Positions 1 to 64,000 of a DNA stretch of 64,000 bases are shown here, piece by piece. The DNA comes from Paenibacillus sp. (GTDB lineage Bacteria > Bacillota > Bacilli > Paenibacillales > YIM-B00363). Made by a program: the position numbers and the translations under genes. Numbering within the stretch: the first letter of the stretch is position 1; each line of letters starts with the position of its first letter. The stretch is from assembly GCF_035645195.1 (NCBI RefSeq), contig NZ_DASQNA010000006.1, positions 1-64,000 of the forward strand, read 5' to 3'. Below the pieces are notes generated by a model, which was not told where the DNA came from, did not search any database, and saw only the letters and a program-made list of their open reading frames with translations.

Positions 1-233
1 CCGTGCGCCGCACCGGCGCTCGCCGCCGCTCGCGCGAGCCAGCGGTCCGCCGCCGCCTCCGCGGCCCCCAGCGCCCGCTCCCACGCCGCCAGCCACGCCT
101 CCGCCGCGCCGTCCCCGCCGGCGGCCCCGCCCGCGCGCAGCGCCGCCGCTTGCTCTCGGCCGCGGCGCATCGCTTTCCGCGCCTCCGCCGCCAATCTTCT
201 CCGGGCTGCATCCTCCGCAACCGCTCGAATCAA
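1..233 (-). CDS. Unidentified Ala/Arg-rich protein, N-terminal part only
   Basis: The gene runs off the left edge, so only the first 77 codons are visible. The TTG start at 233 was chosen because GGGAGG lies 8 nt upstream and the frame stays open to the edge. The visible part begins LIRAVAEDAARRRLAAEARK and is dominated by Ala, Arg, Glu and Trp with helix-like spacing. No domain is recognised. It lies downstream of the alpha/beta hydrolase gene on the same strand, separated by a 78-bp gap containing a long hairpin whose 3' arm holds the ribosome binding site. Function unknown. Confidence 0.55.
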   Translation of the reverse strand, partial: MIRAVAEDAARRRLAAEARKAMRRGREQAAALRAGGAAGGDGAAEAWLAAWERALGAAEAAADRWLARAAASAGAAH

Positions 234-241
234 TGCAAAAA

Positions 242-294
242 CCTCCCGTCAATCCCGTAATCTGCAGGCTACAGATAACGTATTCGACGGGAGG
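242..294 (-). promoter_or_regulatory. Long imperfect hairpin enclosing a ribosome binding site
   Basis: On the minus strand CCTCCCGTC (294-286) pairs with GACGGGAGG (250-242). Inner helices AAT/ATT, CG/CG and ATCTG/CAGAT extend it, and it is followed by TTTTT. The 3' arm carries the GGGAGG ribosome binding site of the gene starting at 233. It could be the terminator of the hydrolase gene, an attenuator, or a translation-blocking fold. Confidence 0.5.
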
Positions 295-311
295 TCGGCC
301 TATGTCGCTAG

Positions 312-1337
312 TTAGGGGAGCGCCCGCTGCAGGAACGCGCTCGCCCGGTCGACGTAATCCGTTTTCACCTTGCGGTACACGAGCTCGTGGGTCGCGTTCG
401 GCACGAGCCAAAACTCGGATTTCGGATGCGCCGCGGTCTGATTCATCGCGATGTCGCGTATGATTTCGTACGGCGAGCGCTCGTCTAGCGTGCCGTGAAT
501 GAACAGCGTCGGAATTTCGTATGCGGTGTTCTTGATTTCTTGGTAAGGCACTTCGTTCATGCCGGAGCCGTTGACCAGCGGGTACAGCCAGCGCAGCATC
601 GTCAAGGACGGCTCCCGCGGCAAATCGGCGTATTGCTTCAAGTTATGATACAGCGTATCCGGCTCGAGGACGAACGTGCTGTCCAAAATCATCGCGTCGA
701 TCTCCTCGCTCCGCAGGGCGGCTTGGAGCGCGGTGCCCGCGCCCATCGAGAAGCCCCATACGACGACGTCTTCGGCGCCGCGGGAGCGCGCATATCGGAC
801 GGCGCCGAGCAGGTCGTCCGACTCCCTCGCGCCGCCGGTCACGACGCGGTCGTCGTTATATACATACCCGTAATCGAACATAAGGGCGTTATAGCCGAGG
901 TCGTGAGCGAGGCGCGCGAGCTCGTAAATCGGCACCCAAATTTCTTCCCGGTTGCCGCCGTATCCGTGCGAGAATACGATCGTTCGGTCGGACGATGCGG
1001 CGGCGGGTATGTACCAGCCTTCCAAGATGTCGCGACCGTTCTCCGCGAAGAACGAAACGTCCTCGTACGGCAATTGAAGGGTGAGCGTCGGATTGGATTG
1101 GATCGGCGCGACGTCGGGACGGGCCAAGATCCACGCGATATAGGCGTACAGTACGACGACCCCGGTGAAAGCGATCAACAGGATTGCGAGCGCGAGGCCC
1201 GCGAGCGAGGAGGCGAGATTGCGGCGGCGTTTCCCTCGTTCGAGCGCAAGGGAGCCGGCGACGTTCGTCAATGGACTGGAAGCGCTTTCGTAGGAAGCGG
1301 AAGAAAGAGACGACGACGTTGTTGCGATCGGTTCCAT
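312..1337 (-). CDS. Membrane-anchored alpha/beta hydrolase
   Basis: 341 aa. A cytoplasmic Ser-rich, basic N-terminus precedes one membrane segment (about residues 41-70), followed by an alpha/beta hydrolase fold. The oxyanion region HGYGGNREE (from 124) is followed by the nucleophile elbow GFSMG with Ser197, the acid Asp285 in HGTLDERSP and the base His317 in NATHELV, so the triad is complete. The family includes Bacillus YqkD-like serine hydrolases of unknown substrate. The ATG at 1337 has AGGAGGG 7 nt upstream. The gene is divergent from the IclR regulator. A promoter with -35 TTGACC (1404-1399) and -10 TACTAT (1381-1376), 17 bp apart, lies upstream. Substrate cannot be inferred. Confidence 0.85.
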   Translation of the reverse strand: MEPIATTSSSLSSASYESASSPLTNVAGSLALERGKRRRNLASSLAGLALAILLIAFTGVVVLYAYIAWILARPDVAPIQSNPTLTLQLPYEDVSFFAENGRDILEGWYIPAAASSDRTIVFSHGYGGNREEIWVPIYELARLAHDLGYNALMFDYGYVYNDDRVVTGGARESDDLLGAVRYARSRGAEDVVVWGFSMGAGTALQAALRSEEIDAMILDSTFVLEPDTLYHNLKQYADLPREPSLTMLRWLYPLVNGSGMNEVPYQEIKNTAYEIPTLFIHGTLDERSPYEIIRDIAMNQTAAHPKSEFWLVPNATHELVYRKVKTDYVDRASAFLQRALP

Positions 1338-1375
1338 GTGCCGACCCTCCTCTTAACGTTAATACGGTTAAATTT

Positions 1376-1404
1376 ATAGTACGCACGAGCAAACCGGCGG
1401 TCAA
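1376..1404 (-). promoter_or_regulatory. Sigma-A type promoter of the hydrolase gene
   Basis: Minus strand: -35 TTGACC (1404-1399), 17-bp spacer, -10 TACTAT (1381-1376), about 40 bp upstream of the start codon. Confidence 0.55.
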
Positions 1405-1489
1405 TGGCTTTGTCTGAATTGTAAGACTGTTGTAAAACGGCTGTAACATAGGACTGGAAGATCATGGCCAAAGGCGCAAGATTCAAGTC

Positions 1490-1540
1490 TTTACGCCCGA
1501 GATTCTCGTGGTATACTTAAAATATGAAAAAGAGTTTCAC
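1490..1540 (+). promoter_or_regulatory. Promoter and possible operator of the IclR gene
   Basis: -35-like TTTACG (1490-1495), 16-bp spacer, -10 TATACT (1512-1517). An inverted repeat ATGAAA-N5-TTTCA (1524-1539) covers the expected start of transcription and could be an autoregulatory site. A very similar ATGAAA-N5-TTTCAT occurs in the aconitase leader at 6550-6566. Confidence 0.4.
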
Positions 1541-1575
1541 TCCACGGAACGATAGCCGACGACGGGGGATCTGTG

Positions 1576-2322
1576 ATGGAGGACGGGAAATTAACGGTTC
1601 GCGCGGTCGAGCGCGCGTTGGATATATTGTTGGTGTTTACCGAGCACACGAGCCTCGGTTTGACGGAAATCGCCGATAAGGTAGGCTTGCATAAGAGCAC
1701 TGTGCACCGGCTGCTGGCTTCGCTGGAAGGGAAGGGGTTTCTCATCCGAGACGCCGGAACGGAGAAGTACCGGCTCGGATTTCGGGTTTGGGAGCTGTCC
1801 GCGCAGCTGGCGGGGCAATCGGACGATCCGGGCGCGCTGGTGCTCCCGGAGATGGAGCGGCTGCGCGATTTGGTAGGCGAGACGATCAGTTTGTATATTC
1901 GCGAGGGCAACGAGCGCATTCGCATCCAGGCGGTGCAGAGCCACCACGCGATTCGCCGGGTCGCTCCGGTCGGGGCGAGAATGCCGCTGTATGTCGGGGC
2001 GTCGAGCAAGGTGTTGCTCGCGTTCGAGGACGAGCGCGTGCGCGACGCGCTGCTCCGCTCGCCGGACTGGCCGGCGTCGATCGACCAGGCGTCTTTCCTG
2101 CGGGGGCTGGAGGATATCCGCGCTCAAGGCTATGCGACCAGCGTCGAGGAACGGGAGCCGGGAGCGGCGGCCGTGGCGGCGCCCATCCTGACGGGGAAGG
2201 GGCGGCTGGCGGCCGCGCTGGCGGTGTCCGGTCCCTCGAACCGGCTGACGCTGGAGATGATGCGCGAAATCGCGCCGCAGGTCATGGAAGCGGCAAGACG
2301 CATGGGCACGATGATGAAATAG
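1576..2322 (+). CDS. IclR-family transcriptional regulator
   Basis: 248 aa. The N-terminal winged helix-turn-helix (about residues 5-60, core LTEIADKVGLHKSTVHRLLA) is followed by the IclR effector-binding domain (about 75-245), including the typical stretch YATSVEEREPGAAAVAAPI. IclR proteins usually bind small carboxylic or aromatic acids and control nearby catabolic genes. Here the neighbours (a hydrolase and a MarR unit) give no obvious substrate. The ATG at 1576 is preferred over the adjacent GTG at 1573 because a GGGGG tract lies 7 nt upstream. A strong terminator follows. Confidence 0.92.
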   Translation: MEDGKLTVRAVERALDILLVFTEHTSLGLTEIADKVGLHKSTVHRLLASLEGKGFLIRDAGTEKYRLGFRVWELSAQLAGQSDDPGALVLPEMERLRDLVGETISLYIREGNERIRIQAVQSHHAIRRVAPVGARMPLYVGASSKVLLAFEDERVRDALLRSPDWPASIDQASFLRGLEDIRAQGYATSVEEREPGAAAVAAPILTGKGRLAAALAVSGPSNRLTLEMMREIAPQVMEAARRMGTMMK

Positions 2323-2337
2323 CGATCACGGGAGCGA

Positions 2338-2363
2338 GCGGCGTCCATTGGGACGCCGCTTTT
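2338..2363 (+). terminator. Intrinsic terminator after the IclR gene
   Basis: GCGGCGTCC / GGACGCCGC stem with a 4-nt loop, followed by TTTT. Confidence 0.85.
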
Positions 2364-2373
2364 ATTATGTGGT

Positions 2374-2414
2374 TTAGTTGCGCATTGCAACTAAGTAGTT
2401 GTATAATTCAACTA
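2374..2414 (+). promoter_or_regulatory. MarR promoter with two overlapping palindromes
   Basis: TTAGTTGC-N5-GCAACTAA (2374-2394) is followed by TAGTTG-N7-CAACTA (2396-2414). A -35-like TTGCGC (2378-2383) sits in the first palindrome and the -10 TATAAT (2402-2407) in the second, 18 bp apart. Both share the half-site AGTTG. This is the expected design for negative autoregulation by the downstream MarR protein. Confidence 0.65.
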
Positions 2415-2439
2415 TCACGATGACTCGGAGATGATCTTC

Positions 2440-2901
2440 ATGAGCGATACACTGCAGCAGCTGGTGGCCGAATTCGTCCGCAGCTTCGGGCTGCACGACG
2501 GCGAGACAACGCCCTGCGGCAAACCGATCCCGGTGTCCGAGGCGCATGCGCTCGCGGAGCTGTCGGGCGGCGAAGGCCTCAGCCAGAACGAACTCGCGCG
2601 CCGCTTGCAGCTCGAGAAGAGCACCGTCAGCCGGCTTGTCGCCTCGATGGAGCGCCGCGGCTGGCTGGAGCGGCGGACGGACGGCGCCGATTCCCGCGTT
2701 CGCCGGCTGTACTTGTCCCCGGCGGGCCGAAGGGTGGCGGGCGAAGTCGAGGCGGCGCGGCGGGACAAGTTCCGGAGGCTCGCCGGTTATCTCGGAGCCG
2801 ATGAAATGCAGTCCGTCGAAACAGGGCTGCGAAGCCTGCTGACGGCGCTGCGGAAAGAGAAGGAGGAAGGAAACGATGATCGGAACGAAGATGAAAGTTG
2901 A
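2440..2901 (+). CDS. MarR-family transcriptional regulator
   Basis: 153 aa with a MarR winged helix-turn-helix (LSQNELARRLQLEKSTVSRLV, then the wing with DSRVRRLYLSPAGRR). The ATG at 2440 is chosen because GGAG ends 9 nt before it; the in-frame ATG at 2431 directly abuts that GGAG. Two palindromes overlapping the promoter suggest autoregulation. The end of the gene overlaps by 26 nt the start of a Spy/CpxP-like lipoprotein gene, so the two are probably co-transcribed and the lipoprotein is its likely target. Signal unknown. Confidence 0.9.
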   Translation: MSDTLQQLVAEFVRSFGLHDGETTPCGKPIPVSEAHALAELSGGEGLSQNELARRLQLEKSTVSRLVASMERRGWLERRTDGADSRVRRLYLSPAGRRVAGEVEAARRDKFRRLAGYLGADEMQSVETGLRSLLTALRKEKEEGNDDRNEDES

Positions 2902-3487
2902 TGTGCGCATGGCCGTCTTGGCCGCCGCGCTGAGCGCGCTGCTGGCCGGCTGCGCCTCCGCAGGGGGGACGGAGCCGGCTGCGAGCGGGGCGGACGCTGC
3001 GGCTCCGTACGCCGGCTACGAGACCCGCGAAATCGCGGCGTTGGCGCCAGAGCGAGTAGAATCGCTGCTCGCCGGCGGCGGGGCGGGCTACGCGCTCGCG
3101 GCTGAGGTGAACGGCTATCCGGGCCCGAAGCACGTGCTCGACTTCGCCGAGAAGCTCGAGCTGACGGCGGAGCAGCGGGCCGCGACGGAAGCGATGTACG
3201 GCGAGATGAAGGAGCGGGCGACGGAGCTCGGACGCCGCATCGTTGAGCTGGAGCGGGAGCTCGACCGCGCGTTCAAGAGCGGCGAGGCGAGCGAGGAGGA
3301 GCTGGCGAGGCTGACGGCGGACATCGCCGAGACGGAGGGACGGCTCCGGTACGTGCATCTCGAGACGCATCTGCGGATGCGGGAGGCGTTAACGGCGGAG
3401 CAGACGACGACGTACAACGAGCTGCGCGGCTACGCCGGCGATGGCGCAGGCCATGAAGGACATGGCGGCGAGCACCAAGCGCATTAG
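2876..3487 (+). CDS. Spy/CpxP-like helical lipoprotein
   Basis: 203 aa. A lipoprotein signal ends in LLAGC (Cys26), so the mature protein is probably anchored outside the membrane. Residues 80-190 are almost entirely charged helix with two LTxxQ motifs (LTAEQRAA and LTAEQTTT), the hallmark of the Spy/CpxP/ZraP family of stress-responsive chaperones or metal-binding proteins. The C-terminus HEGHGGEHQAH is His-rich and could bind metal. AGGAGGAAGG lies about 8 nt before the ATG. It overlaps the MarR gene, so it is probably derepressed with it under envelope or metal stress. The role is inferred from the family. Confidence 0.75.
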   Translation: MIGTKMKVDVRMAVLAAALSALLAGCASAGGTEPAASGADAAAPYAGYETREIAALAPERVESLLAGGGAGYALAAEVNGYPGPKHVLDFAEKLELTAEQRAATEAMYGEMKERATELGRRIVELERELDRAFKSGEASEEELARLTADIAETEGRLRYVHLETHLRMREALTAEQTTTYNELRGYAGDGAGHEGHGGEHQAH

Positions 3488-3498
3488 CCCTTGGCGCG

Positions 3499-3600
3499 GC
3501 GGTCGGCGGGGAACAGCACAAATGTCGAGCGGTCGGCCGGCAAGAGCGCAAAAAGTGTGCAATCATGGCGGTCGGCTGCGTCGGCGCGGGGAACAGCGCT
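3499..3600 (+). repeat. Degenerate GC-rich direct repeats
   Basis: GCGGTCGGC recurs at 3499, 3529 and 3568, and GGGGAACAGC recurs near 3508 and 3588. The copies are irregularly spaced and look like a decayed relative of the 51-bp arrays elsewhere in the window. No gene is seen between 3488 and 3727. Confidence 0.4.
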
Positions 3601-3663
3601 CGATCGTCCCAATGACGGCCGGCGGGAACGCGCTCTCTCGGCAGCATCTATTCATTTCTGCGC

Positions 3664-3707
3664 ACAAAAAACGCCCGGCTTCGAGTCTTAAGCTCGAAGT
3701 CGGGCGT
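3664..3707 (-). terminator. Terminator of the aconitase gene
   Basis: ACGCCCGGCTTCGAG (3671-3685) pairs with CTCGAAGTCGGGCGT (3693-3707), one G-T wobble. On the minus strand it is followed by TTTTTT. The plus strand also has T-rich sequence after it, so it may act in both directions. Confidence 0.85.
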
Positions 3708-3727
3708 TGTTCGTTTTACAAAATTCG

Positions 3728-6433
3728 TTACGCCATCAGCTGACGGAGAACCGTCTGCAGGATGCCGCCGTTGCGATAGTAGTCAACATCGACCATGGAG
3801 TCGAGGCGCACGATCGCGTCGAAGGAGAACTGCGAACCGTCGGTGCGAGTCGCCGTCACTTTTACCGTTTGACCCGGCTTCACGTCGTTGCTGAGGCCCT
3901 CGATGTCGAACGTTTCCGTGCCGTCGATGCCGAGCGTCTTCCAGCTTTGGCCTTCGACGAATTGCAGCGGGAGAACGCCCATGCCGACGAGGTTGGAGCG
4001 GTGAATCCGCTCGAAGCTCTCCGCGATGACCGCTTTCGCGCCGAGCAGGAACGTGCCCTTCGCCGCCCAGTCGCGGGAGGAGCCTGTGCCGTACTCTTTG
4101 CCTGCGATGACGACGGTCGGCGTGCCGTCCGCTTGGTACTTCATCGCCGCGTCGTAGATCGGCATTACTTCGTCCGTCGGCAGATACTTCGTTACGCCGC
4201 CTTCCGTGCCCGGAGCGACTTGGTTCCGGATGCGGATGTTCGCGAACGTGCCGCGCATCATGACTTCGTGGTTGCCGCGGCGCGAGCCGTACGAGTTGAA
4301 GTCTTCCTTCTTCACGCCGTGCTCGATCAGATACTTGCCCGCCGGCGAGTCAGCCTTAATGCTGCCCGCAGGCGAGATGTGGTCCGTCGTGACGGAGTCG
4401 CCGAGCAGCGCCAGCGTCTTCGCGCCGCGGACGTCGACGATGTCGTCCAGCTGCTCGCCGAGGTTCGTGAAGAACGGCGGGTTCTGGATGTACGTCGACT
4501 TGTCGTCCCACTCGTACAGTTCGCCTTCGGCGACCGGGATCTCGTTCCAGCGCGGGTTCGCGCGGAATACGTCGCTGTACTTCGCGGCGTAGATGCCCGG
4601 ATTCATCGCGGCGTTGATCGTGTCCATGATTTCCTGGGACGACGGCCAAATGTCTTTCAGGTATACCGGCTGACCGTCCTTATCCGTGCCGATCGGCTCG
4701 GAGGAGAGGTCGATGTCGACCGTGCCCGCGAGCGCGTATGCGACGACGAGCGGCGGCGAAGCGAGGTAGTTCGCTTTGACGGCCGGGTGGACGCGGCCTT
4801 CGAAGTTCCGGTTGCCGGACAGGACGGATGCGACCGTCAGATCGTTATCCGTAATCGCGGCTTGGACTTCGTCCGGCAGCGGGCCGGAGTTGCCGATACA
4901 CGTCGCGCAGCCGTAACCTGCGACGTGGAAGCCGAGCGCCTCGAGCGGCTCGACGAGACCGGCGTTCTTCAGGTACTCCGTAACGACCAGGGAACCCGGC
5001 GTCAGGGAGCTCTTCACGTAGCCCGGCTTCGTGAGGCCGCGCTCGACGGCTTTCTTCGCGAGCAAGCCCGCGCCGACCATAACGCTCGGGTTGGACGTGT
5101 TCGTGCAGGACGTGATCGCCGCGATGACGACCGCGCCGTTCTTCATTTGGGAAACGGAGCCGTCCGGATGCTTCACGTCGACGACTTCGGCGAGCTTCTC
5201 TTCGGAGAGGCCGTAGCCGCCTTTGTCGACCGGCGTGCGCACGATCGTGTTGTACGTTTCCTTCATCGCCGTCAGCTCGATGCGGTCCTGCGGACGCTTC
5301 GGGCCGGCGAGCGACGGAACGACGGTGCCGAGGTCGAGCTCGATCGTGTCGGTGAACACCGGATCCGGCGTGTCGTCCGTACGGAACATGCCTTGAGCTT
5401 TGTAGTACGCTTCGACGAGCGCGACTTGCTCTTCCGAGCGCGCCGTGCCGCGGAGGTAGTTCAGCGTTTCTGCGTCGACCGGGAAGAAGCCGATCGTCGC
5501 GCCGTATTCCGGCGCCATGTTAGCGACCGTTGCGCGGTCCGCAAGCGTAATGGAGCTGAGGCCGGAACCGTAGAATTCTACGAATTTGCCGACGACGCCT
5601 TTTTTACGCAGCATTTGGGTAACAGTCAGCGCGAGGTCGGTCGCCGTAGCGCCTTCCGCGAGCTTGCCCGTCAGCTTGAAGCCGATGACGTCCGGCGTGA
5701 CGAAGTAGAGCGGTTGGCCGAGCATGCCGGCTTCCGCCTCGATGCCGCCGACGCCCCAGCCGACGACGCCGAGACCGTTGATCATCGTCGTGTGGGAGTC
5801 CGTGCCGACCAGGGAATCCGGGAATACTTCGACTTCGCCGTCGACGTTCTTCGTCGCCGCTACGGAAGCGAGGTACTCGAGGTTAACCTGGTGGACGATC
5901 CCTGTGCCCGGAGGCACCGCGCGGAAGTTATCGAACGCGGTTTGCGCCCAGCGCAGGAAGCGGTAGCGCTCTTCGTTGCGCTCGAATTCGACCTTCTGGT
6001 TGTATTCGAGAGCGTTCGTCGTGCCGAAAGCGTCGACCATGACCGAGTGGTCGATGACGAGGTCTACCGGTACGAGCGGGTTGATTTTCTTCGGGTCGCC
6101 GCCCTTTTTCTTCACGGTGTCGCGCATCGCCGCGAGGTCGACGACGACCGGAACGCCGGTGAAGTCCTGCAGTACGATACGGGACGGAATGAACGGAATT
6201 TCTTTGTTGTTGTCTTTGTTCGAAGCCCAGTTCGCGATTTGAGCGACATGCTCTTCCGTAATCGCGCGGCCGTCGAATTGACGAATCGCCGCTTCGAGCA
6301 ACACCTTGATCGAGAACGGCAGCTTGGAGACGTCGCCGAATTTCGCTTCCAGATCGCTCAGCGAGTAGTACTGATATTGGCTGGAGCCGACGGAAAGCGT
6401 TTTGCGTACGCCGTAATGGTCGCGTTTCGCCAT
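3728..6433 (-). CDS. acnA: Aconitate hydratase (aconitase)
   Basis: 901 aa, the normal length of the AcnA/IRP1-type enzyme (citB in B. subtilis). It interconverts citrate and isocitrate in the TCA cycle. The [4Fe-4S] ligands are visible: Cys443 in [10 protein letters not shown], and Cys509 and Cys512 in [11 protein letters not shown]. Other signatures are [20 protein letters not shown] and the C-terminal swivel-domain sequence [14 protein letters not shown]. The ATG at 6433 gives the usual N-terminus [19 protein letters not shown] is somewhat far (14 nt), so an upstream in-frame TTG at 6442 cannot be excluded. The gene stands alone with its own promoter (6583-6611) and terminator. Confidence 0.97.
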
Positions 6434-6549
6434 AATGTACAACCCATCCTCTCTGCACAAAATATTCTGCCCTCACGAAACCCAGTCGCATTTGCGGAAC
6501 CTTTTCCCGACGGAAGAAACGATGTACATTCGCTTGTTTGTTCCACTAG

Positions 6550-6611
6550 ATGAAACTCGATTTCATTATTGCATCTATAGTTAGTATAGCCTCTCGGGGC
6601 TTGTTGGTAAA
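6550..6611 (-). promoter_or_regulatory. Aconitase promoter with downstream palindrome
   Basis: Minus strand: -35 TTTACC (6611-6606), 17-bp spacer, -10 TATACT (6588-6583). An ATGAAA-N5-TTTCAT palindrome (6566-6550) lies just downstream of the expected transcription start, where a bound repressor would block transcription. Confidence 0.5.
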
Positions 6612-6718
6612 GGGTTAAATTTCCCTCATGAAGCGCCTTCCCGGCGCATATACATGTCGATACAGCATGGTGCGTCCCGGCAGCCGAACTATATTTTTTT
6701 CACGTTGGAGGCACATTC

Positions 6719-7708
6719 ATGAGTTGGAAACCTATATTGTATGAATATGTAAACGGCGCGAACGTTCGAGAGGCGGAAGGGGCGGCGACCGGCGCTTTGC
6801 TGCCCTCAGGCGAAAGGAGCAGGCTGAAGCGGGTGCAGGCCGCTTACGCCGAACGCGGCGCCAGGCTGCTGGATTGCGAAACGAGACTAACTCTCCGCCG
6901 GGTCCGGGAGGGCGAACGGGAAACGGTGGCCGACATCGACATGCGGCGGACGCTGCGTTTTCGCACGCGCGGCGTCGAGCACTGCGAGGAGCGCGTCGAC
7001 CGGGAGCGGGTGACGCTGCAGCGCGGACCGGACAACGCGTGGGCCGTCGTGCGGGCGGAGCCGATTCTGCAAGAGCGGCGGACGGGCGGCGCCCCCGCTG
7101 CGGTCTTCGGGAGCGATGGCGCCGCACCTTCGCTGCGCGCCGCGCCGCTGCTGAACGAGCGGGTGCTCGTGCGCGGGTCGGCGGCGCCCTTCGAGCGAGC
7201 CGGGGCGTACGACCGCGAAGCGGCGCGCGCTTACGCGGAGCGGCACTGGAACGATCCGAATCCGGCGTTCATTCACTTCGACGTCGATTGCACGAACTAC
7301 GTCTCCCAGTGCCTCTATGCAGGGGGAGCGCCAATGAACTATACTGGGGTGAGGGAGTCGGGCTGGTGGTACCGGGGCCGTTCCGGCGGCCGCGAGCTGT
7401 GGAGCTACAGCTGGAGCGTGGCGCACGCGCTTCATTGGTATTTGTCGGCGAGCCGGCGGGATGGGCTTGCCGCGGAGACGGTTTCCTCGGCCGCGGAGCT
7501 GACGATCGGCGATGTGATTTGCTACGATTTCGACGGCGACGGCCGGTTCGAGCACAGCGTTATCGTGACCGGCGCGGACGGCGCGGGCATGCCGCTCGTC
7601 AACGCGCATACGACGAACAGCCGCGCCCGGTATTGGGATTACCGGGACTCCTACGCTTGGACGGATCGAACCGCGTATCGGTTTTTCCGCATCCGGGATG
7701 CGTTTTAG
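6719..7708 (+). CDS. Putative amidase-domain (CHAP/NlpC-like cysteine hydrolase) protein
   Basis: 329 aa. The C-terminal ~170 residues match the putative amidase domain family (Pfam Amidase_6): catalytic-type Cys191 in [10 protein letters not shown], the WWY region, His279 in [10 protein letters not shown] and the VNAHT motif (Asn295-His297). The N-terminal half is a charged domain of unknown role. No signal peptide is visible, which is common for this family in Bacillales. The ATG at 6719 has TTGGAGG 7 nt upstream. The gene lies 31 bp before ddl, so a cell-wall-related role is plausible but unproven. Confidence 0.8.
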
Positions 7709-7739
7709 CAAGCTATCAAGAGAAACGACGGAGGTTTCC

Positions 7740-8924
7740 ATGAACAAGAAGATTCGAGTCGGCATCATCTACGGGGGGAAATCGGGAGAACACGACGTAT
7801 CGCTCTCCACCGCCAAAGCGGTGATCGGCGAATTCGATTTCGATAAATACGAGGTGTTTCCTTTTTATATTACGAAGCAAGGCGAATGGCGGGCGGGCGC
7901 CCAGCTGCTCGCGCCGGTCGACGATAAGAAGCGCCTGACGTTCGAGAACGGCGCCGTCGTGGGCGAAAATTCGAGCGCGCTGACGCCGCTGTTCGGTGCT
8001 CTGACCGGCTCGACCGCCGCCGCTTCGGCGCCGGCCGTCTCCGCCGCGGCCGCAGCCCCCAAAGAGGTCCTTGTCGCCGCGGCCGGCGGCGCCGTCGACG
8101 CGCATGAGGTGGACGTCGTGTTCCCGCTGCTGCACGGCACGTTCGGCGAGGACGGCACGATCCAAGGGATGCTGGAAATGCTCAACATCCCGTACGTCGG
8201 CGCGGGCGTGCTCGCCTCCGCGGTCGGCATGGATAAAGTCGCGATGAAAAAAATGTTCGCCTCCGAAGGGCTGCCGCAGTGCGTGTACCGCTATTTCACC
8301 CGCAGCCAGTGGGAGCGCGACCGCTCTTATTACTTAATGGAAATCGAAATGTCGCTCGGCTACCCGTGCTTCGTAAAGCCTGCGAATCTCGGCTCGTCGG
8401 TCGGCGTGTCCAAGGCGCGCAACCGCGAGGAGCTGATCGAGGCGGTGCGCGAGGCGCTCCAGTTCGATCGCAAGGTGATCGTGGAGGAATTCGTCGACGC
8501 CCGCGAAATCGAGGTGAGCGTGCTCGGCAACGATCAGCCTCGTGCGTCCGTTCCGGGGGAAATCGCTTCCTCGAGCGAGTTCTACGATTATAAAGCGAAG
8601 TACATCGACGGGAAGTCGGTCATGACGATTCCGGCGGACATTCCGCTCGAGACGGCGCAGGAAGCGCAGGAGCTCGCCATTCGCGCGTTCCAGGCGATCG
8701 ACGGCACCGGGCTGTCGCGCGTCGACTTCTTCCTGAAGAAGGACGACGGGAAGCTCCTGCTCAACGAGATCAACACGCTTCCGGGCTTCACGCCGTTCTC
8801 GATGTATCCGCTGTTGTGGAAAGAGAGCGGGCTTACGTACCGCGAGCTGCTCGACGAGCTGATCCGGCTCGCGATCGAGCGCCATCAGGAGAAGCAGAGC
8901 ATCAAATACGGTCTGGACGACTAA
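7740..8924 (+). CDS. ddl: D-alanine--D-alanine ligase
   Basis: 394 aa. An ATP-grasp enzyme making D-Ala-D-Ala for peptidoglycan in the cytoplasm. Motifs include the N-terminal IIYGGKSGEHDVSL, LLHGTFGEDGTIQG, VKPANLGSSVGVSK (ATP-grasp loop) and the metal-binding NEINTLPGFT. The protein is about 30-40 residues longer than usual because of an Ala-rich, low-complexity insertion at about residues 78-120, in the N-terminal domain before HEVDVVFPLLHG. The ATG at 7740 has GGAGG 5 nt upstream. It follows the amidase-domain gene at 31 bp and is followed by a terminator. Confidence 0.96.
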   Translation: MNKKIRVGIIYGGKSGEHDVSLSTAKAVIGEFDFDKYEVFPFYITKQGEWRAGAQLLAPVDDKKRLTFENGAVVGENSSALTPLFGALTGSTAAASAPAVSAAAAAPKEVLVAAAGGAVDAHEVDVVFPLLHGTFGEDGTIQGMLEMLNIPYVGAGVLASAVGMDKVAMKKMFASEGLPQCVYRYFTRSQWERDRSYYLMEIEMSLGYPCFVKPANLGSSVGVSKARNREELIEAVREALQFDRKVIVEEFVDAREIEVSVLGNDQPRASVPGEIASSSEFYDYKAKYIDGKSVMTIPADIPLETAQEAQELAIRAFQAIDGTGLSRVDFFLKKDDGKLLLNEINTLPGFTPFSMYPLLWKESGLTYRELLDELIRLAIERHQEKQSIKYGLDD

Positions 8925-8956
8925 GCGCGTCCGCCTTCGGGCGGCGCGTTTTTATT
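8925..8956 (+). terminator. Terminator after ddl
   Basis: A GC-rich stem (GCGCGTCCGCC with GGGCGGCGCG, TTC loop) is followed by TTTTTATTTT. Confidence 0.8.
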
Positions 8957-8988
8957 TTGTTTCGGGAGAGCGGTCGGCAGGGGCGGAT

Positions 8989-9180
8989 GGCGGGCAGTAG
9001 GCGCAAAAATGCGGCTATTTGGCGTTTGGTGGGGCGGCTGGCGGGCAGTAGGCGCAAAAATGCGGCTATTTGGTGTTTGATGGGGCGGCTGGCGGGCAGT
9101 AGGCGCAAAAATGCGGCTATTTGGCGTTTGATGAGGCGGGTTGCGGGCAGTAGGCGCAAAAATGCGGCGAATTCACGGCA
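8989..9180 (+). repeat. Tandem array, 51-bp period, about 3.8 copies
   Basis: Copies begin at 8989, 9040, 9091 and 9142, exactly 51 bp apart. The conserved core is GCGCAAAAATGCGGCTATTT, followed by a GC-rich, more variable part. The core can fold as AGGCGCA-AAAA-TGCGGCT with one G-G mismatch, which resembles the perfect hairpin of the 56751-57160 array. The 51-bp length is divisible by three, so it opens spurious reading frames. No gene is supported between 8925 and 9254. Confidence 0.9.
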
Positions 9181-9254
9181 GGCAGGCTAGTTCGTGGTCC
9201 GTTTGGGAACAATACCCTTCAACGAAATCCGGCAAACAGGAGGTACCCCGTCGT

Positions 9255-10412
9255 ATGATCGTCCGTTTCGGCTATGTCGCGATGTCCGTCCATATCAAAA
9301 ACGCGTCGCCGTCCAAAACGATGACCGCCACGCTGTTCCAGACGATTCCCGACCGCGAAGCCGCCGTCCGCAAGCTCGAGCGCATCGCCGCCGAAAACCT
9401 GCACAACACGCTCCGCCTGCTGAAGCACAACAGGGCGGAAGGCATCAAGCTTTACCGCCTCTCCTCGAAGCTGATCCCGCTGCTGACGCACGAGATGCTG
9501 GAAGGGTGGGACCCGCTCGACGCGCTCGAGGAAGACTTCCGGCGGCTCGGCGACTACGCCAAGACGAACGGCATGCGCCTCAGCTTCCATCCCGATCACT
9601 TCACGGTGCTGAGCACCCCGCGCAAGGACGTGCTCCAGAAATCGGAGAAAGACCTCGATTGGCACGTCTCAATGCTCGAGCGCATGGGGCTCGACGAGCG
9701 ATACAAGTGCAACATCCATATCGGAGGCACCTACGGCAACAAAGAGAAAGCGTACGAGCGCTTCCTCCGCCAATTCGCGGCGATGCCGGATCGGCTGCGG
9801 CATCGGATCACGCTGGAGAACGACGACAAGACGTTCACCGCCAAGGAAACGTTGGCAGCGTGCCAAGCGGTCGGCGTGCCCATGGTGCTCGACGTGCACC
9901 ACCATGCCGTCAACAACGAGGGGGAGCGGATCGTCGAGCTGTGGGAGGACATTCAGCGCACGTGGCTGACGGAGAAGGCGCGCGCGGAAGCGGCGCTGCG
10001 GACGGCCGGGGGAGCGGCGGACAGAAGCGAAGGGGCGGCGCTCGTGCCGGAGCGGGAGCCGGTCGGCGCCTACGCAGCCGCAGCTTCCTCCGGCGGCGAT
10101 GCGCATGCCGCCGCAATCGCAGCGCCCGCGTTCGCCGCGGAGGCCGCAGGCGAGCCGACGCTGACGGACGAGCTGCTCGCGCCGAAAATCCACGTATCCA
10201 GTCCGAAAAGCGACAAAGACCCGAGAGGCCACGCCGATTACGTCGATGCGGACGGCTTCTTCGCCTTCTTGCGCGACATCGCGCCGATGACGCCTCGTCT
10301 CGACGTCATGATCGAAGCGAAAATGAAAGACGACGCCTTGTTCCGCCTCGTCGAAGAGATCGCCGCGAAGCCCGGCGTGCGCCGCCTCGGAGGCGCGATC
10401 GTCGAACTGTAA
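9255..10412 (+). CDS. uvsE: UV damage endonuclease UvsE
   Basis: 385 aa. A TIM-barrel metalloenzyme that nicks DNA 5' of UV photoproducts and other lesions. Family signatures visible: FGYVAMSVHIKN, KLYRLSSKLIPLLTHE, LSFHPDHFTVLSTP, CNIHIGGTYGNK, ITLENDDKTFT, VLDVHHHAVNN and the C-terminal IHVSSPKSDKDPRGHADYVD. Metal-binding Glu/His/Asp residues are present. An Ala-rich insertion at about residues 243-302 makes it longer than typical homologues (about 300-320 aa). The ATG at 9255 has AGGAGGT 11-12 nt upstream. Confidence 0.93.
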   Translation: MIVRFGYVAMSVHIKNASPSKTMTATLFQTIPDREAAVRKLERIAAENLHNTLRLLKHNRAEGIKLYRLSSKLIPLLTHEMLEGWDPLDALEEDFRRLGDYAKTNGMRLSFHPDHFTVLSTPRKDVLQKSEKDLDWHVSMLERMGLDERYKCNIHIGGTYGNKEKAYERFLRQFAAMPDRLRHRITLENDDKTFTAKETLAACQAVGVPMVLDVHHHAVNNEGERIVELWEDIQRTWLTEKARAEAALRTAGGAADRSEGAALVPEREPVGAYAAAASSGGDAHAAAIAAPAFAAEAAGEPTLTDELLAPKIHVSSPKSDKDPRGHADYVDADGFFAFLRDIAPMTPRLDVMIEAKMKDDALFRLVEEIAAKPGVRRLGGAIVEL

Positions 10413-10525
10413 CCGGGGGCGAAAAATTAGCGAGATTCGACATGTTTCATTCTTGCTTTTCCCGAGAAGTTGGGGTACGTTGGAAGACAGGTGAAAAGCT
10501 TGTACATGAAAGGGAGTCGAACCGA

Positions 10526-11296
10526 ATGGAACCGTTGTTGCAAGGAAAAACTATACTCGTTATGGGCGTCGCCAACGATCGGAGCATCGCTTGGGCGATC
10601 GCGCAATCGCTGGCCGGCCAAGGGGCTCGGCTCATTTTCACATATGAGAACGAACGCGTCGAAGAGCGCGTGAAGAAGCTGGCGGATACGATCCCGAACT
10701 CTACGGTGCTCCCGTGCAATGTGGCGGTGGACGAAGAGATCGACAATCTCGCTTCGCTCATCAAAGACCAGTTCGGCGTCATCCACGGCCTCGTGCACAG
10801 CATCGCGTTCGCGAAGACGGAAGAGCTCGAGGGCATGTACGTCGACACGTCCCGCGCCGGATTCGCGCTCGCGCATGACATCAGCGCGTATTCGCTCGTC
10901 GCGGTCGCCCAGCGCATCCATCCGCTCATGACCGAAGGCGGCAGCATCATGACGATGACGTACCTCGGCGCGGAGCGCGCGATGAAAAACTACAACGTCA
11001 TGGGCGTGGCGAAAGCGGCGCTCGAAGCGAGCGTTCGCTACCTCGCGGCGGATCTCGGCCCGTCGAACATCCGGGTCAACGCGATCTCCGCAGGTCCGAT
11101 CCGCACGCTCGCGGCGAAGGGCATCAGCGGCTTCAACTCGATCCTGAAGCAGGTCGAGGAGAAGGCGCCGCTGCGCCGCACGACCGAGCAAGCCGAAGTA
11201 GGCGACACGGCGCTGTTCCTGATGAGCCATTTGTCGCGCGGCATTACCGGCGAAGTCATCTACGTGGACAACGGTTATCATATCGTAGGGGTATAA
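10526..11296 (+). CDS. fabI: Enoyl-[acyl-carrier-protein] reductase (NADH), FabI
   Basis: 256 aa. Catalyses the last step of each fatty-acid elongation cycle. A short-chain dehydrogenase fold with the FabI-type nucleotide motif GVANDRSIAWAIAQSL, SIAFAKTEELEG, the catalytic Tyr-x6-Lys in YNVMGVAKAALE, and RVNAISAGPIRTLAAKGI. The ATG at 10526 has AAAGGGAG about 10 nt upstream. The gene is followed by a strong terminator and appears monocistronic. Confidence 0.97.
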   Translation: MEPLLQGKTILVMGVANDRSIAWAIAQSLAGQGARLIFTYENERVEERVKKLADTIPNSTVLPCNVAVDEEIDNLASLIKDQFGVIHGLVHSIAFAKTEELEGMYVDTSRAGFALAHDISAYSLVAVAQRIHPLMTEGGSIMTMTYLGAERAMKNYNVMGVAKAALEASVRYLAADLGPSNIRVNAISAGPIRTLAAKGISGFNSILKQVEEKAPLRRTTEQAEVGDTALFLMSHLSRGITGEVIYVDNGYHIVGV

Positions 11297-11331
11297 TCTA
11301 CGGCCGGCGTCGGCTCCAGGCCGGTGTCCCG

Positions 11332-11368
11332 AAGGCCCGTCGTCGATTAGGCGACGGCCTTTTTTTTT
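11332..11368 (+). terminator. Terminator after fabI
   Basis: GGCCCGTCG pairs with CGACGGCC around an 8-9 nt loop, followed by nine T residues. Confidence 0.9.
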
Positions 11369-11454
11369 CGTTTAAGGGGCATCCGTGCGAAACTGTCGGC
11401 CCGGCCCATACGTATAATTTGGATAAGCAATCGAAGGGGAGAGAACAGGAGCCG

Positions 11455-12294
11455 ATGAGCAATCACGAACGGGAGACGTACACCGTCACCGGGAAATCGT
11501 TCACTGCGGTCGCCGTGAACATGGCGGCGAAAGCGGGCGAATATATGAAAAGCAAGCTCGGCCAAGCGACGGACGTGCGCGTGAAAACGTCGCCGCACGA
11601 TCTCGTGACCGAAGTGGACAAGGGAACGGAAATTTTGATCCGCAAAATCATTCATACGTATTTTCCGACGCACGACATACTGGGGGAAGAAGGCGTAGAG
11701 CCCGGCGCGGAAGCGTCGAGGCTGGCGCTGGAAGCGGTGAAAGACCGCGAGTACGTTTGGATCGTCGATCCGATCGACGGGACGACGAATTTCATTCACG
11801 GCCTGCCGTTCTATTCGGTATCGATCGCGCTGGCGCATCGCGGCGAAGTCATCGTCGGCGTCGTGTACGACCCGTCTCGAGACGAATTGTTCGTCGCCGA
11901 GAAAGGGAAGGGCGCGTACGTGCACGGCAAGCGCATTCAGGTGTCGCCGGAGGAAGAGCTGGCGGGCAGCCTCGTCGCGACGGGCTTCCCGACCGACCGC
12001 CAACACGTGCTGCCGCTCGCGCTGAAGCAGATCGAGTCCGTAGCGCCGCGGGTGCGCAACATCCGGGCCGGCGGCTCGGCGGCGCTGCATCTCGCGTACG
12101 TCGCCGCGGGACGCCTCACCGGGTTCTGGGAGGCGAACTTGAACGCATGGGACATCGCCGCGGGCATGCTGCTCGTGCAGGAGGCCGGCGGGAAAGTGAC
12201 GGACATGAACGGGGAGCCGTACGGCCTGCACGTGCGGGACGTCGCCGCGACGAACGGCCGCATTCACGACGATCTGATCGCCGCCATTCGGTAA
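11455..12294 (+). CDS. Inositol monophosphatase family protein (SuhB-like)
   Basis: 279 aa. A Mg-dependent phosphatase of the IMPase/FBPase superfamily. Ligand motifs are all present: DLVTEVDKGTE, GEEG, WIVDPIDGTTNFIHG and the C-terminal NAWDIAAGMLLVQEAGG. Substrates in this family include inositol phosphate, fructose-1,6-bisphosphate and nucleotide phosphates, so the substrate is not fixed by sequence. The ATG at 11455 is preferred over an upstream in-frame TTG (11419), because a TATAAT sits directly before that TTG and AGGGGAG/AGGAG lie between them. A hairpin terminator follows. Confidence 0.92.
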   Translation: MSNHERETYTVTGKSFTAVAVNMAAKAGEYMKSKLGQATDVRVKTSPHDLVTEVDKGTEILIRKIIHTYFPTHDILGEEGVEPGAEASRLALEAVKDREYVWIVDPIDGTTNFIHGLPFYSVSIALAHRGEVIVGVVYDPSRDELFVAEKGKGAYVHGKRIQVSPEEELAGSLVATGFPTDRQHVLPLALKQIESVAPRVRNIRAGGSAALHLAYVAAGRLTGFWEANLNAWDIAAGMLLVQEAGGKVTDMNGEPYGLHVRDVAATNGRIHDDLIAAIR

Positions 12295-12372
12295 TGGGCC
12301 ATAGGAGCGAGGAGGTCGGCTCGAACGGCCGCAGCCCGAATCGCTTCGCCCGAACGCAAAGCGAACGAAACG

Positions 12373-12404
12373 AAAGCCCTAGCTTCCATCGGAAGCCAGG
12401 GCTT
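12373..12404 (+). terminator. Terminator after the inositol monophosphatase gene
   Basis: AAAGCCCT-A-GCTTCC / GGAAGC-C-AGGGCTTT stem with a 3-nt loop. The T-run is short. Confidence 0.7.
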
Positions 12405-12482
12405 TCTGTATTCAGGATGAAACGCCGCCGCCTCTGCAGCGGTATTAAGTATAAACAAACTTTATCGGAGGGAATTCAAGAG

Positions 12483-12953
12483 ATGAAGAAACGATCGATT
12501 CTCGGAGCGATGTTGCTGGCGTTCGCGCTGCTTACGGGATGCTCCGTGCTGGAGGGCGCGAATACGGCGTTGGAACAGGCGAATACGACGCTGTCGTACG
12601 CGGCCGAGGCGGGAGCGTTCATCAACGACGCCAACCGGTTCGCGGAGCAGGTGCCGCAGCTCGCCGAGCAGGCGCTGGCAAACCCGGAGACGCTCGAGCA
12701 ACTGCGCGGCGAAATGCAGTCGATGCAAGAACGCATCGCCGCGTTCGCCTCGCTGCAGGCGCCCGAGTTCGCCGCAGACATCCACCGGCAGCTGACCGAG
12801 ACGAACGAGATCGTACGCGCGCAGCTCGAGCAGTACGTGCAGCAGATCGACGCACAGACGATCGATCTCGCGGCGCTGGCGAACGCGCCGGTGCTGGAGA
12901 CGATCCGGGGCATGACGGATCTGCTTAACGCGCTGGAGCAGCTGGGGCAATGA
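12483..12953 (+). CDS. Small helical lipoprotein (DUF6376-like)
   Basis: 156 aa. A lipoprotein signal ends in LLTGC (Cys20). The mature part SVLEGANTALEQANTTLSYA, followed by INDANRFAEQVPQLAEQAL, is amphipathic helix and resembles the Bacillales DUF6376 family, whose function is unknown. The ATG at 12483 has GGAGGG 9 nt upstream. It stands alone between a terminator and the aminotransferase gene. Confidence 0.75.
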   Translation: MKKRSILGAMLLAFALLTGCSVLEGANTALEQANTTLSYAAEAGAFINDANRFAEQVPQLAEQALANPETLEQLRGEMQSMQERIAAFASLQAPEFAADIHRQLTETNEIVRAQLEQYVQQIDAQTIDLAALANAPVLETIRGMTDLLNALEQLGQ

Positions 12954-13104
12954 CGGGCCGGGTCAGGCGACGGGGCTCCGGCGTACGGAACGAAGCGGCT
13001 TCGGTCCTCCGAAACCGACTGGTTATAAAAACGTTTGCTGTTCCGGCGGAGATTCGGTAAATTAAATAAATACACTTATAACAGTCGTCGGAGGAACGTT
13101 GAAG

Positions 13105-14301
13105 ATGGAACGAACATTTGCCAAAACGATTTCGCGGGCGAAGTCGTCCGCCGTGCGGGAGATTTTGAAATTAACGCAAAATTCGAAGGTGCTCTCTTTC
13201 GCAGGCGGCTTGCCGGCGGAAGACTCGTTCCCGGCGGAGGCGATTCGCGAAGCGTACGAGCGCGTATTCGCTCGGGGAGCGGGCGCGCTGCAGTACGGGT
13301 TGACCGAAGGGGTGCTCGCGCTGCGGGAGTGGCTGACCGAGTTTCTTCGCGCGAAAGGGGTCGAGACGTCCCCGGACAAGCTGCTGGTGACGACCGGCTC
13401 GCAGCAGGCGATCGACCTCGCGTTCCGCGTCATGATCGATCCGGGCGATTATGTGCTCGTCGAGCGCCCGACGTACCTCGCCGCGCTGCAGGCGCTGTCG
13501 CTCGCGGACGGCCGGGTGGCGGAGGTCGATTCCGACGCCGAGGGGATGTTGCCGGACGATCTCGAAGCGAAGCTTCGGGAGTTTCGCCCGAAAATCGTAT
13601 ACGTGACGCCGACGTTCTCCAACCCGGGCGGCAAGCTCTGGTCGGACGAACGCCGCCGCGCGCTCGCGGAGCTCGCTCGCCGCTACGGGGCGCTCGTCAT
13701 CGAGGACGATCCGTACGGCGACATCCGGTTCGATCCGAATCTCCGCGTGACGACGCTCTACGAAACGGACGCCGCGCTCGGAGGCGAAGGCAACGCGCTG
13801 TATCTCGGCTCGTTCTCCAAGACGGTGGCGCCCGCGCTGCGCACCGGCTTCGCCGCAGGCCCCGAGGACGTTATTAGAATGATGGAGAAGGCGAAGCAGG
13901 CGTCCGACCTGCATTCGAGCGGCGTCGACCAGCTGGCGCTGTACGAGCTCGTCACCCAATGGGATCTCGCAGGGCATATTCGTTCGATCTCGGCGATGTA
14001 CCGAGAGCGGATGGAAAGGCTGACTGCGCACATGACGGGCGCTCCGTGGGAGCTGCTTCGCTGGAACCGGCCGCAGGGCGGCATGTTCCTGTGGGCGACG
14101 CTGCCCGAGTCGTGGGTCGCCGTCGATCTGTTGAAGCTCGCGGTCGAGGAAGGCGCCGCCTTCGTGCCCGGCGAACCGTTCTACGCCGGCGAGCCGGCGC
14201 GCAACACGCTGCGCATCAATTTCACACATACGCCGCCCGCGCTCGTGCCCGAAGGTCTCGAACGGCTGGCGCGCGCCATCCAGCGGTACGCCCAAGGCTA
14301 A
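13105..14301 (+). CDS. PLP-dependent aminotransferase, class I/II (LysN/ARO8-like)
   Basis: 398 aa. A fold-type I aminotransferase: FAGGLPAEDSFP near the N-terminus, TTGSQQAIDLAFRV, VYVTPTFSNPGG, the PLP lysine in LGSFSKTVAPALRTGF, and RINFTHTPP at the C-terminus. The N-terminal signature is that of the 2-aminoadipate/aromatic aminotransferase group without a GntR domain. The amino-donor specificity cannot be read from sequence. The ATG at 13105 is preferred over TTG at 13099, since GGAGGA lies 9-10 nt upstream of the ATG. Confidence 0.93.
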   Translation: MERTFAKTISRAKSSAVREILKLTQNSKVLSFAGGLPAEDSFPAEAIREAYERVFARGAGALQYGLTEGVLALREWLTEFLRAKGVETSPDKLLVTTGSQQAIDLAFRVMIDPGDYVLVERPTYLAALQALSLADGRVAEVDSDAEGMLPDDLEAKLREFRPKIVYVTPTFSNPGGKLWSDERRRALAELARRYGALVIEDDPYGDIRFDPNLRVTTLYETDAALGGEGNALYLGSFSKTVAPALRTGFAAGPEDVIRMMEKAKQASDLHSSGVDQLALYELVTQWDLAGHIRSISAMYRERMERLTAHMTGAPWELLRWNRPQGGMFLWATLPESWVAVDLLKLAVEEGAAFVPGEPFYAGEPARNTLRINFTHTPPALVPEGLERLARAIQRYAQG

Positions 14302-14316
14302 AGGCCTAGTATAGGG

Positions 14317-14364
14317 TGCCGTCCCTCCGTCAACACTGGGTAAAAAAAGACGGAGGCGACGGCA
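14317..14364 (+). promoter_or_regulatory. 15-bp hairpin sequestering the DUF2243 ribosome binding site
   Basis: TGCCGTC-CCTCCGTC (14317-14331) pairs fully with GACGGAGG-C-GACGGCA (14349-14364), leaving one bulged base and a 17-nt loop that ends in a run of seven A. The only ribosome binding site of the next gene (GGAGG, 14352-14356) is inside the 3' arm, and TTTTG follows. Confidence 0.75.
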
Positions 14365-14366
14365 TT

Positions 14367-14834
14367 TTGTCTATCGATGAAAAGAAAAAGCTATTGAATT
14401 ACGGCAGTCTGCTGCTCGGCATCGGGCTCGCGGGCGCGTTCGACGGCGTCGTGTTCCACCAGCTGCTGCAGTGGCACAGCGTGTATATGCACACGCACCG
14501 GCACGGACAAATCGTCAGCGATGGTTTGTTCCACGGCATTACGACCGTTGCGCTCGCGATCGGGGCCATCCTGCTGTGGCGCGCCGGCGCGCCGGGCGGC
14601 GTGAGACGAGGCAAGCGGCTGCTGCTCGGCGGGGCGTTGCTCGGCGCCGGCGGCTTCAACGTGATCGAGGGCCTCATCAACCATCATCTGCTGCAAATTC
14701 ATCACGTGAAGCCCGGCGATCCGAACGAGCTGCTGTACGATCTCGCGTTCCTCGCATCCGGCGCGCTGCTCGCCGCGATCGGGGAGGCGCTGAGACGCAG
14801 CGCGAACGAAGAACGGCGCGCCGCCCAGGCGTAA
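14367..14834 (+). CDS. DUF2243 family membrane protein
   Basis: 155 aa with four membrane segments (LLNYGSLLLGIGLAGAFDGV, then a second near ITTVALAIGAILLWR, LLLGGALLGAGGFNVIEGL, and LAFLASGALLAAIGEA). The conserved His-rich motifs FDGVVFHQLLQWHS and NHHLLQIHHVKPG are typical of DUF2243, whose function is unknown; the His residues suggest metal or haem binding. The TTG start at 14367 is preferred because GGAGG lies 10 nt before it and no ATG is nearby. Expression is probably controlled by the upstream hairpin. Confidence 0.85.
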   Translation: MSIDEKKKLLNYGSLLLGIGLAGAFDGVVFHQLLQWHSVYMHTHRHGQIVSDGLFHGITTVALAIGAILLWRAGAPGGVRRGKRLLLGGALLGAGGFNVIEGLINHHLLQIHHVKPGDPNELLYDLAFLASGALLAAIGEALRRSANEERRAAQA

Positions 14835-14862
14835 GCCGGGCGACGCGCCGTATCCAGCGCAG

Positions 14863-15411
14863 TTATGATTGTGCTTCCCGCGTTTCGCGGGCGATCGGGG
14901 ACAAGCCGACGGCCGCGGCGCCGAGCGTCTGCAGGGCGGTTTTGACGACGACCTGGCCGGCGATCGCGTAGCCGACCGCTTCCCACGGCAGGAAGCCGGC
15001 GCCGATCGGCGACAGGCCGACGACGACGAACAAGGCGCTGTCGATGATGCCGCCGACGAGGCCGCTGTAGAACACGCGCCAGCCGAGCGGGAGCCGGAGG
15101 CGGGTGTAAATTTCCGTGTCGGCCGTCTCCGACACGAGGAACGTGAGCGCGGAGGCGAACACGATCCACAGCGTGTCGCCGAGCGCCGCCGACGTGGCCG
15201 CGGACAGCGCCAGCGCGGTCAGGATGGCCGCGTACGTGCGGCCGCGGCCGATGGCGCGCTGCACGAAATCGCGCAGCACGAACGCGGCGCCGATGAGCAG
15301 CGAGCCGGCCGGCACGAGCAGCGGTCCGAGCGCGAGCGGAGCGAACGAGGCGGTGACGACGTTGGCGACGACGATGGACGATAGGTAGAGCAATATCACG
15401 ACCGCTTTCAT
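14863..15411 (-). CDS. VUT-family queuosine precursor transporter (YhhQ-like)
   Basis: 182 aa, about six membrane segments. The motifs [43 protein letters not shown] and [13 protein letters not shown] are typical of the VUT/DUF165 family (E. coli YhhQ), which imports the queuosine precursors preQ0/preQ1. The ATG overlaps the queF stop by 4 nt, so the two genes are translationally coupled. They share a preQ1-I riboswitch leader. A substrate in the queuosine pathway is therefore well supported. Confidence 0.9.
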
Positions 15412-15908
15412 CGGTTATCCACCTTCTCCGGGTACATATCGTGGTTCATCAGCCGATGCTCGGCCATCGCCTCGTATTTCGTGCCCGGCTTTCCCCAATT
15501 GCAGTACGGATCGATCGATATGCCGCCGCGCGGCGTAAATTTGCCCCACACCTCGATATAGCGCGGCTGCATCGCATCGATCAAGTCGTTCATAATGATG
15601 TTGACGCAATCCTCATGAAAATCCCCATGGTTGCGGAAGCTGAACAAATACAGCTTCAGCGACTTGCTCTCCACCATTTTCACGTCCGGAATGTAGCTGA
15701 TATAAATCGTAGCGAAGTCCGGCTGCCCGGTCACGGGGCACAGGCTCGTGAATTCGGGGCAGTTGAATTTAACGAAATAATCCCGGTACGGATGTTTATT
15801 GTCGAACGTTTCGAGCAGCTTCGGGTCGTACGAGAAGCTGTACGTCGTTCCTTGATTGCCTAGGAGCGTAACATCTTTCATTTCTTCTTGCTGTCTTCCG
15901 GCATGCAT
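15408..15908 (-). CDS. queF: NADPH-dependent 7-cyano-7-deazaguanine reductase QueF
   Basis: 166 aa, the unimodular QueF length. It reduces preQ0 to preQ1 in queuosine biosynthesis. The nucleophile Cys57 lies in [13 protein letters not shown] with Asp64 following, and the family motif [20 protein letters not shown] is present. The ATG at 15908 has GGGAGGAG about 8 nt upstream, inside a hairpin. The leader carries a preQ1-I riboswitch, so the pathway product represses the gene. The downstream transporter gene overlaps it. Confidence 0.97.
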
Positions 15909-15966
15909 AAAAAAATCTCCTCCCTTTTCTCCGGCACGCGCCGATACGGAAAAGAAGACGAGATTT
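15909..15966 (-). terminator. Riboswitch expression platform: hairpin plus U-run enclosing the queF ribosome binding site
   Basis: Minus strand: AAATCTC (15966-15960) pairs with GAGATTT (15919-15913). Further imperfect pairing (CTTTTC/GAGAAAAG region) is capped by a GC-rich top and followed by seven T. The 3' arm includes GGGAGGAG. It can act as terminator, ribosome-site blocker, or both. Confidence 0.65.
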
Positions 15967-16032
15967 CGAGAACATTCCTTCTAGTTCGTGCAAAACGAAG
16001 CGAGCGCAGAACAGTAGAGCGTTCTGCACCAA

Positions 16033-16069
16033 TCTTAGTTTTTTATAGAGGGAGTTCGCGAACCTCTCC
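16033..16069 (-). ncRNA. Class I preQ1 riboswitch aptamer
   Basis: Minus strand reads GAGAGGTTCGCGAACTCCCT, then CTATAAAAAACTAA. This is the standard preQ1-I aptamer: GAGAGG/CCCTCT P1 stem, C-rich loop, and the A-rich tail AAAAAACTAA that forms the H-type pseudoknot. It lies about 125 nt upstream of queF. The downstream GCAGAAC-N8-GTTCTGC hairpin may be the alternative fold. Confidence 0.92.
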
Positions 16070-16238
16070 CGACGCCGCGGCGCCGGATTTCTTCTTTGGA
16101 TTGTCAGTGATGACTATAACAGGTCGGCGGACGGTTTTCAATCGGTTTTTCGCTGGGGCGGGCCGCTCGCGGGCGCGATTTTTGATGGTAACGGAGGAAA
16201 CGGCTGCCGAAGCCGCTGGTTCGGCGAACTTTTTTGCA

Positions 16239-16282
16239 TTGACTTTATGAAAATGTCGTACATATAATTGCTACAGCAATTA
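16239..16282 (+). promoter_or_regulatory. MarR promoter with 18-bp palindromic operator
   Basis: -35 TTGACT (16239-16244), 18-bp spacer, -10 TATAAT (16263-16268). A perfect palindrome TAATTGCT-AC-AGCAATTA (16265-16282) overlaps the -10 and the start of transcription. Confidence 0.8.
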
Positions 16283-16307
16283 AAATATTCCGAGGGGAAG
16301 ATTCGCT

Positions 16308-16763
16308 TTGTTGGACGATTCGATCGGCTTTCTGTTAAGCCGCACGACGCGCAAGCTGACCCAGCGCCTCAACGCTCGATTCGAGCCGTACGGCGTAACG
16401 ACCGAGCAGTTCGCGGTGCTGCAGCGCCTCGCCGAGCGGGACGGCGTCAGCCAGAAGGAGCTCGCCGCAAGGGTCGAGAAGGACCAGACGAACGTGACGC
16501 GGATTTTGGACCAATTGGAGCGGAAACGTCTGGTCGTTCGCGAACGCAGCGAGGAGGATCGCCGCTCGTTCGTCCTCCGGATCACCGACCAAGGGCGGAC
16601 GCTTAGCGAGGCGCTCGCCCCCGTGGAGCGGGAGACGATTCGCGAAGCGCTGGGCGGCCTGTCGGACGAACGGATCGCCGCGCTTCGGGACGCGTTGAAT
16701 CAGATTTGGAGCAACGCGTGCCGCCGCCGGAACGCTGCAGGGGAGGAGTGCCGCGATGCTTGA
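16308..16763 (+). CDS. MarR-family transcriptional regulator
   Basis: 151 aa. Typical MarR: N-terminal dimerisation helices, then the winged helix-turn-helix GVSQKELAARVEKDQTNVTR with the wing ERSEEDRRSFVLRITDQG. The TTG at 16308 has GAGGGG about 10 nt upstream. The promoter is overlapped by a perfect 18-bp palindrome, which makes autorepression likely. The gene overlaps the MFS transporter start by 8 nt and forms an operon with it and the pirin gene, so it probably senses a compound exported by the transporter. Confidence 0.93.
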   Translation: MLDDSIGFLLSRTTRKLTQRLNARFEPYGVTTEQFAVLQRLAERDGVSQKELAARVEKDQTNVTRILDQLERKRLVVRERSEEDRRSFVLRITDQGRTLSEALAPVERETIREALGGLSDERIAALRDALNQIWSNACRRRNAAGEECRDA

Positions 16764-17982
16764 GGATCGAACGCCGCTGTGGACGCGCAGCTTTCTTGCG
16801 GTCTGTCTCAGCAGCTTTTTTGTTTTCTTAACGTTCTATATTTTGGCGGTGACGCTGCCGCTGTTCGTCACGGGCGAGCTCGGGGCGCCGGAGGAGCGCA
16901 TCGGGCTCGTCATGACCGCGTTCATCGTTTCCACCGTTTGCGTTCGGCCGCTGGCGGGGCGATGGATGGACCAATACGACCGGAAAAAAATATTCGCGGG
17001 CTCGCTGCTGCTGTTCTTCGTCTGCACGGCGGCGTACCACGCGATTCATTCGTTCTGGCCGCTGATCGCGCTCCGGTTCGTGCACGGGATCGGCTTCGGT
17101 CTCGCGGCGACCGCCGGCGGAGCGGCGGCCGCCGATCTCGTGCCGGAGCGGCGCAAGGGCGAAGGCATCGGCTATTACAGCTTGTTCATGAGCCTTGCCA
17201 TGGTCGTCGGCCCGTTCATCGGCCTCACCGTCGCGAACCGATATTCGCCGACGTCGCTGTTCGCGCTGTGCGGCGTCTTCTCCGCGCTGGCGCTGCTCTG
17301 CGGCCTCGCGCTGCGGCTGCCGGAGCGGCGCAAGCCGGCTCCGGGAGACGCCCCGGCGTCGGGCCTTCGCCGGTACTTCGAGCCGGCCGCGCTGCCGGTG
17401 TCCGGCACGGCCGCGCTGCTCGCGTTCGCGTACGGGGCTATCACGACGTTCCTGTCGGTGTACGCGGTCGATTTGGGCTACGCTTCGTACGCGAGTTACT
17501 TCTTCGCCGTGTTCGCCGCGGCGATCGTCTTCTCCCGCCCGGCGACCGGGCGGTGGTTCGACCGCTTCGGCGCGAACGCGCTCGTGTACCCGGGCGTCGC
17601 GCTGTTCGCCGGCGGTATGATTTGGCTCAGCGCGGTGCAGTCGCCGGCGGCGTTCCTGCTCTCCGGCGCGGTCGTCGGCCTCGGCTTCGGCGCGCTGCTG
17701 CCGAGCCTGCAGACGCTGGCCGTGCAGTCCGCGCCGAGACATCGGGCCGGCATCGCGACCGGCACGTTCTTCGTCCTGTTCGACTCCGGCTACGGGATCG
17801 GTTCGTATGTGCTGGGCGTCGCCGCCGCTCACGCCGGCTACCGCGGCATGTATTTGATCGGCGGGCTCGTCGTCGCGTGCATGGCGGGCGTATACTATGT
17901 GTGGGTGCATCGTCGATCGCAGCGCGGAAGCCGCTTATCGGCGGCGCCCGCGAAGCCGAATAACACGCAGGAGGGATTTTGA
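16756..17982 (+). CDS. MFS transporter, drug-exporter type
   Basis: 408 aa with 12 predicted membrane segments. The MFS loop 2-3 signature is visible as RPLAGRWMDQYDRKKIF (from about residue 64), and a second copy RPATGRWFDRFG lies in the second half. It resembles the YwoG/YfcJ-like group of efflux permeases. GGGGAGGAG precedes the ATG. Overlap with the marR gene upstream and the pirin gene downstream (TGATG junction) indicates a three-gene operon. Substrate unknown; phenolic compounds or antibiotics are the usual ligands for such MarR/MFS pairs. Confidence 0.93.
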   Translation: MLEDRTPLWTRSFLAVCLSSFFVFLTFYILAVTLPLFVTGELGAPEERIGLVMTAFIVSTVCVRPLAGRWMDQYDRKKIFAGSLLLFFVCTAAYHAIHSFWPLIALRFVHGIGFGLAATAGGAAAADLVPERRKGEGIGYYSLFMSLAMVVGPFIGLTVANRYSPTSLFALCGVFSALALLCGLALRLPERRKPAPGDAPASGLRRYFEPAALPVSGTAALLAFAYGAITTFLSVYAVDLGYASYASYFFAVFAAAIVFSRPATGRWFDRFGANALVYPGVALFAGGMIWLSAVQSPAAFLLSGAVVGLGFGALLPSLQTLAVQSAPRHRAGIATGTFFVLFDSGYGIGSYVLGVAAAHAGYRGMYLIGGLVVACMAGVYYVWVHRRSQRGSRLSAAPAKPNNTQEGF

Positions 17983-18842
17983 TGGAGCAGCGGAACATCG
18001 CGCGGCGGGGCATCGCCGCCATGTGGAAGGCGGAGGCCGAGCCGCGGGGCGGCTCGCATCTGAAAGCCGCGCCCGTGCTGCCGCCGGGCAGATGGCAGGA
18101 ATTCGATCCGTTCCTCCTCATGATGGAGGATTGGTTTCAGGCGGGGACGTTCGACTTCCACCCGCATCGCGGCTTCGAGACGGTCACGTACGTCATCGAA
18201 GGGCGGCTGAAGCATGAGGACAGCTTCGGCGGCTACGGCATTCTCGAGCCCGGCGACGTCCAATGGATGACCGCGGGCAGCGGCATCATTCATTCCGAGG
18301 ACCCGCTGCCGGGAGAGACGGTCCACAGCCTGCAGCTGTGGCTGAACTTGCCGAAGGCGGAGAAAATGACGCCGCCGCGATATCAAGACCTGAAGGCGTC
18401 CGCCATGCCGGTACGGCGGGAAGCCGGCGCGGTCGTGCGCGTCTTCTCGGGCTCGTCCGGCGGCGTCGCGGCGGAGACGAAGAACGTCGTGCCGGTCACG
18501 TTCGTCGACATCTCGCTCGAAGCCGGCGCGTCCGTCTCGCAAGATTTGCCGGGCGATTACAACGGCTTTATCTACGTGCTCGAGGGCCGCGGGCGGTTCG
18601 GCGCCGAGGAGACGCCCGCTGAAGCGGGGCATGTGCTCCGGCTCGGCGGGGCGGGAGGCGCCGCCGAGAGCGAAGCGACGCTGCGCGCGGACGAGCCGCT
18701 GCGGGCGGTGCTGTTCGCCGGGCGGCCGATCGGCGAGCCGGTCGTGCAGCACGGCCCGTTCGTCATGACGACGGCCGGCGACATCAAGCTCGCGATCGAA
18801 GATTATCACGCGGGCAAATTCGGCCGCCCGAAGCGCCGATAA
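17982..18842 (+). CDS. Pirin family protein (quercetinase-like)
   Basis: 286 aa, two cupin domains. The metal ligands match the pirin pattern exactly: His60 and His62 in DFHPHRGFETVTY, then His104 and Glu106 in GIIHSEDP. Bacterial pirins such as E. coli YhhW can oxidise quercetin. The ATG overlaps the MFS stop by one base, with AGGAGGG 5-6 nt upstream. Its place in a MarR-controlled efflux operon suggests detoxification of an aromatic compound. Confidence 0.95.
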   Translation: MEQRNIARRGIAAMWKAEAEPRGGSHLKAAPVLPPGRWQEFDPFLLMMEDWFQAGTFDFHPHRGFETVTYVIEGRLKHEDSFGGYGILEPGDVQWMTAGSGIIHSEDPLPGETVHSLQLWLNLPKAEKMTPPRYQDLKASAMPVRREAGAVVRVFSGSSGGVAAETKNVVPVTFVDISLEAGASVSQDLPGDYNGFIYVLEGRGRFGAEETPAEAGHVLRLGGAGGAAESEATLRADEPLRAVLFAGRPIGEPVVQHGPFVMTTAGDIKLAIEDYHAGKFGRPKRR

Positions 18843-18852
18843 CCGCATGACA

Positions 18853-18883
18853 AAGCCAGCCGCCGGGAATCGGCGGCTGGCTT
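18853..18883. terminator. Bidirectional terminator between pirin and nitroreductase genes
   Basis: AAGCCAGCCGCC / GGCGGCTGGCTT perfect 12-bp stem with a 7-nt loop, between convergent genes. Confidence 0.85.
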
Positions 18884-18900
18884 CGTTATGGCGCGGCGAT

Positions 18901-19566
18901 TTATTCGATCCACTGCACGACTTCGTCCATCGCGCGCCTCGTTTTGGCGCGCTGGGGGTCGCGGGCGCGGTAGCCGAAGGCAACCATGCACGAGAGGCCG
19001 AAGTCTTCCCCTTCGAGGATGCCCGCCTCGCGAAGAATGCCCTCGACGGCGTCTTTGTCGAACCCTTCGATCGGGCACGAGTCGATGCCGATCATCGCCG
19101 CCGACGTCATCATGTTGCCGAGGGCGATATACGTTTGGCGGCTGGCCCATTCGAACACGGCTCGCTCGTTGTCGATCAGCTTGAAATCCGAGGCAAGGAA
19201 CGTCTCAAGACGTTTCTGGAAGCCGCCGAACGCGTCGTCGGGCATCTTTTGCACGTCTTTTTTCAAATACGCGACATACTCGGCATCCGGCAGGAAGTTC
19301 CGCTTCGTCCGCGAAAACAAGAGCACGAGGTGACTCGCCGTCGGAATGCTTTTCTGCCCTCCCCACGTTACCGGCAGCAGACGGTTCCGAATGTCGGCGT
19401 TTTGCAGCACGACGAAGCGCCACGGCTCGAAGCCGAAGGAGCTGGGGGACAACCGGCCCGTTTCGAGAATGAAGCGAAAATCGTCTTCCGCGATCGTGCG
19501 GTTCGGGTCGAATTCTTTGCAGGCATGACGAAAATGGTAAGCGTCCAGTATTCGCTGTTGATCCAC
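18901..19566 (-). CDS. Nitroreductase family NAD(P)H oxidoreductase
   Basis: 221 aa, FMN-dependent nitroreductase fold. Motifs: RHACKEFDPNRTI at the N-terminus (FMN phosphate binding), ETGRLSPSSFGFEPWRFVVL, and GIDSCPIEGFDKDAVEGIL with the C-terminal FGYRARDPQRAKTRR. It resembles the NfsB/YfkO-type NAD(P)H nitroreductases that reduce nitroaromatics or quinones. The GTG at 19566 has GGAGG 11 nt upstream. Single gene, divergent from the MATE exporter. Confidence 0.93.
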   Translation of the reverse strand: MDQQRILDAYHFRHACKEFDPNRTIAEDDFRFILETGRLSPSSFGFEPWRFVVLQNADIRNRLLPVTWGGQKSIPTASHLVLLFSRTKRNFLPDAEYVAYLKKDVQKMPDDAFGGFQKRLETFLASDFKLIDNERAVFEWASRQTYIALGNMMTSAAMIGIDSCPIEGFDKDAVEGILREAGILEGEDFGLSCMVAFGYRARDPQRAKTRRAMDEVVQWIE

Positions 19567-19734
19567 GTTTCTCTCTTCCTCCGTCCGCGTTATGGGTGTT
19601 CCATTGTATTATACCGCTGCGACGTCTTTGTCCCAAGCGGGAGGGAGGTTGTTTCCTAATGAAAAACGGCCCGAAATGTGCTACCATACGATGAAAAATC
19701 TAAAAGAGAGATACGGGTAGGAGACGAAACGGAG

Positions 19735-21129
19735 ATGAAGGGGAAAGGCGCATCGGAAACCCGGCCGCTTGGGGCTGCGGGTTCTATGAGTTTGTTTATG
19801 TTAACGTGGCCCATTTTCCTGGAGATGACGCTGTTCACGCTCATGGGCAGCGCGGACACGTTCATGCTGAGCGGCGTGTCGGATTCAGCGGTGTCCGGCG
19901 TCGGCGCGGCGAATCAATTTATTTTCGTCACCATTTTGCTGATGGAGGTCGTGGCGCACGGAGCGGCGATCGTCGTGTCGCAGTACCTCGGCTCGCGCAA
20001 ACCGGCGGAGGCGTCGCGCATCGCGGGGATCGCGATTTCGCTCAACGTAGGCGCGGGTCTCGCGATCAGCGCCGGGTACTTGCTGTTCGGGGACGCGCTG
20101 CTGCGCTCCATGAATTTGCGGGGCGACGTGCTGGCCCATGCGCAGACGTATCTCGCCATCGTCGGCGGGACGCTGGTGCTGCAGGCGGCCATTAATACGA
20201 TGGCCAGCCTTATCCGCGTCCACGGTTATACGCGGGAGTCGATGTTCGTGTCGCTCGGCATGAACGTGCTGAACGTGATCGGTAACTATGCGCTCATCTT
20301 CGGCCATTTCGGCGCCCCCGAGCTCGGCGTGGCGGGCGCGGCCGCGTCGACCGTATTGAGCCGGGCCGTCGCGGCGGCGGTGTTCTTGTGGATGCTGTAC
20401 CGCATCATGGAGGTGCGCATCCGGCCGCGGGACTACGTCTCTTTCTCGAAGGACTATATCGGCAAAATCGCGCGCGTCGGCGTTCCGTCGGCGGTCGAGC
20501 AAGTGACGTACCACGTTTGCCAGACGGTGTTCTTGTATTATGTGACGTATCTCGGAGCGATGGAGCTGGCCGCGCGGCAGTATGCGATCAACATCACGCA
20601 GTTTATTTACTTGTTCGCGGCCGCCATCGCGATGGGGACGGCGATCCTCGTCGGACGGTTGATCGGCGCGGGGCGCGCCGACGAGGCGTACAGCCGGGTG
20701 CTGCGAAGCTTGAAGTGGGGGCTCGGATTTACGGCGGCGGTCTGCTGCCTCGCGGTGGCGCTGCGGACGCCGATCGTCGAGCTGTTCACGGACGACCGGG
20801 GCATCGTCGCAATCGCGTCCCAAGTCATCCTGTGCAGCTTGTTGATCGAGCCGGGGCGCGTGTTCAATTTGGTGCTGATCAACGGCCTGCGCGCCGCGGG
20901 GGACGCCCAAATTTCCGTTTACATGGGCTTCGTGTCCATGGTCGGGGTAAGTTTGCCGCTCGGGTACGTGCTGACGTTCGAAGCGGGGCTCGGCCTCGTC
21001 GGCGTGTTCCTGGCGATCGCCGCGGACGAGTGGCTGCGCGGCATCGTCATGCTGTATCGCTGGCGCAGCCGGGCGTGGCAGGGGAAGGCGCTCGTTGCGC
21101 AGCCGGCGACGGACGCCGCCGCGACGTAG
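19735..21129 (+). CDS. MATE family efflux transporter
   Basis: 464 aa with 12 membrane segments in two homologous halves, characteristic of Na+ or H+ coupled multidrug exporters of the NorM/DinF group. Typical sequences are TWPIFLEMTLFTLMGSADTFMLS and MASLIRVHGYTRESMFVSLGMN. The ATG at 19735 is preferred (AGGAG 11 nt upstream); an in-frame GTG lies at 19678. Substrate unknown. Downstream lies the duplicated hairpin module. Confidence 0.93.
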   Translation: MKGKGASETRPLGAAGSMSLFMLTWPIFLEMTLFTLMGSADTFMLSGVSDSAVSGVGAANQFIFVTILLMEVVAHGAAIVVSQYLGSRKPAEASRIAGIAISLNVGAGLAISAGYLLFGDALLRSMNLRGDVLAHAQTYLAIVGGTLVLQAAINTMASLIRVHGYTRESMFVSLGMNVLNVIGNYALIFGHFGAPELGVAGAAASTVLSRAVAAAVFLWMLYRIMEVRIRPRDYVSFSKDYIGKIARVGVPSAVEQVTYHVCQTVFLYYVTYLGAMELAARQYAINITQFIYLFAAAIAMGTAILVGRLIGAGRADEAYSRVLRSLKWGLGFTAAVCCLAVALRTPIVELFTDDRGIVAIASQVILCSLLIEPGRVFNLVLINGLRAAGDAQISVYMGFVSMVGVSLPLGYVLTFEAGLGLVGVFLAIAADEWLRGIVMLYRWRSRAWQGKALVAQPATDAAAT

Positions 21130-21174
21130 CGCGGTACGGCCGCTTGCCGCGGTTCCGGCGCTGTGTCGCGGCTC

Positions 21175-21390
21175 GTGCGCGGAGATGTGTAGCCCCTACC
21201 CTTGTTATGGGAAGGGGCTACGCATATTAAGGGCATGGAGTATTCATCATGCCCCGGGTACCGCCGCCGCAGCGCGACTTGGGCGCGGAGATGTGTAGCC
21301 CCTACCCTTGTTATGGGAAGGGGCTACACATAATAAGGGCATGAAGTACTCATCATGCCCGGGGCTTGCCGCCGCAGCGCGAGACGGGAA
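21175..21390 (+). repeat. 106-bp tandem duplication, each copy with two hairpins
   Basis: Copies begin at about 21175 and 21281. Each has a 13-bp hairpin, ATGTGTAGCCCCT paired with AGGGGCTACRCAT, extended by CCC/GGG around a TTGTTAT loop, and then GGGCATG-N10-CATGCCC. Copy 1 has a G-T wobble where copy 2 has A-T, so the fold survives only in plus-strand RNA. No gene is supported between 21130 and 21446. Confidence 0.9.
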
Positions 21391-21399
21391 GCAGGGACG

Positions 21400-21441
21400 A
21401 AAGCGCCGGACGGCTCTCGCGAGGAGCCGTTCCGGCGCTTT
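21400..21441. terminator. Terminator between the MATE and phosphotransferase genes
   Basis: AAAGCGCCGG-A-CGGCTC / GGAGCCG-TT-CCGGCGCTTT stem between convergent genes. Confidence 0.8.
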
Positions 21442-21446
21442 GTTCG

Positions 21447-22505
21447 TTATTCGCCGATCATCGGACGAATCGCCCGCGCGAGCGGCTCCCGCAAGCCGTC
21501 GAAGCGGTCGAGCGCGGCGGCGCCGCCGTCGATGAAGCCTCGCAGCTTGTCGGCGTCGTCGACGCCGTCCCGATATCGGCCGAGGAAATGAAGGAACACG
21601 TCGAGCCGGCGCAGCCGGAGGAGCAGCGGGATCGCCTCCGCCTCGCTCGCCGACAGGCGAGACGCGGCGCCGTAGCCGGCGGCGAATTCGGCGGCGAGCT
21701 CGGCCGTCTCCGCCGCGCCGCGATCCCCGTTCAGCAGGTCGGACAGGCAGACGGCCGCTTCCATGACGCGCAGGTCGCGCGTGACGAATTCGAAGTCGAG
21801 CACGGCGGCGGCTTCGCCGTCCGGCCGAACGAGCATGTTCGACGCGTTCAAATCGCCGTGCACGAGCTGGTGCGGCAAGCTTCGCAGCGCGGGGAGCGAG
21901 CGGCGGATGCGCTCGAGCTCCTGCCCGAGGCGCGCGAGCGGAGCAGCGCAGCCTTGGAACGTCGCCGGCGGCGCCGCGCAAAACCGCTCCACCGCTTCGG
22001 TCGGGCAGAGCGGGTGCGCCGCGTCGAGCTCATAGTACGGCGGGTACGCCGGGCGCAGGCCGACGCGAACGCCGCGCAGCGCCTCGCTCAAGGCGCCCGC
22101 GGCGCGTCCGAGCCCGCGCGCGGCGCCCGGGCGCGTCGGATCGGGGCGCGCGCCGTCGATATGCCGGAACAGCGCGGCGAGCCGGCCGTCTTCGAGCCGG
22201 ACGCAGACGCCCTCCGGCGCGGGCACCGGCTCCGGCACGCGGAACGGGAGCGGCCGGCGGGCGAGCGCCGTCAGCACCGCCAGCTCGAAGCCGACTTTCT
22301 CCTCGTCTCGGTGCGTCTCGTACACGCGCAGCACGTACAGCGCCCCCTGCCTCTCCACGTACCGCGTCGTATTGTTCATTCCGCTCGGGCCCCCGCGCGC
22401 GGTCAGGCGCTCGCCGGGGAAAAAACGCGCCAGCGCCTCCCGCGCGGCGGCATCGGCGTCCGTCACGGCGGAAGCGCCCCAAGCCTCTTGCCATTCGTCG
22501 TTCAT
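21447..22505 (-). CDS. Aminoglycoside phosphotransferase (APH)-like kinase
   Basis: 352 aa, protein-kinase-like fold of the APH/choline kinase superfamily. The catalytic Brenner motif HGDLNASNM and the metal-binding VLDFEFVTRD are present, as is the N-lobe FELAVLTALARRPLPF. Homologues phosphorylate small molecules such as homoserine, choline, or drugs, so the substrate is open. The ATG at 22505 is preferred (GGAGGG about 12 nt upstream); a longer in-frame start exists at 22535. Divergent from the WYL regulator. Confidence 0.88.
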   Translation of the reverse strand: MNDEWQEAWGASAVTDADAAAREALARFFPGERLTARGGPSGMNNTTRYVERQGALYVLRVYETHRDEEKVGFELAVLTALARRPLPFRVPEPVPAPEGVCVRLEDGRLAALFRHIDGARPDPTRPGAARGLGRAAGALSEALRGVRVGLRPAYPPYYELDAAHPLCPTEAVERFCAAPPATFQGCAAPLARLGQELERIRRSLPALRSLPHQLVHGDLNASNMLVRPDGEAAAVLDFEFVTRDLRVMEAAVCLSDLLNGDRGAAETAELAAEFAAGYGAASRLSASEAEAIPLLLRLRRLDVFLHFLGRYRDGVDDADKLRGFIDGGAAALDRFDGLREPLARAIRPMIGE

Positions 22506-22649
22506 AAAATTATCGAGCCCTCCGGTGCAAAGCATGATGCTACGATCATACCACGTCCGCCTCGGGGCCGGAACCCGGCAAGCGGCGAACGGTCTTTCGT
22601 TTCGCGGGAAAGCGTACTACAATGGGGAAAGATGGAAGGGGGCGCCGGA

Positions 22650-23630
22650 ATGCCCAAAGCCGATAACATGCTTTCGATTCTATGGCTGCTGAAAACCCGC
22701 CGGCGCGTCACGGCGAAGCAGCTCGCGGAAGCGCTCGAAATTCACGTTCGCTCCGTCTATCGGTACATCGACGCGCTGTGCGCGAGCGGGGTGCCGATCG
22801 TTGCGGAATCGGGGCCGAACGGAGGCTACACGCTGCTGCCGTCGTTCCGGGAATCGCCGCTCTTCTTCGATCTCGAAGAGCAGAAGGCGCTGGTGCAGGC
22901 GGCCGTCTTCGCGAAGCAGGCGGGCTACCCGCACGAAGCGGCGCTGGAGCGAGCCGTCGGCAAGCTGAAGAGGTATGCGACCGCGGAGCAGCGGGATACG
23001 CTAGACCGGCACGCCGCCGACATCGACGTCATCAGCGCATCCGCCGATGATACCGTTCGCGAGACGCTTCGCGTCGTCGAGGAGGCGATACAACGGTCCG
23101 AATCCGTGGACATCGAGTACGAGAAAGGATACGGCGGGCCGACGTCCGCCCGCCGCATCGACCCGTACGGCCTCGTCGTATGGCGGAGCCGATGGTACGT
23201 TGTCGCGCATTGCCGTCTGCGCGATGAAGTCCGAAGCTTCCGGGCGGATCGGATCCGGTCGTGCGTGCCGTCGGCGGCGACGTTCGCCCGGCCCGAGGGG
23301 TTTTCGGCGCGGCGGTATTTCATGCAGTTTCTGCTGCCGAAGCAGGGCGATGACGAGGCGGAGGAGCTCGTCGAATTCAAGCTGCGCGGCGATCGCCGCG
23401 CGATCGACGATCTTTGCCTGCATTGGTTGTTCGCCCCGGCGCTCGTCGAGCGGACGGCGGAGGAAGCGACGTTCCGGATGGATCGGCAATGGGTGCGACA
23501 CTACGTCCCGTACACGCTGATCGCTTTCGGGACGTCGATCGCGGCGGCGGAGCCGCCGGCGCTCGTCGACGCGATGCTGGAGGTGCTGGAGCGGCTGCGG
23601 CCCCATTACGAAGCGATGAGAAAACGCTGA
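22650..23630 (+). CDS. YafY-type transcriptional regulator with WYL domain
   Basis: 326 aa. An N-terminal HTH_11 domain (RRRVTAKQLAEALEIHVRSV, then YRYIDALCASGVPIVAESGP) is followed by a WYL domain (RIDPYGLVVWRSRWYVVAHC) and a C-terminal WCX region. WYL regulators bind nucleic-acid or nucleotide-type ligands and respond to stress. The ATG at 22650 has AAGGGGG about 8 nt upstream; an ATG at 22632 is less well placed. It heads a co-directional group with VOC, DinB and csaA genes. Confidence 0.92.
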   Translation: MPKADNMLSILWLLKTRRRVTAKQLAEALEIHVRSVYRYIDALCASGVPIVAESGPNGGYTLLPSFRESPLFFDLEEQKALVQAAVFAKQAGYPHEAALERAVGKLKRYATAEQRDTLDRHAADIDVISASADDTVRETLRVVEEAIQRSESVDIEYEKGYGGPTSARRIDPYGLVVWRSRWYVVAHCRLRDEVRSFRADRIRSCVPSAATFARPEGFSARRYFMQFLLPKQGDDEAEELVEFKLRGDRRAIDDLCLHWLFAPALVERTAEEATFRMDRQWVRHYVPYTLIAFGTSIAAAEPPALVDAMLEVLERLRPHYEAMRKR

Positions 23631-23689
23631 CCGTATTTGTCAGTGTTCCTCCTGTACGATGTTGCTATCACGAATGGGAGGCAAGCTGC

Positions 23690-24097
23690 ATGCAACTGAG
23701 GCAATTTCGATTGATCGCGGAGCGTTTTTCGGTCAGCGCGGCATTTTACAAGGAGATCATGGGGTTTCCGGCGCTTTGGCTGGTGGAGGAGGAGCAGTAC
23801 GCGCTGTTCGACACTGGGGACGTCAAGCTGGAAGTCGTAGGACGCGGCGCCATGGCGGAGGCGCTCGGCGCGGGGGCGGACGCGTTCGCGTCGGGCCGTT
23901 TCGGGTCCGCGCTGCTCAACATCGAAACGGAGGACGTGGACGCGGCGTACGTGCGGCTGCTGCGCAGAGGAGCCGAGCCGGCGAAGGAGCCGGCGGACAG
24001 ACGCGCGTGGGGCGTGCGCGTCGCTTACATTCGCGATCCGGACGGCCATTTGATCGAGCTGTACCGGAAGCTGCCGAAAGAGGAGGCTGCGGAATGA
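23690..24097 (+). CDS. VOC (glyoxalase/bleomycin resistance) family protein
   Basis: 135 aa with the paired beta-alpha-beta-beta-beta units of the vicinal oxygen chelate fold, from SVSAAFYKEIMGFP to RVAYIRDPDGHLIELY, the latter carrying the C-terminal metal-ligand Glu. Reaction unknown. GGGAGG lies about 9 nt before the ATG. It overlaps the following DinB gene by 4 nt, so both are probably one stress or detoxification unit with the upstream WYL regulator. Confidence 0.9.
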   Translation: MQLRQFRLIAERFSVSAAFYKEIMGFPALWLVEEEQYALFDTGDVKLEVVGRGAMAEALGAGADAFASGRFGSALLNIETEDVDAAYVRLLRRGAEPAKEPADRRAWGVRVAYIRDPDGHLIELYRKLPKEEAAE

Positions 24098-24609
24098 CGA
24101 ATCGTGTGCTGAAGCATTTCGAATATCACGTTTGGGCGAACGAGCAACTGTTCCGCGGGTTGGAATCGCTGCCCGATGCGGTGTGGACGAGCCCCGTCGA
24201 AGGCTCGTTCCCGACGGTGCAGGCGACGCTCGCGCATATGTACGCGATGGAGCGCACGTGGCGGTACGTGCTGTCGAGGGACCGGACGTTCGAGCAGATC
24301 GCCGCTTCGGTTCCGGAGTGGCTGGCGCAAGCGGCTAACGCGAGAGCGGCCGAAGTCGAGCGGCTGTTCCGAGAGTCGGCGGATGACTACCGAAGCCTGC
24401 TGGGCGAATTGCCCGATCCGGACGCCTCCGCGGAGTACGAGCACCCGCGTCTCGGCATTCTGCGCGCGTCGCCGGCCGAGCTCGTCGCGCATGTCGTCAA
24501 CCACGGCACGCATCACCGCGGGGGCGTCGCGCAGGCGCTGCGGCAGCTCGGGCACGCCGCTCCGCCTCTCGATTACGTGTATTATTTATACTGGCTGCAA
24601 AAAGGATGA
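24094..24609 (+). CDS. DinB family metal-binding four-helix protein
   Basis: 171 aa. A DinB/YfiT-like four-helix bundle with the metal triad His48 (TLAHMYAMER), His137 and His141 (VVNHGTHHRGG). Members include thiol (bacillithiol) S-transferases. The ATG overlaps the VOC stop (ATGA) with AGAGGAGG upstream. In this setting a role in thiol-dependent detoxification is plausible. Confidence 0.92.
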   Translation: MTNRVLKHFEYHVWANEQLFRGLESLPDAVWTSPVEGSFPTVQATLAHMYAMERTWRYVLSRDRTFEQIAASVPEWLAQAANARAAEVERLFRESADDYRSLLGELPDPDASAEYEHPRLGILRASPAELVAHVVNHGTHHRGGVAQALRQLGHAAPPLDYVYYLYWLQKG

Positions 24610-24616
24610 ATGACGC

Positions 24617-24955
24617 ATGAAGGAACAAGCGACGATCGACGATTTCCTGCGGCTCGATATTCGGATCGGCACGGTGCTGTCCGCGGAGCCGTTCCCGGAG
24701 GCGCGGAAGCCGGCGATCAAATTGGAAATCGATTTCGGACCGCTCGGCGTGAAACGCTCTTCGGCGCAAATCACGAAGCGGTACGATCCGGAAGCGCTCG
24801 TCGGCAGGCAGGTGGCGGCCATCGTCAACTTCCCGCCGCGCCGCATCGCCGGCTTCGTGTCGGAGGTGCTCGTGCTCGGCGGCGTGCCGGAGGAAGGGGA
24901 CGTCGCGCTGCTGCGTCCCGACGAGCCGGTGCCGAACGGCACGCCGATCGCGTGA
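24617..24955 (+). CDS. csaA: CsaA, tRNA-binding-fold chaperone
   Basis: 112 aa, the normal CsaA length. An OB fold with LDIRIGTVLSAEPFPEARKP, QITKRYDPEALVGRQVAAIV and NFPPRRIAGFVSEVLVLG. CsaA dimers bind unfolded proteins and were linked to export in B. subtilis; the fold is the same as the tRNA-binding domain of methionyl-tRNA synthetase. It starts 8 nt after the DinB stop with a weak AAAGGA site. A strong terminator follows. Confidence 0.95.
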   Translation: MKEQATIDDFLRLDIRIGTVLSAEPFPEARKPAIKLEIDFGPLGVKRSSAQITKRYDPEALVGRQVAAIVNFPPRRIAGFVSEVLVLGGVPEEGDVALLRPDEPVPNGTPIA

Positions 24956-24965
24956 GGCAAGGCCG

Positions 24966-24994
24966 CCGGGGGCGAACAAGCCCCCGGTTTTTTT
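24966..24994 (+). terminator. Terminator after csaA
   Basis: CCGGGGGC / GCCCCCGG with a 6-nt loop and seven T. Confidence 0.92.
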
Positions 24995-25093
24995 GTTGAA
25001 GTTAATTATTATAAAACTAAGGAACCTATGAAAAAGGGGAGGATTATGCTATAATTTTTAGCAGCTTGTGGCAAATCAAATAGGGGGCTTCCT

Positions 25094-26383
25094 ATGCCAA
25101 CACCGATGCAGAATGCATTATTGGATGTCCTGTTCCTGATTGCTCCGGTGCTTTTCCTTCAATTAATCGATGACCGTCCCTTTTTTTATAGATTTAAACG
25201 CGCCATCTCCTTTGCGGCCGCCGCCGCGATCGCTGCGGCATGCATATTGTTCCCGATTCGCATCTCCCCTGCGTATTCGCTCGATTTTTCTTGGATCCCT
25301 CTCCTGCTGACCCATCTGTACATGGGATACGCCCTCAGCGTGCCGCTGTGCGCCGCCGCGGCAATATTTCGTTACGCGTTGGACGGGCATGTTCTCGCGG
25401 CCCTTGCCGTCTGCGCCGTGCTGCTCGTGCCCCCTCGCTGGTTCGAGCGCATGCCGTGGGCCGTTCGCTCGAAGGCCGTCGTCGCCGCAGCGTTGACGCT
25501 GCTGCATTCGTCGGCGCTTGCGGCCGCTTCGGGCTATGGGGACGAGCTACCGGCGCTGCTCTCCGTCATCGCGATCCAAGCGGCCGCCGCGGCGGGCATG
25601 ACGGCGATCATCGAGCTGTGGACGATCAACGACCGTTCTCGGAAGAGCGGATTTTGGCAGCTTTCTGAACGATTGGAAAAATATAATTTGGTGAGCCAGC
25701 TCGCGGCTAGCGTATCCCATGAGGTGCGCAACCCGCTGACGGTGACCAAAGGGGTGCTGCAGTTGATGAAATCGGGAGGAATCGGGGAGAAGGATCGGGA
25801 GAAATTTTACGACCTGGCGTTGGAAGAGCTGGAGCGTGCGCAAACGATGATCACCGAGTACTTGACGTTCGCCAAGCACGAGCCGTCCGCCTCGCTCGAT
25901 CAGCGGTTCGATCCGGCCGATGACTTGCGCCATATCGTAAACGTTATCACTCCGTACGCCCTTATTCACTCGGTCCAGCTGGAGACGTCGTTCGAACAGA
26001 AGCTGTGGACGTACGGCAACGTCGGCAAATACCGGCAGTGCATTATTAACCTGTGCAAAAACGCGATCGAAGCGATGCCTCAGGGCGGCCTGCTCCGCGT
26101 CGAGCTGAAGCGCTCGCCGGGCAAAGCGGAGTCGCTGCTCGTCATCCAAGACGAAGGCGTCGGCATGAACGAAGCCCAGCTCGACCGCATCGGCATGCCT
26201 TACGAAACGACGAAGCAGGACGGCACGGGGTTGGGGCTGGCCGTCGTGTTCCGCACCGTCGCGGATATGGGCGGACGTATTCGTTTCGCGAGCTCCCCAG
26301 GGCAAGGGACGACGGTCACCGTCCATTTGCCGCTCTGCGAAGCCGAATCGAAGGACGACGGCCGCGAGATGGCCTGCGTTTGA
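25094..26383 (+). CDS. KinB-type membrane sensor histidine kinase
   Basis: 429 aa, almost the length of B. subtilis KinB. Five to six membrane segments (residues about 8-175) form the sensor, with no PAS domain. The HisKA domain has the phosphorylated His209 in ASVSHEVRNPLT. The ATPase domain has the N box NLCKNAIEAMP, G1 DEGVGM and G2 GTGLGLAV. The architecture fits sporulation kinases feeding the Spo0F/Spo0A phosphorelay. No response regulator gene is adjacent, which is normal for such kinases. GGGGG lies 7 nt before the ATG; a TATAAT occurs at 25050-25055. Confidence 0.9.
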   Translation: MPTPMQNALLDVLFLIAPVLFLQLIDDRPFFYRFKRAISFAAAAAIAAACILFPIRISPAYSLDFSWIPLLLTHLYMGYALSVPLCAAAAIFRYALDGHVLAALAVCAVLLVPPRWFERMPWAVRSKAVVAAALTLLHSSALAAASGYGDELPALLSVIAIQAAAAAGMTAIIELWTINDRSRKSGFWQLSERLEKYNLVSQLAASVSHEVRNPLTVTKGVLQLMKSGGIGEKDREKFYDLALEELERAQTMITEYLTFAKHEPSASLDQRFDPADDLRHIVNVITPYALIHSVQLETSFEQKLWTYGNVGKYRQCIINLCKNAIEAMPQGGLLRVELKRSPGKAESLLVIQDEGVGMNEAQLDRIGMPYETTKQDGTGLGLAVVFRTVADMGGRIRFASSPGQGTTVTVHLPLCEAESKDDGREMACV

Positions 26384-26386
26384 CGT

Positions 26387-26653
26387 TCAGCCGTCCCGAT
26401 CCGGCCGCGTGGCGCGCTCCAGTTCCGCGAGAAGGGCGAACGCTTCTTCGTTGTTCGCGCCGCACATCTCCTCCGAGGCGTGCAGCTCGCGGCACACCTT
26501 CGGGCGCTCGGGCTTGCCGAACAGCTTGCACCGGCGCTGATCGTCCAGCTGCACGCAAGGCACGCCCGCGGGCTTCCCGTCCGGCATGCCCGGTATGGGC
26601 GAGGAGATCGAAACGACGATGCAGCAGGCGGCGCATCCGATACGGCATTCCAT
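26387..26653 (-). CDS. YkgJ-like Cys-cluster protein
   Basis: 88 aa. Eight cysteines at positions 3, 7, 10, 11, 33, 42, 54 and 64 give the YkgJ-type pattern CxxxCxxCC...C...C...C, thought to bind zinc or an Fe-S cluster. Sequences such as [29 protein letters not shown] are diagnostic of this family (in part up to Cys54). The ATG at 26653 has GGAAGGAGG 8 nt upstream. Function unknown. It converges with the kinase gene, with only a 3-bp gap. Confidence 0.88.
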
Positions 26654-26786
26654 GGCGCGGCCTCCTTCCGTACGTGTGTTGTGCACCTATCTTATCATAT
26701 GGATTGCGTCTTGTATCCCGGGGATCGTTGGACTATGCTGAACGTAGAGCATGGATATTTTCGGGAAGGTTGGGACGACGTTGTTC

Positions 26787-27611
26787 ATGAAATGGGACGG
26801 GCATACGCATACGCAATTTTGCAAGCACGGGAGCGACCGGCCGCTGCGGGAATACGCGGCGCGGGCGGCGGCGCTCGGATTCGAGCGGTACTCGGTCACC
26901 GAGCATCCGCCGCTGCCGGACGGGTGGATTGACGACCCCGTCCTGACGCCGGAGCTCGCGATGGACCGCTCGGAGCTTCCGGCCTACCTCGCCGAGGCGA
27001 AGGCCGTGAAGCGGGAATTCGAAGGAACGCTCGACATCGCGGTCGGTCTCGAAATGGATTATTTGTACGGCAAGGAATCGTTCACGGAGGACGTGCTCGC
27101 CGAGGCGGCTTCGGATCTCGAGGACGTCATCGTGTCCGTGCATTATTTGCCGGGCCGCGGCGGGATGCGCTGCGTCGATTACAAGCCGGAGGATTTCCAA
27201 GACAATCTGCTCTCGTACTACGGCTCGATGGAGAAGGTGACCGACGTGTATTACGATCACGTGGAGCTGGCGGTGCGCAGCGCGGCCGGCTGGCGGTGGC
27301 GGAAGCGGCTCGGTCACGTGAATCTGATCGAGAAATTCCGCACGGCGCTGCCTCCGATCGACGAGGCGCACATCCGCGAGCGGCTGGAACGGCTGCTGCC
27401 GCTCCTCGTCGAGTGCGGCGTGGGCCTCGACGTGAACGCCGCCGGCCTGCGGAAGCCGACGTGCGGCAAGGCGTACGTGCCGGAATGGTATATGGCCGCC
27501 TGTGCGGCGCAGGGCGTCGAGCTGGTGTTCGGTTCGGACGCGCATCGGCCGGACGAGGCCGGAAGCGGCTGGGAATGGTACGAGCAAGCGATGAAGAAGG
27601 TTCGGGCGTAA
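26787..27611 (+). CDS. hisJ: Histidinol-phosphatase, PHP type (HisJ/HisK)
   Basis: 274 aa, PHP-domain phosphatase removing phosphate from histidinol phosphate. Metal-binding motifs: DGHTHTQFCKHG, YSVTEHPPLP, VGLEMDY, VIVSVHYLPGRG, GHVNLIEKF and FGSDAHRPDEAG. The start is uncertain: ATG at 26787 gives the usual N-terminus, but AAGG is far upstream, and a TTG at 26781 or ATG at 26751 is possible. The rest of the his operon is not here. The terminator overlaps the last codons. Confidence 0.9.
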   Translation: MKWDGHTHTQFCKHGSDRPLREYAARAAALGFERYSVTEHPPLPDGWIDDPVLTPELAMDRSELPAYLAEAKAVKREFEGTLDIAVGLEMDYLYGKESFTEDVLAEAASDLEDVIVSVHYLPGRGGMRCVDYKPEDFQDNLLSYYGSMEKVTDVYYDHVELAVRSAAGWRWRKRLGHVNLIEKFRTALPPIDEAHIRERLERLLPLLVECGVGLDVNAAGLRKPTCGKAYVPEWYMAACAAQGVELVFGSDAHRPDEAGSGWEWYEQAMKKVRA

Positions 27612-27632
27612 TGTCCGGGCCTTCTTTTTTTT
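27594..27632 (+). terminator. Terminator overlapping the end of hisJ
   Basis: AAGAAGG-TT-CGG / CCG-GG-CCTTCTT stem followed by a T-run. Confidence 0.8.
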
Positions 27633-27739
27633 ATGCGCGGAAAAGCATCGAGCCCGTAGGGGACAGTCCATGCTGCCTGGACGGCTGTCACATACACATA
27701 TAGAGAGTGGAGGGATTTTTTCTGGAAGGGGGAAGCGCG

Positions 27740-29722
27740 ATGCTCACGGTTGGACCGATTAGCGCGGCCAACGGGTATCCGGTCTGGTACAAAGACGAGA
27801 ACGGGCTGCGTCTTCAGCTGAATACGGATCCGAACGATCCGTACAGCGGCATTACGCCGGCCGATTTGCCGAACCCGTCGGCGCCGGTGTCGTTTCCGGA
27901 CAACTTCCCGTCGGAGTCGTTTTATTTTTCGGCCGAGGCCGAAATGGAGACAGGGACCGGCGGTCGGGCGCGGCTCGTGCTGGCGCTCGAAGCGGCGTTC
28001 GTGAACGAGGTGCCGACGCCGGGGGAACAAATCGTGTTCGGACGGGTGCGCGTACGCGCGAGAGAGCTGATTCCGGGAGCGGTGTATACGGTGTATCATC
28101 CGTACGGGGTCGAGACGTTCGAGGCGGATGACGAGGGCGAGATCAATTTCACCGAGGATATCGGGGATATGGACGGAGGCGGCTTCGAGCAGGCCGGCAA
28201 CAGCCGGATACACCCGTTCCTTCGGTGGGATCCCGCGGTCGCCCCGGCGCCGCCGCCCGGGTATATCGGCGATCCGAACGTGCTTCATCGCATCGTAGGC
28301 AGCCCTGTGGGCCGGAACTATTTCCGCATCGAAGGTCCCGACATCGGCGTCGGTTCGCCGGACCGCGTGTCGGACGACGCGATCGAGACGCGGCTGTTCG
28401 CCGTGCTCGGCACAATTTCGACGATCGCCGGCGTCGATATCGTTCGCGCGTCGTATACGCGGACCGAAGCGTCCGGAGGGCTGCTCGACGTGTTCGCGTC
28501 GACCGACACGACGCCGCAGCAGCTCGTCGTGAGCGGTCCCGGTTTCGATCCGACGGTGATGCAGGGAGGTCAGGGGGAATATTTGGCGCATATCGCCTTC
28601 GATGGCGGCGTGCCGAACGAAATTACGGTGACGAACGTCGGCGACCAGCCTCCAAGTGTGAAAACGGCCGAGCCGGCCGATTTGCTGACGGGTACCGCCG
28701 TGTACGATTTGGATACGTCGGAGCTGACGGTGACGGGCTCGTCCAGCGATACGTTCGGCGCCCCGACGCTGACGGCGGTCGGCTTCGCCAGCTTCCCGTC
28801 GGGCGGAACGCTCGTGCGGACGCTGCCGGACGGGGTGCCGGCGAGCGTCGAAATCACGTCCGAAGCGGGGGGAAGCATCGAAATCCCGGTGTATGTGGAA
28901 GGCAACCCGTTCGAGCCGATCGGAGTGTCGGCGGACGCGGGGCCGGACCAGACGGTGCTGATCAACAGGACGGTAACGCTCGACGGCACGGGGTCGACCG
29001 GTCCGATCGCGTCCTACGCATGGACGCAGGTCGCCGGCCCGGCGGTCACGCTGTCGGACGCGGACGAAGCGATCGCCTCGTTCGCGGCGCCGGGGACCGC
29101 GGCTTCGCTCGAGTTCGCTTTGACCGTTACCGGTCCCGGCGGACCGTCCGTCGATACGACGGCCGTTCAAGTCGTGACGTCCGCGCCGGCGCCGATCGCG
29201 AACGCAGGTCCGGACCAGACAGTGCGGCAAGGAACCGTCGTCACCCTGCAGGGCAGCTCGAACGTGTCCCCGGTTAGCTTCGAATGGGAGCAGATCGCCG
29301 GTCCGGCCGTGACGCTGAATGGCGCGGATACGCCGAACCCGACGTTCACGTTTCCGAAGCAGCCGCTGCCGCTCCGGTTCCGTCTGACGGTCACGGGCCC
29401 CGGCGGCTCCTCGTCGGATACGGTGCAAATTTCGGCGCTGCCCGACGCATTGACGGTAACGAGGGCCGAGTACCGGATCGGCGACGCGGAGTGGCGCGTC
29501 GAAGGGACCACCGACGTACCCGGACCGGGCGTTTCGATTACGATTCATATCGGTTCCTCGACGGCGGGACCTGTGCTGGCCGTCGCGGAGGCGGACCCGC
29601 TTGGCGAGTGGGGCTACCGGGATGAAGGGGCCGCGCCGCAGCCGGACGACGCGAGAACGGTCACCCTGCGCTCCAGTTCGGGCGGACGGCTGACGGCGGT
29701 GCCGCTCACGGTTCGACAATAA
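27740..29722 (+). CDS. PKD-repeat protein of the putative spore-surface locus
   Basis: 660 aa without signal peptide, membrane segment or LPxTG. The N-terminal ~390 residues are beta-rich and not recognised. Two PKD-like domains follow at about 397-485 and 487-575, each starting with A(D/N)AGPDQTV and containing the pattern W.Q.AGPAVTL. The last ~85 residues form another beta domain. The ATG at 27740 has GAAGGGGG 8 nt upstream. It lies 21 bp before a collagen-like gene. A location on the spore or exosporium surface, secreted by mother-cell lysis rather than by Sec, is inferred from the neighbours. Confidence 0.75.
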   Translation: MLTVGPISAANGYPVWYKDENGLRLQLNTDPNDPYSGITPADLPNPSAPVSFPDNFPSESFYFSAEAEMETGTGGRARLVLALEAAFVNEVPTPGEQIVFGRVRVRARELIPGAVYTVYHPYGVETFEADDEGEINFTEDIGDMDGGGFEQAGNSRIHPFLRWDPAVAPAPPPGYIGDPNVLHRIVGSPVGRNYFRIEGPDIGVGSPDRVSDDAIETRLFAVLGTISTIAGVDIVRASYTRTEASGGLLDVFASTDTTPQQLVVSGPGFDPTVMQGGQGEYLAHIAFDGGVPNEITVTNVGDQPPSVKTAEPADLLTGTAVYDLDTSELTVTGSSSDTFGAPTLTAVGFASFPSGGTLVRTLPDGVPASVEITSEAGGSIEIPVYVEGNPFEPIGVSADAGPDQTVLINRTVTLDGTGSTGPIASYAWTQVAGPAVTLSDADEAIASFAAPGTAASLEFALTVTGPGGPSVDTTAVQVVTSAPAPIANAGPDQTVRQGTVVTLQGSSNVSPVSFEWEQIAGPAVTLNGADTPNPTFTFPKQPLPLRFRLTVTGPGGSSSDTVQISALPDALTVTRAEYRIGDAEWRVEGTTDVPGPGVSITIHIGSSTAGPVLAVAEADPLGEWGYRDEGAAPQPDDARTVTLRSSSGGRLTAVPLTVRQ

Positions 29723-29743
29723 CGAGGAGAGGTGGTGGGTGCG

Positions 29744-30259
29744 ATGACATGGAATGACTGCTGCTGCTGTTGCTGCTGCTGTTGCGGAGAAGGCGGCCGC
29801 GGTCCGCGGGGGCCGAAAGGCGATCCGGGACCGCCCGGCCCTCCCGGCCCTCCCGGCCCTCCCGGCCCCCCGGGGCCGGGAGGCGACCAAGCGTACGGGT
29901 CGGCCTTCTCGAGCTTCGCGGAGGCGGAGGCGGGAGCGCTGCCGCTGACGATCGCCGGACCGCTTCATGAGACGATCGACTTGTCGGGGCAGGGGCTCAA
30001 AGCGAATCGGGCCGGCATTTACTCGATCTCGTATCAGGTCGTCCTGGGGCAGTCCGTCCCCGGAGGGGTCGAGCTCGAGGCGCGCGTCAACGGCTCGATT
30101 GCCGTGCCTTCATCGATGTCGACGACCGGGACGGGGCTGACCGCCGGCGGGACGGCGCTGTTCTCGCTGCTTCCGGGGGACGTCGTCCGGCTGTACGCCG
30201 ATCTGGAGGGAAGCGCGGCGTTCCGGATGATTCACCTGCAGCTTGTTCAGGTTGGTTAA
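29744..30259 (+). CDS. Poly-Cys collagen-like protein (BclA-like)
   Basis: 171 aa. The N-terminus MTWND is followed by nine consecutive Cys, then about ten Gly-X-Y triplets (residues 18-46, mostly GPP) and a C-terminal C1q/TNF-like jelly-roll (NRAGIYSISYQVVLG to the end) as in the exosporium filament protein BclA. Such proteins form trimers. The Cys run could crosslink or bind metal at the anchored end. GAGGAGAGG lies 8 nt before the ATG. It follows the PKD gene closely and has its own terminator. Confidence 0.88.
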   Translation: MTWNDCCCCCCCCCGEGGRGPRGPKGDPGPPGPPGPPGPPGPPGPGGDQAYGSAFSSFAEAEAGALPLTIAGPLHETIDLSGQGLKANRAGIYSISYQVVLGQSVPGGVELEARVNGSIAVPSSMSTTGTGLTAGGTALFSLLPGDVVRLYADLEGSAAFRMIHLQLVQVG

Positions 30260-30265
30260 CGCGGC

Positions 30266-30305
30266 GGTCGTCCGTCTTCCGCGCATGACGGCGGACGACC
30301 ATTTT
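30266..30305 (+). terminator. Terminator after the collagen-like gene
   Basis: GGTCGTCCG / CGGACGACC stem followed by ATTTT. Confidence 0.75.
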
Positions 30306-30348
30306 GCCGCATCCCGGTGACTGTACCCTTCAAGGAAGATATAAACGG

Positions 30349-30357
30349 CATATGCTG
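30349..30357 (+). promoter_or_regulatory. Sigma-K-like -10 element (one mismatch)
   Basis: CATATGCTG, 31 bp before the start codon at 30389; the sigma-K consensus is CATANNNTA. Weak on its own, supported by similar boxes at 31571, 37794 and 37925. Confidence 0.3.
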
Positions 30358-30388
30358 GAAGAAATGACGGGAGAAAGGAGGGGGAGGA

Positions 30389-31003
30389 ATGGGCGAAAAA
30401 CATTCGCAGACCCGGGAGCGCCGGCTGTCCAAAAAGCTGCAGAAGCTGGCGGAACGGTACGACCGGTTGAAGAGGAACATGAAGCAGTTGAGAGGGGACG
30501 TAGTCAAGGCGATTCGGGACGACGCCGCGGACGGCGTTCTTCCGCCGGCGGAGCGGATTCTGCGAGGCGGCGAGCGCTTCGCGCCGGAGGACGATTTTCG
30601 CGTCGATCCGCGCAGCTTTTCGGCTGATCGAATCGACGGAGAACTGCATGCGGGCGGCTGCTGCATTCCCTTTTCCTCGGAAAAGTGCCTGAATCCCTTC
30701 CATTTGCGCCTTGGCCAGTTGAACCAAAACTTGAATTTTCAATTGTTCGGGTTGAAAGGCTGCCGCGTCGAGGTCGAGTACGAATGCCGCGGCGGCAACG
30801 ACGAAGTAAAGGGCGTCGTCTGCGACGTCGGAACCGATTTTATCAGCGTGCTGAAGGATAACGGCGTCGTCGCGACGATCTTGAAAGAGCGAATTTGCAA
30901 AATCGATTGGAAGGATTCCTGCTGCAATCCGTGCTCCTGCCGGTGCCACCATGGGCACGACGGCGGGCATGGCCGCTGCAAGGAGTGCGGCTGTTCGTCG
31001 TAA
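30389..31003 (+). CDS. Cys/His-rich protein with small beta-domain (spore-locus paralogue A)
   Basis: 204 aa. A basic helical N-terminus (residues 1-45) is followed by a domain with the core GCRVEVEYEC and GVVCDVGTDFISVL, ending in ICKIDW. A metal-binding-type tail follows: CCNPCSCRCHHGHDGGHG and CKECGC. The core is clearly related to the protein encoded at 37962 (GCKVEIEHEC, GKICGVGGTL, ICKVRW, CNPCHHGC). The alternation suggests a small, Sm-like beta-barrel. Not a family I can name. Location and tail suggest a spore-coat metal-binding component. Confidence 0.8.
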   Translation: MGEKHSQTRERRLSKKLQKLAERYDRLKRNMKQLRGDVVKAIRDDAADGVLPPAERILRGGERFAPEDDFRVDPRSFSADRIDGELHAGGCCIPFSSEKCLNPFHLRLGQLNQNLNFQLFGLKGCRVEVEYECRGGNDEVKGVVCDVGTDFISVLKDNGVVATILKERICKIDWKDSCCNPCSCRCHHGHDGGHGRCKECGCSS

Positions 31004-31020
31004 GTTCCGACGGAAGTCAT

Positions 31021-31047
31021 GCGGGGCGGCCGTTTCGGCCGTCCCGC
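31021..31047 (+). terminator. Terminator after the 30389 gene
   Basis: GCGGGGCGGCC / GGCCGTCCCGC stem, 5-nt loop, weak T-run. Confidence 0.65.
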
Positions 31048-31125
31048 CTTCGTTACATAGGCGCGGGCCGCCGCCCCGGCGGGCTCACGGACGTTCGCCG
31101 GCGGGAATATACAAGTAGGAGCGAA

Positions 31126-31539
31126 CTACGCGCGCACCGAATAACACAGCATGCCGAAGCTGCCGTACGTCAGCAGCGTGCAGAACGCGACGAGCAGCGC
31201 CGGGTCGTTCGCCATGACGCCGAGCATCGGACCCATCATCCCGCTCATGATGCCGCTCGTCACGCCGGTGAGCACCGTTTGGTAATCGATGAGCGCCCCG
31301 AAGGCGGCGCCGGCGAGCACGGCCAGTACCGTCGTGATGACGGACACTTCCGTGAAGGAGGCCGGGTACAACGAGCCGAGCACCGCGCCGATCGCAATGC
31401 CGAGAATGCCGCCGGACGTCATCGCCATATTCATGCCCAGATGATAGCCGATCAAAAGTCTGGATTTATGTAAAAACCAAAACGCGGCGGCCGCCGCGAG
31501 CGCGTAGCTGGACAGCAGCGCCCAAAATAAAGGGACCAC
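31126..31539 (-). CDS. Small four-segment membrane protein
   Basis: 137 aa with about four membrane segments. Notable is the Met/Gly-rich GMNMAMTSGGILGIAIGAVL after the first segment and the Met-rich TSGIMSGMMGPMLGVMANDP. Not recognised with confidence. Met-rich membrane segments are common in copper-handling proteins, but this is only suggestive. The GTG at 31539 is used, with GGGCGGGG upstream. A sigma-K-like CATACGTTA box lies 31 bp upstream. Divergent from the LR..FGETVA gene at 31623. Confidence 0.65.
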   Translation of the reverse strand: MVPLFWALLSSYALAAAAAFWFLHKSRLLIGYHLGMNMAMTSGGILGIAIGAVLGSLYPASFTEVSVITTVLAVLAGAAFGALIDYQTVLTGVTSGIMSGMMGPMLGVMANDPALLVAFCTLLTYGSFGMLCYSVRA

Positions 31540-31570
31540 GAAACCCCGCCCTTCGCCGAAGAGTTTACTC

Positions 31571-31579
31571 TAACGTATG
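31571..31579 (-). promoter_or_regulatory. Sigma-K-like -10 element
   Basis: Minus strand CATACGTTA, a full match to CATANNNTA, 31 bp before the GTG at 31539. No good -35 was identified. Confidence 0.35.
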
Positions 31580-31622
31580 AGCGGTGAGGCGGGCGTATGT
31601 GCGTCGGGAGGAGGAGCGGCAG

Positions 31623-32330
31623 ATGGAAAAGGAATACACGCATCGGCTGAGAGAGGAAAAGGGGTTTACGTCCCCTGCCAGCGGGCTTCCGTCGTTCGAG
31701 CTGAAAATGCTGCAGCAGCATATTCACGGCACGAATTTGCAGCGCCTCGGCGAGCGGCTGCCCCACCGAAAGAAAGAACTGATGCTCGTGAAGTTTCTGA
31801 AGCATCGGCGCAATCAGCCGGTGGAACTGTTTTACCGCGCGGGCGGGCGGACGCAGGGCGTCATCGGCAAAGCGGCGGGCGTCGGCCGCGATTTCGCGAT
31901 GCTGACGACGCTGTTCGAACGGCTGTGGATCCCGTACGCCGCCGTCGAGTCGGCGCAAACGCCGTTCGGCTTGCCGGAGGTATCGGGCTCGCATCATCAT
32001 ATCGCGATGGACGACAGGCTGCGAGGGCAGCTGCTGCAGCGATTCGGCGAAACGGTGGCGAATCAAGAAACGCTGCGCCGGCAGTTTTTCGAGGAGTCGC
32101 TATGGCGGCACCTGCAGCGTTGGCGCGGCGCCCGCGTTAAGGTGCTCACGGACGATGCGGCGATCATCGGCACGCTTGCGAACGTGACGGCCGGGGAGCT
32201 GGTCGTGCGCGTTCGCACGCGGCCGTTCCGCGCCGCCGCCGACGTCGCGGTCCCGCTGAAGGACGTGCGGTGCATCCGGACGGCGCGCGCGCTGGCGACG
32301 CTGCTGGCGGGGCTGAGGCGGGGGCGTTGA
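31623..32330 (+). CDS. Unknown protein with LR..FGETVA core (paralogue of the 32556-33356 product)
   Basis: 235 aa. Two beta-rich modules (about 70-120 and 165-225) flank a helical core DDRLRGQLLQRFGETVANQE. The same arrangement, with DPCLRRDLVLCFGETVACRP at the core, occurs in the gene coupled to the MnxG-like oxidase. Both modules align along their length (for example GRDFAMLTTLFERLWIPYAA against GRDFIQLQAVGERKLVPFAR). No known family is recognised. The ATG at 31623 is preceded by GGGAGGAGGAG. A role next to the oxidase on the spore surface is inferred. Confidence 0.75.
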   Translation: MEKEYTHRLREEKGFTSPASGLPSFELKMLQQHIHGTNLQRLGERLPHRKKELMLVKFLKHRRNQPVELFYRAGGRTQGVIGKAAGVGRDFAMLTTLFERLWIPYAAVESAQTPFGLPEVSGSHHHIAMDDRLRGQLLQRFGETVANQETLRRQFFEESLWRHLQRWRGARVKVLTDDAAIIGTLANVTAGELVVRVRTRPFRAAADVAVPLKDVRCIRTARALATLLAGLRRGR

Positions 32331-32423
32331 TCGGCGGCGGGGGGCGTACGCTTCGCGCGGAATGTCCGCCTCCCGGGCAAGGGCTGTGTCGGCGCCATGA
32401 TGGGTAGCGAGGCGGCAAAACAT

Positions 32424-32460
32424 GGGCAGGGTGTTCCCAAAAGAAGGGAATGCCCTGCCC
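32424..32460 (+). terminator. Terminator after the 31623 gene
   Basis: GGGCAGGG-TG-TTCCC / GGGAA-TG-CCCTGCCC stem followed by TTGTTGGTT. Confidence 0.75.
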
Positions 32461-32516
32461 TTGTTGGTTGCTCGGAGTCGGCGGATTGGCGGTTGGTTGG
32501 GCGGCGGAAATGCGAC

Positions 32517-32546
32517 GAACCCCTCCGGATAATGCCGGAGGGGTTC
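32517..32546 (-). terminator. Terminator of the mnx-like operon
   Basis: Perfect 12-bp stem GAACCCCTCCGG / CCGGAGGGGTTC with a 6-nt loop, just inside and past the stop of the last gene of the minus-strand operon. Confidence 0.7.
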
Positions 32547-32555
32547 GCTGCGCCG

Positions 32556-33356
32556 TCAATGCGGCTCTTCGTCATGCGGCTCTTCAGGATGCGGTTCTTC
32601 ATGATCGTCGTGCTTGCCTGCGACAGGCTTCATCGGCTCCGAGTGAATCGTAAGGAAGCAGATGTCCGCCAGCGCGATGTCGACACACTCGAGTCGATCG
32701 TCCTCATCCTCTTTCTTGCGCGCTTCCAGCCGGATGCGGTCTTCCTTCGCATCGACGAGCGTGCCGCGCACGAACGCGTCTTCGAGATCGTCTCGGTCGA
32801 GCCGCACCGTGACGGGGCAGCCGACGAAGGCGAGCAGCTGCAGGAAGAGCGGCGCGCCGAGAAACCGGTTGAGCAGCTCCGGTCGGCACGCCACCGTTTC
32901 GCCGAAGCAGAGAACGAGATCCCGCCGCAGGCACGGATCGATGTCGAGCAGCGGTTCGCAAATCGCGGCTCGCATTCGCGAGGCGTGTTCGTCATGCTGC
33001 AGGGAGCAGAGCCGCGCGAACGGCACGAGCTTGCGCTCCCCGACCGCCTGCAGCTGAATAAAATCTCTGCCGGCGGTTTCCAGCATGCCGACGACTTCGA
33101 CCGTGATGTGATTCTGGTCGGCGCCGCCGCAGTCGATCTCCGCTTTGACGAGCGCGCCGCACAGCGAGCGGAACCGAAGCCGAAGCTGCGTCAAGTTCTC
33201 GTCGTCCCGCGGGTTGCCGAGCGTGCGCAGCAGCCGGTTCGCTTCCTCGATGCATTCCCGCAGCCGGTCCAGTTCCTCCTGGGACAACCGGCTGTTCGGC
33301 GACCGGTAGCGGATCGTCCCCGTCGGGGACGCCTGCCCATGGACTTGCAATTTCAC
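32556..33356 (-). CDS. Oxidase-coupled protein with LR..FGETVA core and acidic/His tail
   Basis: 266 aa. Residues about 60-130 and 185-245 are beta-rich modules around the core DPCLRRDLVLCFGETVACRP; the first has VEVVGMLETAGRDFIQLQAV, the second VTVRLDRDDLEDAFVRGTLV. The C-terminal tail KHDDHEEPHPEEPHDEEPH is a repetitive His/Asp/Glu stretch suited to bind divalent metal. The GTG start overlaps the oxidase stop (GTGA) with GGAGGTGG upstream, so synthesis is coupled to the oxidase. Paralogue of the 31623 product. Unknown family; probable partner of the oxidase. Confidence 0.8.
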   Translation of the reverse strand: MKLQVHGQASPTGTIRYRSPNSRLSQEELDRLRECIEEANRLLRTLGNPRDDENLTQLRLRFRSLCGALVKAEIDCGGADQNHITVEVVGMLETAGRDFIQLQAVGERKLVPFARLCSLQHDEHASRMRAAICEPLLDIDPCLRRDLVLCFGETVACRPELLNRFLGAPLFLQLLAFVGCPVTVRLDRDDLEDAFVRGTLVDAKEDRIRLEARKKEDEDDRLECVDIALADICFLTIHSEPMKPVAGKHDDHEEPHPEEPHDEEPH

Positions 33357-36300
33357 GTTTCATCCACCTCCCCGCCAAAGCCGTCGCGAACGAGCGGCGC
33401 GAGCTCTCCGTCGCAGTCGTCGCAGCCGTCGCGGACGATCGGCTCGAGCTCCCCGCAGCAGCCGTCGCGAACGAGCGGCGCCAGCAGCGGCGTCGGTTCG
33501 CCGAGGACGCGAAGGATGCCCCACACGCCGAGCTCGATGTCCCACCGGATGAGCCCGGAACGGTACATATAATCTCCCGGTCGTTCCAGCAAGCCGCCGG
33601 CGCCGAAATCGAGGAAGAAATCGTCCGCCGTGCCGATCGAAATTTCGCCGCGGAACGACGTCGTTTCCGAATTCATGTCGTCGACCGAACGGCGCCAGTG
33701 GTGGGCGTGAACGGTGAACGTGTGCGCGCGCGCCCGGTCGGCCGGGAAGACGAACCGAATGACGGTCGGATCGCCGGCGTACGCGAGGAAGACGGGCGTC
33801 GCCGGATCGCCGTGCACTTCGGAGCTGAACACCTTCGACACGTCCGGATTGCGGAGCAAACGGTGCCGGAACCGCTCGGCCCGATAGTTGAAGCCGCGGC
33901 TGCCTTGGTCCTCGAAGTCTTCGAGTTCAGCAGGCTCCTCAGCAATTTCGAACGCCGGCTCCGGATCGAGAATGAGTCGTCCGTTCTTGTCGACGAGCCG
34001 GATGCCGTCGTGCATGGCGAGCACGAATTCCCGATGCTCCCCGACCAGCGGGTTCGAAATAATCGCCTGCGTGCCGGTGCGGATCTCCTCGCGCGTAATC
34101 GGATCGAGATACCGGGAGCCCCGCGGCTCCGCGATGAATACGCCGAACGCGCCGTGATGCCGGTGGTTGCGCAGATCCGCCATATCCCATAGATTGCAAG
34201 CGCCGAAATCCTGATCGACATACCAGAGGTACGTGATCGATTCGCCCGGGCCGATCGTCTGGTCCGGGTTGAAGCCGACCGTTGCGCCATCGGAGCCTTG
34301 CACGTCGTAAACGACCATTTGCGGATGCATCGAAATGCGGTTCGACGGCGGGAACGGCGCCTCGACCGGCACGAACGGATAGCCGTGGACGATGTCGTTG
34401 TGGAACGGCTCGAACAAGCAGTTGTGCAGCGTCACCTCGATCAGCTCGCCGACGTTGCCGCGCAGAACGAGCGGCTCCGGGTTGAGCGCGCCGGACTTGA
34501 TCGCTTCGACGTCCTCCGCCAGCGCGAATACGATGCCGTGCGGGTCGTGATCGCCGGCTTCGTTGTAAATAATCGGCGTCTGCAGAGCGAACACCTCGTA
34601 CCGGCGAAGCGGCGCGTGCCGCGGCGCGGGCGGGCAGCCCGGACCTTCGGTGCGCGGCGGCGCCATGCCTGTCGGCTGCGGCAGCACGTTCCTCCGCGGC
34701 GGCGGCGGCGACGCGCGATCCGGCAGCGGCGGAAGGTGCGGCACCTCGAATTGATACGTTCGGATGAGCCCCCAGTTCCCCAGCCACACATCTTCGATCG
34801 AACCGAAATGGTACAGCATATCGAAATCGCCGTCGCCTTCGATGGCGAACTCGAGCGTATAATGCTCGGAAACGCCGATATGCTGCATCTGGACCAAATC
34901 GGAGTCCAAATCCCGGCGCTCTTGATTCCATCGCTGCCGATGGAGGTTGAAGGCGTGCGATTCCTCGTGCGCGCCGTCGAACAGCCGGATGCGGACCGAA
35001 TCGCCGTTGTACGTCTCGAGGAGCGGCGTAACCGGATCGCCGTGGACGAACGAGCTGAAGACGTAAGCAGGGTCGCAATCCGGCTTCTTCAGCCGGAACT
35101 GCAGCGGCTCGTTCCGATAGTTGACCGCCATCACTCCTGGGTCTTCCATGGAGCTCGGGAACGGCGGCGGGTTGAGCGGACAGCCGTCCTTGTCGAACAG
35201 CAGCGCGAAGTCGTGTACGAACATCGTGATTTCCCGGAAGTCCGGAATGAGCGGGTTCGTAATGACGGCCTGCGTGCCGCTGCGAATCGGTTCGAGCGTC
35301 CGAGGATGAAGATGTCTCGACCCGCGCGCTTCGATGTTAATGCTGGCGAATACCCCGTGCAACTGATGCGAGTTCGCGAACAAATGGTCGTGAAAAAACG
35401 TGCCGCGCAGCTCGATTTCGGAAAACCATCGGTAGGTGATCGTTTGCCCGGGCAGCACCGAAGAATCGTAGTTCCATCCAACGTTGGCGCCGTCCGAGAC
35501 GAGCACGTCGAACTTGACGAAGTGTACGTGCATGCCCGACTCGTACGTCCGCTCCACTAGTTGAAACGCGTTGCCGCCGATCGTCTCCGGCAGTTTGTTC
35601 GTGTAGTGTAGGGTGACGACCTCGCCCGCGTTCGCGAAAATGACGAGCGGCTCGGGCGCCTTGCGCCCGGCGAGCACATCCTCTTCGTCCTCGGCGAGCA
35701 CGTACAAGCGGCCCTGCGGATCGTACCAGCCTTCTTTGTTGTAGACGATCGGCATTTGAATCAGCGAGATGTGGTATACGCGCTCCGGCGCATCGGGCGG
35801 TGCCGGGTTGACGAACACGGCCCCGGGCTTCGCGTTCGGATCGAACTGATTGATTTCGAGCTGCGTCGGCTCGCGGCCGCCTCGGATGCCGAGCGGCGGG
35901 CGCGGCGCTTTGAACCCGACGATTCCTGGGATAAAATTCGGAAACCCGGGACGCTCCGCCGTAGGGAGCGGGGGCAGCGGACGATCCGGCAGCGGCTGCA
36001 ACGGCTCTATGGGCGTGCCGTTCGGATAACACTGGCTGCCGTCCTGCAGCGTGTTGAAGATGCGCTGCAGCCCCCACATGCCTTCCCCGAAATGCGGGTA
36101 CAAGTGGCAGTGAATGATGACGTCGCCGAACGTGCCGTGCAGGCTGCCTGCGCCGTACAGCGGCGAGACGGTGTAGAACGTCTGCGGCCCGATCGACTGC
36201 GAGTCGATGATGTCAGAATCCTGGTCTTCGGGATCGAATTGCCATTGATGGACGTGATAATGAAACACATGCGTCTCCTGCACGCCGCCGTGAATGAGCC

Positions 36301-37117
36301 TCACCTTGACCGGGTCGCCGACATACGCTCTCAGAATCGGCGTCGACGGGTCCCCGAACACCCAAGAGTCGTGGTGGACCTCCTCGCCCTCGCAGTCCGG
36401 GCAGACGACGCCCTCTTGCACGAGGCGCATCCGGTTGCGCATCGGCTCCGCGCGGTAGTTGACGGCGTGCGTCGCTTCCGGCTGCAGCGTATGCGGGCTG
36501 ATCGGCGCGTCGCCGGTAATATCGTCCACTTCCATTTCGTCGTGGAAAAACCAGGCATACTCCCGGTACGAAGGAAGAAACGGATTATGCACGTCCGCGT
36601 ATAACCCGCTGCTGAGCGGCCCGCCCGTCACCGGGTCGGTCCACCACGAGCCGCGCGGCTCGGCGATGAGCGCGCCGAACAAGCCGTGGACGTTGCTCCC
36701 GGCTTCGGACGACAACGGGTTGCCGAGATCCGAGAAGAAATGGGTGCCTTCGAACAAAATGCTCCAGCGGTAGAGCTGCGTCCCCCCGGGCGGGCAGGGG
36801 GGCGCCGTCGAGTTGTCGTTGCAGCCGACCCAAGCGCCGTCGGACGTCTGGACGTCGTACTCGGCCCGCTGGATATGCATCGAGGCAGGGAACGGGAGCT
36901 GGTTTTCGAACAGCACCTCGACGTCGTCGCCGACGTTCGCGCGGATCGTCAGCGGCGCGACGAGATCGACGGGCGTGAACGGATGCTCCGCGACGAGCCG
37001 TCGGACGCGCTCCTCGTTCTCCTTCAGCACATACATCATCCCGTTCGGATCGTGTTCGCCGAACCGGTTCACGACGATGCGAATCGGGATGGCTACGATA
37101 TGAAAGCATCGGCGCAT
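33353..37117 (-). CDS. mnxG: Giant multicopper oxidase, MnxG-like (putative Mn(II) oxidase)
   Basis: 1254 aa, close to MnxG of marine Bacillus (about 1217 aa) and far longer than CotA-type laccases. Three tandem units, i.e. six cupredoxin-like domains (roughly 1-155, 185-355, 445-600, 625-790, 840-1000, 1030-1205). Copper ligands are complete but permuted. HxxHxH (His283, 286, 288) and HCHLYPHFGEGM (His336, Cys337, His338, His342, Met347) lie in domain 2. The two HxH motifs (His530/532, His576/578) lie in domain 3. The C-terminal half lacks a full set. No signal peptide; a Cys-containing repeat tail VRDGCCGELEPIVRDGC ends the protein. ATG with AAAGGAGG 7 nt upstream. Preceded by two small genes as in mnxEFG. 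Oxidation of Mn(II) on spores is inferred. Confidence 0.85.
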   Translation of the reverse strand: MRRCFHIVAIPIRIVVNRFGEHDPNGMMYVLKENEERVRRLVAEHPFTPVDLVAPLTIRANVGDDVEVLFENQLPFPASMHIQRAEYDVQTSDGAWVGCNDNSTAPPCPPGGTQLYRWSILFEGTHFFSDLGNPLSSEAGSNVHGLFGALIAEPRGSWWTDPVTGGPLSSGLYADVHNPFLPSYREYAWFFHDEMEVDDITGDAPISPHTLQPEATHAVNYRAEPMRNRMRLVQEGVVCPDCEGEEVHHDSWVFGDPSTPILRAYVGDPVKVRLIHGGVQETHVFHYHVHQWQFDPEDQDSDIIDSQSIGPQTFYTVSPLYGAGSLHGTFGDVIIHCHLYPHFGEGMWGLQRIFNTLQDGSQCYPNGTPIEPLQPLPDRPLPPLPTAERPGFPNFIPGIVGFKAPRPPLGIRGGREPTQLEINQFDPNAKPGAVFVNPAPPDAPERVYHISLIQMPIVYNKEGWYDPQGRLYVLAEDEEDVLAGRKAPEPLVIFANAGEVVTLHYTNKLPETIGGNAFQLVERTYESGMHVHFVKFDVLVSDGANVGWNYDSSVLPGQTITYRWFSEIELRGTFFHDHLFANSHQLHGVFASINIEARGSRHLHPRTLEPIRSGTQAVITNPLIPDFREITMFVHDFALLFDKDGCPLNPPPFPSSMEDPGVMAVNYRNEPLQFRLKKPDCDPAYVFSSFVHGDPVTPLLETYNGDSVRIRLFDGAHEESHAFNLHRQRWNQERRDLDSDLVQMQHIGVSEHYTLEFAIEGDGDFDMLYHFGSIEDVWLGNWGLIRTYQFEVPHLPPLPDRASPPPPRRNVLPQPTGMAPPRTEGPGCPPAPRHAPLRRYEVFALQTPIIYNEAGDHDPHGIVFALAEDVEAIKSGALNPEPLVLRGNVGELIEVTLHNCLFEPFHNDIVHGYPFVPVEAPFPPSNRISMHPQMVVYDVQGSDGATVGFNPDQTIGPGESITYLWYVDQDFGACNLWDMADLRNHRHHGAFGVFIAEPRGSRYLDPITREEIRTGTQAIISNPLVGEHREFVLAMHDGIRLVDKNGRLILDPEPAFEIAEEPAELEDFEDQGSRGFNYRAERFRHRLLRNPDVSKVFSSEVHGDPATPVFLAYAGDPTVIRFVFPADRARAHTFTVHAHHWRRSVDDMNSETTSFRGEISIGTADDFFLDFGAGGLLERPGDYMYRSGLIRWDIELGVWGILRVLGEPTPLLAPLVRDGCCGELEPIVRDGCDDCDGELAPLVRDGFGGEVDET

Positions 37118-37135
37118 CGCGCGGACCTCCTTTCG

Positions 37136-37450
37136 TTACGTGCGAATGTCCGGGATGCAGTGCTTCCCGTCTTCGATAAAGAACACGTGGACCGTGTCCA
37201 AATGAATGCGGAACAGTTCCCCGTCGAATTCGGCAATGTTGGTGAACTCCGTTTTCAAAAGCATAAAGTCGGCCTCGACGGCGAAAATTTCGCCCACGAA
37301 CAGGAACGGAAAAGATTCTTGCAGCAAAATGACCCGTTTGCCGATGCTTTCTTGAAACACGCGGCTGACGACGGCGTTCCGAACCGCGGTGATGTCGGCG
37401 CTTTCGCCGAGGCCGAGCTGTTTGGCGTATTTTTTGTATTCCTTATGCAT
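37136..37450 (-). CDS. MnxF-like small subunit of the oxidase complex
   Basis: 104 aa. A short helical N-terminus is followed by a beta-rich, small-barrel-like domain (GKRVILLQESFPFLFVGEIF, then ADFMLLKTEF, and IHLDTVHVFFIEDG). It lies 18 bp upstream of the giant oxidase gene with its own AAAGGAGGG site. In Bacillus sp. SG-1 and PL-12 the oxidase MnxG is isolated with two ~11-12 kDa proteins, MnxE and MnxF, encoded directly upstream; size and order match. The assignment rests on synteny and size rather than on a remembered alignment. Confidence 0.7.
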   Translation of the reverse strand: MHKEYKKYAKQLGLGESADITAVRNAVVSRVFQESIGKRVILLQESFPFLFVGEIFAVEADFMLLKTEFTNIAEFDGELFRIHLDTVHVFFIEDGKHCIPDIRT

Positions 37451-37462
37451 GGTCTCCCTCCT

Positions 37463-37756
37463 TTACGTTAACGGAATGCGCCGGTCGCAATCGAACGGGG
37501 TGAAGTGGGAGATGATTTCGATCGGAAAGCTGAGCGGCGTCGGGAAGCGGAAGAACGGGGCGTTCGTCATTTTGATGATGACCGGATGCAGCGTGATGTA
37601 GCCGTTCGTCACTTCCGATACCGTGCCGCAGAAGACGGGACGGAACGTTTGCCCCAAAATATTGAGCTGCTGCGCCGTCGTAACGATCAGCACGCATTGG
37701 CCTTTCATTTCGGCGAACATTTGATTTTCGGGCAGGATGGCCTCTTCGAAGTGCAT
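37463..37756 (-). CDS. MnxE-like small subunit of the oxidase complex
   Basis: 97 aa. Beta-rich, resembling the neighbouring 104-aa protein in layout: MKGQCVLIVTTAQQL, FRPVFCGTVSEVTNGYITLH, then FPIEIISHFTPFDC. First gene of the four-gene operon, 12 bp before the MnxF-like gene, with GAAGGAGGGG before the ATG. A sigma-K-like CATATGATA box lies 38 bp upstream. By analogy with the MnxE3F3G complex it would form the small-subunit ring with the 104-aa partner. Confidence 0.7.
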   Translation of the reverse strand: MHFEEAILPENQMFAEMKGQCVLIVTTAQQLNILGQTFRPVFCGTVSEVTNGYITLHPVIIKMTNAPFFRFPTPLSFPIEIISHFTPFDCDRRIPLT

Positions 37757-37793
37757 GGGAATCCCCTCCTTCGTTTCTGTGCTAGCGCTGGTT

Positions 37794-37802
37794 TATCATA
37801 TG
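37794..37802 (-). promoter_or_regulatory. Sigma-K-like -10 element of the mnx-like operon
   Basis: Minus strand CATATGATA matches CATANNNTA, placing the start of transcription about 30 nt before the first gene. No consensus -35 at ideal spacing was found. Confidence 0.4.
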
Positions 37803-37924
37803 GGGATTTTTGCCTGCGGACTGTACGGACGCCCCCGCCCGGTCCTTTTCCGCTGGCGCCGTTGTGCGGAAGTACATTTGCGGCGTAACGGAACAAGTAT
37901 CCTTGTCTTCGGCGTTCCGGCCGA

Positions 37925-37933
37925 CATAGGGTA
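37925..37933 (+). promoter_or_regulatory. Sigma-K-like -10 element of the His-rich gene
   Basis: CATAGGGTA matches CATANNNTA, 28 bp before the ATG at 37962. Together with 37794-37802 it would make the intergenic region a divergent late-sporulation promoter. Confidence 0.4.
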
Positions 37934-37961
37934 GTACATCACCAGGAAAGGGGGGGTCAGT

Positions 37962-38516
37962 ATGTCCAAATGCGGTTGTCATGGGCATCACGGGCATCAT
38001 GGGCATCATGGTCACCACGGCCGCCACGGCCATCATCATGGGTGTCACAGTCATTTCCATTTCCATGGCCACGGCCACCACGGCCACGGCTGCGGCCACC
38101 ACGGCCACGGCGGCTGCGGCTGCCACGGTCATTTTCCGATCCATTGCTCGCCGTTCGATCTGTGCGTCGATCGGCTGCGCGTGCGGCTGGCGCATCTGGG
38201 CGGTAACCTCGGCTTCGAGTTTCATCGCCATATCGGCTGCAAGGTAGAGATCGAGCATGAGTGCGGCGATGCCGTCGAAACGATTCAAGGGAAAATTTGC
38301 GGCGTCGGCGGCACGTTGGTGCACTTGAGGGTCAAAGACGAGGACGTCAAGGCGCGGTGCAAGAAAAAGGAAGAGCAGCACGTCGTCAGCATTCCGATTC
38401 ATCATATTTGCAAAGTAAGATGGCTGCAGAACAAGTGCAATCCGTGCCACCACGGTTGCAAATGCGGCTGCTGCAAGGACCGTCATCACGACGACGACGA
38501 TCACGAGGATTCGTAA
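37962..38516 (+). CDS. His/Cys/Gly-rich protein with small beta-domain (spore-locus paralogue B)
   Basis: 184 aa. Residues 1-65 are roughly half His, as HGHHGHHGHHGHHGRHGHHH and similar runs, with interspersed Cys. A domain related to the 30389 product follows (GCKVEIEHEC, GKICGVGGTLVHLRV, HHICKVRW), then CNPCHHGCKCGCCKDRHHDD. The ligand density points to copper, manganese or zinc binding. Divergent from the mnxE-like gene, with AAAGGGGGGG before the ATG. Unknown family; possible metal store or coat component for the oxidase. Confidence 0.82.
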   Translation: MSKCGCHGHHGHHGHHGHHGRHGHHHGCHSHFHFHGHGHHGHGCGHHGHGGCGCHGHFPIHCSPFDLCVDRLRVRLAHLGGNLGFEFHRHIGCKVEIEHECGDAVETIQGKICGVGGTLVHLRVKDEDVKARCKKKEEQHVVSIPIHHICKVRWLQNKCNPCHHGCKCGCCKDRHHDDDDHEDS

Positions 38517-38523
38517 CTCTCTT

Positions 38524-38554
38524 GCTCTTCTTCTCCGGAAGGAGAGCTTTTTTT
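38524..38554 (+). terminator. Terminator after the His-rich gene
   Basis: GCTCTTCTTC / GAAGGAGAGC stem, followed by seven T. Confidence 0.85.
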
Positions 38555-38644
38555 TGCGGCTTGGGGTAGGCGTTCGCCTGCGGAGCGGGCGGGAGCCGTG
38601 AATATACTGGAGTGGTTTCGAATCGAAAAGAAAGGACGATGCTC

Positions 38645-39784
38645 ATGGAAGTGCTCGTCGTCATGCCGGAGCAGCTGCCGGTGCCGCCGATTTTGGGCGG
38701 GTCGGTCGAGTCGTGCACGCATAACGTGTTTCGCCGTATGGCGCGCACCGACACCGTCCGGATGATCAGCGTCGCTCATCCGCGTCTGCCGGCCGTCAGC
38801 CGGCTGGAGGGAGGCCGATATACGATTCACCGCATTCCTTACGCCAATCGGAGGAAGGCGTACTTGCGCGCCGCGGTGCGCAAAGCGAAGGCGCTGTCGT
38901 TCGATATTGTGCAAATCGAAAATCGGCCGACGTTCGTCGCCGCGTTCCGGAAGGCGTTCCCCCGGGCGACGATCGTATTGTCGCTGCATTCGCTGACGTT
39001 CATGTCGAAGCTCACGAAGAAAGAAGCGTACCGGGTGCTGCGGCAGACGGACGCCGTCGTGACGGTTGTATCGTTCCTCGCGGATGCGATGCGGAAGAAG
39101 TATCCGAAATACGCGCACAAATTTCATTCCGCCATCCTCGGCGTCGACACGGATCAATTCCGGCCGCGGTCGGACGAATACCGGCAGCGGCTTCGTAGGA
39201 AGTGGAAGGTGGACGGCGGGTTTAACGTGCTGTTCGTCGGACGGATCGTGCCGAAGAAAGGGCTGCACACGCTCGTGCGCGCGGTCGCGGAGGTGAAGCG
39301 CGCCGTTCCGCGGACGCGGCTCATCGCCGTCGGCGCGTCGTGGCCGGGGCGCAGCCGGCAAACCCCTTATATGCGCAAAGTACGGCGCCTGTCGGAGCGG
39401 CTGAAGGTGCCGATCCGGTTCACGGGCTACATCCCGCCGGCGAAGGTACATCAGGCGTATGCGCTGGGGGACGTTTTCGTTTGCCCGACGATGTACAAGG
39501 AAGGGTTCGCCACCGTCAATTCGGAGGCGATGGCGTCCGGGGTGCCCGTCGTCGCTTCCGACCGGGGCGGCATTCGCGAGGTGATCGAGCACGGGCGGAC
39601 GGGGCTGCTCGTGAAGGCGTACCGCCGTCCGAGCGCGTTCGCCGGCTCTATCCTGCGGCTGCGCCGGGAGCCGCAGACGGCGCAGCGCCTCGCGGACGCG
39701 GCGAGACGGACGGCGGTGGAGCGGCTCAGCTGGAACCGCACCGTCGAGACGCTGCGGGCGTATTACGCGAAGTGGCGCGCGTAA
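38645..39784 (+). CDS. GT4 glycosyltransferase, CotSA/YtcC-like spore-coat type
   Basis: 379 aa, close to the length of B. subtilis CotSA. GT-B fold, family GT4: the N-terminal MPEQLPVPPILGGSVESC is typical of CotSA/YtcC proteins; FVGRIVPKKGLHTLVRA and YKEGFATVNSEAMASGVPVV with the nucleotide-sugar E-x7-E motif follow. It would glycosylate coat or exosporium components, possibly the collagen-like protein. The ATG at 38645 is chosen since AAAGGA lies 8 nt upstream; ATG at 38639 is too close to it. Confidence 0.88.
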   Translation: MEVLVVMPEQLPVPPILGGSVESCTHNVFRRMARTDTVRMISVAHPRLPAVSRLEGGRYTIHRIPYANRRKAYLRAAVRKAKALSFDIVQIENRPTFVAAFRKAFPRATIVLSLHSLTFMSKLTKKEAYRVLRQTDAVVTVVSFLADAMRKKYPKYAHKFHSAILGVDTDQFRPRSDEYRQRLRRKWKVDGGFNVLFVGRIVPKKGLHTLVRAVAEVKRAVPRTRLIAVGASWPGRSRQTPYMRKVRRLSERLKVPIRFTGYIPPAKVHQAYALGDVFVCPTMYKEGFATVNSEAMASGVPVVASDRGGIREVIEHGRTGLLVKAYRRPSAFAGSILRLRREPQTAQRLADAARRTAVERLSWNRTVETLRAYYAKWRA

Positions 39785-39790
39785 ACGAAG

Positions 39791-39823
39791 AAGCCGACTC
39801 GAGACGATGTCTCGAGTCGGCTT
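39791..39823. terminator. Bidirectional terminator between the glycosyltransferase gene and nagA
   Basis: Perfect 15-bp stem AAGCCGACTCGAGAC / GTCTCGAGTCGGCTT, GAT loop. Confidence 0.88.
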
Positions 39824-39828
39824 GTGCA

Positions 39829-40974
39829 TTAGGCGATCGGCGCGCCGTCGCGGTATACCGCGGCCAGGTCCAGCTCCGGCGTCAGCAGGACGAGATCCGC
39901 GGCGGCGCCCGGCCGAATCGCGCCGATCTCGCCCTCGAGGCGAAGCTGCCGCGCGGCGTTCGCGCTGGCGAGGCGGCTCGCTTCGGGTACGGTGAGATTG
40001 GCGTGGCGGATGACGAAGCGGAACGCGTCGATCATCGTCAGCGTGCTGCCGGCGAGATTGCCGCCTTCGGTCAGCCGCGCGACGCCGCCCTCGACCGTCA
40101 CGTCGAGGCCGCCGAGCGAAAAGCGGCCGTCTCCGAGGCCGGCGGCCGACATGGCGTCGGTGATCAGCAGCAGGTTGTTGTCGCTCTTCGCGCGGGTGAG
40201 CAGCTTCACGACGGCCGGATGCACGTGCACGCCGTCGGCGATCACTTCCGCCGCGATGCGCTCATCCGCGAGCACCGCGCCCGCCGTGCCCGGCTCCCGG
40301 TGGCGAAGCGGCGTCATCGCGTTGAATGTATGCACGGCTTGGTTGAGGCCGTTGTCGGCGGCGCGAACGATCTGATCGTACGTCGCGTCCGTGTGGCCGG
40401 CGGCGGCGATGATGCCGAGCCGGCGCAGCTCGCGGATGAGCTCGATCGCGCCGTCCGTCTCCGGAGCCAGCGTCAGCTGCTTCACGAGCCCCGGGAAGAC
40501 GGACGTCCAATCGCGCAGCCAGTCCGCGTTCGGCGGGACGATATGGCTCGGGTTTTGCGCGCCGGGCCACTGCGGCGAGATGAACGGGCCCTCGAGATGG
40601 ACGCCGAGCAGACGAGCCCCCCGCGGCGGCGCGTCCGCGATGTATTGCGCCGCGGTCCGCAGCACGCCGTCGATCGCGTCCTTCGACGCCGTCACCGTCG
40701 TCGCGAGCAGCGACGTCGTGCCGTGCCGGCCGTGGAAGGCGGCAATCGCTTCGAACGCCTCCGCCGTCGCGTCCATGAAATCGTGCCCGCCGCCGCCGTG
40801 GACGTGGACGTCGACGAAGCCCGGGACGATCCAGCCTGCGCCGAGGTCGACGTCGGCCGGCGCGGCGCCGGCGCGCTCGACGGCTGCGATGCGGCCGCCT
40901 TCGATGCGGACGACGCCGCCTTCGACGACGCCGTCCGGCGTCACGACGCGGCCGCGAATGCTCATAGCGCTCAT
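39829..40974 (-). CDS. nagA: N-acetylglucosamine-6-phosphate deacetylase
   Basis: 381 aa, amidohydrolase fold. Removes acetate from GlcNAc-6-P. Motifs: PGFVDVHVHGGGGHDFMD, GVHLEGPFISPQWPGAQN (metal-binding Glu), AAGHTDATYDQI, HTFNAMTPLRHREPG and LLLITDAMSAAG (catalytic Asp). The ATG at 40974 overlaps the nagB stop (ATGA) with GGGGAGG upstream. Last gene of the rpiR-nagB-nagA operon. Confidence 0.96.
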   Translation of the reverse strand: MSAMSIRGRVVTPDGVVEGGVVRIEGGRIAAVERAGAAPADVDLGAGWIVPGFVDVHVHGGGGHDFMDATAEAFEAIAAFHGRHGTTSLLATTVTASKDAIDGVLRTAAQYIADAPPRGARLLGVHLEGPFISPQWPGAQNPSHIVPPNADWLRDWTSVFPGLVKQLTLAPETDGAIELIRELRRLGIIAAAGHTDATYDQIVRAADNGLNQAVHTFNAMTPLRHREPGTAGAVLADERIAAEVIADGVHVHPAVVKLLTRAKSDNNLLLITDAMSAAGLGDGRFSLGGLDVTVEGGVARLTEGGNLAGSTLTMIDAFRFVIRHANLTVPEASRLASANAARQLRLEGEIGAIRPGAAADLVLLTPELDLAAVYRDGAPIA

Positions 40975-41699
40975 GCGAAATGCCTCCCCGCCTCGGCGTC
41001 GACCATCACGACGAGATGCGGGTGCGTCTGCAGCAGGCTCGCCGGGCATTCCGTCGTAATTTCGCCCGTCAGCGCGCGGTGGACGATGTCCGCTTTGTCC
41101 GCGCCTTTCACGACGAGCAGAATCGTCTTCGCCTTCAATATCGAAGCGACGCCCATCGTAATCGCGTGCGTCGGCACATGAGCGACGGAGCCGAAGAAGC
41201 GCGCGTTCGCTTCCCGCGTCTGTTCGCTGAGCGCGACGACATGCGTGCCCGGCGCGAGCGACGCGTCCGGCTCGTTGAAGCCGATATGGCCGTTATGGCC
41301 GAGGCCGAGAATTTGCAGGTCGATCTGACCGCTCGCCTCGAGCAGCGCGTCGTATCGGGCGCATTCCGCCTCCGGGTCTTCGGCGATCCCGTTCGGAATA
41401 TGCGTCCGCTCGGGATGGACGTCGATGCGTCCGAACAGATGCTCCTTCATGTAATACGCGTAGCTTTGCGGGTCGGTCGGCGGCAGGCCGACGTACTCGT
41501 CGAGGTTGAAGGTCGTGACCTGCTTGTAGCTGACCATGCCTTTGTCGTAAGCGCGGATCATTTCTTGATAAATGCCGATGGGCGTGCTGCCGGTCGCAAG
41601 ACCGAGCACGGCGTTCGGCTTCGTCTGGACGAGCCCGGTGACGATGCCGGCGGCGGCTTCGTGCAGTTCGTCCTTCGTCGGGAATTTCAGCAGGTTCAT
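40971..41699 (-). CDS. nagB: Glucosamine-6-phosphate deaminase
   Basis: 242 aa. Converts glucosamine-6-P to fructose-6-P and ammonia. Motifs: LGLATGSTPIGIYQEMI, TTFNLDEYVGL (catalytic Asp), and ILGLGHNGHIGFNEP with the active-site His. Length is that of the short Bacillus-type enzyme lacking the allosteric extension. It starts 4 bp after the RpiR-type regulator and overlaps nagA; AAAGGAAGG precedes the ATG. Confidence 0.97.
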   Translation of the reverse strand: MNLLKFPTKDELHEAAAGIVTGLVQTKPNAVLGLATGSTPIGIYQEMIRAYDKGMVSYKQVTTFNLDEYVGLPPTDPQSYAYYMKEHLFGRIDVHPERTHIPNGIAEDPEAECARYDALLEASGQIDLQILGLGHNGHIGFNEPDASLAPGTHVVALSEQTREANARFFGSVAHVPTHAITMGVASILKAKTILLVVKGADKADIVHRALTGEITTECPASLLQTHPHLVVMVDAEAGRHFA

Positions 41700-41703
41700 A
41701 GCG

Positions 41704-42564
41704 TTACCTTCCTTTGTCCTTGCGAATTTTTTTCACGTTCAGGTACGTTTGCTCAAGCTTCGGCACGTACGTATCGAACCGGGCGCTGACGAGGCCGATG
41801 AACAGCACGTCGATGACGTGCAGCTGCGCGATGCGCGACGCCATGTCGCCGCGGCGCATGCCCTCCTCGAGCGACGAGGCGAACAGGGCGATGTCGGCCG
41901 CTCGGGAGAGAGCGTTCGAGCCGTACTTCGTCAGCGAGATCGCGACGGCGCCCTGCGCTTTGGCGCAGAGCAGCGCGTCCACCGTTTCCGGCGTTTCGCC
42001 CGAGTACGAAATCGCGAAGGCGACGTCGCCCGGGCCGAGATTGGAGGCAGACGTGATTTGCAGATGCGGATCGGAGAAGGCGCTCGCCTCTTTGCCGATG
42101 CGGATCAGCTTCTGATACGCGTCTTGGGCGACGATGCCGGACGTGGCGACGCCGTACAGGTCGATGCGCCTCGCCCGATCGAGCGCGTCTACCGCCCGCT
42201 GCAGCGCCGCGAAGTCGAGCAGACGCGTCGTGTCGGCGATCGAGCGCAGATGGTTCGCTTCGATCGCGGCGGCGATCCGGCGCAGCGAGTTGCCGGCGAC
42301 GATGTCTTGGTAGGTCGGCTGCTGCTCGGCCGGCGCGGCCAGCTCCTCGGCGAGCTTGAGCTTGAAGCCGGAGAAGCCATCGAAGCGCATCGACCGGCAA
42401 AACCGCGTGATCGTCGCCGCGCTCGCGCCGGATCGCTCCGCAAGCTCGGTGATGCTCGAACGAGTCGCCTCCTGCGGATGTCCGAGAATATATTCCGCCA
42501 GCGTCCGTTCCTTCGGGTGCAGGTCCGGAAGCCGTTCGCGGATGGCGTGGAGAATGTTGGACAT
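41704..42564 (-). CDS. RpiR/MurR-family transcriptional regulator
   Basis: 286 aa. N-terminal RpiR helix-turn-helix (ELAERSGASAATITRFCRSM) and C-terminal SIS sugar-isomerase domain (YGVATSGIVAQDAYQKLIRI, then ISYSGETPETVDALLCAK) that senses a phosphosugar. First gene of the nagB-nagA operon, so GlcN-6-P or GlcNAc-6-P is the probable effector. The ATG at 42564 has GGAGGA 6-8 nt upstream. A 19-bp AT-rich palindrome lies just upstream. Confidence 0.94.
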   Translation of the reverse strand: MSNILHAIRERLPDLHPKERTLAEYILGHPQEATRSSITELAERSGASAATITRFCRSMRFDGFSGFKLKLAEELAAPAEQQPTYQDIVAGNSLRRIAAAIEANHLRSIADTTRLLDFAALQRAVDALDRARRIDLYGVATSGIVAQDAYQKLIRIGKEASAFSDPHLQITSASNLGPGDVAFAISYSGETPETVDALLCAKAQGAVAISLTKYGSNALSRAADIALFASSLEEGMRRGDMASRIAQLHVIDVLFIGLVSARFDTYVPKLEQTYLNVKKIRKDKGR

Positions 42565-42585
42565 GGCGTTCCTCCGCAGTGTAAT

Positions 42586-42604
42586 TATTAAAATATTTTT
42601 AATA
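42586..42604. promoter_or_regulatory. 19-bp palindrome, candidate RpiR operator
   Basis: TATTAAAATATTTTTAATA has 8-bp perfect arms around TAT, 22 bp upstream of the rpiR-type ATG, where a repressor would block the nag operon. Confidence 0.5.
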
Positions 42605-42734
42605 AAACGGTTATAATCCATGAAAAATATTTTCGTCACTAATATCATATGCCATCTCGAGCAAACGCGCAAGGGCGCAACGGCGGCGGCGTTTCATACG
42701 TCCAGTATGTTATAAACCCAAAAGGGGGGATTGT

Positions 42735-43796
42735 ATGCGTTTGCCATATCATCGACGGGCGTTGCTGCCGATCGCGGCGGTTCTCGCGGTTGCCGCGGCG
42801 GCGCTCGCGTATTGGTTTCTCTGGGATCGTCCGTTCATGGAAGGGGTGCGGCTGAATCCGTACCAAGTCGACGCGATCGAGATCGTCCGGAGAGGAGAGG
42901 GGCTGCTCCAACAAGAAATCATTACGATTCGGGACCCGGCATTGATCCGGAGGACGCTGGCGGAATGGCGGCGTGCGCCGTTTTTGCAGGAGTCATTTCC
43001 CCCGAAATGGGAGCATCTGCAAGGGTATCCGACGTTCGTACGCGTGCGGGACGGTGCATTCACCGAGCTGCATGCGGACGTCTATCCGGGAGGGTCGCAC
43101 GAAGGCGACGCGGCGATGCTGGTGAACGACCGGTACCATTACCTCGTTCCGGAGCCGGTGCGCACGCTGCTGACGACGGATGTCGAACGTTTCGCCGCCG
43201 GAGGCCGACGCGTGGACGTCTTTTTGAACGGTTGGCGTCCGCTGGTCGTCTTGGAGGGCGAGCCGCATACCGCTTATTTCATGGAAGACGGCTGGGGGAG
43301 CGAGCTGCGCGCCGAGCCCGCCGCCTCTGTCACGGCCGCGCTTCCGGACAGCGTCCGTTATGGGGGGCCGAACAGCATTGCCCGGCTGCTAACGGAAGGG
43401 GCCGGGACGTTTCCGGCGGGGACGCCGATCTACGAAGCCGAAGGATACTTTTTTATTAGGGGCATGAAGGAATCGGATGTATGGGGTATGCTCCTGCCGG
43501 AAGGGCAGGCCGCGCATCGGCTCGAGCTCGATCAGGGGGAGGAGGTCGGGTATTGGGAGTCGTACGGCGTGCGGTACTTCGTCGTTCGCGGCGAGGGCGG
43601 GTACTCCGTCTTTGCCGCTCGGGACCCGAACGCGTCTTGCCGGCTGGTTTGGGATGAGCGGCAGCGTCGATTCATCTCGCCTTGCGGTGCGGTCGAATAC
43701 GGCATCGACGGCCGGCCGTCCGAACCGGGCGCCGCGCCGATGATTCGCTGGCCGTCGCGCGAATGGAACGGCGTGCTGCTGTTCGAGTACGAGTAA
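42735..43796 (+). CDS. Unknown membrane-anchored protein with Rieske-like C-terminus
   Basis: 353 aa. One N-terminal membrane segment (about 8-30), the remainder probably outside the cell. Most of the protein is not recognised. Residues about 295-340 read CRLVWDERQRRFISPCGAVE, then YGIDGRPSEPGAAP, which resembles the second half of a Rieske [2Fe-2S] domain (W....FxCPCHG..YD.DGR...GPAP). The cluster ligands are largely lost: CPCH is SPCG, and the first CxH is absent. The ATG has AAAGGGGGG 6 nt upstream. An isolated gene divergent from the nag operon. Confidence 0.7.
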   Translation: MRLPYHRRALLPIAAVLAVAAAALAYWFLWDRPFMEGVRLNPYQVDAIEIVRRGEGLLQQEIITIRDPALIRRTLAEWRRAPFLQESFPPKWEHLQGYPTFVRVRDGAFTELHADVYPGGSHEGDAAMLVNDRYHYLVPEPVRTLLTTDVERFAAGGRRVDVFLNGWRPLVVLEGEPHTAYFMEDGWGSELRAEPAASVTAALPDSVRYGGPNSIARLLTEGAGTFPAGTPIYEAEGYFFIRGMKESDVWGMLLPEGQAAHRLELDQGEEVGYWESYGVRYFVVRGEGGYSVFAARDPNASCRLVWDERQRRFISPCGAVEYGIDGRPSEPGAAPMIRWPSREWNGVLLFEYE

Positions 43797-43804
43797 ACGA
43801 ACAA

Positions 43805-43856
43805 ACGACGGCGGCGGACCGCGCTTCTTCGCGAAGCGAGGTACCGCCGCCGTCGT
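43805..43856. terminator. Bidirectional terminator between convergent genes
   Basis: ACGACGGCGGCGG / CCGCCGCCGTCGT 13-bp outer stem, with an inner GCGCTTC/GAAGCG helix. Confidence 0.8.
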
Positions 43857-43869
43857 CGTTGCAGGCATT

Positions 43870-44601
43870 CTAAACATTCGGTTCCGGGTCGGTCTTCGGC
43901 TTGACCGGGCATCCCTTGCAATACCTTCCGTCGGGCAAATGGTACCGGAGACAGCACATGCGCCGTACCGCCTTGCCGGTAAAGATGAACGGGTTGAAGC
44001 ATTGGAGCTCCCCGAACAACTCTGGCGGCGCTTCCTGCCGGACGTAGCGGTAATCGTCCTCGATTCGCTCGCGCGTCTCCGGGTCGGCAGCTTCCTCGAT
44101 CCATTTCCGGTAGAAATGATGCACGTACATCGAGCCGTTTTCCCAAAGCAGATCTTCCCGGACGCCCGTCGCCGCGTGCAAGCTCTTGAACACCAGGTTC
44201 CAGTTGTGGGCGAACAGGCGGATGACGGTCAGCTCCCGCAGCGATTCGCGCGCGGCGGGATCGAGCGCCGGCGCCGCCCGTCCGCCGCAGTGGACGGCGA
44301 ACGGCGGGTCTCCGGGGAACAGCAGCATGACGTCCCGCAGCGAGGCGGAGCGGGCGATGCCGAGCACGCTGAACTCGTACAGGACGCCGACGAGGGAGCG
44401 GCAATACCATTTCGTGAATTGCGAGGCGGCGACGGCCGGCTTGTCGACGCGGAGCATGTCGGCGACGCGGTCGAGCAGCTTCGGCACGTGTTCCGCGGCG
44501 GCGAGCACCGGCCCGTGGAGCCGGTCGGGCGCCTCGACGTCCGGGGCCGTGTAATACCCGAGCTCGAGCAGCGCGTCGCCGCCCGCCTTAACCGCCGACA
44601 T
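43870..44601 (-). CDS. FhuF-like ferric siderophore reductase
   Basis: 243 aa. N-terminal FhuF/IucA-like region and the C-terminal cysteine motif RRMCCLRYHLPDGRYCKGCP (CC-x10-C-x2-C), which binds a [2Fe-2S] cluster in E. coli FhuF. It would release iron from imported siderophore in the cytoplasm. It overlaps the ATPase gene by 14 nt and is the last gene of the Fur-controlled importer operon. Confidence 0.9.
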   Translation of the reverse strand: MSAVKAGGDALLELGYYTAPDVEAPDRLHGPVLAAAEHVPKLLDRVADMLRVDKPAVAASQFTKWYCRSLVGVLYEFSVLGIARSASLRDVMLLFPGDPPFAVHCGGRAAPALDPAARESLRELTVIRLFAHNWNLVFKSLHAATGVREDLLWENGSMYVHHFYRKWIEEAADPETRERIEDDYRYVRQEAPPELFGELQCFNPFIFTGKAVRRMCCLRYHLPDGRYCKGCPVKPKTDPEPNV

Positions 44602-45427
44602 AGACGGGCTCCTTCTCCGCCGAGGCCGAGGCCGCGGCCGCGCCGGCGCGCGCGCCGACCGGGATGCACATCGGAGTGCCGTACACCGGGTCGGTCATCA
44701 TCCGGCACTCCATGCCGAATACGTCGCGGATGAGCTTCTCGTCGACGATGTCGGCGGGCGCCCCTTCGGCGTACACAGCCCCGTTCGACACGGCGACGAT
44801 GTTGTGCGCGTACCGGCAGGCGAGGTTAATATCGTGGAGCACCATCACGATCGTGCGCTGCTCGCGTTCGTTCAGGTCGGCGAGCAGCTCCAGCACTTCG
44901 ATTTGGTGCGTCATATCCAAATACGTCGTCGGCTCGTCGAGCAGAATCGTCCCGGTCTGCTGCGCGAGCGTCATGGCGATCCAGGCGCGCTGGCGCTGGC
45001 CGCCGGAGAGCGAGTCCACGGGACGTTCGGCGAACGGCGCCATGCCGGTCGCCGCCAGCGCCTCGGCGACGGCCCGCTCATCCTCGCGCGACCACTGCTT
45101 CAGCCACGTTTGGTGCGGGTAACGCCCTTGTTTGACGAGCTGGAGCACCGTCAGCCCTTCCGGGGCGGCGGGACCTTGCGGCAAAATGGCGAGCCGCTTG
45201 GCGACTTCCTTCGTCGGCTGGGTGTAAATGTCCTTCCCGTCGAGCAGCACCGATCCGCCGTCGGGCCGAAGCAGCCGCGCGAGCGAGCGCAGCAGCGTCG
45301 ACTTGCCGCAGCCGTTCTTGCCGATCAAGACGGTAATTCGGCGGCGCGGCACGGCGAGGTCGAGCCCGTCGATGACGGCGGCGCCTCCGTATCCGAGCGT
45401 CAGTCCTTTCGCGTCCATAGCGGTCAT
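44588..45427 (-). CDS. Iron-siderophore ABC transporter ATPase (FecE/FhuC type)
   Basis: 279 aa. Walker A GKNGCGKST, Q-loop LAILPQG, signature LSGGQRQR, Walker B TILLDEPTTYLD and H-loop VLHDINLA. The length and context fit FecE/FhuC. The C-terminal ~20 residues are Ala-rich. The ATG at 45427 overlaps the permease stop by 4 nt and has GAGGAGGAAA upstream. Confidence 0.95.
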   Translation of the reverse strand: MTAMDAKGLTLGYGGAAVIDGLDLAVPRRRITVLIGKNGCGKSTLLRSLARLLRPDGGSVLLDGKDIYTQPTKEVAKRLAILPQGPAAPEGLTVLQLVKQGRYPHQTWLKQWSREDERAVAEALAATGMAPFAERPVDSLSGGQRQRAWIAMTLAQQTGTILLDEPTTYLDMTHQIEVLELLADLNEREQRTIVMVLHDINLACRYAHNIVAVSNGAVYAEGAPADIVDEKLIRDVFGMECRMMTDPVYGTPMCIPVGARAGAAAASASAEKEPVYVGG

Positions 45428-46464
45428 GATGCTTTCCTCCTCGTGAGCAGATAGATGAAGAACGGCGCGCCGACGGCGGCCGTGAACACCCCGGCCGGAA
45501 TGTCGTTCGGCGGGAAGGCGGTGCGGCCGAGCGTATCGGCGACCAAGAGCAGCATGGCGCCGATGCAGGAGGATACCGGCAGGACGGCGCCGAACGACGG
45601 ACCGACGAGGCGTCTCGCCATATGCGGCGCCATCAGCCCGATGAAGCCGATCGCGCCGACCTGCGAGACGGCGGCGCCGGCGAGCGCGGCGCTGACGAGC
45701 ACGAGCGCGATGCGGTCGCGAGAGACGCGGGCGCCGACGCCGGCGGCGACGTCCTCGCCGAGCTCCTGCACGTTCGCTCTGCGGGCCAGCGCCCAAGCGG
45801 CGATGCCGATGCCGGCCGCCCAAGGCAGCAGCGCGAAGACGTTGTTCCACGAGCTGCCGTATACGCTGCCGGTCAGCCACGTGAACGCCTGGTTCGCCAG
45901 GTAATGCGGGCTGAGCACGATCAGGAACGACGACAGGGAAGCGGCGGCCGTCTGAAGCGCGACGCCGATCAGCACGAGCCGCAGCGGTGAAATGCCGCGC
46001 TTCCATGCGAGCGCGAACAGCAGCAGCGCGACGGCGGCCGCGCCGACGATCGCCGCGATCGAGAGGCCGGCGACGCCGGCGGCGCCTGACGTGACGACGA
46101 GCAGCGCGACGCCCGCGGCGGCCGCGCCGCCGGTGATGCCGATCATGTCCGGCGAGGCGAGCGAGTTGCGGGAGACGGCCTGCAGCAGCGCGCCCGATCC
46201 GGCGAGGCACGCGCCGGCGAGAATCGCCATCGCGGCGCGCGGCAGGCGGAACGAGTACAGCACCGTGCGGGTCGTGTCTTCGCCGAAGCCGAAGGCGCCC
46301 TTGACGACCTCTAGCGGCGGAATCCAGAGCGTGCCGACGCCCGCGCTGAGGCAGGCGAGAGCGAGCGTCGCCGCGGCGAGCGCGGCGGACCAAACGGAGG
46401 CGCGCTTGTCGGCGAGGAAGGAGAAGAGCCGGGTGCGAATCGTCAGTTGTTTATGAAGCTTCAT
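45424..46464 (-). CDS. FecCD-family siderophore ABC permease
   Basis: 346 aa, about nine to ten membrane segments. Family motifs: RLPRAAMAILAGACLAGSGALLQAVSRNSLASPD, in part, near residue 73-105, and GAIGFIGLMAPHMARRLVG with the conserved coupling region. It pairs with the permease encoded upstream to form the heterodimeric channel. It overlaps its neighbours by 14 nt and 4 nt, showing tight coupling. Confidence 0.95.
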   Translation of the reverse strand: MKLHKQLTIRTRLFSFLADKRASVWSAALAAATLALACLSAGVGTLWIPPLEVVKGAFGFGEDTTRTVLYSFRLPRAAMAILAGACLAGSGALLQAVSRNSLASPDMIGITGGAAAAGVALLVVTSGAAGVAGLSIAAIVGAAAVALLLFALAWKRGISPLRLVLIGVALQTAAASLSSFLIVLSPHYLANQAFTWLTGSVYGSSWNNVFALLPWAAGIGIAAWALARRANVQELGEDVAAGVGARVSRDRIALVLVSAALAGAAVSQVGAIGFIGLMAPHMARRLVGPSFGAVLPVSSCIGAMLLLVADTLGRTAFPPNDIPAGVFTAAVGAPFFIYLLTRRKAS

Positions 46465-47440
46465 TCAGACCCCTCCTTGCCACCCACACGAAGAACGGCA
46501 CGCCGATCAGCGCCGTGACGATGCCGACCGGCAGCTCGTTCGGCATCGCGATGAAGCGGGCGCCGACGTCCGCGGCCAGCAGCAGCGCCGCGCCGAGGAG
46601 CGCGCAGTACGGCAGCAGCCAGCGGTGGTCGCTGCCCGCGGCGAAGCGCGCGAGATGCGGCACGATGATGCCGACGAAGGCGATCGGTCCGGCGACCGCG
46701 ACCGACGCGCCGGCGAGCAGCACGACCGCCGCGGCCGAGGCGAGCTTCACCGCGGCGACCCGTTGGCCGAGCCCGCGGGCGACGTCCTCGCCGAGCGCCA
46801 GCGTGTTGAGCGCTCCGGCGACGGCGATGCAGACGAGCCAGCCGAGCGCCATATAAGGCAGAACGGGAAGCAGCATCGGCATTTCGCGTCCGGCGACGGA
46901 GCCGACGAGCCAGAACAAAATTTGGTCGAACGTGCGCCCGTTCACGAGCATGACGCCCTGCGTGATCGAAGCGGCGAACGCGGCGACGGCGGCGCCCGCC
47001 AAAGTGATCTTGACCGGAGAGGCGCCCTCCCGCCCGGCGGAGCCGAGCCCGTAGGCGGCGGCCGCCGCGAGCGCGGCGCCGACGAACGCCGCGCCGATGA
47101 ACTCCGTCAGCGACGTCGCGCCGAAGAACGAAATCGCTACGATAATGAACAGCGCGGCCCCCGCATTAATGCCGAAAATATCGGGGGACGCCAGCGGGTT
47201 GCGCGTCACCGTCTGCAGCACCGCGCCGGCGGCGGCGAGCGCGGCGCCGACCGTCATCGCGACGAGCATGCGCGGCAGGCGCGTATTGCGAACGATAAGA
47301 TGCTCCGCCGATCCGTCGAATGCGGCGAACGCTTGCCATACCGTCTGCAGGTCGGTGCTTCTGCTTCCATAGGATAATGAGAGAAAGCCGAGGAACAGGA
47401 CGAGCAGAAGGCATCCGAATAATCCAAGTGCTTTATACAT
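46451..47440 (-). CDS. FecCD-family siderophore ABC permease
   Basis: 329 aa, about nine membrane segments, homologous to the following gene. Motifs: RLPRMLVAMTVGAALAAAGA, VTRNPLASPDIFGINAGA and GPIAFVGIIVPHLARFAAG. First gene of the permease-permease-ATPase-FhuF operon. Divergent from the binding-protein gene, with three Fur-box-like sites in the shared upstream region. Confidence 0.95.
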   Translation of the reverse strand: MYKALGLFGCLLLVLFLGFLSLSYGSRSTDLQTVWQAFAAFDGSAEHLIVRNTRLPRMLVAMTVGAALAAAGAVLQTVTRNPLASPDIFGINAGAALFIIVAISFFGATSLTEFIGAAFVGAALAAAAAYGLGSAGREGASPVKITLAGAAVAAFAASITQGVMLVNGRTFDQILFWLVGSVAGREMPMLLPVLPYMALGWLVCIAVAGALNTLALGEDVARGLGQRVAAVKLASAAAVVLLAGASVAVAGPIAFVGIIVPHLARFAAGSDHRWLLPYCALLGAALLLAADVGARFIAMPNELPVGIVTALIGVPFFVWVARRGLNEAS

Positions 47441-47534
47441 GGTTGGCCAATCCTTACGTCAAAATAAGATGGTCCTGCGCGTACAGATCAAATCATCAAC
47501 AACATTAAGTAGAAATAAGTCTGTTCCCATTGTA

Positions 47535-47651
47535 TGAGAACGATTCTCACATGTCAATGAAGCTGAGAATCATTTTCAAAAATTCCCTTGACATGCGCTT
47601 AGAACGTTTGTATATTGAGTTTTGTCGGCAAGAGATTGAGAATCATTATCA
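47535..47651. promoter_or_regulatory. Divergent Fur-controlled promoter region with three Fur boxes
   Basis: TGAGAACGATTCTCA (47535-47549), TGAGAATCATTTTCA (47564-47578) and TGAGAATCATTATCA (47637-47651) match the 7-1-7 Bacillus Fur core TGATAAT-N-ATTATCA well. A strong promoter, TTGACA (47588-47593), 17 bp, TATATT (47611-47616), serves the plus-strand binding protein. Confidence 0.9.
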
Positions 47652-47676
47652 CATATAAAGGGGTAGGGAAAACCGA

Positions 47677-48699
47677 ATGAAACCAAATGCATCTCGTTTA
47701 TCGATTACGTTAGTATTGTTGTTGGCGTTCGCGATGGCGCTTGCCGCTTGCGGCGGCGCAGGCGCGGACGGCGATTCAGCTGCCGGCGGGGAGCAAACCG
47801 ATGGCGCGGCGAACGGCGCGGCGGAAGAGCCGGCGGGCGAAGAAGCGGCTGCGACGCGGACTTTCACGCATGCGATGGGCGACACGGACATTCCGACGAA
47901 TCCGCAGCGCGTCGTCATTTTGTCGAACGAAGGAACGGAAGCGCTGCTGGCGCTCGGCGTGAAGCCGGTCGGCGCGGTGAAGTCGTGGACTGGCGATCCG
48001 TGGTACGACCACATTAAAGATCAAATGGAAGGCGTCACGAACGTCGGGGAAGAAGGCCAGCCGAACCTCGAAACGATTATCAGCCTCAAGCCGGACTTGA
48101 TTATCGGCATCAAAATGCGTCATGAAGAGATCTACGACGAGCTGAGCGCGATTGCGCCGACGATTTTCGCGGAGACGCTGCGCGGCGACTGGCAGCAGAA
48201 CTTCAAGATGTATGCGGACGCGCTCGGCAAAACGGCCGAAGGCGAAAAGGTGCTCTCCGATTGGAACGCTCGCGTCGCCGATCTGAGCGGCAAGCTGGGC
48301 GACAAGCTGTCGACGCAGGTGTCGATCGTGCGCTTCATGGCCGGCGATACGCGGATTTATTGGAAGGATACGTTCTCGGGCGTCATCTTGAAGCAAATCG
48401 GTCTGGCGCGTCCGCCAGCGCAGGATAAGGACGAATTCGCCGCTCGCGGCGTGACGAAGGAACGGATCGAGGAGATGGACGGCGACATCATGTTCTACTT
48501 CTCCTACGAAACCGGCGACGGCGGCGCGACGGCCGTCGAGCAGGATTGGGTGAACGATCCGCTCTGGCAGACGCTTGACGTCGTGAAGGCAGGCAAGGCG
48601 TACAAAGTGAGCGACACGATTTGGAACACGGCCGGCGGCGTCCTTGCGGCGAATCTGATGCTGGACGATCTGTACAAATATTTCGAAGTGCAGCAGTAA
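47677..48699 (+). CDS. Siderophore-binding lipoprotein of the ABC importer
   Basis: 340 aa. Lipoprotein signal ending in LAAC (Cys25), then an acidic Ala/Gly linker and a class III (FecB/BtuF-like) periplasmic-binding fold, with PQRVVILSNEGTEALLALGV and PNLETIISLKPDLIIGIKMR. It captures ferric siderophore outside the cell and delivers it to the divergent permease pair. A Fur box overlaps its leader. Iron-limitation control is therefore well supported; the siderophore type is not known. Confidence 0.94.
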   Translation: MKPNASRLSITLVLLLAFAMALAACGGAGADGDSAAGGEQTDGAANGAAEEPAGEEAAATRTFTHAMGDTDIPTNPQRVVILSNEGTEALLALGVKPVGAVKSWTGDPWYDHIKDQMEGVTNVGEEGQPNLETIISLKPDLIIGIKMRHEEIYDELSAIAPTIFAETLRGDWQQNFKMYADALGKTAEGEKVLSDWNARVADLSGKLGDKLSTQVSIVRFMAGDTRIYWKDTFSGVILKQIGLARPPAQDKDEFAARGVTKERIEEMDGDIMFYFSYETGDGGATAVEQDWVNDPLWQTLDVVKAGKAYKVSDTIWNTAGGVLAANLMLDDLYKYFEVQQ

Positions 48700-48708
48700 C
48701 ACCGAAAG

Positions 48709-48744
48709 AAAGCATCGACCGGTCACGCCGGACGATGCTTTTAT
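48709..48744. terminator. Terminator between convergent genes
   Basis: AAAGCATCG-A-CCGG / CCGG-A-CGATGCTTT stem followed by TATT. Confidence 0.85.
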
Positions 48745-48749
48745 TGCGT

Positions 48750-49712
48750 TTAGAACAAAAACGACAGCTGCACCGGCTCCTCCGTGGGCGGCTTCCTCGG
48801 GGCGGCCGTCGGCGCGCGGGACGCCTCGGCTCGCTCCGGCGCGCGCCGGTCGAGTCCGTGCCGTTCGGCGATCCGCTTCAGCCGGCTCTCCATCATGCCC
48901 GCGTAAGCGGCGTCGACGTACGTCTTCGCGTACAGACGGGCGTACCGCCCGACGAGGTCGGGGAAATGCTGATCGAGCGTTCGGAAATACCACGGCTTCA
49001 CATCGGGCGAGAGGCGCAGCAGCGACGTCATCGCGAATGCCGCGTCGTGCGCCTTAAGCGCCGCGAACAGCTCGTTAAGCCCCGCCTCGTCGTCGGTGAG
49101 CAGCGGGAGAATCGGGGCGACGAACGCACCGGCCGGGAGCCCTTCGGACGCGAGCGCGCGAAGAGCGCGGAGGCGTTCGGCAGGCAGCGGCGTGGCCGGC
49201 TCAAGGCGTCGCGTCAGGGCCGCGTCCAGCGTATTGATGCTGATGTTGATCGAGATGAGATCGACCTGCTTCAGCACGTCGACATCCCGCAGGACGAGCG
49301 GCGAACGCGTCGTCACGGTCGTCGGGACGCCGTATTCGGCCAGCACGCTCAAGCATCGGCGGGTCTGCTCCGCCTTCGCTTCGATCGGCTGGTATGGATC
49401 CGTCGCGGTGCCGATCGCTACCGGGCCGACGAGCGGGCCGACATCCTCCGGACGGACGCCGTGCCGGCGGGCGAACGAGCGCAGCTGCGCCTCCAGCGCC
49501 TCCGCAGCGTTGTCCTTCACGATAATATGGTTTTGGAAATCGTCGGTCGGCTCCCTGCCGAGGAACGTCTGGAACGCTCTCGCATAGCAGAAGCTGCAGC
49601 CGTGCGCGCAGCCCCGATACGGGTTGAGCGACCATTCGAACGGCATGCGTTCGGATTTGACGCGATTTAAGACTTGTTTTGCGGAAACAAACTCGTACTG
49701 TTTGCCAGACAC
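48750..49712 (-). CDS. Radical SAM protein of the spore photoproduct lyase-like (SplB/Rv2578c) family
   Basis: 320 aa. Radical-SAM cluster motif CxxxCxxC (Cys35, Cys39, Cys42) in NPYRGCAHGCSFCYAR, then VAIGTATDPYQPIEAK and SINTLDAALTRRLEPATP, typical of the Rv2578c-type group often named spore photoproduct lyase-like. The reaction is not established for this subgroup; true SplB places its motif further in. The GTG at 49712 is preferred, with AAAGGGGTGG 5-6 nt upstream. A LexA-type box at 49748-49761 suggests DNA-damage control. Confidence 0.88.
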   Translation of the reverse strand: MSGKQYEFVSAKQVLNRVKSERMPFEWSLNPYRGCAHGCSFCYARAFQTFLGREPTDDFQNHIIVKDNAAEALEAQLRSFARRHGVRPEDVGPLVGPVAIGTATDPYQPIEAKAEQTRRCLSVLAEYGVPTTVTTRSPLVLRDVDVLKQVDLISINISINTLDAALTRRLEPATPLPAERLRALRALASEGLPAGAFVAPILPLLTDDEAGLNELFAALKAHDAAFAMTSLLRLSPDVKPWYFRTLDQHFPDLVGRYARLYAKTYVDAAYAGMMESRLKRIAERHGLDRRAPERAEASRAPTAAPRKPPTEEPVQLSFLF

Positions 49713-49747
49713 GGCGGCCACCCCTTTGTCGTATCGATTCCAGAATA

Positions 49748-49761
49748 CGAACAAACGTTCT
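49748..49761 (-). promoter_or_regulatory. LexA (DinR) box upstream of the radical SAM gene
   Basis: CGAACAAACGTTCT matches the Bacillus consensus CGAACRNRYGTTYC at 13 of 14 positions and lies about 36 bp before the GTG start, just downstream of a TATATA-type -10 on the minus strand. Confidence 0.7.
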
Positions 49762-49925
49762 ATATACGTTAATGTACCACAAGAAACTCCGGCGGAAAAG
49801 TCTTGAGCGCCCGATGGGACAATTTCCCGGCGGCGGAACCTTTCGTACGAAATCCAAGTTTATACGCCTACGGCCCGGAAGGGACGGTCTGGCTGCCATC
49901 AACGCCGAGTTTACGAATCAACGCA

Positions 49926-49960
49926 AAAATCCCCTGAGAGCGGCTGCTCCCAGGGGATTT
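49926..49960 (-). terminator. Terminator of the glutamate synthase-like gene
   Basis: AAATCCCCTG / CAGGGGATTT stem with inner GAG/CTC pairing. On the minus strand five T follow. Confidence 0.88.
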
Positions 49961-49980
49961 GCATTTGTGACGATATGCGA

Positions 49981-52900
49981 TTATTCCGTTGCGACCGACT
50001 GGTCCGCTTGCATCGTGACCGGCGAAATGCGGACGAAGTGAGCGTCGAGGTTTTCGAGCAGCTTCGCGACTTTCGCAGCGGCTTCCGCTTGGCCGGATTT
50101 CTCCAGCTCCTCGCGGTAGATGCCGAGCAGTTCGTTCAGGTCGGCGCGGCTCTTGTCGCCGAGCGCCGAGATGTTGACCTTCGCGCCCTTCGCGACGCGG
50201 CGCTTGATGGCCGCTTCGTCGAGGCCGAGTTCCGGCTGCAGGCGCTGGTAGATGACGCCGCCCGTCATACCGGCGCAAATCCATGGACCCGGATCGCCCA
50301 TGACGACGGCGCGGCCGTTCGTCATGTACTCGAACGCGAAGCCTTTCAGGTTCGCGCGGCCTGCCATGTTGCCGAGCTCGTCGCGGATCGGCCCTTCCAG
50401 CTCGCCGCCGAAGATGATGTCGGCGCCCGAGAGGCGGATGCAAGCGCGGGAGTCCGCGTTGCCCTGTACGATGAAGGTACCCTTCTGCGCGCCGTAGGCG
50501 AACGATTTGCCGACGGAACCGTTGATGAACGTCTTATGCTTGCTTGGCGCCTTCAAGATGGCGATCTTGCCGCCGAACGCCATTTTGCCTACGCCGTCTT
50601 CCGCGCCGCCGTGTACGGTGATGTCGACGCCGCGCGCGTTGAACGCGCCGAGGCCGTTACCCGGTACCGAGCCGTCCGTCAGCTCGATCGAGACGTTCGG
50701 AAGCTGGTCGTAGCTGCCGTCGAAACGGTCGCGAACGCGGTTCGACGAGAAGCGCGAGCCGACGATGCGCGTTTCGGCGCTGATTTTGCTCCAGCGGTGC
50801 TGGATCGGCGCTTCGAAGCTCAGCTTGCTCGGGTACATCGTCGCTTCCGCGCCGACGGCCGCGAGTACCGGCTCTGCCGAAACAGCCGCTTCTTGCGCGG
50901 ACTGCGAGATGAACTGGATCGGAGCCGGACGGAGCAATGCCGACAGGTCGATTTGCTCCAGCGCGTTCACCTGCTTCAGCAGGTCCGAACGGCCGACGAG
51001 ATCCTGTGCGTTCTTGAAGCCGAGCGCCGCGACGACTTCGCGGATTTCTTCGCCCATGCCCGAGAACAGGCGGACGAGCGCGTCGACCGCGTTGTCGTAT
51101 ACCCGCGGCACGAAGCGGCGAAGGCCTTTCTCTTCGGCTTCTTCCATCGAGTCGATCTGCGTCGCGATGCCGACGTGGCACGTATCCAAGTGGCAGCCGC
51201 GGCACGTCGTACAGCCGATCGCCTGCATCGAGATGGAACCGAAGCCGCAGCGGTTCGCGCCGAGGAGCATCATTTTCACGACGTCCGTGCCGGACTTGAG
51301 GCCGCCGTCGGACCACAGCTCGACGCGGTGGCGAAGGCCGGCTTCGATCAAGGCGACGTGCGCCAGCTTCGTGCCGATTTCCGTCGGGAGGCCGACGTGC
51401 TGCAGCGAGTGGACGCGCGCCGCGCCGGTGCCGCCGTCGAAGCCGGACAGCGTGATGACGTCCGCGCCCGCTTTGGCGACGCCGACCGCGATCGTGCCGA
51501 TGCCCGGAACGACCGGAACTTTGACGATGATTTTCGCTTGATGGTTGCTCGCTTCTTTCAGCTCGCTGATGATCTGCGCCAAGTCTTCGATCGAGTAAAT
51601 GTCATGGTTGTTCGAAGGCGAGATCAAGTCGGAACCGATCGTCGCGTTCCGCGCCGCGGCGATTTTCGCCGTAACCTTGGAGCCCGGCAGGTGACCGCCT
51701 TCGCCCGGCTTCGCGCCTTGACCGATCTTGATTTCAAGGAACGCTACCGCGTTCGCCAGCTCGACGTTGACGCCGAAGCGTCCCGAAGCGACCTGCGCGC
51801 CGCGCGTCCGCTTGTAGCGGCCGAGCATATCCTTGATTTCGCCGCCTTCGCCGTTCATCGTGACCATGTTGAGGCGTTCGCCGGCTTCCGCATACGCGCG
51901 GAACGCCGTTTCGTTCTGCGAACCGAACGACATGGACGAGATGAGCATCGGCAGCGAGTGATCGCCTACGCCGATGTTGACGTCCTTCGGATCGAGCGGC
52001 TTGCGGCCTTCCGACGCAGCCTTATCGAAATCGAAACCGGCTACGTGGCGGATGCTGATTGGATTTTTCTGCTCTTCCTCTTGCAGCTTCGCGCGGTAGT
52101 CCGCGTACGGAGCCGCGCCCGAAGCTGCGTCGCCGAGAGCTTTCCACATCCGCTGGAAGAAGCGGAAGTTTTTGCCCGGCTTCGCCTTCGGATTGTTATT
52201 GTAGTCCTCGTAGCGAGCAGCCGCGTCCTGCTCGAGCTTCGCGAAGCCCGTGCCGGCCGTGTCGCTGCCAAGGTAGTTGACGATATCGAGCACTTCCGCG
52301 ACCTCCGGCTGGAGACCGATGGAAGAGAAGAAACGCGTGTATCCGCGAAGCTCGTGCGTACCGATCGTCGAGATGACTTTCTCGAGACCTTTCTGCAGGG
52401 CCACGAACACCTTCTGCGCCGCAGGCGCGCCTTCTTTGGCCGACGCCGTCGCGAAGAGGGCGTACGGCGAAATCAGATCCGCGCCGAGGCCGCAGGCGAC
52501 CGCGATGTCATGCAGGTTCCGCACGGATGCGGAGCGGAGCACGATGGCCGTTTGGCGGCGGAGGTTGTCGCCTTGGCCGAGCTTCACGCTCTTCAGCGCG
52601 ATGTCGACGCGGGAAACCGCAAGGTGCGAGTCGACCCACAGGCGGTCGTTGCTGTTCGCTTCCGAGTCGTCGAGCACGAGCAAGCTCGCGCCGCCGCGAA
52701 CGGCTGCGATCGCGTCTTCGGCCAGCTTATCGAGCGCGGCTTTCAGCGATTCGCCGCGGCCGAACGTGAGCGACAGCGTCGCGACGGAGCCGGACTTCGA
52801 TTGCTCGAAGGCGGAGATGATTTGCTCGAGCGACGGTTGACCGATCGCTTGCAAGCTGCCTACGCCGTTGGAGCCTTCCAATACGAGCGGAGCCGGCAGT

Positions 52901-54522
52901 TCGATGCGGAGACGGCCGTCCAGCTCGCCGTAAATCGTCGGACGAGGGCCGAGCACGACGCGCGTGGAGAAGTGCTCCTGTTCGCGGTCGCGGTCGATCG
53001 CCGGGTTCGTGACGACGGCGACGCTCTCCTTAATATAGTCGGCGATGTTCTGGCGTTCCCAGTTGAGCGCCGCGAGCGGGCCGTCATGGCCGAGCGAGCG
53101 GATCGGCTCCGCGCCGGTTTCCGACATCGACTCGATCATTTGAATGCCTTCGCGATCCCAGCCCGCCGCCGAGTACAGCGCGTCCGTCACGACGACGTCG
53201 GCGTTCGGCTCGGCTTCCGGGAATTGGTTGTCGTAGAACAGCTGCTTGCGCAGACCGTTGAACTCGACGCGCTTCTTCGCGCGTTCGAGCACGATCGTTT
53301 GCAGCTCTTCGTACGGGATGACTTGCACATGCTCGCCGCGCGTCAGCACGACGCCGATTTTTTCGCCTGGGGCGATCGGTTTCGGATCGGCCACCATTTC
53401 GCCGACCGTGATGACGCCTTGCTCGGACGAGAAGTAGAGCGACGTTTCGCTTTCGACCATCCACAGCGGGCGGAGGCCGAGCGCGTCAACGCTGAATACG
53501 CACTCGTTGCCGTAGCGCGATACGATCGCTGCCGGACCTTGCGCGTAATGTCCCCAAATTTGGCGATAATACACGTAGAGGTCTTGCAGCTCCGGACGGA
53601 AGCCCTTCATTTCGTTGTGAATCGGTGGGAATACGAGCTCCATTGCTTCGAAATGCGAAAAACCGTGACGGTGGATGAACGTTTCGATCGTCCGGTTCAT
53701 ATCCTGCGAGTCGGAGCCGCCGTCGACGAGCGGAACGCCGATCATTTCGGCTTCGTAGCGCATCTTTTTGATCGTGTTGATTTCGCCGTTGTGGCCGAGC
53801 AGCGAGAACGGCTGTACGCGGAAGAAGCTCGACAGCGTGTTCGTCGAATAGCGGTTATGGCCGATCGTCACTTGCGCGGCGAACAACGGGTCTTGCGTAT
53901 CTTTGAAGTATTTCGGCAAAATGCTCGCGGAGCCCATCACCTTGTAAGCGGCGGTTACGTTGCTCAGCGACGCTACATGCACGTTGTATTTGCTTTCGAT
54001 GTCGACATGCAGCTCGAACAGATGGTCGGCGACATTGACGACTTCCTTCTCCGTGAGCGCCGCGACTTGCCAGAACGTCGGCTCGTCGTTGCGGCCGTTC
54101 GGGCCGAGGACGGAGCTGTTCGTTTGGTTTTCTTGCTCGAGCACGATCTTCACGCCGTACTGCGCGAACAGCTCGCGGATGCCCGCTTGCATGTCTGCGA
54201 CGGAGATGTCGAGTTTGCGCGGCACGAAAATGTGCGCGATCGAGAAACGGTCGTCGAACGCCAGCTGACCGTCAAGGCCTGCTTGTTCGAGCTTGCTTTG
54301 CCACAGAGCGCGCGGGATGTCGGTCAGAATGCCGCAGCCGTCGCCTTCTCCGTCGATAAAGCCGGAGCGGTGCTCCATTTTTACGAGGGCGTCGATCGTC
54401 TTTTGGATATTATCGCGGGACGGATGTCCGTTCTTCTCGATAATGCAAATGACGCCGCAGCTGTCGTGCTCTTCGAGCAGCAGCTGTTGGAACAAACCTT
54501 CATTCTTCATTGCTTGATTCAT
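49981..54522 (-). CDS. gltB: Glutamate synthase large subunit (GltB-type)
   Basis: 1513 aa. Domain order: class II glutamine amidotransferase with catalytic Cys22 after a short propeptide (EEHDSCGVICIIEKNG), central domain, FMN-binding synthase domain with the 3Fe-4S motif CTTCRGCHLDTCHVGIATQ (C-x5-C-x4-C), and the C-terminal GXGXG beta-helix. It transfers glutamine amide nitrogen to 2-oxoglutarate. Several signatures deviate from canonical GltB (GDGCGIL for GDGAGIL), and no gltD lies nearby, so it may be a paralogue. The ATG at 54522 is the assumed start; AGGAGGTGAG lies 22-26 nt upstream, with a palindrome between. An in-frame GTG at 54549 is too close to it. Confidence 0.9.
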   Translation of the reverse strand: MNQAMKNEGLFQQLLLEEHDSCGVICIIEKNGHPSRDNIQKTIDALVKMEHRSGFIDGEGDGCGILTDIPRALWQSKLEQAGLDGQLAFDDRFSIAHIFVPRKLDISVADMQAGIRELFAQYGVKIVLEQENQTNSSVLGPNGRNDEPTFWQVAALTEKEVVNVADHLFELHVDIESKYNVHVASLSNVTAAYKVMGSASILPKYFKDTQDPLFAAQVTIGHNRYSTNTLSSFFRVQPFSLLGHNGEINTIKKMRYEAEMIGVPLVDGGSDSQDMNRTIETFIHRHGFSHFEAMELVFPPIHNEMKGFRPELQDLYVYYRQIWGHYAQGPAAIVSRYGNECVFSVDALGLRPLWMVESETSLYFSSEQGVITVGEMVADPKPIAPGEKIGVVLTRGEHVQVIPYEELQTIVLERAKKRVEFNGLRKQLFYDNQFPEAEPNADVVVTDALYSAAGWDREGIQMIESMSETGAEPIRSLGHDGPLAALNWERQNIADYIKESVAVVTNPAIDRDREQEHFSTRVVLGPRPTIYGELDGRLRIELPAPLVLEGSNGVGSLQAIGQPSLEQIISAFEQSKSGSVATLSLTFGRGESLKAALDKLAEDAIAAVRGGASLLVLDDSEANSNDRLWVDSHLAVSRVDIALKSVKLGQGDNLRRQTAIVLRSASVRNLHDIAVACGLGADLISPYALFATASAKEGAPAAQKVFVALQKGLEKVISTIGTHELRGYTRFFSSIGLQPEVAEVLDIVNYLGSDTAGTGFAKLEQDAAARYEDYNNNPKAKPGKNFRFFQRMWKALGDAASGAAPYADYRAKLQEEEQKNPISIRHVAGFDFDKAASEGRKPLDPKDVNIGVGDHSLPMLISSMSFGSQNETAFRAYAEAGERLNMVTMNGEGGEIKDMLGRYKRTRGAQVASGRFGVNVELANAVAFLEIKIGQGAKPGEGGHLPGSKVTAKIAAARNATIGSDLISPSNNHDIYSIEDLAQIISELKEASNHQAKIIVKVPVVPGIGTIAVGVAKAGADVITLSGFDGGTGAARVHSLQHVGLPTEIGTKLAHVALIEAGLRHRVELWSDGGLKSGTDVVKMMLLGANRCGFGSISMQAIGCTTCRGCHLDTCHVGIATQIDSMEEAEEKGLRRFVPRVYDNAVDALVRLFSGMGEEIREVVAALGFKNAQDLVGRSDLLKQVNALEQIDLSALLRPAPIQFISQSAQEAAVSAEPVLAAVGAEATMYPSKLSFEAPIQHRWSKISAETRIVGSRFSSNRVRDRFDGSYDQLPNVSIELTDGSVPGNGLGAFNARGVDITVHGGAEDGVGKMAFGGKIAILKAPSKHKTFINGSVGKSFAYGAQKGTFIVQGNADSRACIRLSGADIIFGGELEGPIRDELGNMAGRANLKGFAFEYMTNGRAVVMGDPGPWICAGMTGGVIYQRLQPELGLDEAAIKRRVAKGAKVNISALGDKSRADLNELLGIYREELEKSGQAEAAAKVAKLLENLDAHFVRISPVTMQADQSVATE

Positions 54523-54528
54523 GCGTTC

Positions 54529-54544
54529 GGTCAGAATTCTGACC
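54529..54544 (-). promoter_or_regulatory. 16-bp palindrome between ribosome binding site and gltB start
   Basis: GGTCAGAATTCTGACC is a perfect palindrome lying between AGGAGGTGAG and the ATG. If folded as a 6-bp hairpin with an AATT loop, the effective spacing shrinks from about 26 to 10 nt. Confidence 0.55.
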
Positions 54545-54573
54545 CTCACCTCCTATGAGTATGGGTTCGGGTA

Positions 54574-54811
54574 TGCATAAATATGCAAACGCGCTGAATA
54601 TCAGCGCTGGTCCTTCGCGGCAAAGGTAGACAACGGAGCGGGGCGATTGCCAGAAACGGAATACGAGGCGTATGGCAACATCGCGAAGGAACCCGCGAAA
54701 AATGAAGGAAAAACGCGCCACCGCCGGAGAGTAAAAGTAGATATAGAATAACACGAATTTAACATGGCGACAATAAAGAAAAGGATGTCAAACGGGTTGT
54801 AAGCGTTTTTT
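54574..54811 (-). promoter_or_regulatory. gltB leader and promoter region
   Basis: Minus strand: -35 TTGTCG (54773-54768), 17 bp, -10 TATTCT (54750-54745), giving a leader of about 215 nt. The leader contains GCGCTGA-ATA-TCAGCGC (54591-54607) and TGCATA-TT-TATGCA (54574-54587) hairpins. A cre-like site TGTAAGCGTTTTTT (54798-54811, 12 of 14 consensus positions) lies upstream of the promoter. The rest of the 54550-54949 gap is AT-rich with no gene. Confidence 0.45.
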
Positions 54812-54949
54812 TAATGTATAAAAATATTTATAGCGGTGAATAATCATATTTTTTAACCGATGGTCTTTTCTTTTGGCCTAGAAGCGGCCTCTACTCTTGA
54901 TTTATATCATTAAAAGAGCAATATTTCACCATGTAGATTCAGACAATTT

Positions 54950-54982
54950 CGCCCCGGCGACGGTGAAACGTCGTCCGGGGCG
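54950..54982 (-). terminator. Terminator after hemL
   Basis: CGCCCCGG-C-GACG / CGTC-GT-CCGGGGCG stem with a 6-nt loop. On the minus strand it is followed by AAATTG, so the T-run is weak. Confidence 0.7.
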
Positions 54983-54991
54983 AATGTATGA

Positions 54992-56308
54992 TTATGAAAG
55001 TTTTGCGAATACGCGGCCGGCGGCGGCGATCGTCGCCTCGACGTCTTCTTCGGTATGGGCGGTCGTCAGGAACCAAGCTTCGTATTTCGACGGCGCGAGC
55101 AGGACGCCTTCGTCGAGCATACCTTTGAAGAACCGGCCGAACGCTTCGCCGTCCGTGTCCTGCGCCTCGTCGTAGTTCGTGACCGGGTGGCTGCAGAAGT
55201 GCGTAGAGAACGCGCCGCGCACTCGATTGATCGTGAGCGGCACGCGGTGCGACGCCGCGGCTTGCGCGAGGCCGTCGGTCAGCCTGCGCGCGAGGGCGTC
55301 GAGCCGCTCGTACGTGCCGGGGCGGCGCAGCTCGGCGACGCAGGCGAAGCCCGCGGCCACGCTGAGCGGGTTGCCGGCGTGCGTGCCCGCTTGGTATGCC
55401 GGGCCGAGCGGCGCGACCTGCTCCATGATGTCCGCGCGGCCGCCGTAGGCGCCGATCGGCAGGCCGCCGCCGATGATTTTGCCGAGCGCGGTCAGGTCCG
55501 GCGCGATCGCGGCGACTTCTTGCGCGTTGGCGCCTTCGAGGAAGGTGGACGCGGCGCCCCAATGGAAGCGGAACGCGCTGATCACCTCGTCGTAAATGAC
55601 GAGCGCGCCCGCTTCGTGCGCCAGCTTGCACAACCCTTCGAGGAAGCCGGGCTTCGGCTGCACGATGCCGAAGTTGCCGACGATCGGCTCGACAAGCACG
55701 GCGGCGGTTTCGGCGCCCCAGCGCTCTAACGCTTGCTTGAGCCCGTCGAGGTCGTTGAACGGCACCGTGATCACCTGCTCGGCGACGCCCTGCGGCACGC
55801 CGGCGCTGTCCGGCACGCCGAGCGTCGACGGGCCGGAGCCGGCCGCGACGAGCACGAGGTCGGAATGACCGTGGTAGCAGCCGGCGAATTTGATGATTTT
55901 CGTCCGGCCGGTGAAGGCGCGCGCGACGCGGATCGTCGTCATGACCGCCTCGGTGCCGGAGTTCGTAAAGCGCACTTTATCTAATGAAGGAATAGCTTCT
56001 TTCAGCAGCTTCGAAAACTCGATTTCGAGCTCGGTCGGCGTGCCGTACAAGGTGCCGGCTTCGGCGGCGCGGCGGATGGCTTCGGTGACGGCCGGGTGCG
56101 CGTGGCCGAGGATGATCGGGCCGTACGCCGCTAGGTAGTCGATGTAGCGGTTGCCGTCGGCGTCCCAGAAGTGGGCGCCTTGGCCGCGCTTCATGAACAC
56201 GGGGGCGCCGCCGCCGACGGCTTTGAACGAGCGCGACGGGCTGTTGACGCCGCCGACGATATGCTTGAGCGCTTCTTGGTAGAGAGCTTCGGAGTTGGTA
56301 CGGTTCAT
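54992..56308 (-). CDS. hemL: Glutamate-1-semialdehyde 2,1-aminomutase
   Basis: 438 aa, fold-type I PLP enzyme converting glutamate-1-semialdehyde to 5-aminolevulinate for haem synthesis. Motifs: [60 protein letters not shown] and the PLP lysine Lys277 in [15 protein letters not shown]. It is not in a hem cluster. In B. subtilis the second copy, gsaB, lies close to bcp (ygaF), and bcp is 5 kb away here, so this is probably the GsaB paralogue. AAAGGTGTG lies 9 nt before the ATG. Confidence 0.96.
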
Positions 56309-56364
56309 CGGTGAAACACACCTTTCGGTTTATGTATGGCGGCCTCCCCTTCGGCCGGGGGTTG

Positions 56365-56715
56365 GGCCGAATGGTGGGGCGGATAAGGGACAAGTGTTCG
56401 TTACGGCCGGCGATGGCGGTCCGCGGCGGGCGAATAAGGGACAAATGTTCGTTAGAGCCGGCAATGACGGTCCGCGGTGGGCAAATAAGAGACAAATGTT
56501 CGTTAGAGCCGGCAATGACGGTCCGCGGCAGGCGAATAAGTGACAAATGTTCGTTAGAGCCGGCAATGACGGTCCGCGGCGGGCGAATAAGGGACAAATG
56601 TTCGTTAGAGCCGGCGATGGCGGTCCGCGGTGGGCAAATAAGAGACAAATGTTCGTTAGAGCTCGCGTTTACGGTCCGCGGCGGGCTAATAAGGGACAAA
56701 TGTTCGTTAGAGCTT
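56365..56715 (+). repeat. Tandem array A, 51-bp period, 7 copies
   Basis: The core GACAAATGTTCGTTAGAGCC recurs with its ACA at 56390, 56441, 56492, 56543, 56594, 56645 and 56696, exactly 51 bp apart. The rest of the unit (GGCAATGACGGTCCGCGG, then GGGCGAATAAG) is also conserved, at about 85-95% between neighbours. The first copy is diverged upstream. No gene is supported here. Confidence 0.95.
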
Positions 56716-56734
56716 GCCCTGTGATCCCGCGGTC

Positions 56735-57165
56735 TCGGTCCGCCGAGGGCGAATAGCCGCAAAACTGCGGCTAAAGGCCGCGCGCCCGGTCCGCCGAGGG
56801 CGAATAGCCGCAAAACTGCGGCTAAAGGCCCCGCGCCCGGCCCGCCGAAGGCAAATAGCCGCAAAACTGCGGCTAAAGGCCGCGCGCCCGGCCCGCCGAA
56901 GGCGTATAGCCGCAAAACTGCGGCTAAAAGCCGCGCGCCGGGCCCGCCGAAGGCGTATAGCCGCAAAACTGCGGCTAAAGACCGCGAGCCCGGCCCGTCG
57001 GGGGTGAATAGCCGCAAAACTGAGGCTAAAGACCGCGAACCCGGCCCGCCAGGGGCGAAAAGCCGCAAAACTGCGGCTAAAGGCCGCGCGCCCGACCCGC
57101 CGGGGGCGAATAGCCGCAAAACTGCGGCTAAGGGGCGCGCGGCCTCGGCCCGCCGCCGGCGAACA
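56735..57165 (+). repeat. Tandem array B, 51-bp period, 8 full copies plus a partial one
   Basis: Units begin at 56751, 56802, 56853, 56904, 56955, 57006, 57057 and 57108, exactly 51 bp apart, with a decayed ninth at 57161. Each contains the hairpin TAGCCGCA-AAAC-TGCGGCTA (8-bp stem, 4-nt loop; one copy has TGAGG, another AAGCCGC) and a GC-rich part with GCCCGGCCCGCCGAAGG. The two arrays fill most of the 952-bp gap between the LCP gene and hemL. No gene is supported. Confidence 0.95.
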
Positions 57166-57172
57166 AGCGCAA

Positions 57173-57212
57173 AGGCACATAACCGCAGCGCTCCCGCGCT
57201 CGTTATGTGCCT
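57173..57212 (-). terminator. Terminator after the LCP gene
   Basis: AGGCACATAAC / GTTATGTGCCT 11-bp stem with an inner GCGCT/AGCGC-type helix. On the minus strand TTTGCGC follows. Confidence 0.7.
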
Positions 57213-57260
57213 CTGCCGCAGCCGCAGCCACGGTTGCAGCCGTCGCCGCAGCCCGCTGCG

Positions 57261-58295
57261 TTAGCCGTCGCTGCCAGCGCCGGGCTCGTTCCCGAGCGCG
57301 GCGTCGTTCGGATTGACCGCCGGCTCCTCCGCGGGCGCCGGGGCTTCCGCGAACTTCTCCTCGATGAACTCCTTCAGGTCGTCCGCGTCCACCGTCAGCA
57401 CCGAAGCGCCGCCGACAGAGGTTTCCCGCAGCAGCTCGGGCGGCGGAAGCTGTACGCCGACCACCTCGTTCGCCTTCGCTTCGAAGCCGAGAGCGCCGAG
57501 CTTCAGCATCTCGGTCACGGTCAAGTTCGACTCGATGTACGGGTCGATCGCCGCCAAAATTTGCGGCAGCCGAATGAGCGACGTCGACGTCTGCAGCTTC
57601 TGCGCGACGGCCGTCATGAACTTGCGCTGCCGCTCGGTGCGCGAGAAATCGCTGAGCGCGTCGTGCCGGAACCGGACGTACTGCAGTGCCGTGCGGCCGT
57701 CCATATGCTGCAGGCCTTCCTTCAGGTTGATGTCGTATTCCGGCCCGTCCGCCTTCGTCGTGTACTTCATATCCTTCTCGACGTAAAACTCGATGCCGCC
57801 GATTTCGTCGATCAAATGGATAAAGCCCTCGAAGTCGGTGTATACGTAATACTGGATATCGAGGCCGGTCAGTTCGCCGACCGTGCGCATCGCGAGGTTC
57901 GGGCCGCCCAGCACGAGCGCCGAATTGACGCGATCCGAGCCGTGACCCGGAATGCGCACGTACGTATCCCGCAGCAGCGAGAACAAATGCGCCTTCTTCG
58001 TGACCGGATCGAGCGAGGCGATCATGATCGTGTCCGAACGCGGCACCTGGTTTTTCGCGAGGCCGCGCGAGTCCCCGCCGAGCAGCAGGATGTTCACCCG
58101 CTCGGTGCCTTCCCACTTGGGAGGGACGTAGGCGACCTCCTGAGGCTTCACGGTGCCCGGCTGCGGGTTAAACTGCTTGAAACGAGAATCATCTTCGTTC
58201 TCATTGAAAAAATCGTACAAAGAATATCCATAATAGCCAACGACGCCCAGCGCCAATACGCCGATCGTCAATACGGCGGTTCGCAGCCATTTCAT
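57261..58295 (-). CDS. LCP (LytR-CpsA-Psr) family cell-wall polymer ligase
   Basis: 344 aa. Short cytoplasmic N-terminus, one membrane segment (about 7-27), and an extracellular LCP domain with NILLLGGDSRG, VPRSDTIMIASLDP (conserved Arg/Asp for pyrophosphate binding), SLLRDTYVRIPGHGSDRVNS and ALQYVRFRHDALSDFSRTERQR. These enzymes attach teichoic acids or other glycopolymers to peptidoglycan. The C-terminal tail is acidic and Pro/Ala-rich. GGAGGAAAAG precedes the ATG. Divergent from the ABC exporter operon. Confidence 0.93.
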   Translation of the reverse strand: MKWLRTAVLTIGVLALGVVGYYGYSLYDFFNENEDDSRFKQFNPQPGTVKPQEVAYVPPKWEGTERVNILLLGGDSRGLAKNQVPRSDTIMIASLDPVTKKAHLFSLLRDTYVRIPGHGSDRVNSALVLGGPNLAMRTVGELTGLDIQYYVYTDFEGFIHLIDEIGGIEFYVEKDMKYTTKADGPEYDINLKEGLQHMDGRTALQYVRFRHDALSDFSRTERQRKFMTAVAQKLQTSTSLIRLPQILAAIDPYIESNLTVTEMLKLGALGFEAKANEVVGVQLPPPELLRETSVGGASVLTVDADDLKEFIEEKFAEAPAPAEEPAVNPNDAALGNEPGAGSDG

Positions 58296-58345
58296 GTTCG
58301 CTTTTCCTCCGTCAGGGGTAGTGGTATCATTATCATCAAGTTCCG

Positions 58346-58364
58346 GGCGCTTTAAGCGCCTTTT
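58346..58364 (+). terminator. Terminator-like palindrome in a divergent intergenic region
   Basis: GGCGCTT-T-AAGCGCC followed by TTTT, oriented towards the ABC operon at 58497. There is no plus-strand gene upstream within 15 kb in this direction other than across opposing genes, so it may be a leader attenuator or block antisense transcription. Confidence 0.4.
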
Positions 58365-58496
58365 CCGCGTGCGCCTTAATAAAAAATAAACGACGGCGTC
58401 ATAGCGGAAGTTGCAAGCCTTAAAGTATTATAGCGGTAAAATGTTAACCGCATCAAGGAAAGCGATGGAACGAACCGGATAAGGAGAGATCGGACG

Positions 58497-59531
58497 ATGC
58501 TGGCCATCGATGTAGAAAAGCTGCGCAAACAATTCCGGATCCAAAAAAGCCGGGAAGGGCTCAAGGGCGCGCTGCAAGATTTATTCCGCCGCGAATACCG
58601 AGAGGTGACGGCGGTCAACGATATCAGCTTTCAAATCCCGAAGGGCGAAATTTGCGGGTATATCGGCGAGAACGGCGCCGGCAAATCGACGACGATCAAA
58701 ATGTTGACCGGCATCCTCGTGCCGACGTCGGGACGCATCGTCGTGAACGGCTATGTGCCGTTCCAAGACCGCGAAGCGTTCGTGCGCGGCATCGGCGTCG
58801 TGTTCGGGCAGCGCAGCCAGCTGTGGTGGGACATCGGTGTCATCGAGTCGTTCAACCTGCTGCGCAAGGTGTACCAGGTGCCGGACCGCGATTACAAGGA
58901 GCGCCTGGACGAGCTCGTGCAGCGCCTCGATCTTGGCGACCTGCTGAACCGCCCGGTGCGCAAGCTGTCGCTCGGGCAGCGGATGCGCTGCGAAATCGCC
59001 GCCGCGCTCATCCATAACCCGTCGATCCTGTTCCTCGACGAGCCGACGATCGGTCTCGACATCGTCGTCAAAACCGAAATTCGCGAGTTCCTCAAATCGC
59101 TGAACGAGCGGTACGGCACGACGATTCTGCTCACGACGCACGATCTGCAGGACATCGAAGCGCTCTGCTCGCGGGTCATCATGCTCGACGACGGGAAAAT
59201 CATTTACGACGGCGGACTCCAGCAGCTGAAAGATACATGGGGAAGAGGCAAAGAGATCGTGTTCCAATTCGCCTCCGGCATGCCGCTGAGCGAGCTGGAG
59301 CGCCTTACCGAAGGGCTCGACGTCCGCTGGACGCGGGAGAACGATTACACCGCCCGAGCGGCGCTGCCGCGCGGGGCCAACGTGTCCGATGCGCTCGGGC
59401 GCGTCGTCGGCGCGGCGAACATTCGCGACATCCGGATCGAAGAGACGAACACGGACGAAATCGTTCGCGAAATTTACAAATCCGGTTCCGCCGAAAAGCC
59501 CGAGCCCGCAGCCGCGGGGGTCGCGACATGA
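58497..59531 (+). CDS. ABC-2 type exporter ATPase
   Basis: 344 aa. Walker A GENGAGKST, Q-loop region VVFGQRSQLWWD, signature LSLGQRMRCE, Walker B ILFLDEPTIGLD, H-loop LLTTHDLQD. The FGQRSQLWWD segment is typical of the ATPases paired with DUF990-type ABC-2 permeases. The C-terminal ~90 residues form a regulatory extension. AAGGAG lies about 10 nt before the ATG. The stop overlaps the first permease gene (ATGA). Substrate unknown. Confidence 0.94.
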   Translation: MLAIDVEKLRKQFRIQKSREGLKGALQDLFRREYREVTAVNDISFQIPKGEICGYIGENGAGKSTTIKMLTGILVPTSGRIVVNGYVPFQDREAFVRGIGVVFGQRSQLWWDIGVIESFNLLRKVYQVPDRDYKERLDELVQRLDLGDLLNRPVRKLSLGQRMRCEIAAALIHNPSILFLDEPTIGLDIVVKTEIREFLKSLNERYGTTILLTTHDLQDIEALCSRVIMLDDGKIIYDGGLQQLKDTWGRGKEIVFQFASGMPLSELERLTEGLDVRWTRENDYTARAALPRGANVSDALGRVVGAANIRDIRIEETNTDEIVREIYKSGSAEKPEPAAAGVAT

Positions 59532-60322
59532 CGTCCGCCTATTTGGAGCTCATTCGCATACGTTTTCTCATGATGCTCGCGTACCGCGTAAATTATTACA
59601 GCGGCATCGCCATCTACGCGATCAACATCGGGGCGTACTACTTCGTCTGGTCGGCGATATTCGCGGGCAAGCCGGAGCTCGGCGGCTTTACGGTCGCCCA
59701 AATGACGACGTACATCGCGGTATCCTGGATGGCGCGCGCGTTTTATTTCAACAACCTCGACCGCGAAATATCGAACGAAATCCGCGACGGCAGCGTGGCG
59801 ATCCAATTTATCCGGCCGTACCAATACGTCGTCGTCAAAATGATGCAAGGCCTCGGCGAGGGGTTGTTCCGGCTGATCATGTTTTCGGTGCCGGGCATGC
59901 TCGTCGCGAGTCTGCTGTTTCCGGTGTCGCTGCCGCGCGATCCGGCGGTATGGGGCTTGTTCCTGGTCATGCTGTTATTTAGCTTCTTAATTAATACGCA
60001 GATTAATATTTTAATCGGTTTAGGAGCGTTCTTCCTCGAAAACAGCGAAGGCCTCATGCGCATGAAGCGCGTCGCCGTCGATTTGTTTTCGGGGCTGATC
60101 ATCCCGCTGTCGTTTTTCCCGGGCTGGGCCGAAACGCTGCTGAAGCTGCTGCCGTTCCAGGCGATTACGTATTTGCCGGCGACCGTCTTCACCGGGAGGA
60201 CCACGGGGGACGCGGCGCTGGAAGCGCTCGGCGTGCAAGCGCTATGGTTCGTCCTGCTCGTCGGGCCGCTCGTATGGCTGTGGCGGCTGGCGCGAAACCG
60301 GCTGTTCGTGCAAGGAGGATGA
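59528..60322 (+). CDS. ABC-2 family permease (DUF990-like)
   Basis: 264 aa, six membrane segments. The pattern FNNLDREISNEIRDGSVAIQ and FIRPYQYVVVKMMQGLGEG is characteristic of the permease that pairs with a DUF990 partner. The ATG at 59528 overlaps the ATPase stop. The next gene follows after 4 bp, so the three encode one exporter, with the two permeases probably forming a heterodimer. Confidence 0.9.
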   Translation: MTSAYLELIRIRFLMMLAYRVNYYSGIAIYAINIGAYYFVWSAIFAGKPELGGFTVAQMTTYIAVSWMARAFYFNNLDREISNEIRDGSVAIQFIRPYQYVVVKMMQGLGEGLFRLIMFSVPGMLVASLLFPVSLPRDPAVWGLFLVMLLFSFLINTQINILIGLGAFFLENSEGLMRMKRVAVDLFSGLIIPLSFFPGWAETLLKLLPFQAITYLPATVFTGRTTGDAALEALGVQALWFVLLVGPLVWLWRLARNRLFVQGG

Positions 60323-60326
60323 AGCG

Positions 60327-61112
60327 ATGACGACCGCAGGGCTGTTTCTGGATTATCTCAAAACGTATCTCAAAACGCGGCTCACCTACCGCTCCGATTT
60401 TTGGGTGGAAGTGTTCTCGGATCTGCTGTTTTTGGCGATGAACCTCATTTTTATCGTCGTCATTTTCGAACATACGCAGCTGCTGGACGGGTGGACCCGC
60501 GAGCAAATCATTTTCGTATACGGGTACTTCATGGTGCCGTGGGGCGTCTTCTCCGCGATGTTTAATTTGTGGGGCTTTACGGAACGGTATATCGTGAAAG
60601 GGGAAATGGACCGCGTGCTGACGCGGCCGGTGCACAACCTCGCGCAGCTGATGCTCGAGAACATGGACCCGTCGGCGCTGATTTCCGCGGTCATCGGCGT
60701 CGCGATCATGGGGTACGCATGGCCGTCGCTCGGGGTAACGCTCGATTGGTACGACCCGCTCGTGTTCGTGCTGCTCGTGCTCGGCTCGGTCATGATTTAC
60801 GGCGGCATCTACATTTCGTTGACGGCGCTGTCGTTTTTCTCCGATTCGCCGACGGGCATCTTGCCGCTGATGTGGAACATTCAAAGCTACGGGCGTTACC
60901 CGATTACGATTTATAACAAAATTTTGCAGCTGGTGCTGACCTGGGCGCTGCCGTTCGCGTTCGTCGGGTTTTACCCCGCGGCGTTCTTCCTGGAAGCGGA
61001 AGAGATGATCGGCTACGCGCTGCTGACCCCGATCGTCGGGGCGGCGTTCCTCGCCATCGGGCTGTTCGTCTGGAACACAGGCGTGAAAAGGTACCGCGGC
61101 GCGGGCTCGTAA
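60327..61112 (+). CDS. ABC-2 family permease (DUF990)
   Basis: 261 aa, six membrane segments. It contains YIVKGEMDRVLTRPVHNLAQ, the counterpart of the RDG..AIQFIRP motif of its neighbour, and PLMWNIQSYGRYPITIYNKI, typical of DUF990. AAGGAGG lies about 8 nt before the ATG. Third gene of the exporter operon; bcp follows at 41 bp and may be co-transcribed. Confidence 0.92.
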   Translation: MTTAGLFLDYLKTYLKTRLTYRSDFWVEVFSDLLFLAMNLIFIVVIFEHTQLLDGWTREQIIFVYGYFMVPWGVFSAMFNLWGFTERYIVKGEMDRVLTRPVHNLAQLMLENMDPSALISAVIGVAIMGYAWPSLGVTLDWYDPLVFVLLVLGSVMIYGGIYISLTALSFFSDSPTGILPLMWNIQSYGRYPITIYNKILQLVLTWALPFAFVGFYPAAFFLEAEEMIGYALLTPIVGAAFLAIGLFVWNTGVKRYRGAGS

Positions 61113-61153
61113 CCGCGGAATCGGCACCGGCGAGAAGCAAGGAGGACATCGAG

Positions 61154-61618
61154 ATGAGTCGACTCGAAGTCGGAGCGCAAGCTCCGAATTTTACGCTGCC
61201 GGCGGGGGACGGCACGACGTTCACCCTTAGCGAGCAGCGGGGCAAGAAGGTGGTTCTGTTTTTCTATCCGAAGGATCAAACGCCCACGTGCACGCAGGAA
61301 GCCTGCGATTTCCGCGACGCTTACGAGGAATTCGCCAGACGCGGCGTCGTCGTCGCCGGCATTTCGCCGGATTCGCCGAAATCGCACGTCCGCTTCGCGG
61401 AAAAGCAGAATCTGCCGTATACGCTGCTGTCCGACGAGGAGAAGAAGGTGTGCGAAGCGTATGGCGTGTGGGTGCTCAAAAAGATGTACGGACGCGAGTA
61501 TATGGGCGTCGAGCGGTCGACGTTCCTGATCGGGGAAGACGGCGCGCTGCTGCGCGAATGGCGGAAGGTGCGCGTGAAAGGGCATGTCGACGCGGTGCTG
61601 GACGCCCTGACGCAATAG
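61154..61618 (+). CDS. bcp: Thiol peroxidase Bcp (peroxiredoxin Q)
   Basis: 154 aa. Reduces hydroperoxides with thioredoxin as donor. The peroxidatic Cys46 and resolving Cys51 lie in TPTCTQEACDFRD, five residues apart as in alpha2-type Bcp. VERSTFLIGEDG near the C-terminus carries the conserved Arg. GCAAGGAGG precedes the ATG. Terminator follows. Confidence 0.96.
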   Translation: MSRLEVGAQAPNFTLPAGDGTTFTLSEQRGKKVVLFFYPKDQTPTCTQEACDFRDAYEEFARRGVVVAGISPDSPKSHVRFAEKQNLPYTLLSDEEKKVCEAYGVWVLKKMYGREYMGVERSTFLIGEDGALLREWRKVRVKGHVDAVLDALTQ

Positions 61619-61620
61619 AA

Positions 61621-61653
61621 AGAACGCCCTGGGATTAGATCCCGGGGCGTTCT
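61621..61653. terminator. Terminator between bcp and the small Pro-rich gene
   Basis: AGAACGCCC-T-GGGAT / ATCCC-G-GGGCGTTCT stem, 3-nt loop. Lies between convergent genes. Confidence 0.85.
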
Positions 61654-61659
61654 TCCATT

Positions 61660-61836
61660 TTATCGTTCGGACGACGGCTGTTCGCGCTGCGGAGCGGGTT
61701 CGGCCGATGCGCGTTTTTCCGTCGGGGCGGACACAGGCTGCAGGGGACGCGTCGGAATCGGCGCGTACGGCGCGTACGGGGAGTAAGGCTCGGACGGCGG
61801 CGTAAACGGCAGCGGCGGATGAGTTACCAACACCAT
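61660..61836 (-). CDS. Small Pro-rich protein
   Basis: 58 aa, read directly from the sequence. It begins MVLVTHPPLPFTPPSEPYSP and continues with YAPYAPIPTR and a Pro/Ala/Glu-rich end (about 28% Pro). It has AAAGGAAG 7 nt before the ATG, a clean stop and a terminator beyond, so it looks like a real gene. No signal peptide, no known family. PYSPYAPYAP repeats resemble small spore-coat or exosporium proteins, but this is only a resemblance. Confidence 0.55.
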   Translation of the reverse strand: MVLVTHPPLPFTPPSEPYSPYAPYAPIPTRPLQPVSAPTEKRASAEPAPQREQPSSER

Positions 61837-62065
61837 AAGTATTCTTCCTTTCTGCTTATCAATAAATTACCACCAATAATCCTATTCAGCAGATCGGAAA
61901 ATGTGATAACGCGAACCTATGAAATTTTTGTGTGGTTGTCCGGCCCCGTTGAACAAAATGGTAAACATTCGAATCAACACAACTGGCGATTAACGTGATA
62001 AACTATTCTACTGTATATGGTTTTGCATACGAACTAAATTTTCATAGTGAAAGCGGAGGATGCTA

Positions 62066-63295
62066 GTGAAAGCTTTGCTGCAAGCATGGAATCGAATCAG
62101 CCTCGTCAAGCGGATCGTCGCGGGGATGGCGGCGGGGATCGTACTCGCTTTATGGATGCCCGAAGCCGCCGGGATCGCGCTGCTCGGTTTCTTATTCGTA
62201 TCCGCCTTGAAGGCGGTCGCGCCCGTGTTGGTATTGCTTCTCGTCATGGCGGCCATTTCCAACCATCGGAAAGGCCAACGAACGAATATGGGGAAAATCG
62301 TGGCGCTGTACGGCGTAAGCACGTTCCTGGCGGGCTTAACCGGGGTCGTCGCTAGTTTTCTGTTCCCGGTCACGCTGTCGCTCGTCGAGGTCGAGCAGCA
62401 GCTGACCCCTCCCGACGGAATCGCGGGAGTGCTGAAGACGCTCCTGTTCAACGTCGTGGACAACCCGGTACATGCCTTGATGAACGCGAATTATATCGGG
62501 ATTTTGACATGGGCGATCGTGCTCGGCGTCGCGCTGCGGAACGCGAGCGACCATACGAAGAATACGATCGGCCACCTCTCGGACGCCGTTTCCCAAGTCG
62601 TCAAATGGGTTATCGCCCTCGCGCCGTTCGGCATTATGGGGCTCGTCTTCGAATCCATTACGGCGAACGGTCTCGCTTCCTTGCTCGAATACGGGAAACT
62701 GCTTCTCGTCTTGATCGGAAGCATGCTGTTTACGGCGCTCGTCGTCAATCCGTTGATCGTGTACGCGAACATCCGCAGAAATCCGTATCCGCTCGTGTTG
62801 AGCTGCTTGAAGGAAAGCGGGATGACCGCGTTCTTCACGCGAAGCTCGGCGGCCAACATCCCGGTCAACATGAGATTGTGCGGCAAAATGGGCCTGAATC
62901 CGGACACCTATTCGGTGTCCATTCCGCTGGGCGCTACGATCAACATGGCGGGCGCCGCGGTGACGATTTCCGTGTTGACGCTCGCGACGGTGCACACGCT
63001 CGGCATCGAGGTCGATTTCGGCACGGCGGTGCTGCTCAGCGTACTGGCCGCGGTATCCGCGGTAGGCGCTTCGGGCGTCGCCGGCGGTTCGCTGCTGTTG
63101 ATTCCGCTGGCCTGCAGCTTGTTCGGCATTCCGAACGAGATCGCGATCCAAGTCGTCGGCGTAGGCTTCATTATCGGCGTGCTGCAGGACTCTTTCGAGA
63201 CGGCGATCAATTCGTCTTCCGACGTCGTGTTCACGGCTACCGCGGAATATACCGCCCTGCGCAAAGAAGGCAAGGAATTGACGATGCACGGATAA
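62066..63295 (+). CDS. sstT: Serine/threonine:Na+ symporter SstT
   Basis: 409 aa, dicarboxylate/amino acid:cation symporter family. Begins [20 protein letters not shown] as in E. coli SstT and has the HP1/TM7 signatures [15 protein letters not shown] and [18 protein letters not shown], and HP2 [19 protein letters not shown]. The GTG at 62066 is preferred, since GGAGG lies 6 nt upstream; it touches the ATG at 62060. Imports serine and threonine. Terminator follows. Confidence 0.95.
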
Positions 63296-63299
63296 ACAA

Positions 63300-63327
63300 A
63301 GCAGGGGTCCCGAGCGGGGCCCCTGCT
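63300..63327. terminator. Terminator between sstT and the nucleotidase gene
   Basis: AGCAGGGG-T-CCC / GGG-G-CCCCTGCT stem between convergent genes, followed by TCTATTG. Confidence 0.8.
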
Positions 63328-63341
63328 TCTATTGTATTCAG

Positions 63342-64000
63342 CTACGGCAGTACAAGCCTTTGACCCGGGTAAATCAAATGGGGGTTGGCGATCTCGTCTT
63401 TGTTCAATTCGTAAATTTCTTTCCAACGCTTCCCGTCGTTTAATGTTTTCTGAGCAATTCCGAAGAGTTTGTCTCCCTTAGCTACGGTATAAGTGCGAAC
63501 CGCGTCATTTTCTTCGGAAGCGTCGCTTGCCTTTGACGATTCTTCCTGCCACTCTTTGACAGATTTTAAGGAAAAGCTGTCAACGTTCGGTTTCGCGACC
63601 ACTCCATTGTTCAGGTGCTCCGTAAATAACTCGACAAGCGGTACCGTATAGTGAATGTAAGTTTCTACTTTTACGTTAGGATCTTTTTGAACGGCCTTTT
63701 CAAAAGTGACATATCCGTCTTTCCCAAGGGCTGTGAACGAATTCGTAGCTACGACATAGGTTTTATTCATGTCGATCGAGGACCATTCGCCTGTCTCCCG
63801 ATCTTTGACTTCGATATTGTACGCGCTCTTCACACCCTCGGGCGCGTTTAAGTATACGTCATATCTCAAGTGCGACGAATAGGGGAACGCGCCTGTCGAC
63901 TGCGTAATTCCTTGCGAATACCGAATGGCTTCATCTAAAACATTGCTTATTTCTTCGCCGGTGATTTCAAGCGTTGTAATCGTATTAGAAAACGGCAGCA
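63342..64000 (-). CDS. 5'-nucleotidase C-terminal domain plus LysM (C-terminal part)
   Basis: The gene runs off the right edge; the frame is open from 64000 to the stop at 63342. The visible part starts within the 5'-nucleotidase C-terminal domain (LEITGEEISNVLDEAIRYSQ, then LRYDVYLNAPEGV and TYVVATNSFTALGKDGYVTF), whose substrate loop binds the nucleoside. A linker and a C-terminal LysM domain follow (YTVAKGDKLFGIAQKTLNDG to IYPGQRLVLP), which would tether the secreted enzyme to peptidoglycan. The missing N-terminus should hold a signal peptide and metallophosphatase domain, as in bifunctional 2',3'-cyclic-nucleotide phosphodiesterase/5'-nucleotidases. Confidence 0.9.
   Translation of the reverse strand, partial: LPFSNTITTLEITGEEISNVLDEAIRYSQGITQSTGAFPYSSHLRYDVYLNAPEGVKSAYNIEVKDRETGEWSSIDMNKTYVVATNSFTALGKDGYVTFEKAVQKDPNVKVETYIHYTVPLVELFTEHLNNGVVAKPNVDSFSLKSVKEWQEESSKASDASEENDAVRTYTVAKGDKLFGIAQKTLNDGKRWKEIYELNKDEIANPHLIYPGQRLVLP

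What the first reader, a model, noticed from the sequence alone, without database searches (positions are those of the whole stretch)
30389..39784. Expanded Mnx-type metal-oxidation locus on the spore surface
A mnxE-mnxF-mnxG-like operon is joined by a fourth, translationally coupled gene (32556-33356) and surrounded by a paralogue of that gene (31623), two related Cys/His-rich proteins (30389, 37962), a Met-rich small membrane protein (31126), collagen-like and PKD proteins and a CotSA-like glycosyltransferase. Seen: gene order, overlaps, paralogy, metal-ligand-rich tails. Known: MnxG with MnxE/F oxidises Mn(II) to Mn oxide on spores of marine Bacillus. Inferred: the extra proteins are accessory subunits, metal stores or anchors of the complex. 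I know of no description of this combination.
Basis: partly seen in the sequence, partly recalled or inferred. Interest (0 to 1): 0.85.

Follow-up and report, generated by a model that had tools for sequence, protein, structure and literature searches.

The report
Second-type Mnx manganese oxidase gene cluster
This is a complete gene cluster for the enzyme that some spore-forming bacteria use to turn dissolved manganese into mineral on their spores; it belongs to a separate branch of that enzyme family and carries companion genes that are almost never found without the enzyme, so they are good candidates for missing parts of the mineral-making layer.

Summary
The window encodes full-length relatives of MnxE, MnxF and MnxG, the subunits of the solved Mn oxidase 9bxa, with all twelve expected MnxG copper ligands conserved. 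A fourth gene overlaps mnxG by 4 nt. The combination is not unique to this window: the classic Mn oxidiser Bacillus SG-1 has the same set. The "paralogue" at 31623 is MnxD. The small membrane protein is MnxA/B-like. The coupled gene (here "H"), the Cys/His proteins (here "CH") and a PKD/collagen pair all have orthologues beside SG-1 mnx. The CotSA-like glycosyltransferase is not part of it.

New here: (1) the window's MnxG lies in a second deep clade (type II) whose loci lack the Sco-like MnxC and the second MnxA/B copy and usually overlap H with mnxG. (2) CH is found only in mnxG-bearing genomes (8 of 9, against 0 of 290), and so is the PKD protein (5 of 9, 0 of 290), even when megabases away. 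(3) H (two barrels) and CH (one) are predicted LSm-like barrels resembling MnxE, MnxF and spore-coat GerQ. (4) SigmaK-type -10 boxes mark the transcription units.

Mn oxidation by type II, and the roles of H, CH and PKD/collagen, remain untested.

The parts
37463..37756 (-). mnxE (97 aa), copper-binding ring subunit
   Evidence: phmmer to MnxE chain 9bxa_B, E 4e-29
37136..37450 (-). mnxF (104 aa), ring subunit
   Evidence: phmmer to MnxF chain 9bxa_E, E 1e-9
33353..37117 (-). mnxG (1254 aa), six-domain multicopper oxidase, type II clade
   Evidence: phmmer to 9bxa_A 1630 bits over 1-1206; tree; Cu ligands conserved
32556..33356 (-). gene H (266 aa), coupled to mnxG by a 4-nt overlap; two predicted LSm-like barrels (69-121, 181-238)
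   Evidence: orthologue of SG-1 gene 13676-14497 directly after mnxG; AF2 pLDDT 84; Foldseek GerQ, MnxF, Hfq
31584..32330 (+). mnxD orthologue (235 aa from ATG 31623; GTG 31584 possible)
   Evidence: groups with SG-1 mnxD, split from H with SH-aLRT 100; hhalign to H 99.9%
31126..31539 (-). mnxA/B-like small membrane protein (single copy)
   Evidence: homologous to SG-1 7052-7477 and 7437-7955, E 1e-25 and 5e-13
30389..31003 (+). CH1 (204 aa), Cys/His-rich tail plus LSm-like core
   Evidence: CH family; in mnxG-bearing genomes only
37962..38516 (+). CH2 (184 aa), His-rich N-terminal tail plus LSm-like core (81-154)
   Evidence: AF2 core pLDDT mostly about 90-96; Foldseek GerQ, MnxF, MnxE prob 1.00
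29732..30259 (+). collagen-like protein, Cys-rich N-terminus, BclA_C-like C-terminus (below cut-off)
   Evidence: always next to the PKD gene
27707..29722 (+). PKD-domain protein (671 aa)
   Evidence: PF22352 PKD; co-occurs with mnxG even when unlinked
37794..37802 (-). sigmaK-type -10 box CATATGATA, 46 bp upstream of mnxE
37925..37933 (+). sigmaK-type -10 box CATAGGGTA, 37 bp upstream of CH2
31571..31579 (-). sigmaK-type promoter AC-N15-CATACGTTA upstream of the mnxA/B-like gene
32424..32460 (.). 15-bp stem hairpin between the convergent ends of mnxD and H, probably a shared terminator

Best explanation
An intact, chromosomal Mnx-type metal (most likely Mn(II)) oxidase locus of a spore former, of a second clade (type II) not found distinguished in the literature held here. 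MnxG, seated on an MnxE/MnxF ring, oxidises Mn(II) at the spore surface and passes electrons to O2 through the type 1 and trinuclear copper sites. Shown: gene content, orthology, conserved copper ligands, co-occurrence, sigmaK-type -10 boxes, predicted LSm-like folds. Inferred: mother-cell late-sporulation expression; that H and MnxD (double barrels) and CH (single barrel with a His/Cys metal-binding tail) assemble on or next to the MnxE/F ring as scaffold and metal feeder; that the PKD and collagen-like pair builds the surface fibre that holds the enzyme or mineral.
For: MnxG, E and F match the solved Mnx complex 9bxa (MnxG over residues 1-1206, E and F over most of their length). T1 ligands C337, H283, H342 and M347 and the trinuclear His pairs 286/288, 336/338, 530/532 and 576/578 align with SG-1 or PL-12 MnxG; H342 equals H340, the residue mutated in 9bxa. 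Gene set matches SG-1. Co-occurrence: CH in 8 of 9 mnxG+ and 0 of 290 mnxG- Bacilli, own genome excluded; PKD in 5 of 9 and 0 of 290, also when about 2 Mb away. SigmaK -10 boxes enriched before transcription-unit-first genes (CH 34 of 67 against 3.8 expected), not before internal mnxF and mnxG (4 of 155 against 6). LSm-like folds.
Against: No activity or expression data. Type II has 20 positions fixed differently from type I, and several metal-ligand-capable residues conserved in one type only (H987, H988, E1069 in type II; H1135, E1111, H492 in type I), so the substrate could differ. It lacks MnxC. H, CH and PKD/collagen have no tested role, and mnxEFG alone suffice for activity in PL-12 (PMC5622069). 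CH is missing from one mnxG+ genome (G210) and PKD from several.
Confidence: 0.72

Rival explanations
1. Type II MnxG is a diverged oxidase with another main substrate (Fe(II), Cu(I) or phenolic compounds), used for metal detoxification or coat cross-linking like CotA; Mn oxidation is minor or absent.
For: Deep separate clade (SH-aLRT 100, branch 0.38) with fixed differences, several at metal-ligand-type residues; MnxC and one MnxA/B copy lost; some species carry both types (L018/L040, L021/L042, L037/L088, L059/L081), which suggests division of labour.
Against: 68-75% identity inside the clade and about 59-60% to SG-1 MnxG over full length; all T1 and trinuclear ligands kept; MnxE, F, D and CH partners kept.
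Confidence: 0.2
2. H, CH and PKD/collagen are general spore-coat or exosporium structural genes that only happen to lie near mnx.
For: The LSm-like fold is shared with the general coat protein GerQ; collagen-like proteins are common in exosporia; the Mnx core needs only EFG in vitro (PMC5622069).
Against: Near-exclusive presence in mnxG-bearing genomes across orders, also when unlinked; GerQ by contrast is in 40 of 41 genomes.
Confidence: 0.15
3. The cluster is a decaying or non-expressed horizontal acquisition.
For: No mnxG in five congeners and two family members searched; nearest tree neighbours are from other families and even Clostridia.
Against: All frames intact, ligands conserved, composition of mnxG (63% G+C) equals the flanks, sigmaK-type boxes and terminator in place.
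Confidence: 0.05

Closest known systems
Mnx operon (mnxA-G) of marine Bacillus SG-1 / PL-12; structure 9bxa (Mnx complex)
   Same: MnxE, MnxF, MnxG, MnxD and MnxA/B homologues; copper ligands; H, CH and PKD/collagen orthologues also flank SG-1 mnx
   Different: Type II MnxG clade (about 59% identity to SG-1); no MnxC; one MnxA/B copy; mnxD and mnxA/B in separate units; H overlaps mnxG; two CH copies
Pseudomonas-type MnxG (NCBIfam NF041487, 1894 positions)
   Same: Large multicopper oxidase implicated in Mn oxidation; partial match 305 bits
   Different: Far below its 3100-bit cut-off; much longer protein; not a member of that family
GerQ spore-coat protein (8zra) and LSm/Hfq ring proteins
   Same: Predicted small beta-barrel fold of H and CH
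   Different: No Pfam GerQ match; profile comparison only 30-36% for H and D and about 0 for CH; GerQ is nearly universal in these genomes, H and CH are mnxG-restricted
BclA-type exosporium collagen-like proteins
   Same: GXX repeats and a weak BclA_C match
   Different: Cys-rich N-terminus; below the Pfam cut-off; paired with a PKD protein

Membership tests
Bacillus-type Mnx complex | Full-length six-domain MnxG | tested here: met
   1630 bits to 9bxa_A, residues 1-1206
Bacillus-type Mnx complex | T1 and trinuclear copper ligands | tested here: met
   Cys/His ligands at least 93% conserved in both clades; M347 aligned in 9bxa and invariant in the type II alignment
Bacillus-type Mnx complex | MnxE and MnxF encoded directly before mnxG | tested here: met
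Bacillus-type Mnx complex | mnxA-D upstream in one operon, including Sco-like MnxC | tested here: not met
   mnxD and one mnxA/B-like gene are present in other units; no MnxC in any of 23 type II loci against 35 of 51 type I. Lowers 'classic mnx operon', not 'Mnx complex'
Bacillus-type Mnx complex | Late mother-cell (sigmaK) expression | tested here: inconclusive
   sigmaK-type -10 boxes at three unit starts and enriched family-wide; expression not measured
Bacillus-type Mnx complex | Mn(II) to Mn oxide activity | not testable with these tools
   needs spores or purified enzyme
Pseudomonas-type MnxG (NF041487) | score above equivalog cut-off | tested here: not met
   305 against 3100 bits
LSm/Hfq-like small barrel (H, CH) | short helix plus five-strand barrel | tested here: met
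   predicted models and structure matches; shared fold only
LSm/Hfq-like small barrel (H, CH) | ring oligomer | not testable with these tools
   oligomer not modelled
GerQ (PF09671) | Pfam model match | tested here: not met
   no PF09671 match at E up to 1 for H or CH
BclA exosporium collagen | BclA_C domain above cut-off | tested here: not met
   19.3 against 38 bits

The most novel reading that the evidence does not exclude
The Mnx oxidase is only the catalytic core of a larger spore-surface biomineralisation machine: a set of LSm-like small barrels (MnxE, MnxF, MnxD, H, CH) forms stacked rings that scaffold and feed metal to MnxG, and the PKD/collagen pair forms the fibre on which the oxide grows. 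Type II is a separate, differently organised version of it.
Probability: 0.3. Interest if true: 0.78.

Novelty: new variant of a known kind. Interest (0 to 1): 0.55.

Why it matters
Why spores make manganese oxide, and with which parts beyond MnxEFG, is open. The H, CH and PKD/collagen genes are nearly exclusive to mnxG-bearing genomes, so the parts list of the oxide-forming spore layer becomes testable by simple deletions in laboratory Mn oxidisers. The type II clade extends a biogeochemically important enzyme to many more spore formers, including Clostridia. The predicted common fold of H, CH, MnxE/F and GerQ suggests how such a layer could be built.

Tried and rejected
A classic mnx operon in unchanged form: rejected (no MnxC, rearranged units). 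Pseudomonas-type MnxG: rejected. CotSA-like glycosyltransferase as a member: rejected (terminator between, no co-conservation). Outer neighbours: no co-conservation seen for NagA and PHP; NagB and the histidine kinase were not tested. Sequence homology of H, D and CH to GerQ by profile comparison: inconclusive to negative; the link rests on fold. First attempt to separate D and H by iterated profiles mixed them; a tree resolved it. Searches of the held literature for mnxH found nothing, and none of the papers listed for 9BXA is about Mnx; the library lacks most subscription journals, so absence there is weak evidence of novelty.

Full report
Observation. mnxE (37463-37756), mnxF (37136-37450), mnxG (33353-37117) and a fourth gene, here called H (32556-33356), run on the minus strand. 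mnxG and H overlap by 4 nt, GTGA. Convergent to them lies 31584/31623-32330 (+), with a 15-pair hairpin at 32424-32460 between the two. The small membrane gene 31126-31539 (-) is divergent from it. CH1 (30389-31003) and CH2 (37962-38516) are Cys/His-rich relatives of each other. A collagen-like gene and a PKD gene lie beyond CH1.

Identity of the core. phmmer against solved structures gives 9bxa, the PL-12 Mnx complex: MnxG 1630 bits over residues 1-1206, MnxE E 4e-29, MnxF E 1e-9. The copper ligands (numbering window/SG-1) C337/335, H283/281, H342/340 and M347 for type 1 and the four His pairs of the trinuclear site are conserved (M347; the rest). The assignment of ligands to sites follows the general multicopper oxidase motifs (established knowledge). 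The PDB title 'Mnx H340A' fits the type 1 role of H340.

The extra genes are not peculiar to this window. In Bacillus SG-1 (L079) the order is collagen, PKD, two small membrane genes, a SCO1/SenC gene, mnxD, mnxE, mnxF, mnxG, an H orthologue starting 15 nt after the mnxG stop codon, and a Cys/His-rich gene on the other strand. The names mnxA, B and C for SG-1 are assigned from gene order and my memory of the seven-gene operon; mnxDEFG as a contiguous construct is documented (PMC5622069). A tree of 140 H/D proteins splits cleanly (SH-aLRT 100): the window's coupled gene sits with SG-1's downstream gene, and its 'paralogue' with SG-1 mnxD.

Two kinds of MnxG. A tree of 87 MnxG proteins has two deep clades: 26 including the window (type II) and 61 including SG-1 (type I). 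Among loci with enough flank, MnxC is found in 0 of 23 type II and 35 of 51 type I; two MnxA/B copies in 0 of 23 and 38 of 51; H overlaps mnxG in 14 of 16 type II cases, whereas in type I 24 of 27 are separated by 12-96 nt. Four species carry both types. Twenty positions are fixed differently.

Co-occurrence. In 101 genomes drawn mostly from the same order, mnxG occurs in 4. CH occurs in the same 4 and no others; H in the same 4 plus one weak hit elsewhere; PKD in 2 of the 4 and no others. In 300 Bacilli mnxG occurs in 10, CH in 9 of these and nowhere else, PKD in 6 of these and nowhere else. Excluding the own genome the chance probabilities are about 6e-15 and 7e-9, without correction for relatedness: several positives are congeneric. 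In G051, G268 and G334 the PKD gene is megabases from mnxG, yet present. In all seven PKD loci checked a collagen-like gene with a GXX stretch lies beside it. GerQ, a general coat protein, is in 40 of 41 genomes.

Regulation. CATANNNTA, the sigmaK -10 consensus (established knowledge), occurs 13 times in the window on both strands; three lie 37-46 bp before mnxE, CH2 and the mnxA/B-like gene (Poisson P about 8e-6 with regions chosen after the fact). Across loci it is enriched before first genes of units (CH 34 of 67 against 3.8 expected; mnxD 18 of 47 against 3.2; mnxE 13 of 31 against 2.2; mnxA/B 18 of 72 against 3.5) and not before internal mnxF and mnxG (4 of 155 against about 6). The -35 element is convincing only at the mnxA/B-like gene.

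Structure. AlphaFold2 predicts H as two five-strand barrels (pLDDT 84) and CH2 as one barrel after a disordered His-rich tail (core mostly about 90-96). Foldseek gives GerQ and MnxF (H), and GerQ, MnxF and MnxE (CH2), each with probability 1.00, with Hfq/LSm proteins. VIA-align puts GerQ at Z 7.2 (rmsd 2.5, 73 aligned) for H and Z 10.0 (rmsd 2.7, 73 aligned) for CH2, the latter rank 1 but tied with Hfq. Profile comparison links H with D (99.9%), both H halves with CH (97%, 94%) and E with F (88%); unrelated families from the same loci score 4% or less. A shared fold does not show a shared function; small barrels are common.

Mechanism. Most likely MnxG on an MnxE/F ring oxidises Mn(II) at the spore surface. 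H, being coupled to mnxG, is the best candidate for a further subunit or assembly factor. CH (median 14% Cys plus His) is a candidate metal-binding feeder, and PKD/collagen a surface anchor or mineral scaffold. These last steps are inference.

Verdict. It is a new variant of a known system: a type II Mnx cluster with mnx-restricted companion genes that appear not to have been named in the literature available here.

Noticed in passing
L073 10001-13693; L022 10001-13708: Type II MnxG with H and CH in Tissierella creatinophila and a Clostridiales MAG, lineages generally taken as anaerobic; an O2-consuming oxidase there is odd. The Tissierella flanks are 29.5% G+C, so the contig looks genuine.
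   Followed up: partly
L029, L031, L039, L040, L041: Tandem or nearby duplicated mnxG genes in several type I loci.
   Followed up: no
L075: mnxG (shortened ORF, 1110 aa) with mnxE and mnxF on a contig titled plasmid pGIAK2 of Bacillaceae bacterium JMAK1, without H or CH.
   Followed up: no
window 33353-37117 (residues 987, 988, 1069, 943, 770): Type II-specific H987, H988, E1069, D943 and H770 against type I-specific H1135, E1111 and H492: possible second metal or substrate site that differs between the clades.
   Followed up: partly
window 32556-33356: The H model aligns best to ORF137 of Pyrobaculum spherical virus (2x4j, Z 12.5, rmsd 2.5, 109 residues), clearly above the other rows; meaning unknown.
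   Followed up: no
G000 C14:90519-93147: The genome's own gerQ and its best SCO1/SenC gene lie about 2 kb apart, away from the mnx locus; the SCO protein could replace the missing MnxC.
   Followed up: no
G334 C1:2336744-2340386: mnxG split into two overlapping ORFs in this genome, a frameshift or sequencing error.
   Followed up: no

Follow-up and report, generated by a model that had tools for sequence, protein, structure and literature searches.

REP elements and the BIMEs that they form, known from E. coli, Xanthomonas and Stenotrophomonas, are the closest described systems to the repeats reported here. In one account (PMC2817692), REP/BIME palindromes occur in clusters, have species-specific sequences and form hybrid clusters of two types in which palindromy is preserved; REPs within BIMEs are regularly spaced, and in Stenotrophomonas BIMEs the segments between REPs are non-homologous and vary substantially in length. 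For P. fluorescens SBW25, a report (PMC3116915) describes tandem arrays of GI and GIII REPs, two REP types whose distances are fixed at 112 and 72 bp. A 2025 REP survey describes E. coli REPs without clear clustering or periodicity, and Paenibacillus is not named in its text (PMC12306157).

The arrays described here resemble REP/BIME in being intergenic, in consisting of imperfect palindromes and in occurring in many copies (184 palindromes at 21 array places in the source genome). They are likewise clustered, specific in sequence to a species, and in places mix two palindrome types within one cluster without loss of palindromy. In contrast to the Stenotrophomonas BIMEs as that paper presents them, the distance between palindromes is nearly constant here while linker sequence is unlike. 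They also differ from REP/BIME in having no fixed GTAG start (a variable base precedes TAG, and type A carries TAAG) and in units that run in one orientation instead of alternating. With REPINs and the SBW25 arrays they share a doublet as unit and two palindrome types in tandem at fixed distances. However, REPINs are RAYT-linked and mostly inverted doublets, whereas here the palindromes are each their own complement and recur as direct repeats, not as the two mutually inverted REPs of a singly dispersed doublet. The SBW25 distances are given for a single kind of array from a single strain; here about 51 bp recurs in several genera. Mycobacterial MIRU/VNTR loci are intergenic tandem repeats of roughly similar size that form a single related sequence family, and we know of no sequence-independent palindrome spacing among them. 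The literature that we searched held no description of arrays like the present ones, and we file them as a new variant within the intergenic palindromic repeats, not as a member of the REP family.

Arrays of the window and of the source genome

The window, the whole stretch of 64,000 nucleotides analysed from the 5.95-Mb genome of a Paenibacillus species (G000), holds two adjacent tandem arrays of differing sequence between an LCP gene and hemL, as the initial annotation had claimed. Tandem Repeats Finder confirmed both, at 56377-56713 (6.6 copies) and at 56736-57163 (8.4 copies), each with a period of 51 and 0% indels. Read unit by unit, positions 56376-57160 comprise seven units of sequence A, then eight units of sequence B and a decayed ninth, all of 51 bp. 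Array A (56376-56732) carries the palindrome TAAGGGACAAATGTTCGTTA and variants of it, and in 7/7 units positions 4/17 form a G-G mismatch; its seven palindromes start at 56384, 56435, 56486, 56537, 56588, 56639 and 56690 (i.e. 56384 + 51n). Array B (56733-57160) carries the palindrome TAGCCGCAAAACTGCGGCTA from 56754 to 57130, with eight palindromes starting at 56754 + 51n and the decayed unit after them. The 51-bp step holds within A and within B but not across the A/B junction (56690-56773), where the last A palindrome and the first B palindrome are 64 bp apart. The gap is bounded by hemL (54992-56308, minus strand), whose start (56308) faces array A, and by the LCP gene (LytR_cpsA_psr, PF03816; 57261-58295, minus strand), whose 3' end (57261) adjoins array B; the name hemL is that of the initial annotation, and the family, class-III aminotransferase (PF00202), was assigned from Pfam.

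Tandem Repeats Finder gave an additional 51-bp array in the window (8980-9168, 3.7 copies), between Ddl and UvdE genes, and its palindrome TAGGCGCAAAAATGCGGCTA has a G-G mismatch at 4/17. The palindromes of A, B and this third array are about 20 bp long with TA at either end. The hairpin that had been singled out in B, TAGCCGCA-AAAC-TGCGGCTA, is exact in 6/8 units and one base off in 2/8; allowing ≤3 mismatches, 12 copies occur in the window, 4 of them inside the third array, where shuffles lead one to expect 0.02 for the window. It is not special to B, however, since A and the further arrays that were read are also palindromic. The linkers of A and B are partly common (GGGCGAATA, CGGYCCGC), and the two arrays are built on one anatomy, a palindrome plus a linker. 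Intergenic palindromic tandem arrays of period 106 are also present in the source genome and in G001 (window 21129-21389, L105 5606-6153 and, in G001, L128 11092-11616).

Searching the source genome by consensus returned 72 and 39 hits with E ≤ 10, of which the weakest are chance. With ≤2 mismatches, the type-A palindrome had 126 matches per strand (control, 1) and the type-B palindrome had 82 on one strand (control, 18). In the stretches read, type A makes up 13 runs. Counting a palindrome if at least 6/9 pairs were complementary, we found the 184 palindromes, of about 20 bp and a few of them chance, at 21 places, which may be fewer since arrays at contig ends are possibly halves of one locus. 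Neighbouring palindromes are exactly 51 bp apart in 135/163 cases, 102 bp in 13 and 204 bp in one; C37 contains a 102-bp higher-order repeat in which palindromes are still 51 bp apart. Where the palindrome type changes, distances include 64, 39, 62, 72 and 78.5 bp, the 78.5 of C40 and of C38b being entered once; left out as junctions were 18.5, 32.5, 76.5 and 103.5 (chance palindromes) along with 50, 101, 103 and 238.

Arrays of other periods, which the initial annotation had set against its own reading, exist but are a minority in the sequence sampled. In 544 kb taken from contig C7 (to 400 kb), C39 (four stretches) and the window, of which C7 and the window were already known to hold arrays when chosen, 7/11 intergenic tandem arrays of period ≥24 are 51-bp based (one scored as 102), and the remaining 4/11 have periods of 106, 106, 127 and 30; coding arrays in the same 544 kb are 51-bp based in 0/12 cases. 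We rejected a coding tandem repeat, and with it the possibility that the arrays are remnants of a known one, since the arrays of the window are crossed by ORFs but by no called gene, and the coding repeats in the 544 kb have other periods.

We compared orthologous sites in close relatives. The hemL-LCP site of G002 carries two palindromes (TAAGCGCGAAAACGCGCTTA) that are 51 bp apart, that of G004 a single imperfect palindrome, that of G003 a period-52 array of the 21-bp palindrome TAACCGGAGTTTCTCCGGTTA just past the LCP gene, and that of G001 other sequence and no array; in G005 the hemL and LCP genes lie apart from each other. The G004 gaps orthologous to the array at 8980 and to C40 both hold no array, and the G001 gap orthologous to C42, a 51-bp array in the source genome, holds the 106-bp palindromic array L128. 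Hence, arrays turn over between sister species, with orthologous sites that are empty, single, doublet or occupied by a different array. Type-B pairs were found in G001 and G004, spaced 51 bp, and the strict type-A pair pattern, with spacing free, had matches in 0/148 other genomes. Two further arrays of these relatives were noted: in L142 6300-6531 of G004, each 51-bp unit has two different, immediately adjacent palindromes at distances of 20 and 31 bp, and L130 7318-7600 of G001 is a 52-bp repeat with a 21-bp palindrome whose adjacent copies occur in both orientations.

Palindrome spacing across the order

We searched 392 genomes of the order, which is probably Paenibacillales to judge from the presence of Paenibacillus sp. 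NEAU-GSW1, for the pair pattern TAAG-N12-CTTA at spacings of 36-66 bp and found pairs in 42/392, the source genome included. There were 66 pairs in G000, 59 in G001, 127 in G176, 94 in G187, 78 in G328 and 53 in G219, and the reversed control seldom had more than 1 or 2 pairs per genome and at most 5. Several TAAG-N12-CTTA matches are non-palindromic repeats or chance, and chance seems to account for those in G196, G102 and G122. The inner palindrome sequence is GGCC..GGCC in G219, GGCTGAAATCAGCC in G187, GGGGAAAAATCCCC in G256, GTGC..GCAC in both G340 and G289, and GGTAC..GTACC in G042.

Searches were repeated over 51-81 bp in 29 genomes and over 20-50 bp in 30. The long and short ranges gave 123 versus 4 pairs in G176, 75 versus 3 in G328, 40 versus 13 in G219 (the 13 at 48-50), 50 versus 25 in G001, 2 versus 8 in G152 and 2 versus 4 in G086. 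In G187 the counts were 6 versus 89, with the short ones at 49-50, mostly 50, among the pairs listed, and in G230 they were 0 versus 21, all 21 at 36-50 bp by counts alone. The short pairs of G230, G152, G086 and G001 are known as counts per range, not as individual spacings. Loci were read, one to a few each, in G328, G001, G321, G152 and G086, and in part in G176, G187 and G340; G230 (21 pairs) and G216 (1) enter by count alone.

Spacings were then taken from 41 sources, comprising 40 of the 42 matching genomes (without G000, G216 and G230), G004 and Paenibacillus sp. NEAU-GSW1. A palindrome with TAAG/CTTA ends was accepted if it had at least 2/4 inner pairs; with a single mismatch in the ends, 3/4 or more were required. 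Under this rule, neighbouring palindromes lie 20-100 bp apart in 24/41 sources. After similar linkers were merged within each genome, and with linker unlikeness judged per genome, we found 63 pairs with mutually unlike linkers, 49 of which are 49-52 bp apart; without the best-sampled genome, G219, the count is 27/40. Such a pair is present in 18/41 matching genomes other than G000. The loci came from pair patterns of spacing 20-81 bp, which selects for pairs and not for 51.

The other unlike-linker spacings are 23 (two), 35, 36, 54, 60, 61 (three), 62 (two), 72 (two) and 100 bp. The rule drops spacings of 61 in G304, G389, G086 and G152, of 63 in G341 and of 40 in G145 and G196; the 41-source count does not include spacings of 63 and 80 from G187 or a single 61 from G289. 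Spacings of 51 alternate with 61-62 in G042, Paenibacillus sp. NEAU-GSW1 and G383, run 51/72/51 in G181 and are followed by 113 in G328. In the genomes read, distance is kept, on evidence about as clear as sequence alone can give. In G145 (L190 1541-1868), the palindrome TAAGCGCGTTTTCGCGCTTA occurs three times at 154-bp steps, about 3 x 51.

We examined 13 pairs at 51 bp picked for unlike linkers and found that 10 linkers match neither flank beyond shuffles (one of the 10 equals the shuffle maximum); therefore, these 10 are without trace of tandem duplication. In 3/13 pairs, all from G219 (L254, L260 and L263), the linker resembles its flank beyond shuffles. The initial annotation had proposed that length itself is selected or is fixed by the copying mechanism. 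Recurrence of 49-52 bp in loci and species with unlike palindromes and linkers gives good support to a length that is selected or fixed, but copying alone is insufficient for the 10/13 linkers above. Within 22 runs of the source genome, mean diversity is 0.066 for palindromes and 0.145 for linkers, and palindromes are less diverse than linkers in 19/22. Palindrome and spacing look constrained and the rest free.

The related proposal that a 51-bp period puts all hairpins on one face of the DNA holds only roughly, since at 10.5 bp per turn 51 bp make 4.86 turns, and each unit shifts by about one seventh of a turn. Outside the main class, spacings of 54-90 bp fall at 60-63 in 6/9 cases (binomial 1e-4); hence, 60-63 is the commonest spacing after 49-52, and it fits one more helical turn. 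Support for phasing is modest: p is 0.037 for the 13 spacings obtained by the rule, and including five junctions of the source genome brings it to 0.013. Periods of 9.5, 12 and 13 have a higher Rayleigh value than 10.5 does, no single period stands out, and spacings of 23, 35, 36, 78.5 and 80 are off phase. Helical phasing is an attractive reading, not proof.

Gene context and rejected identities

Gene contexts were taken from a purpose-written codon-usage gene caller, and some of the neighbours are weak calls. In the source genome, 10 array places lie between tandem genes, 5 between convergent and 2 between divergent genes, and 4 at contig ends; the corresponding numbers in G219 are 10, 1, 0 and 5. 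For both genomes together, 2/28 arrays lie between divergent genes, whereas 56/197 gaps of at least 100 bp are divergent (p = 0.019), and the convergent excess is not significant (p = 0.11). Arrays of the source genome lie outside strong gene calls, with weak ORF calls overlapping C38a (two), C5b and C30; in G219, weak ORF calls overlap L257 and L264. Contig ends at 4/21 array places suggest that the arrays may account for some assembly breaks.

The neighbours are mostly ordinary metabolic or cell genes of differing families (20/35 own flanking genes were scanned). Homologues of purN and purH, which are usually adjacent within one operon, are separated by 51-bp arrays of two palindrome types (L158 3060-3611), and another array separates RadC and MreB homologues. 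An AadA-like nucleotidyltransferase gene (L162 2887-3702) ends at array C40. We rejected a regulatory operator, since arrays are rarer in divergent gaps and the named neighbours are of differing families.

Several described classes of element were also rejected. A CRISPR array was rejected because the linkers repeat along with the unit and are not unique spacers. Intrinsic terminators fail on the count of terminator-like sites, 1 in 56200-57400 versus 2.3 in shuffles, and a known RNA family was rejected on the absence of Rfam matches (0 in window 50000-60000 at E ≤ 1 and 0 in 12 loci at gathering score). Y1_Tnp (PF01797; RAYT) is absent from the source genome and was found in 1/11 array-rich genomes (G176) and 5/11 array-poor ones, with a positive E. 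coli control and with two of the array-rich genomes incomplete (G219 70%, G002 81%); on this distribution we rejected a RAYT-driven REP. The arrays had no match in plasmid or phage collections.

Explanations for the fixed distance

Our preferred reading, plausible but tentative, is that these are intergenic REP/BIME-like arrays whose working unit would mostly be at least two palindromes about five helical turns apart, acting as putative protein-bound sites at a fixed helical phase. Each palindrome would be a double-stranded DNA site for a putative dimeric protein, and neighbouring dimers would touch or be bridged when at fixed helical phase. Unequal recombination would expand and homogenise the arrays, binding would keep palindrome and distance, and the palindromes would come to differ between genomes as the specificity of the protein, or the protein in use, changes. 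The candidate protein may serve the cell (nucleoid architecture, insulation or topology) or may move the element. BIMEs bind gyrase. We lean slightly towards an architectural or host-neutral role. Several palindrome types at one spacing in one genome would need several proteins or loose specificity. Also against this reading are the modest phase statistics and the off-phase spacings, the 3/10 isolated palindromes of G340, the pairing patterns (below) that favour a stem, and the short spacings of G187 (mostly 50 bp), of G230 (all 21 pairs at 36-50 bp) and of 8 pairs in G152, 4 in G086 and 25 in G001 (20-50 bp). It is possible, though we think it doubtful, that the arrays reveal a DNA-measuring system in which a protein of this order reads pairs of palindromes that keep a constant helical distance, either about 51 bp or a turn longer, with a sequence preference that changes fast between species and only symmetry and distance kept.

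We consider it somewhat unlikely that the doublets are instead mobile, with a putative nuclease or recombinase that grips both palindromes and moves them, so that 51 bp would be the enzyme's measure and the arrays would be selfish and REPIN-like without RAYT. Such movement would suit the 13 runs of type A in a genome whose type-A pair pattern recurs in 0/148 others, the two orthologous gaps of G004 without an array, and the single isolated palindrome among 66 in G219, whose contigs were mostly picked for their arrays. It fits poorly with the 3/10 palindromes that are isolated in G340 and with Y1_Tnp, which is missing from the source genome and found in 1/11 array-rich versus 5/11 array-poor genomes, G219 and G002 being incomplete. 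Ordinary minisatellites, functionless descendants of an ancestral 51-bp tandem repeat whose period was inherited through slippage and gene conversion, are unlikely. The arrays are homogeneous internally, the linkers of A and B are partly common, and the three flank-like linkers of G219 are what such descent would leave; however, one spacing recurs with unlike linkers in many sources (unlikeness being judged per genome), differing palindrome types hold that same spacing, palindromes are conserved relative to linkers, a second spacing class lies at 60-63, and the 102-bp repeat of C37 retains 51-bp palindrome steps.

Hairpins in RNA or in a single strand, spaced about 31 nt and acting in processing, mRNA stability or termination, are very unlikely, even though the stems are of 8 bp and the loops of 4 bases. 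In 15 type-B arrays (14 in G000 and 1 in G001), position 3 of the half-sites covaries (13/15 complementary vs 8.2 expected). In G219, positions 8/13 covary (35/48 vs 24.0 expected) and positions 9/12 avoid pairing (3/48 vs 16.9 expected). These three patterns favour a stem with a four-base loop. Position 4 of the same type-B arrays, by contrast, varies independently (6/15 complementary vs 5.9 expected), in favour of recognition of the double strand. Mismatches at 6/15 of type A, taken on one strand, are G-T in 9/13 arrays and A-C in 1/13, an excess that also suits RNA but for which shared ancestry could account. Against RNA, the six type-A arrays in tandem gene contexts are split evenly, three sense and three antisense to the genes, which speaks for double-strand recognition. 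Moreover, whole arrays are fixed for G-G mismatches, and neither unit A (z -0.06) nor the unit at 8980 (z -0.13) folds better than its shuffles, with B at z -1.42. The shortage of terminator-like sites, the lack of Rfam matches and the array between the purN and purH homologues also weigh against RNA hairpins.

In several related species, the spacing is close to the same while the palindromes and the intervening DNA differ, which suggests that distance itself is read in the cell. If the spacing is kept while both motif and spacer are replaced, this would rank among the few examples in which distance is what a genome conserves, and the arrays would open a direct way into an architectural or mobile system not yet described.
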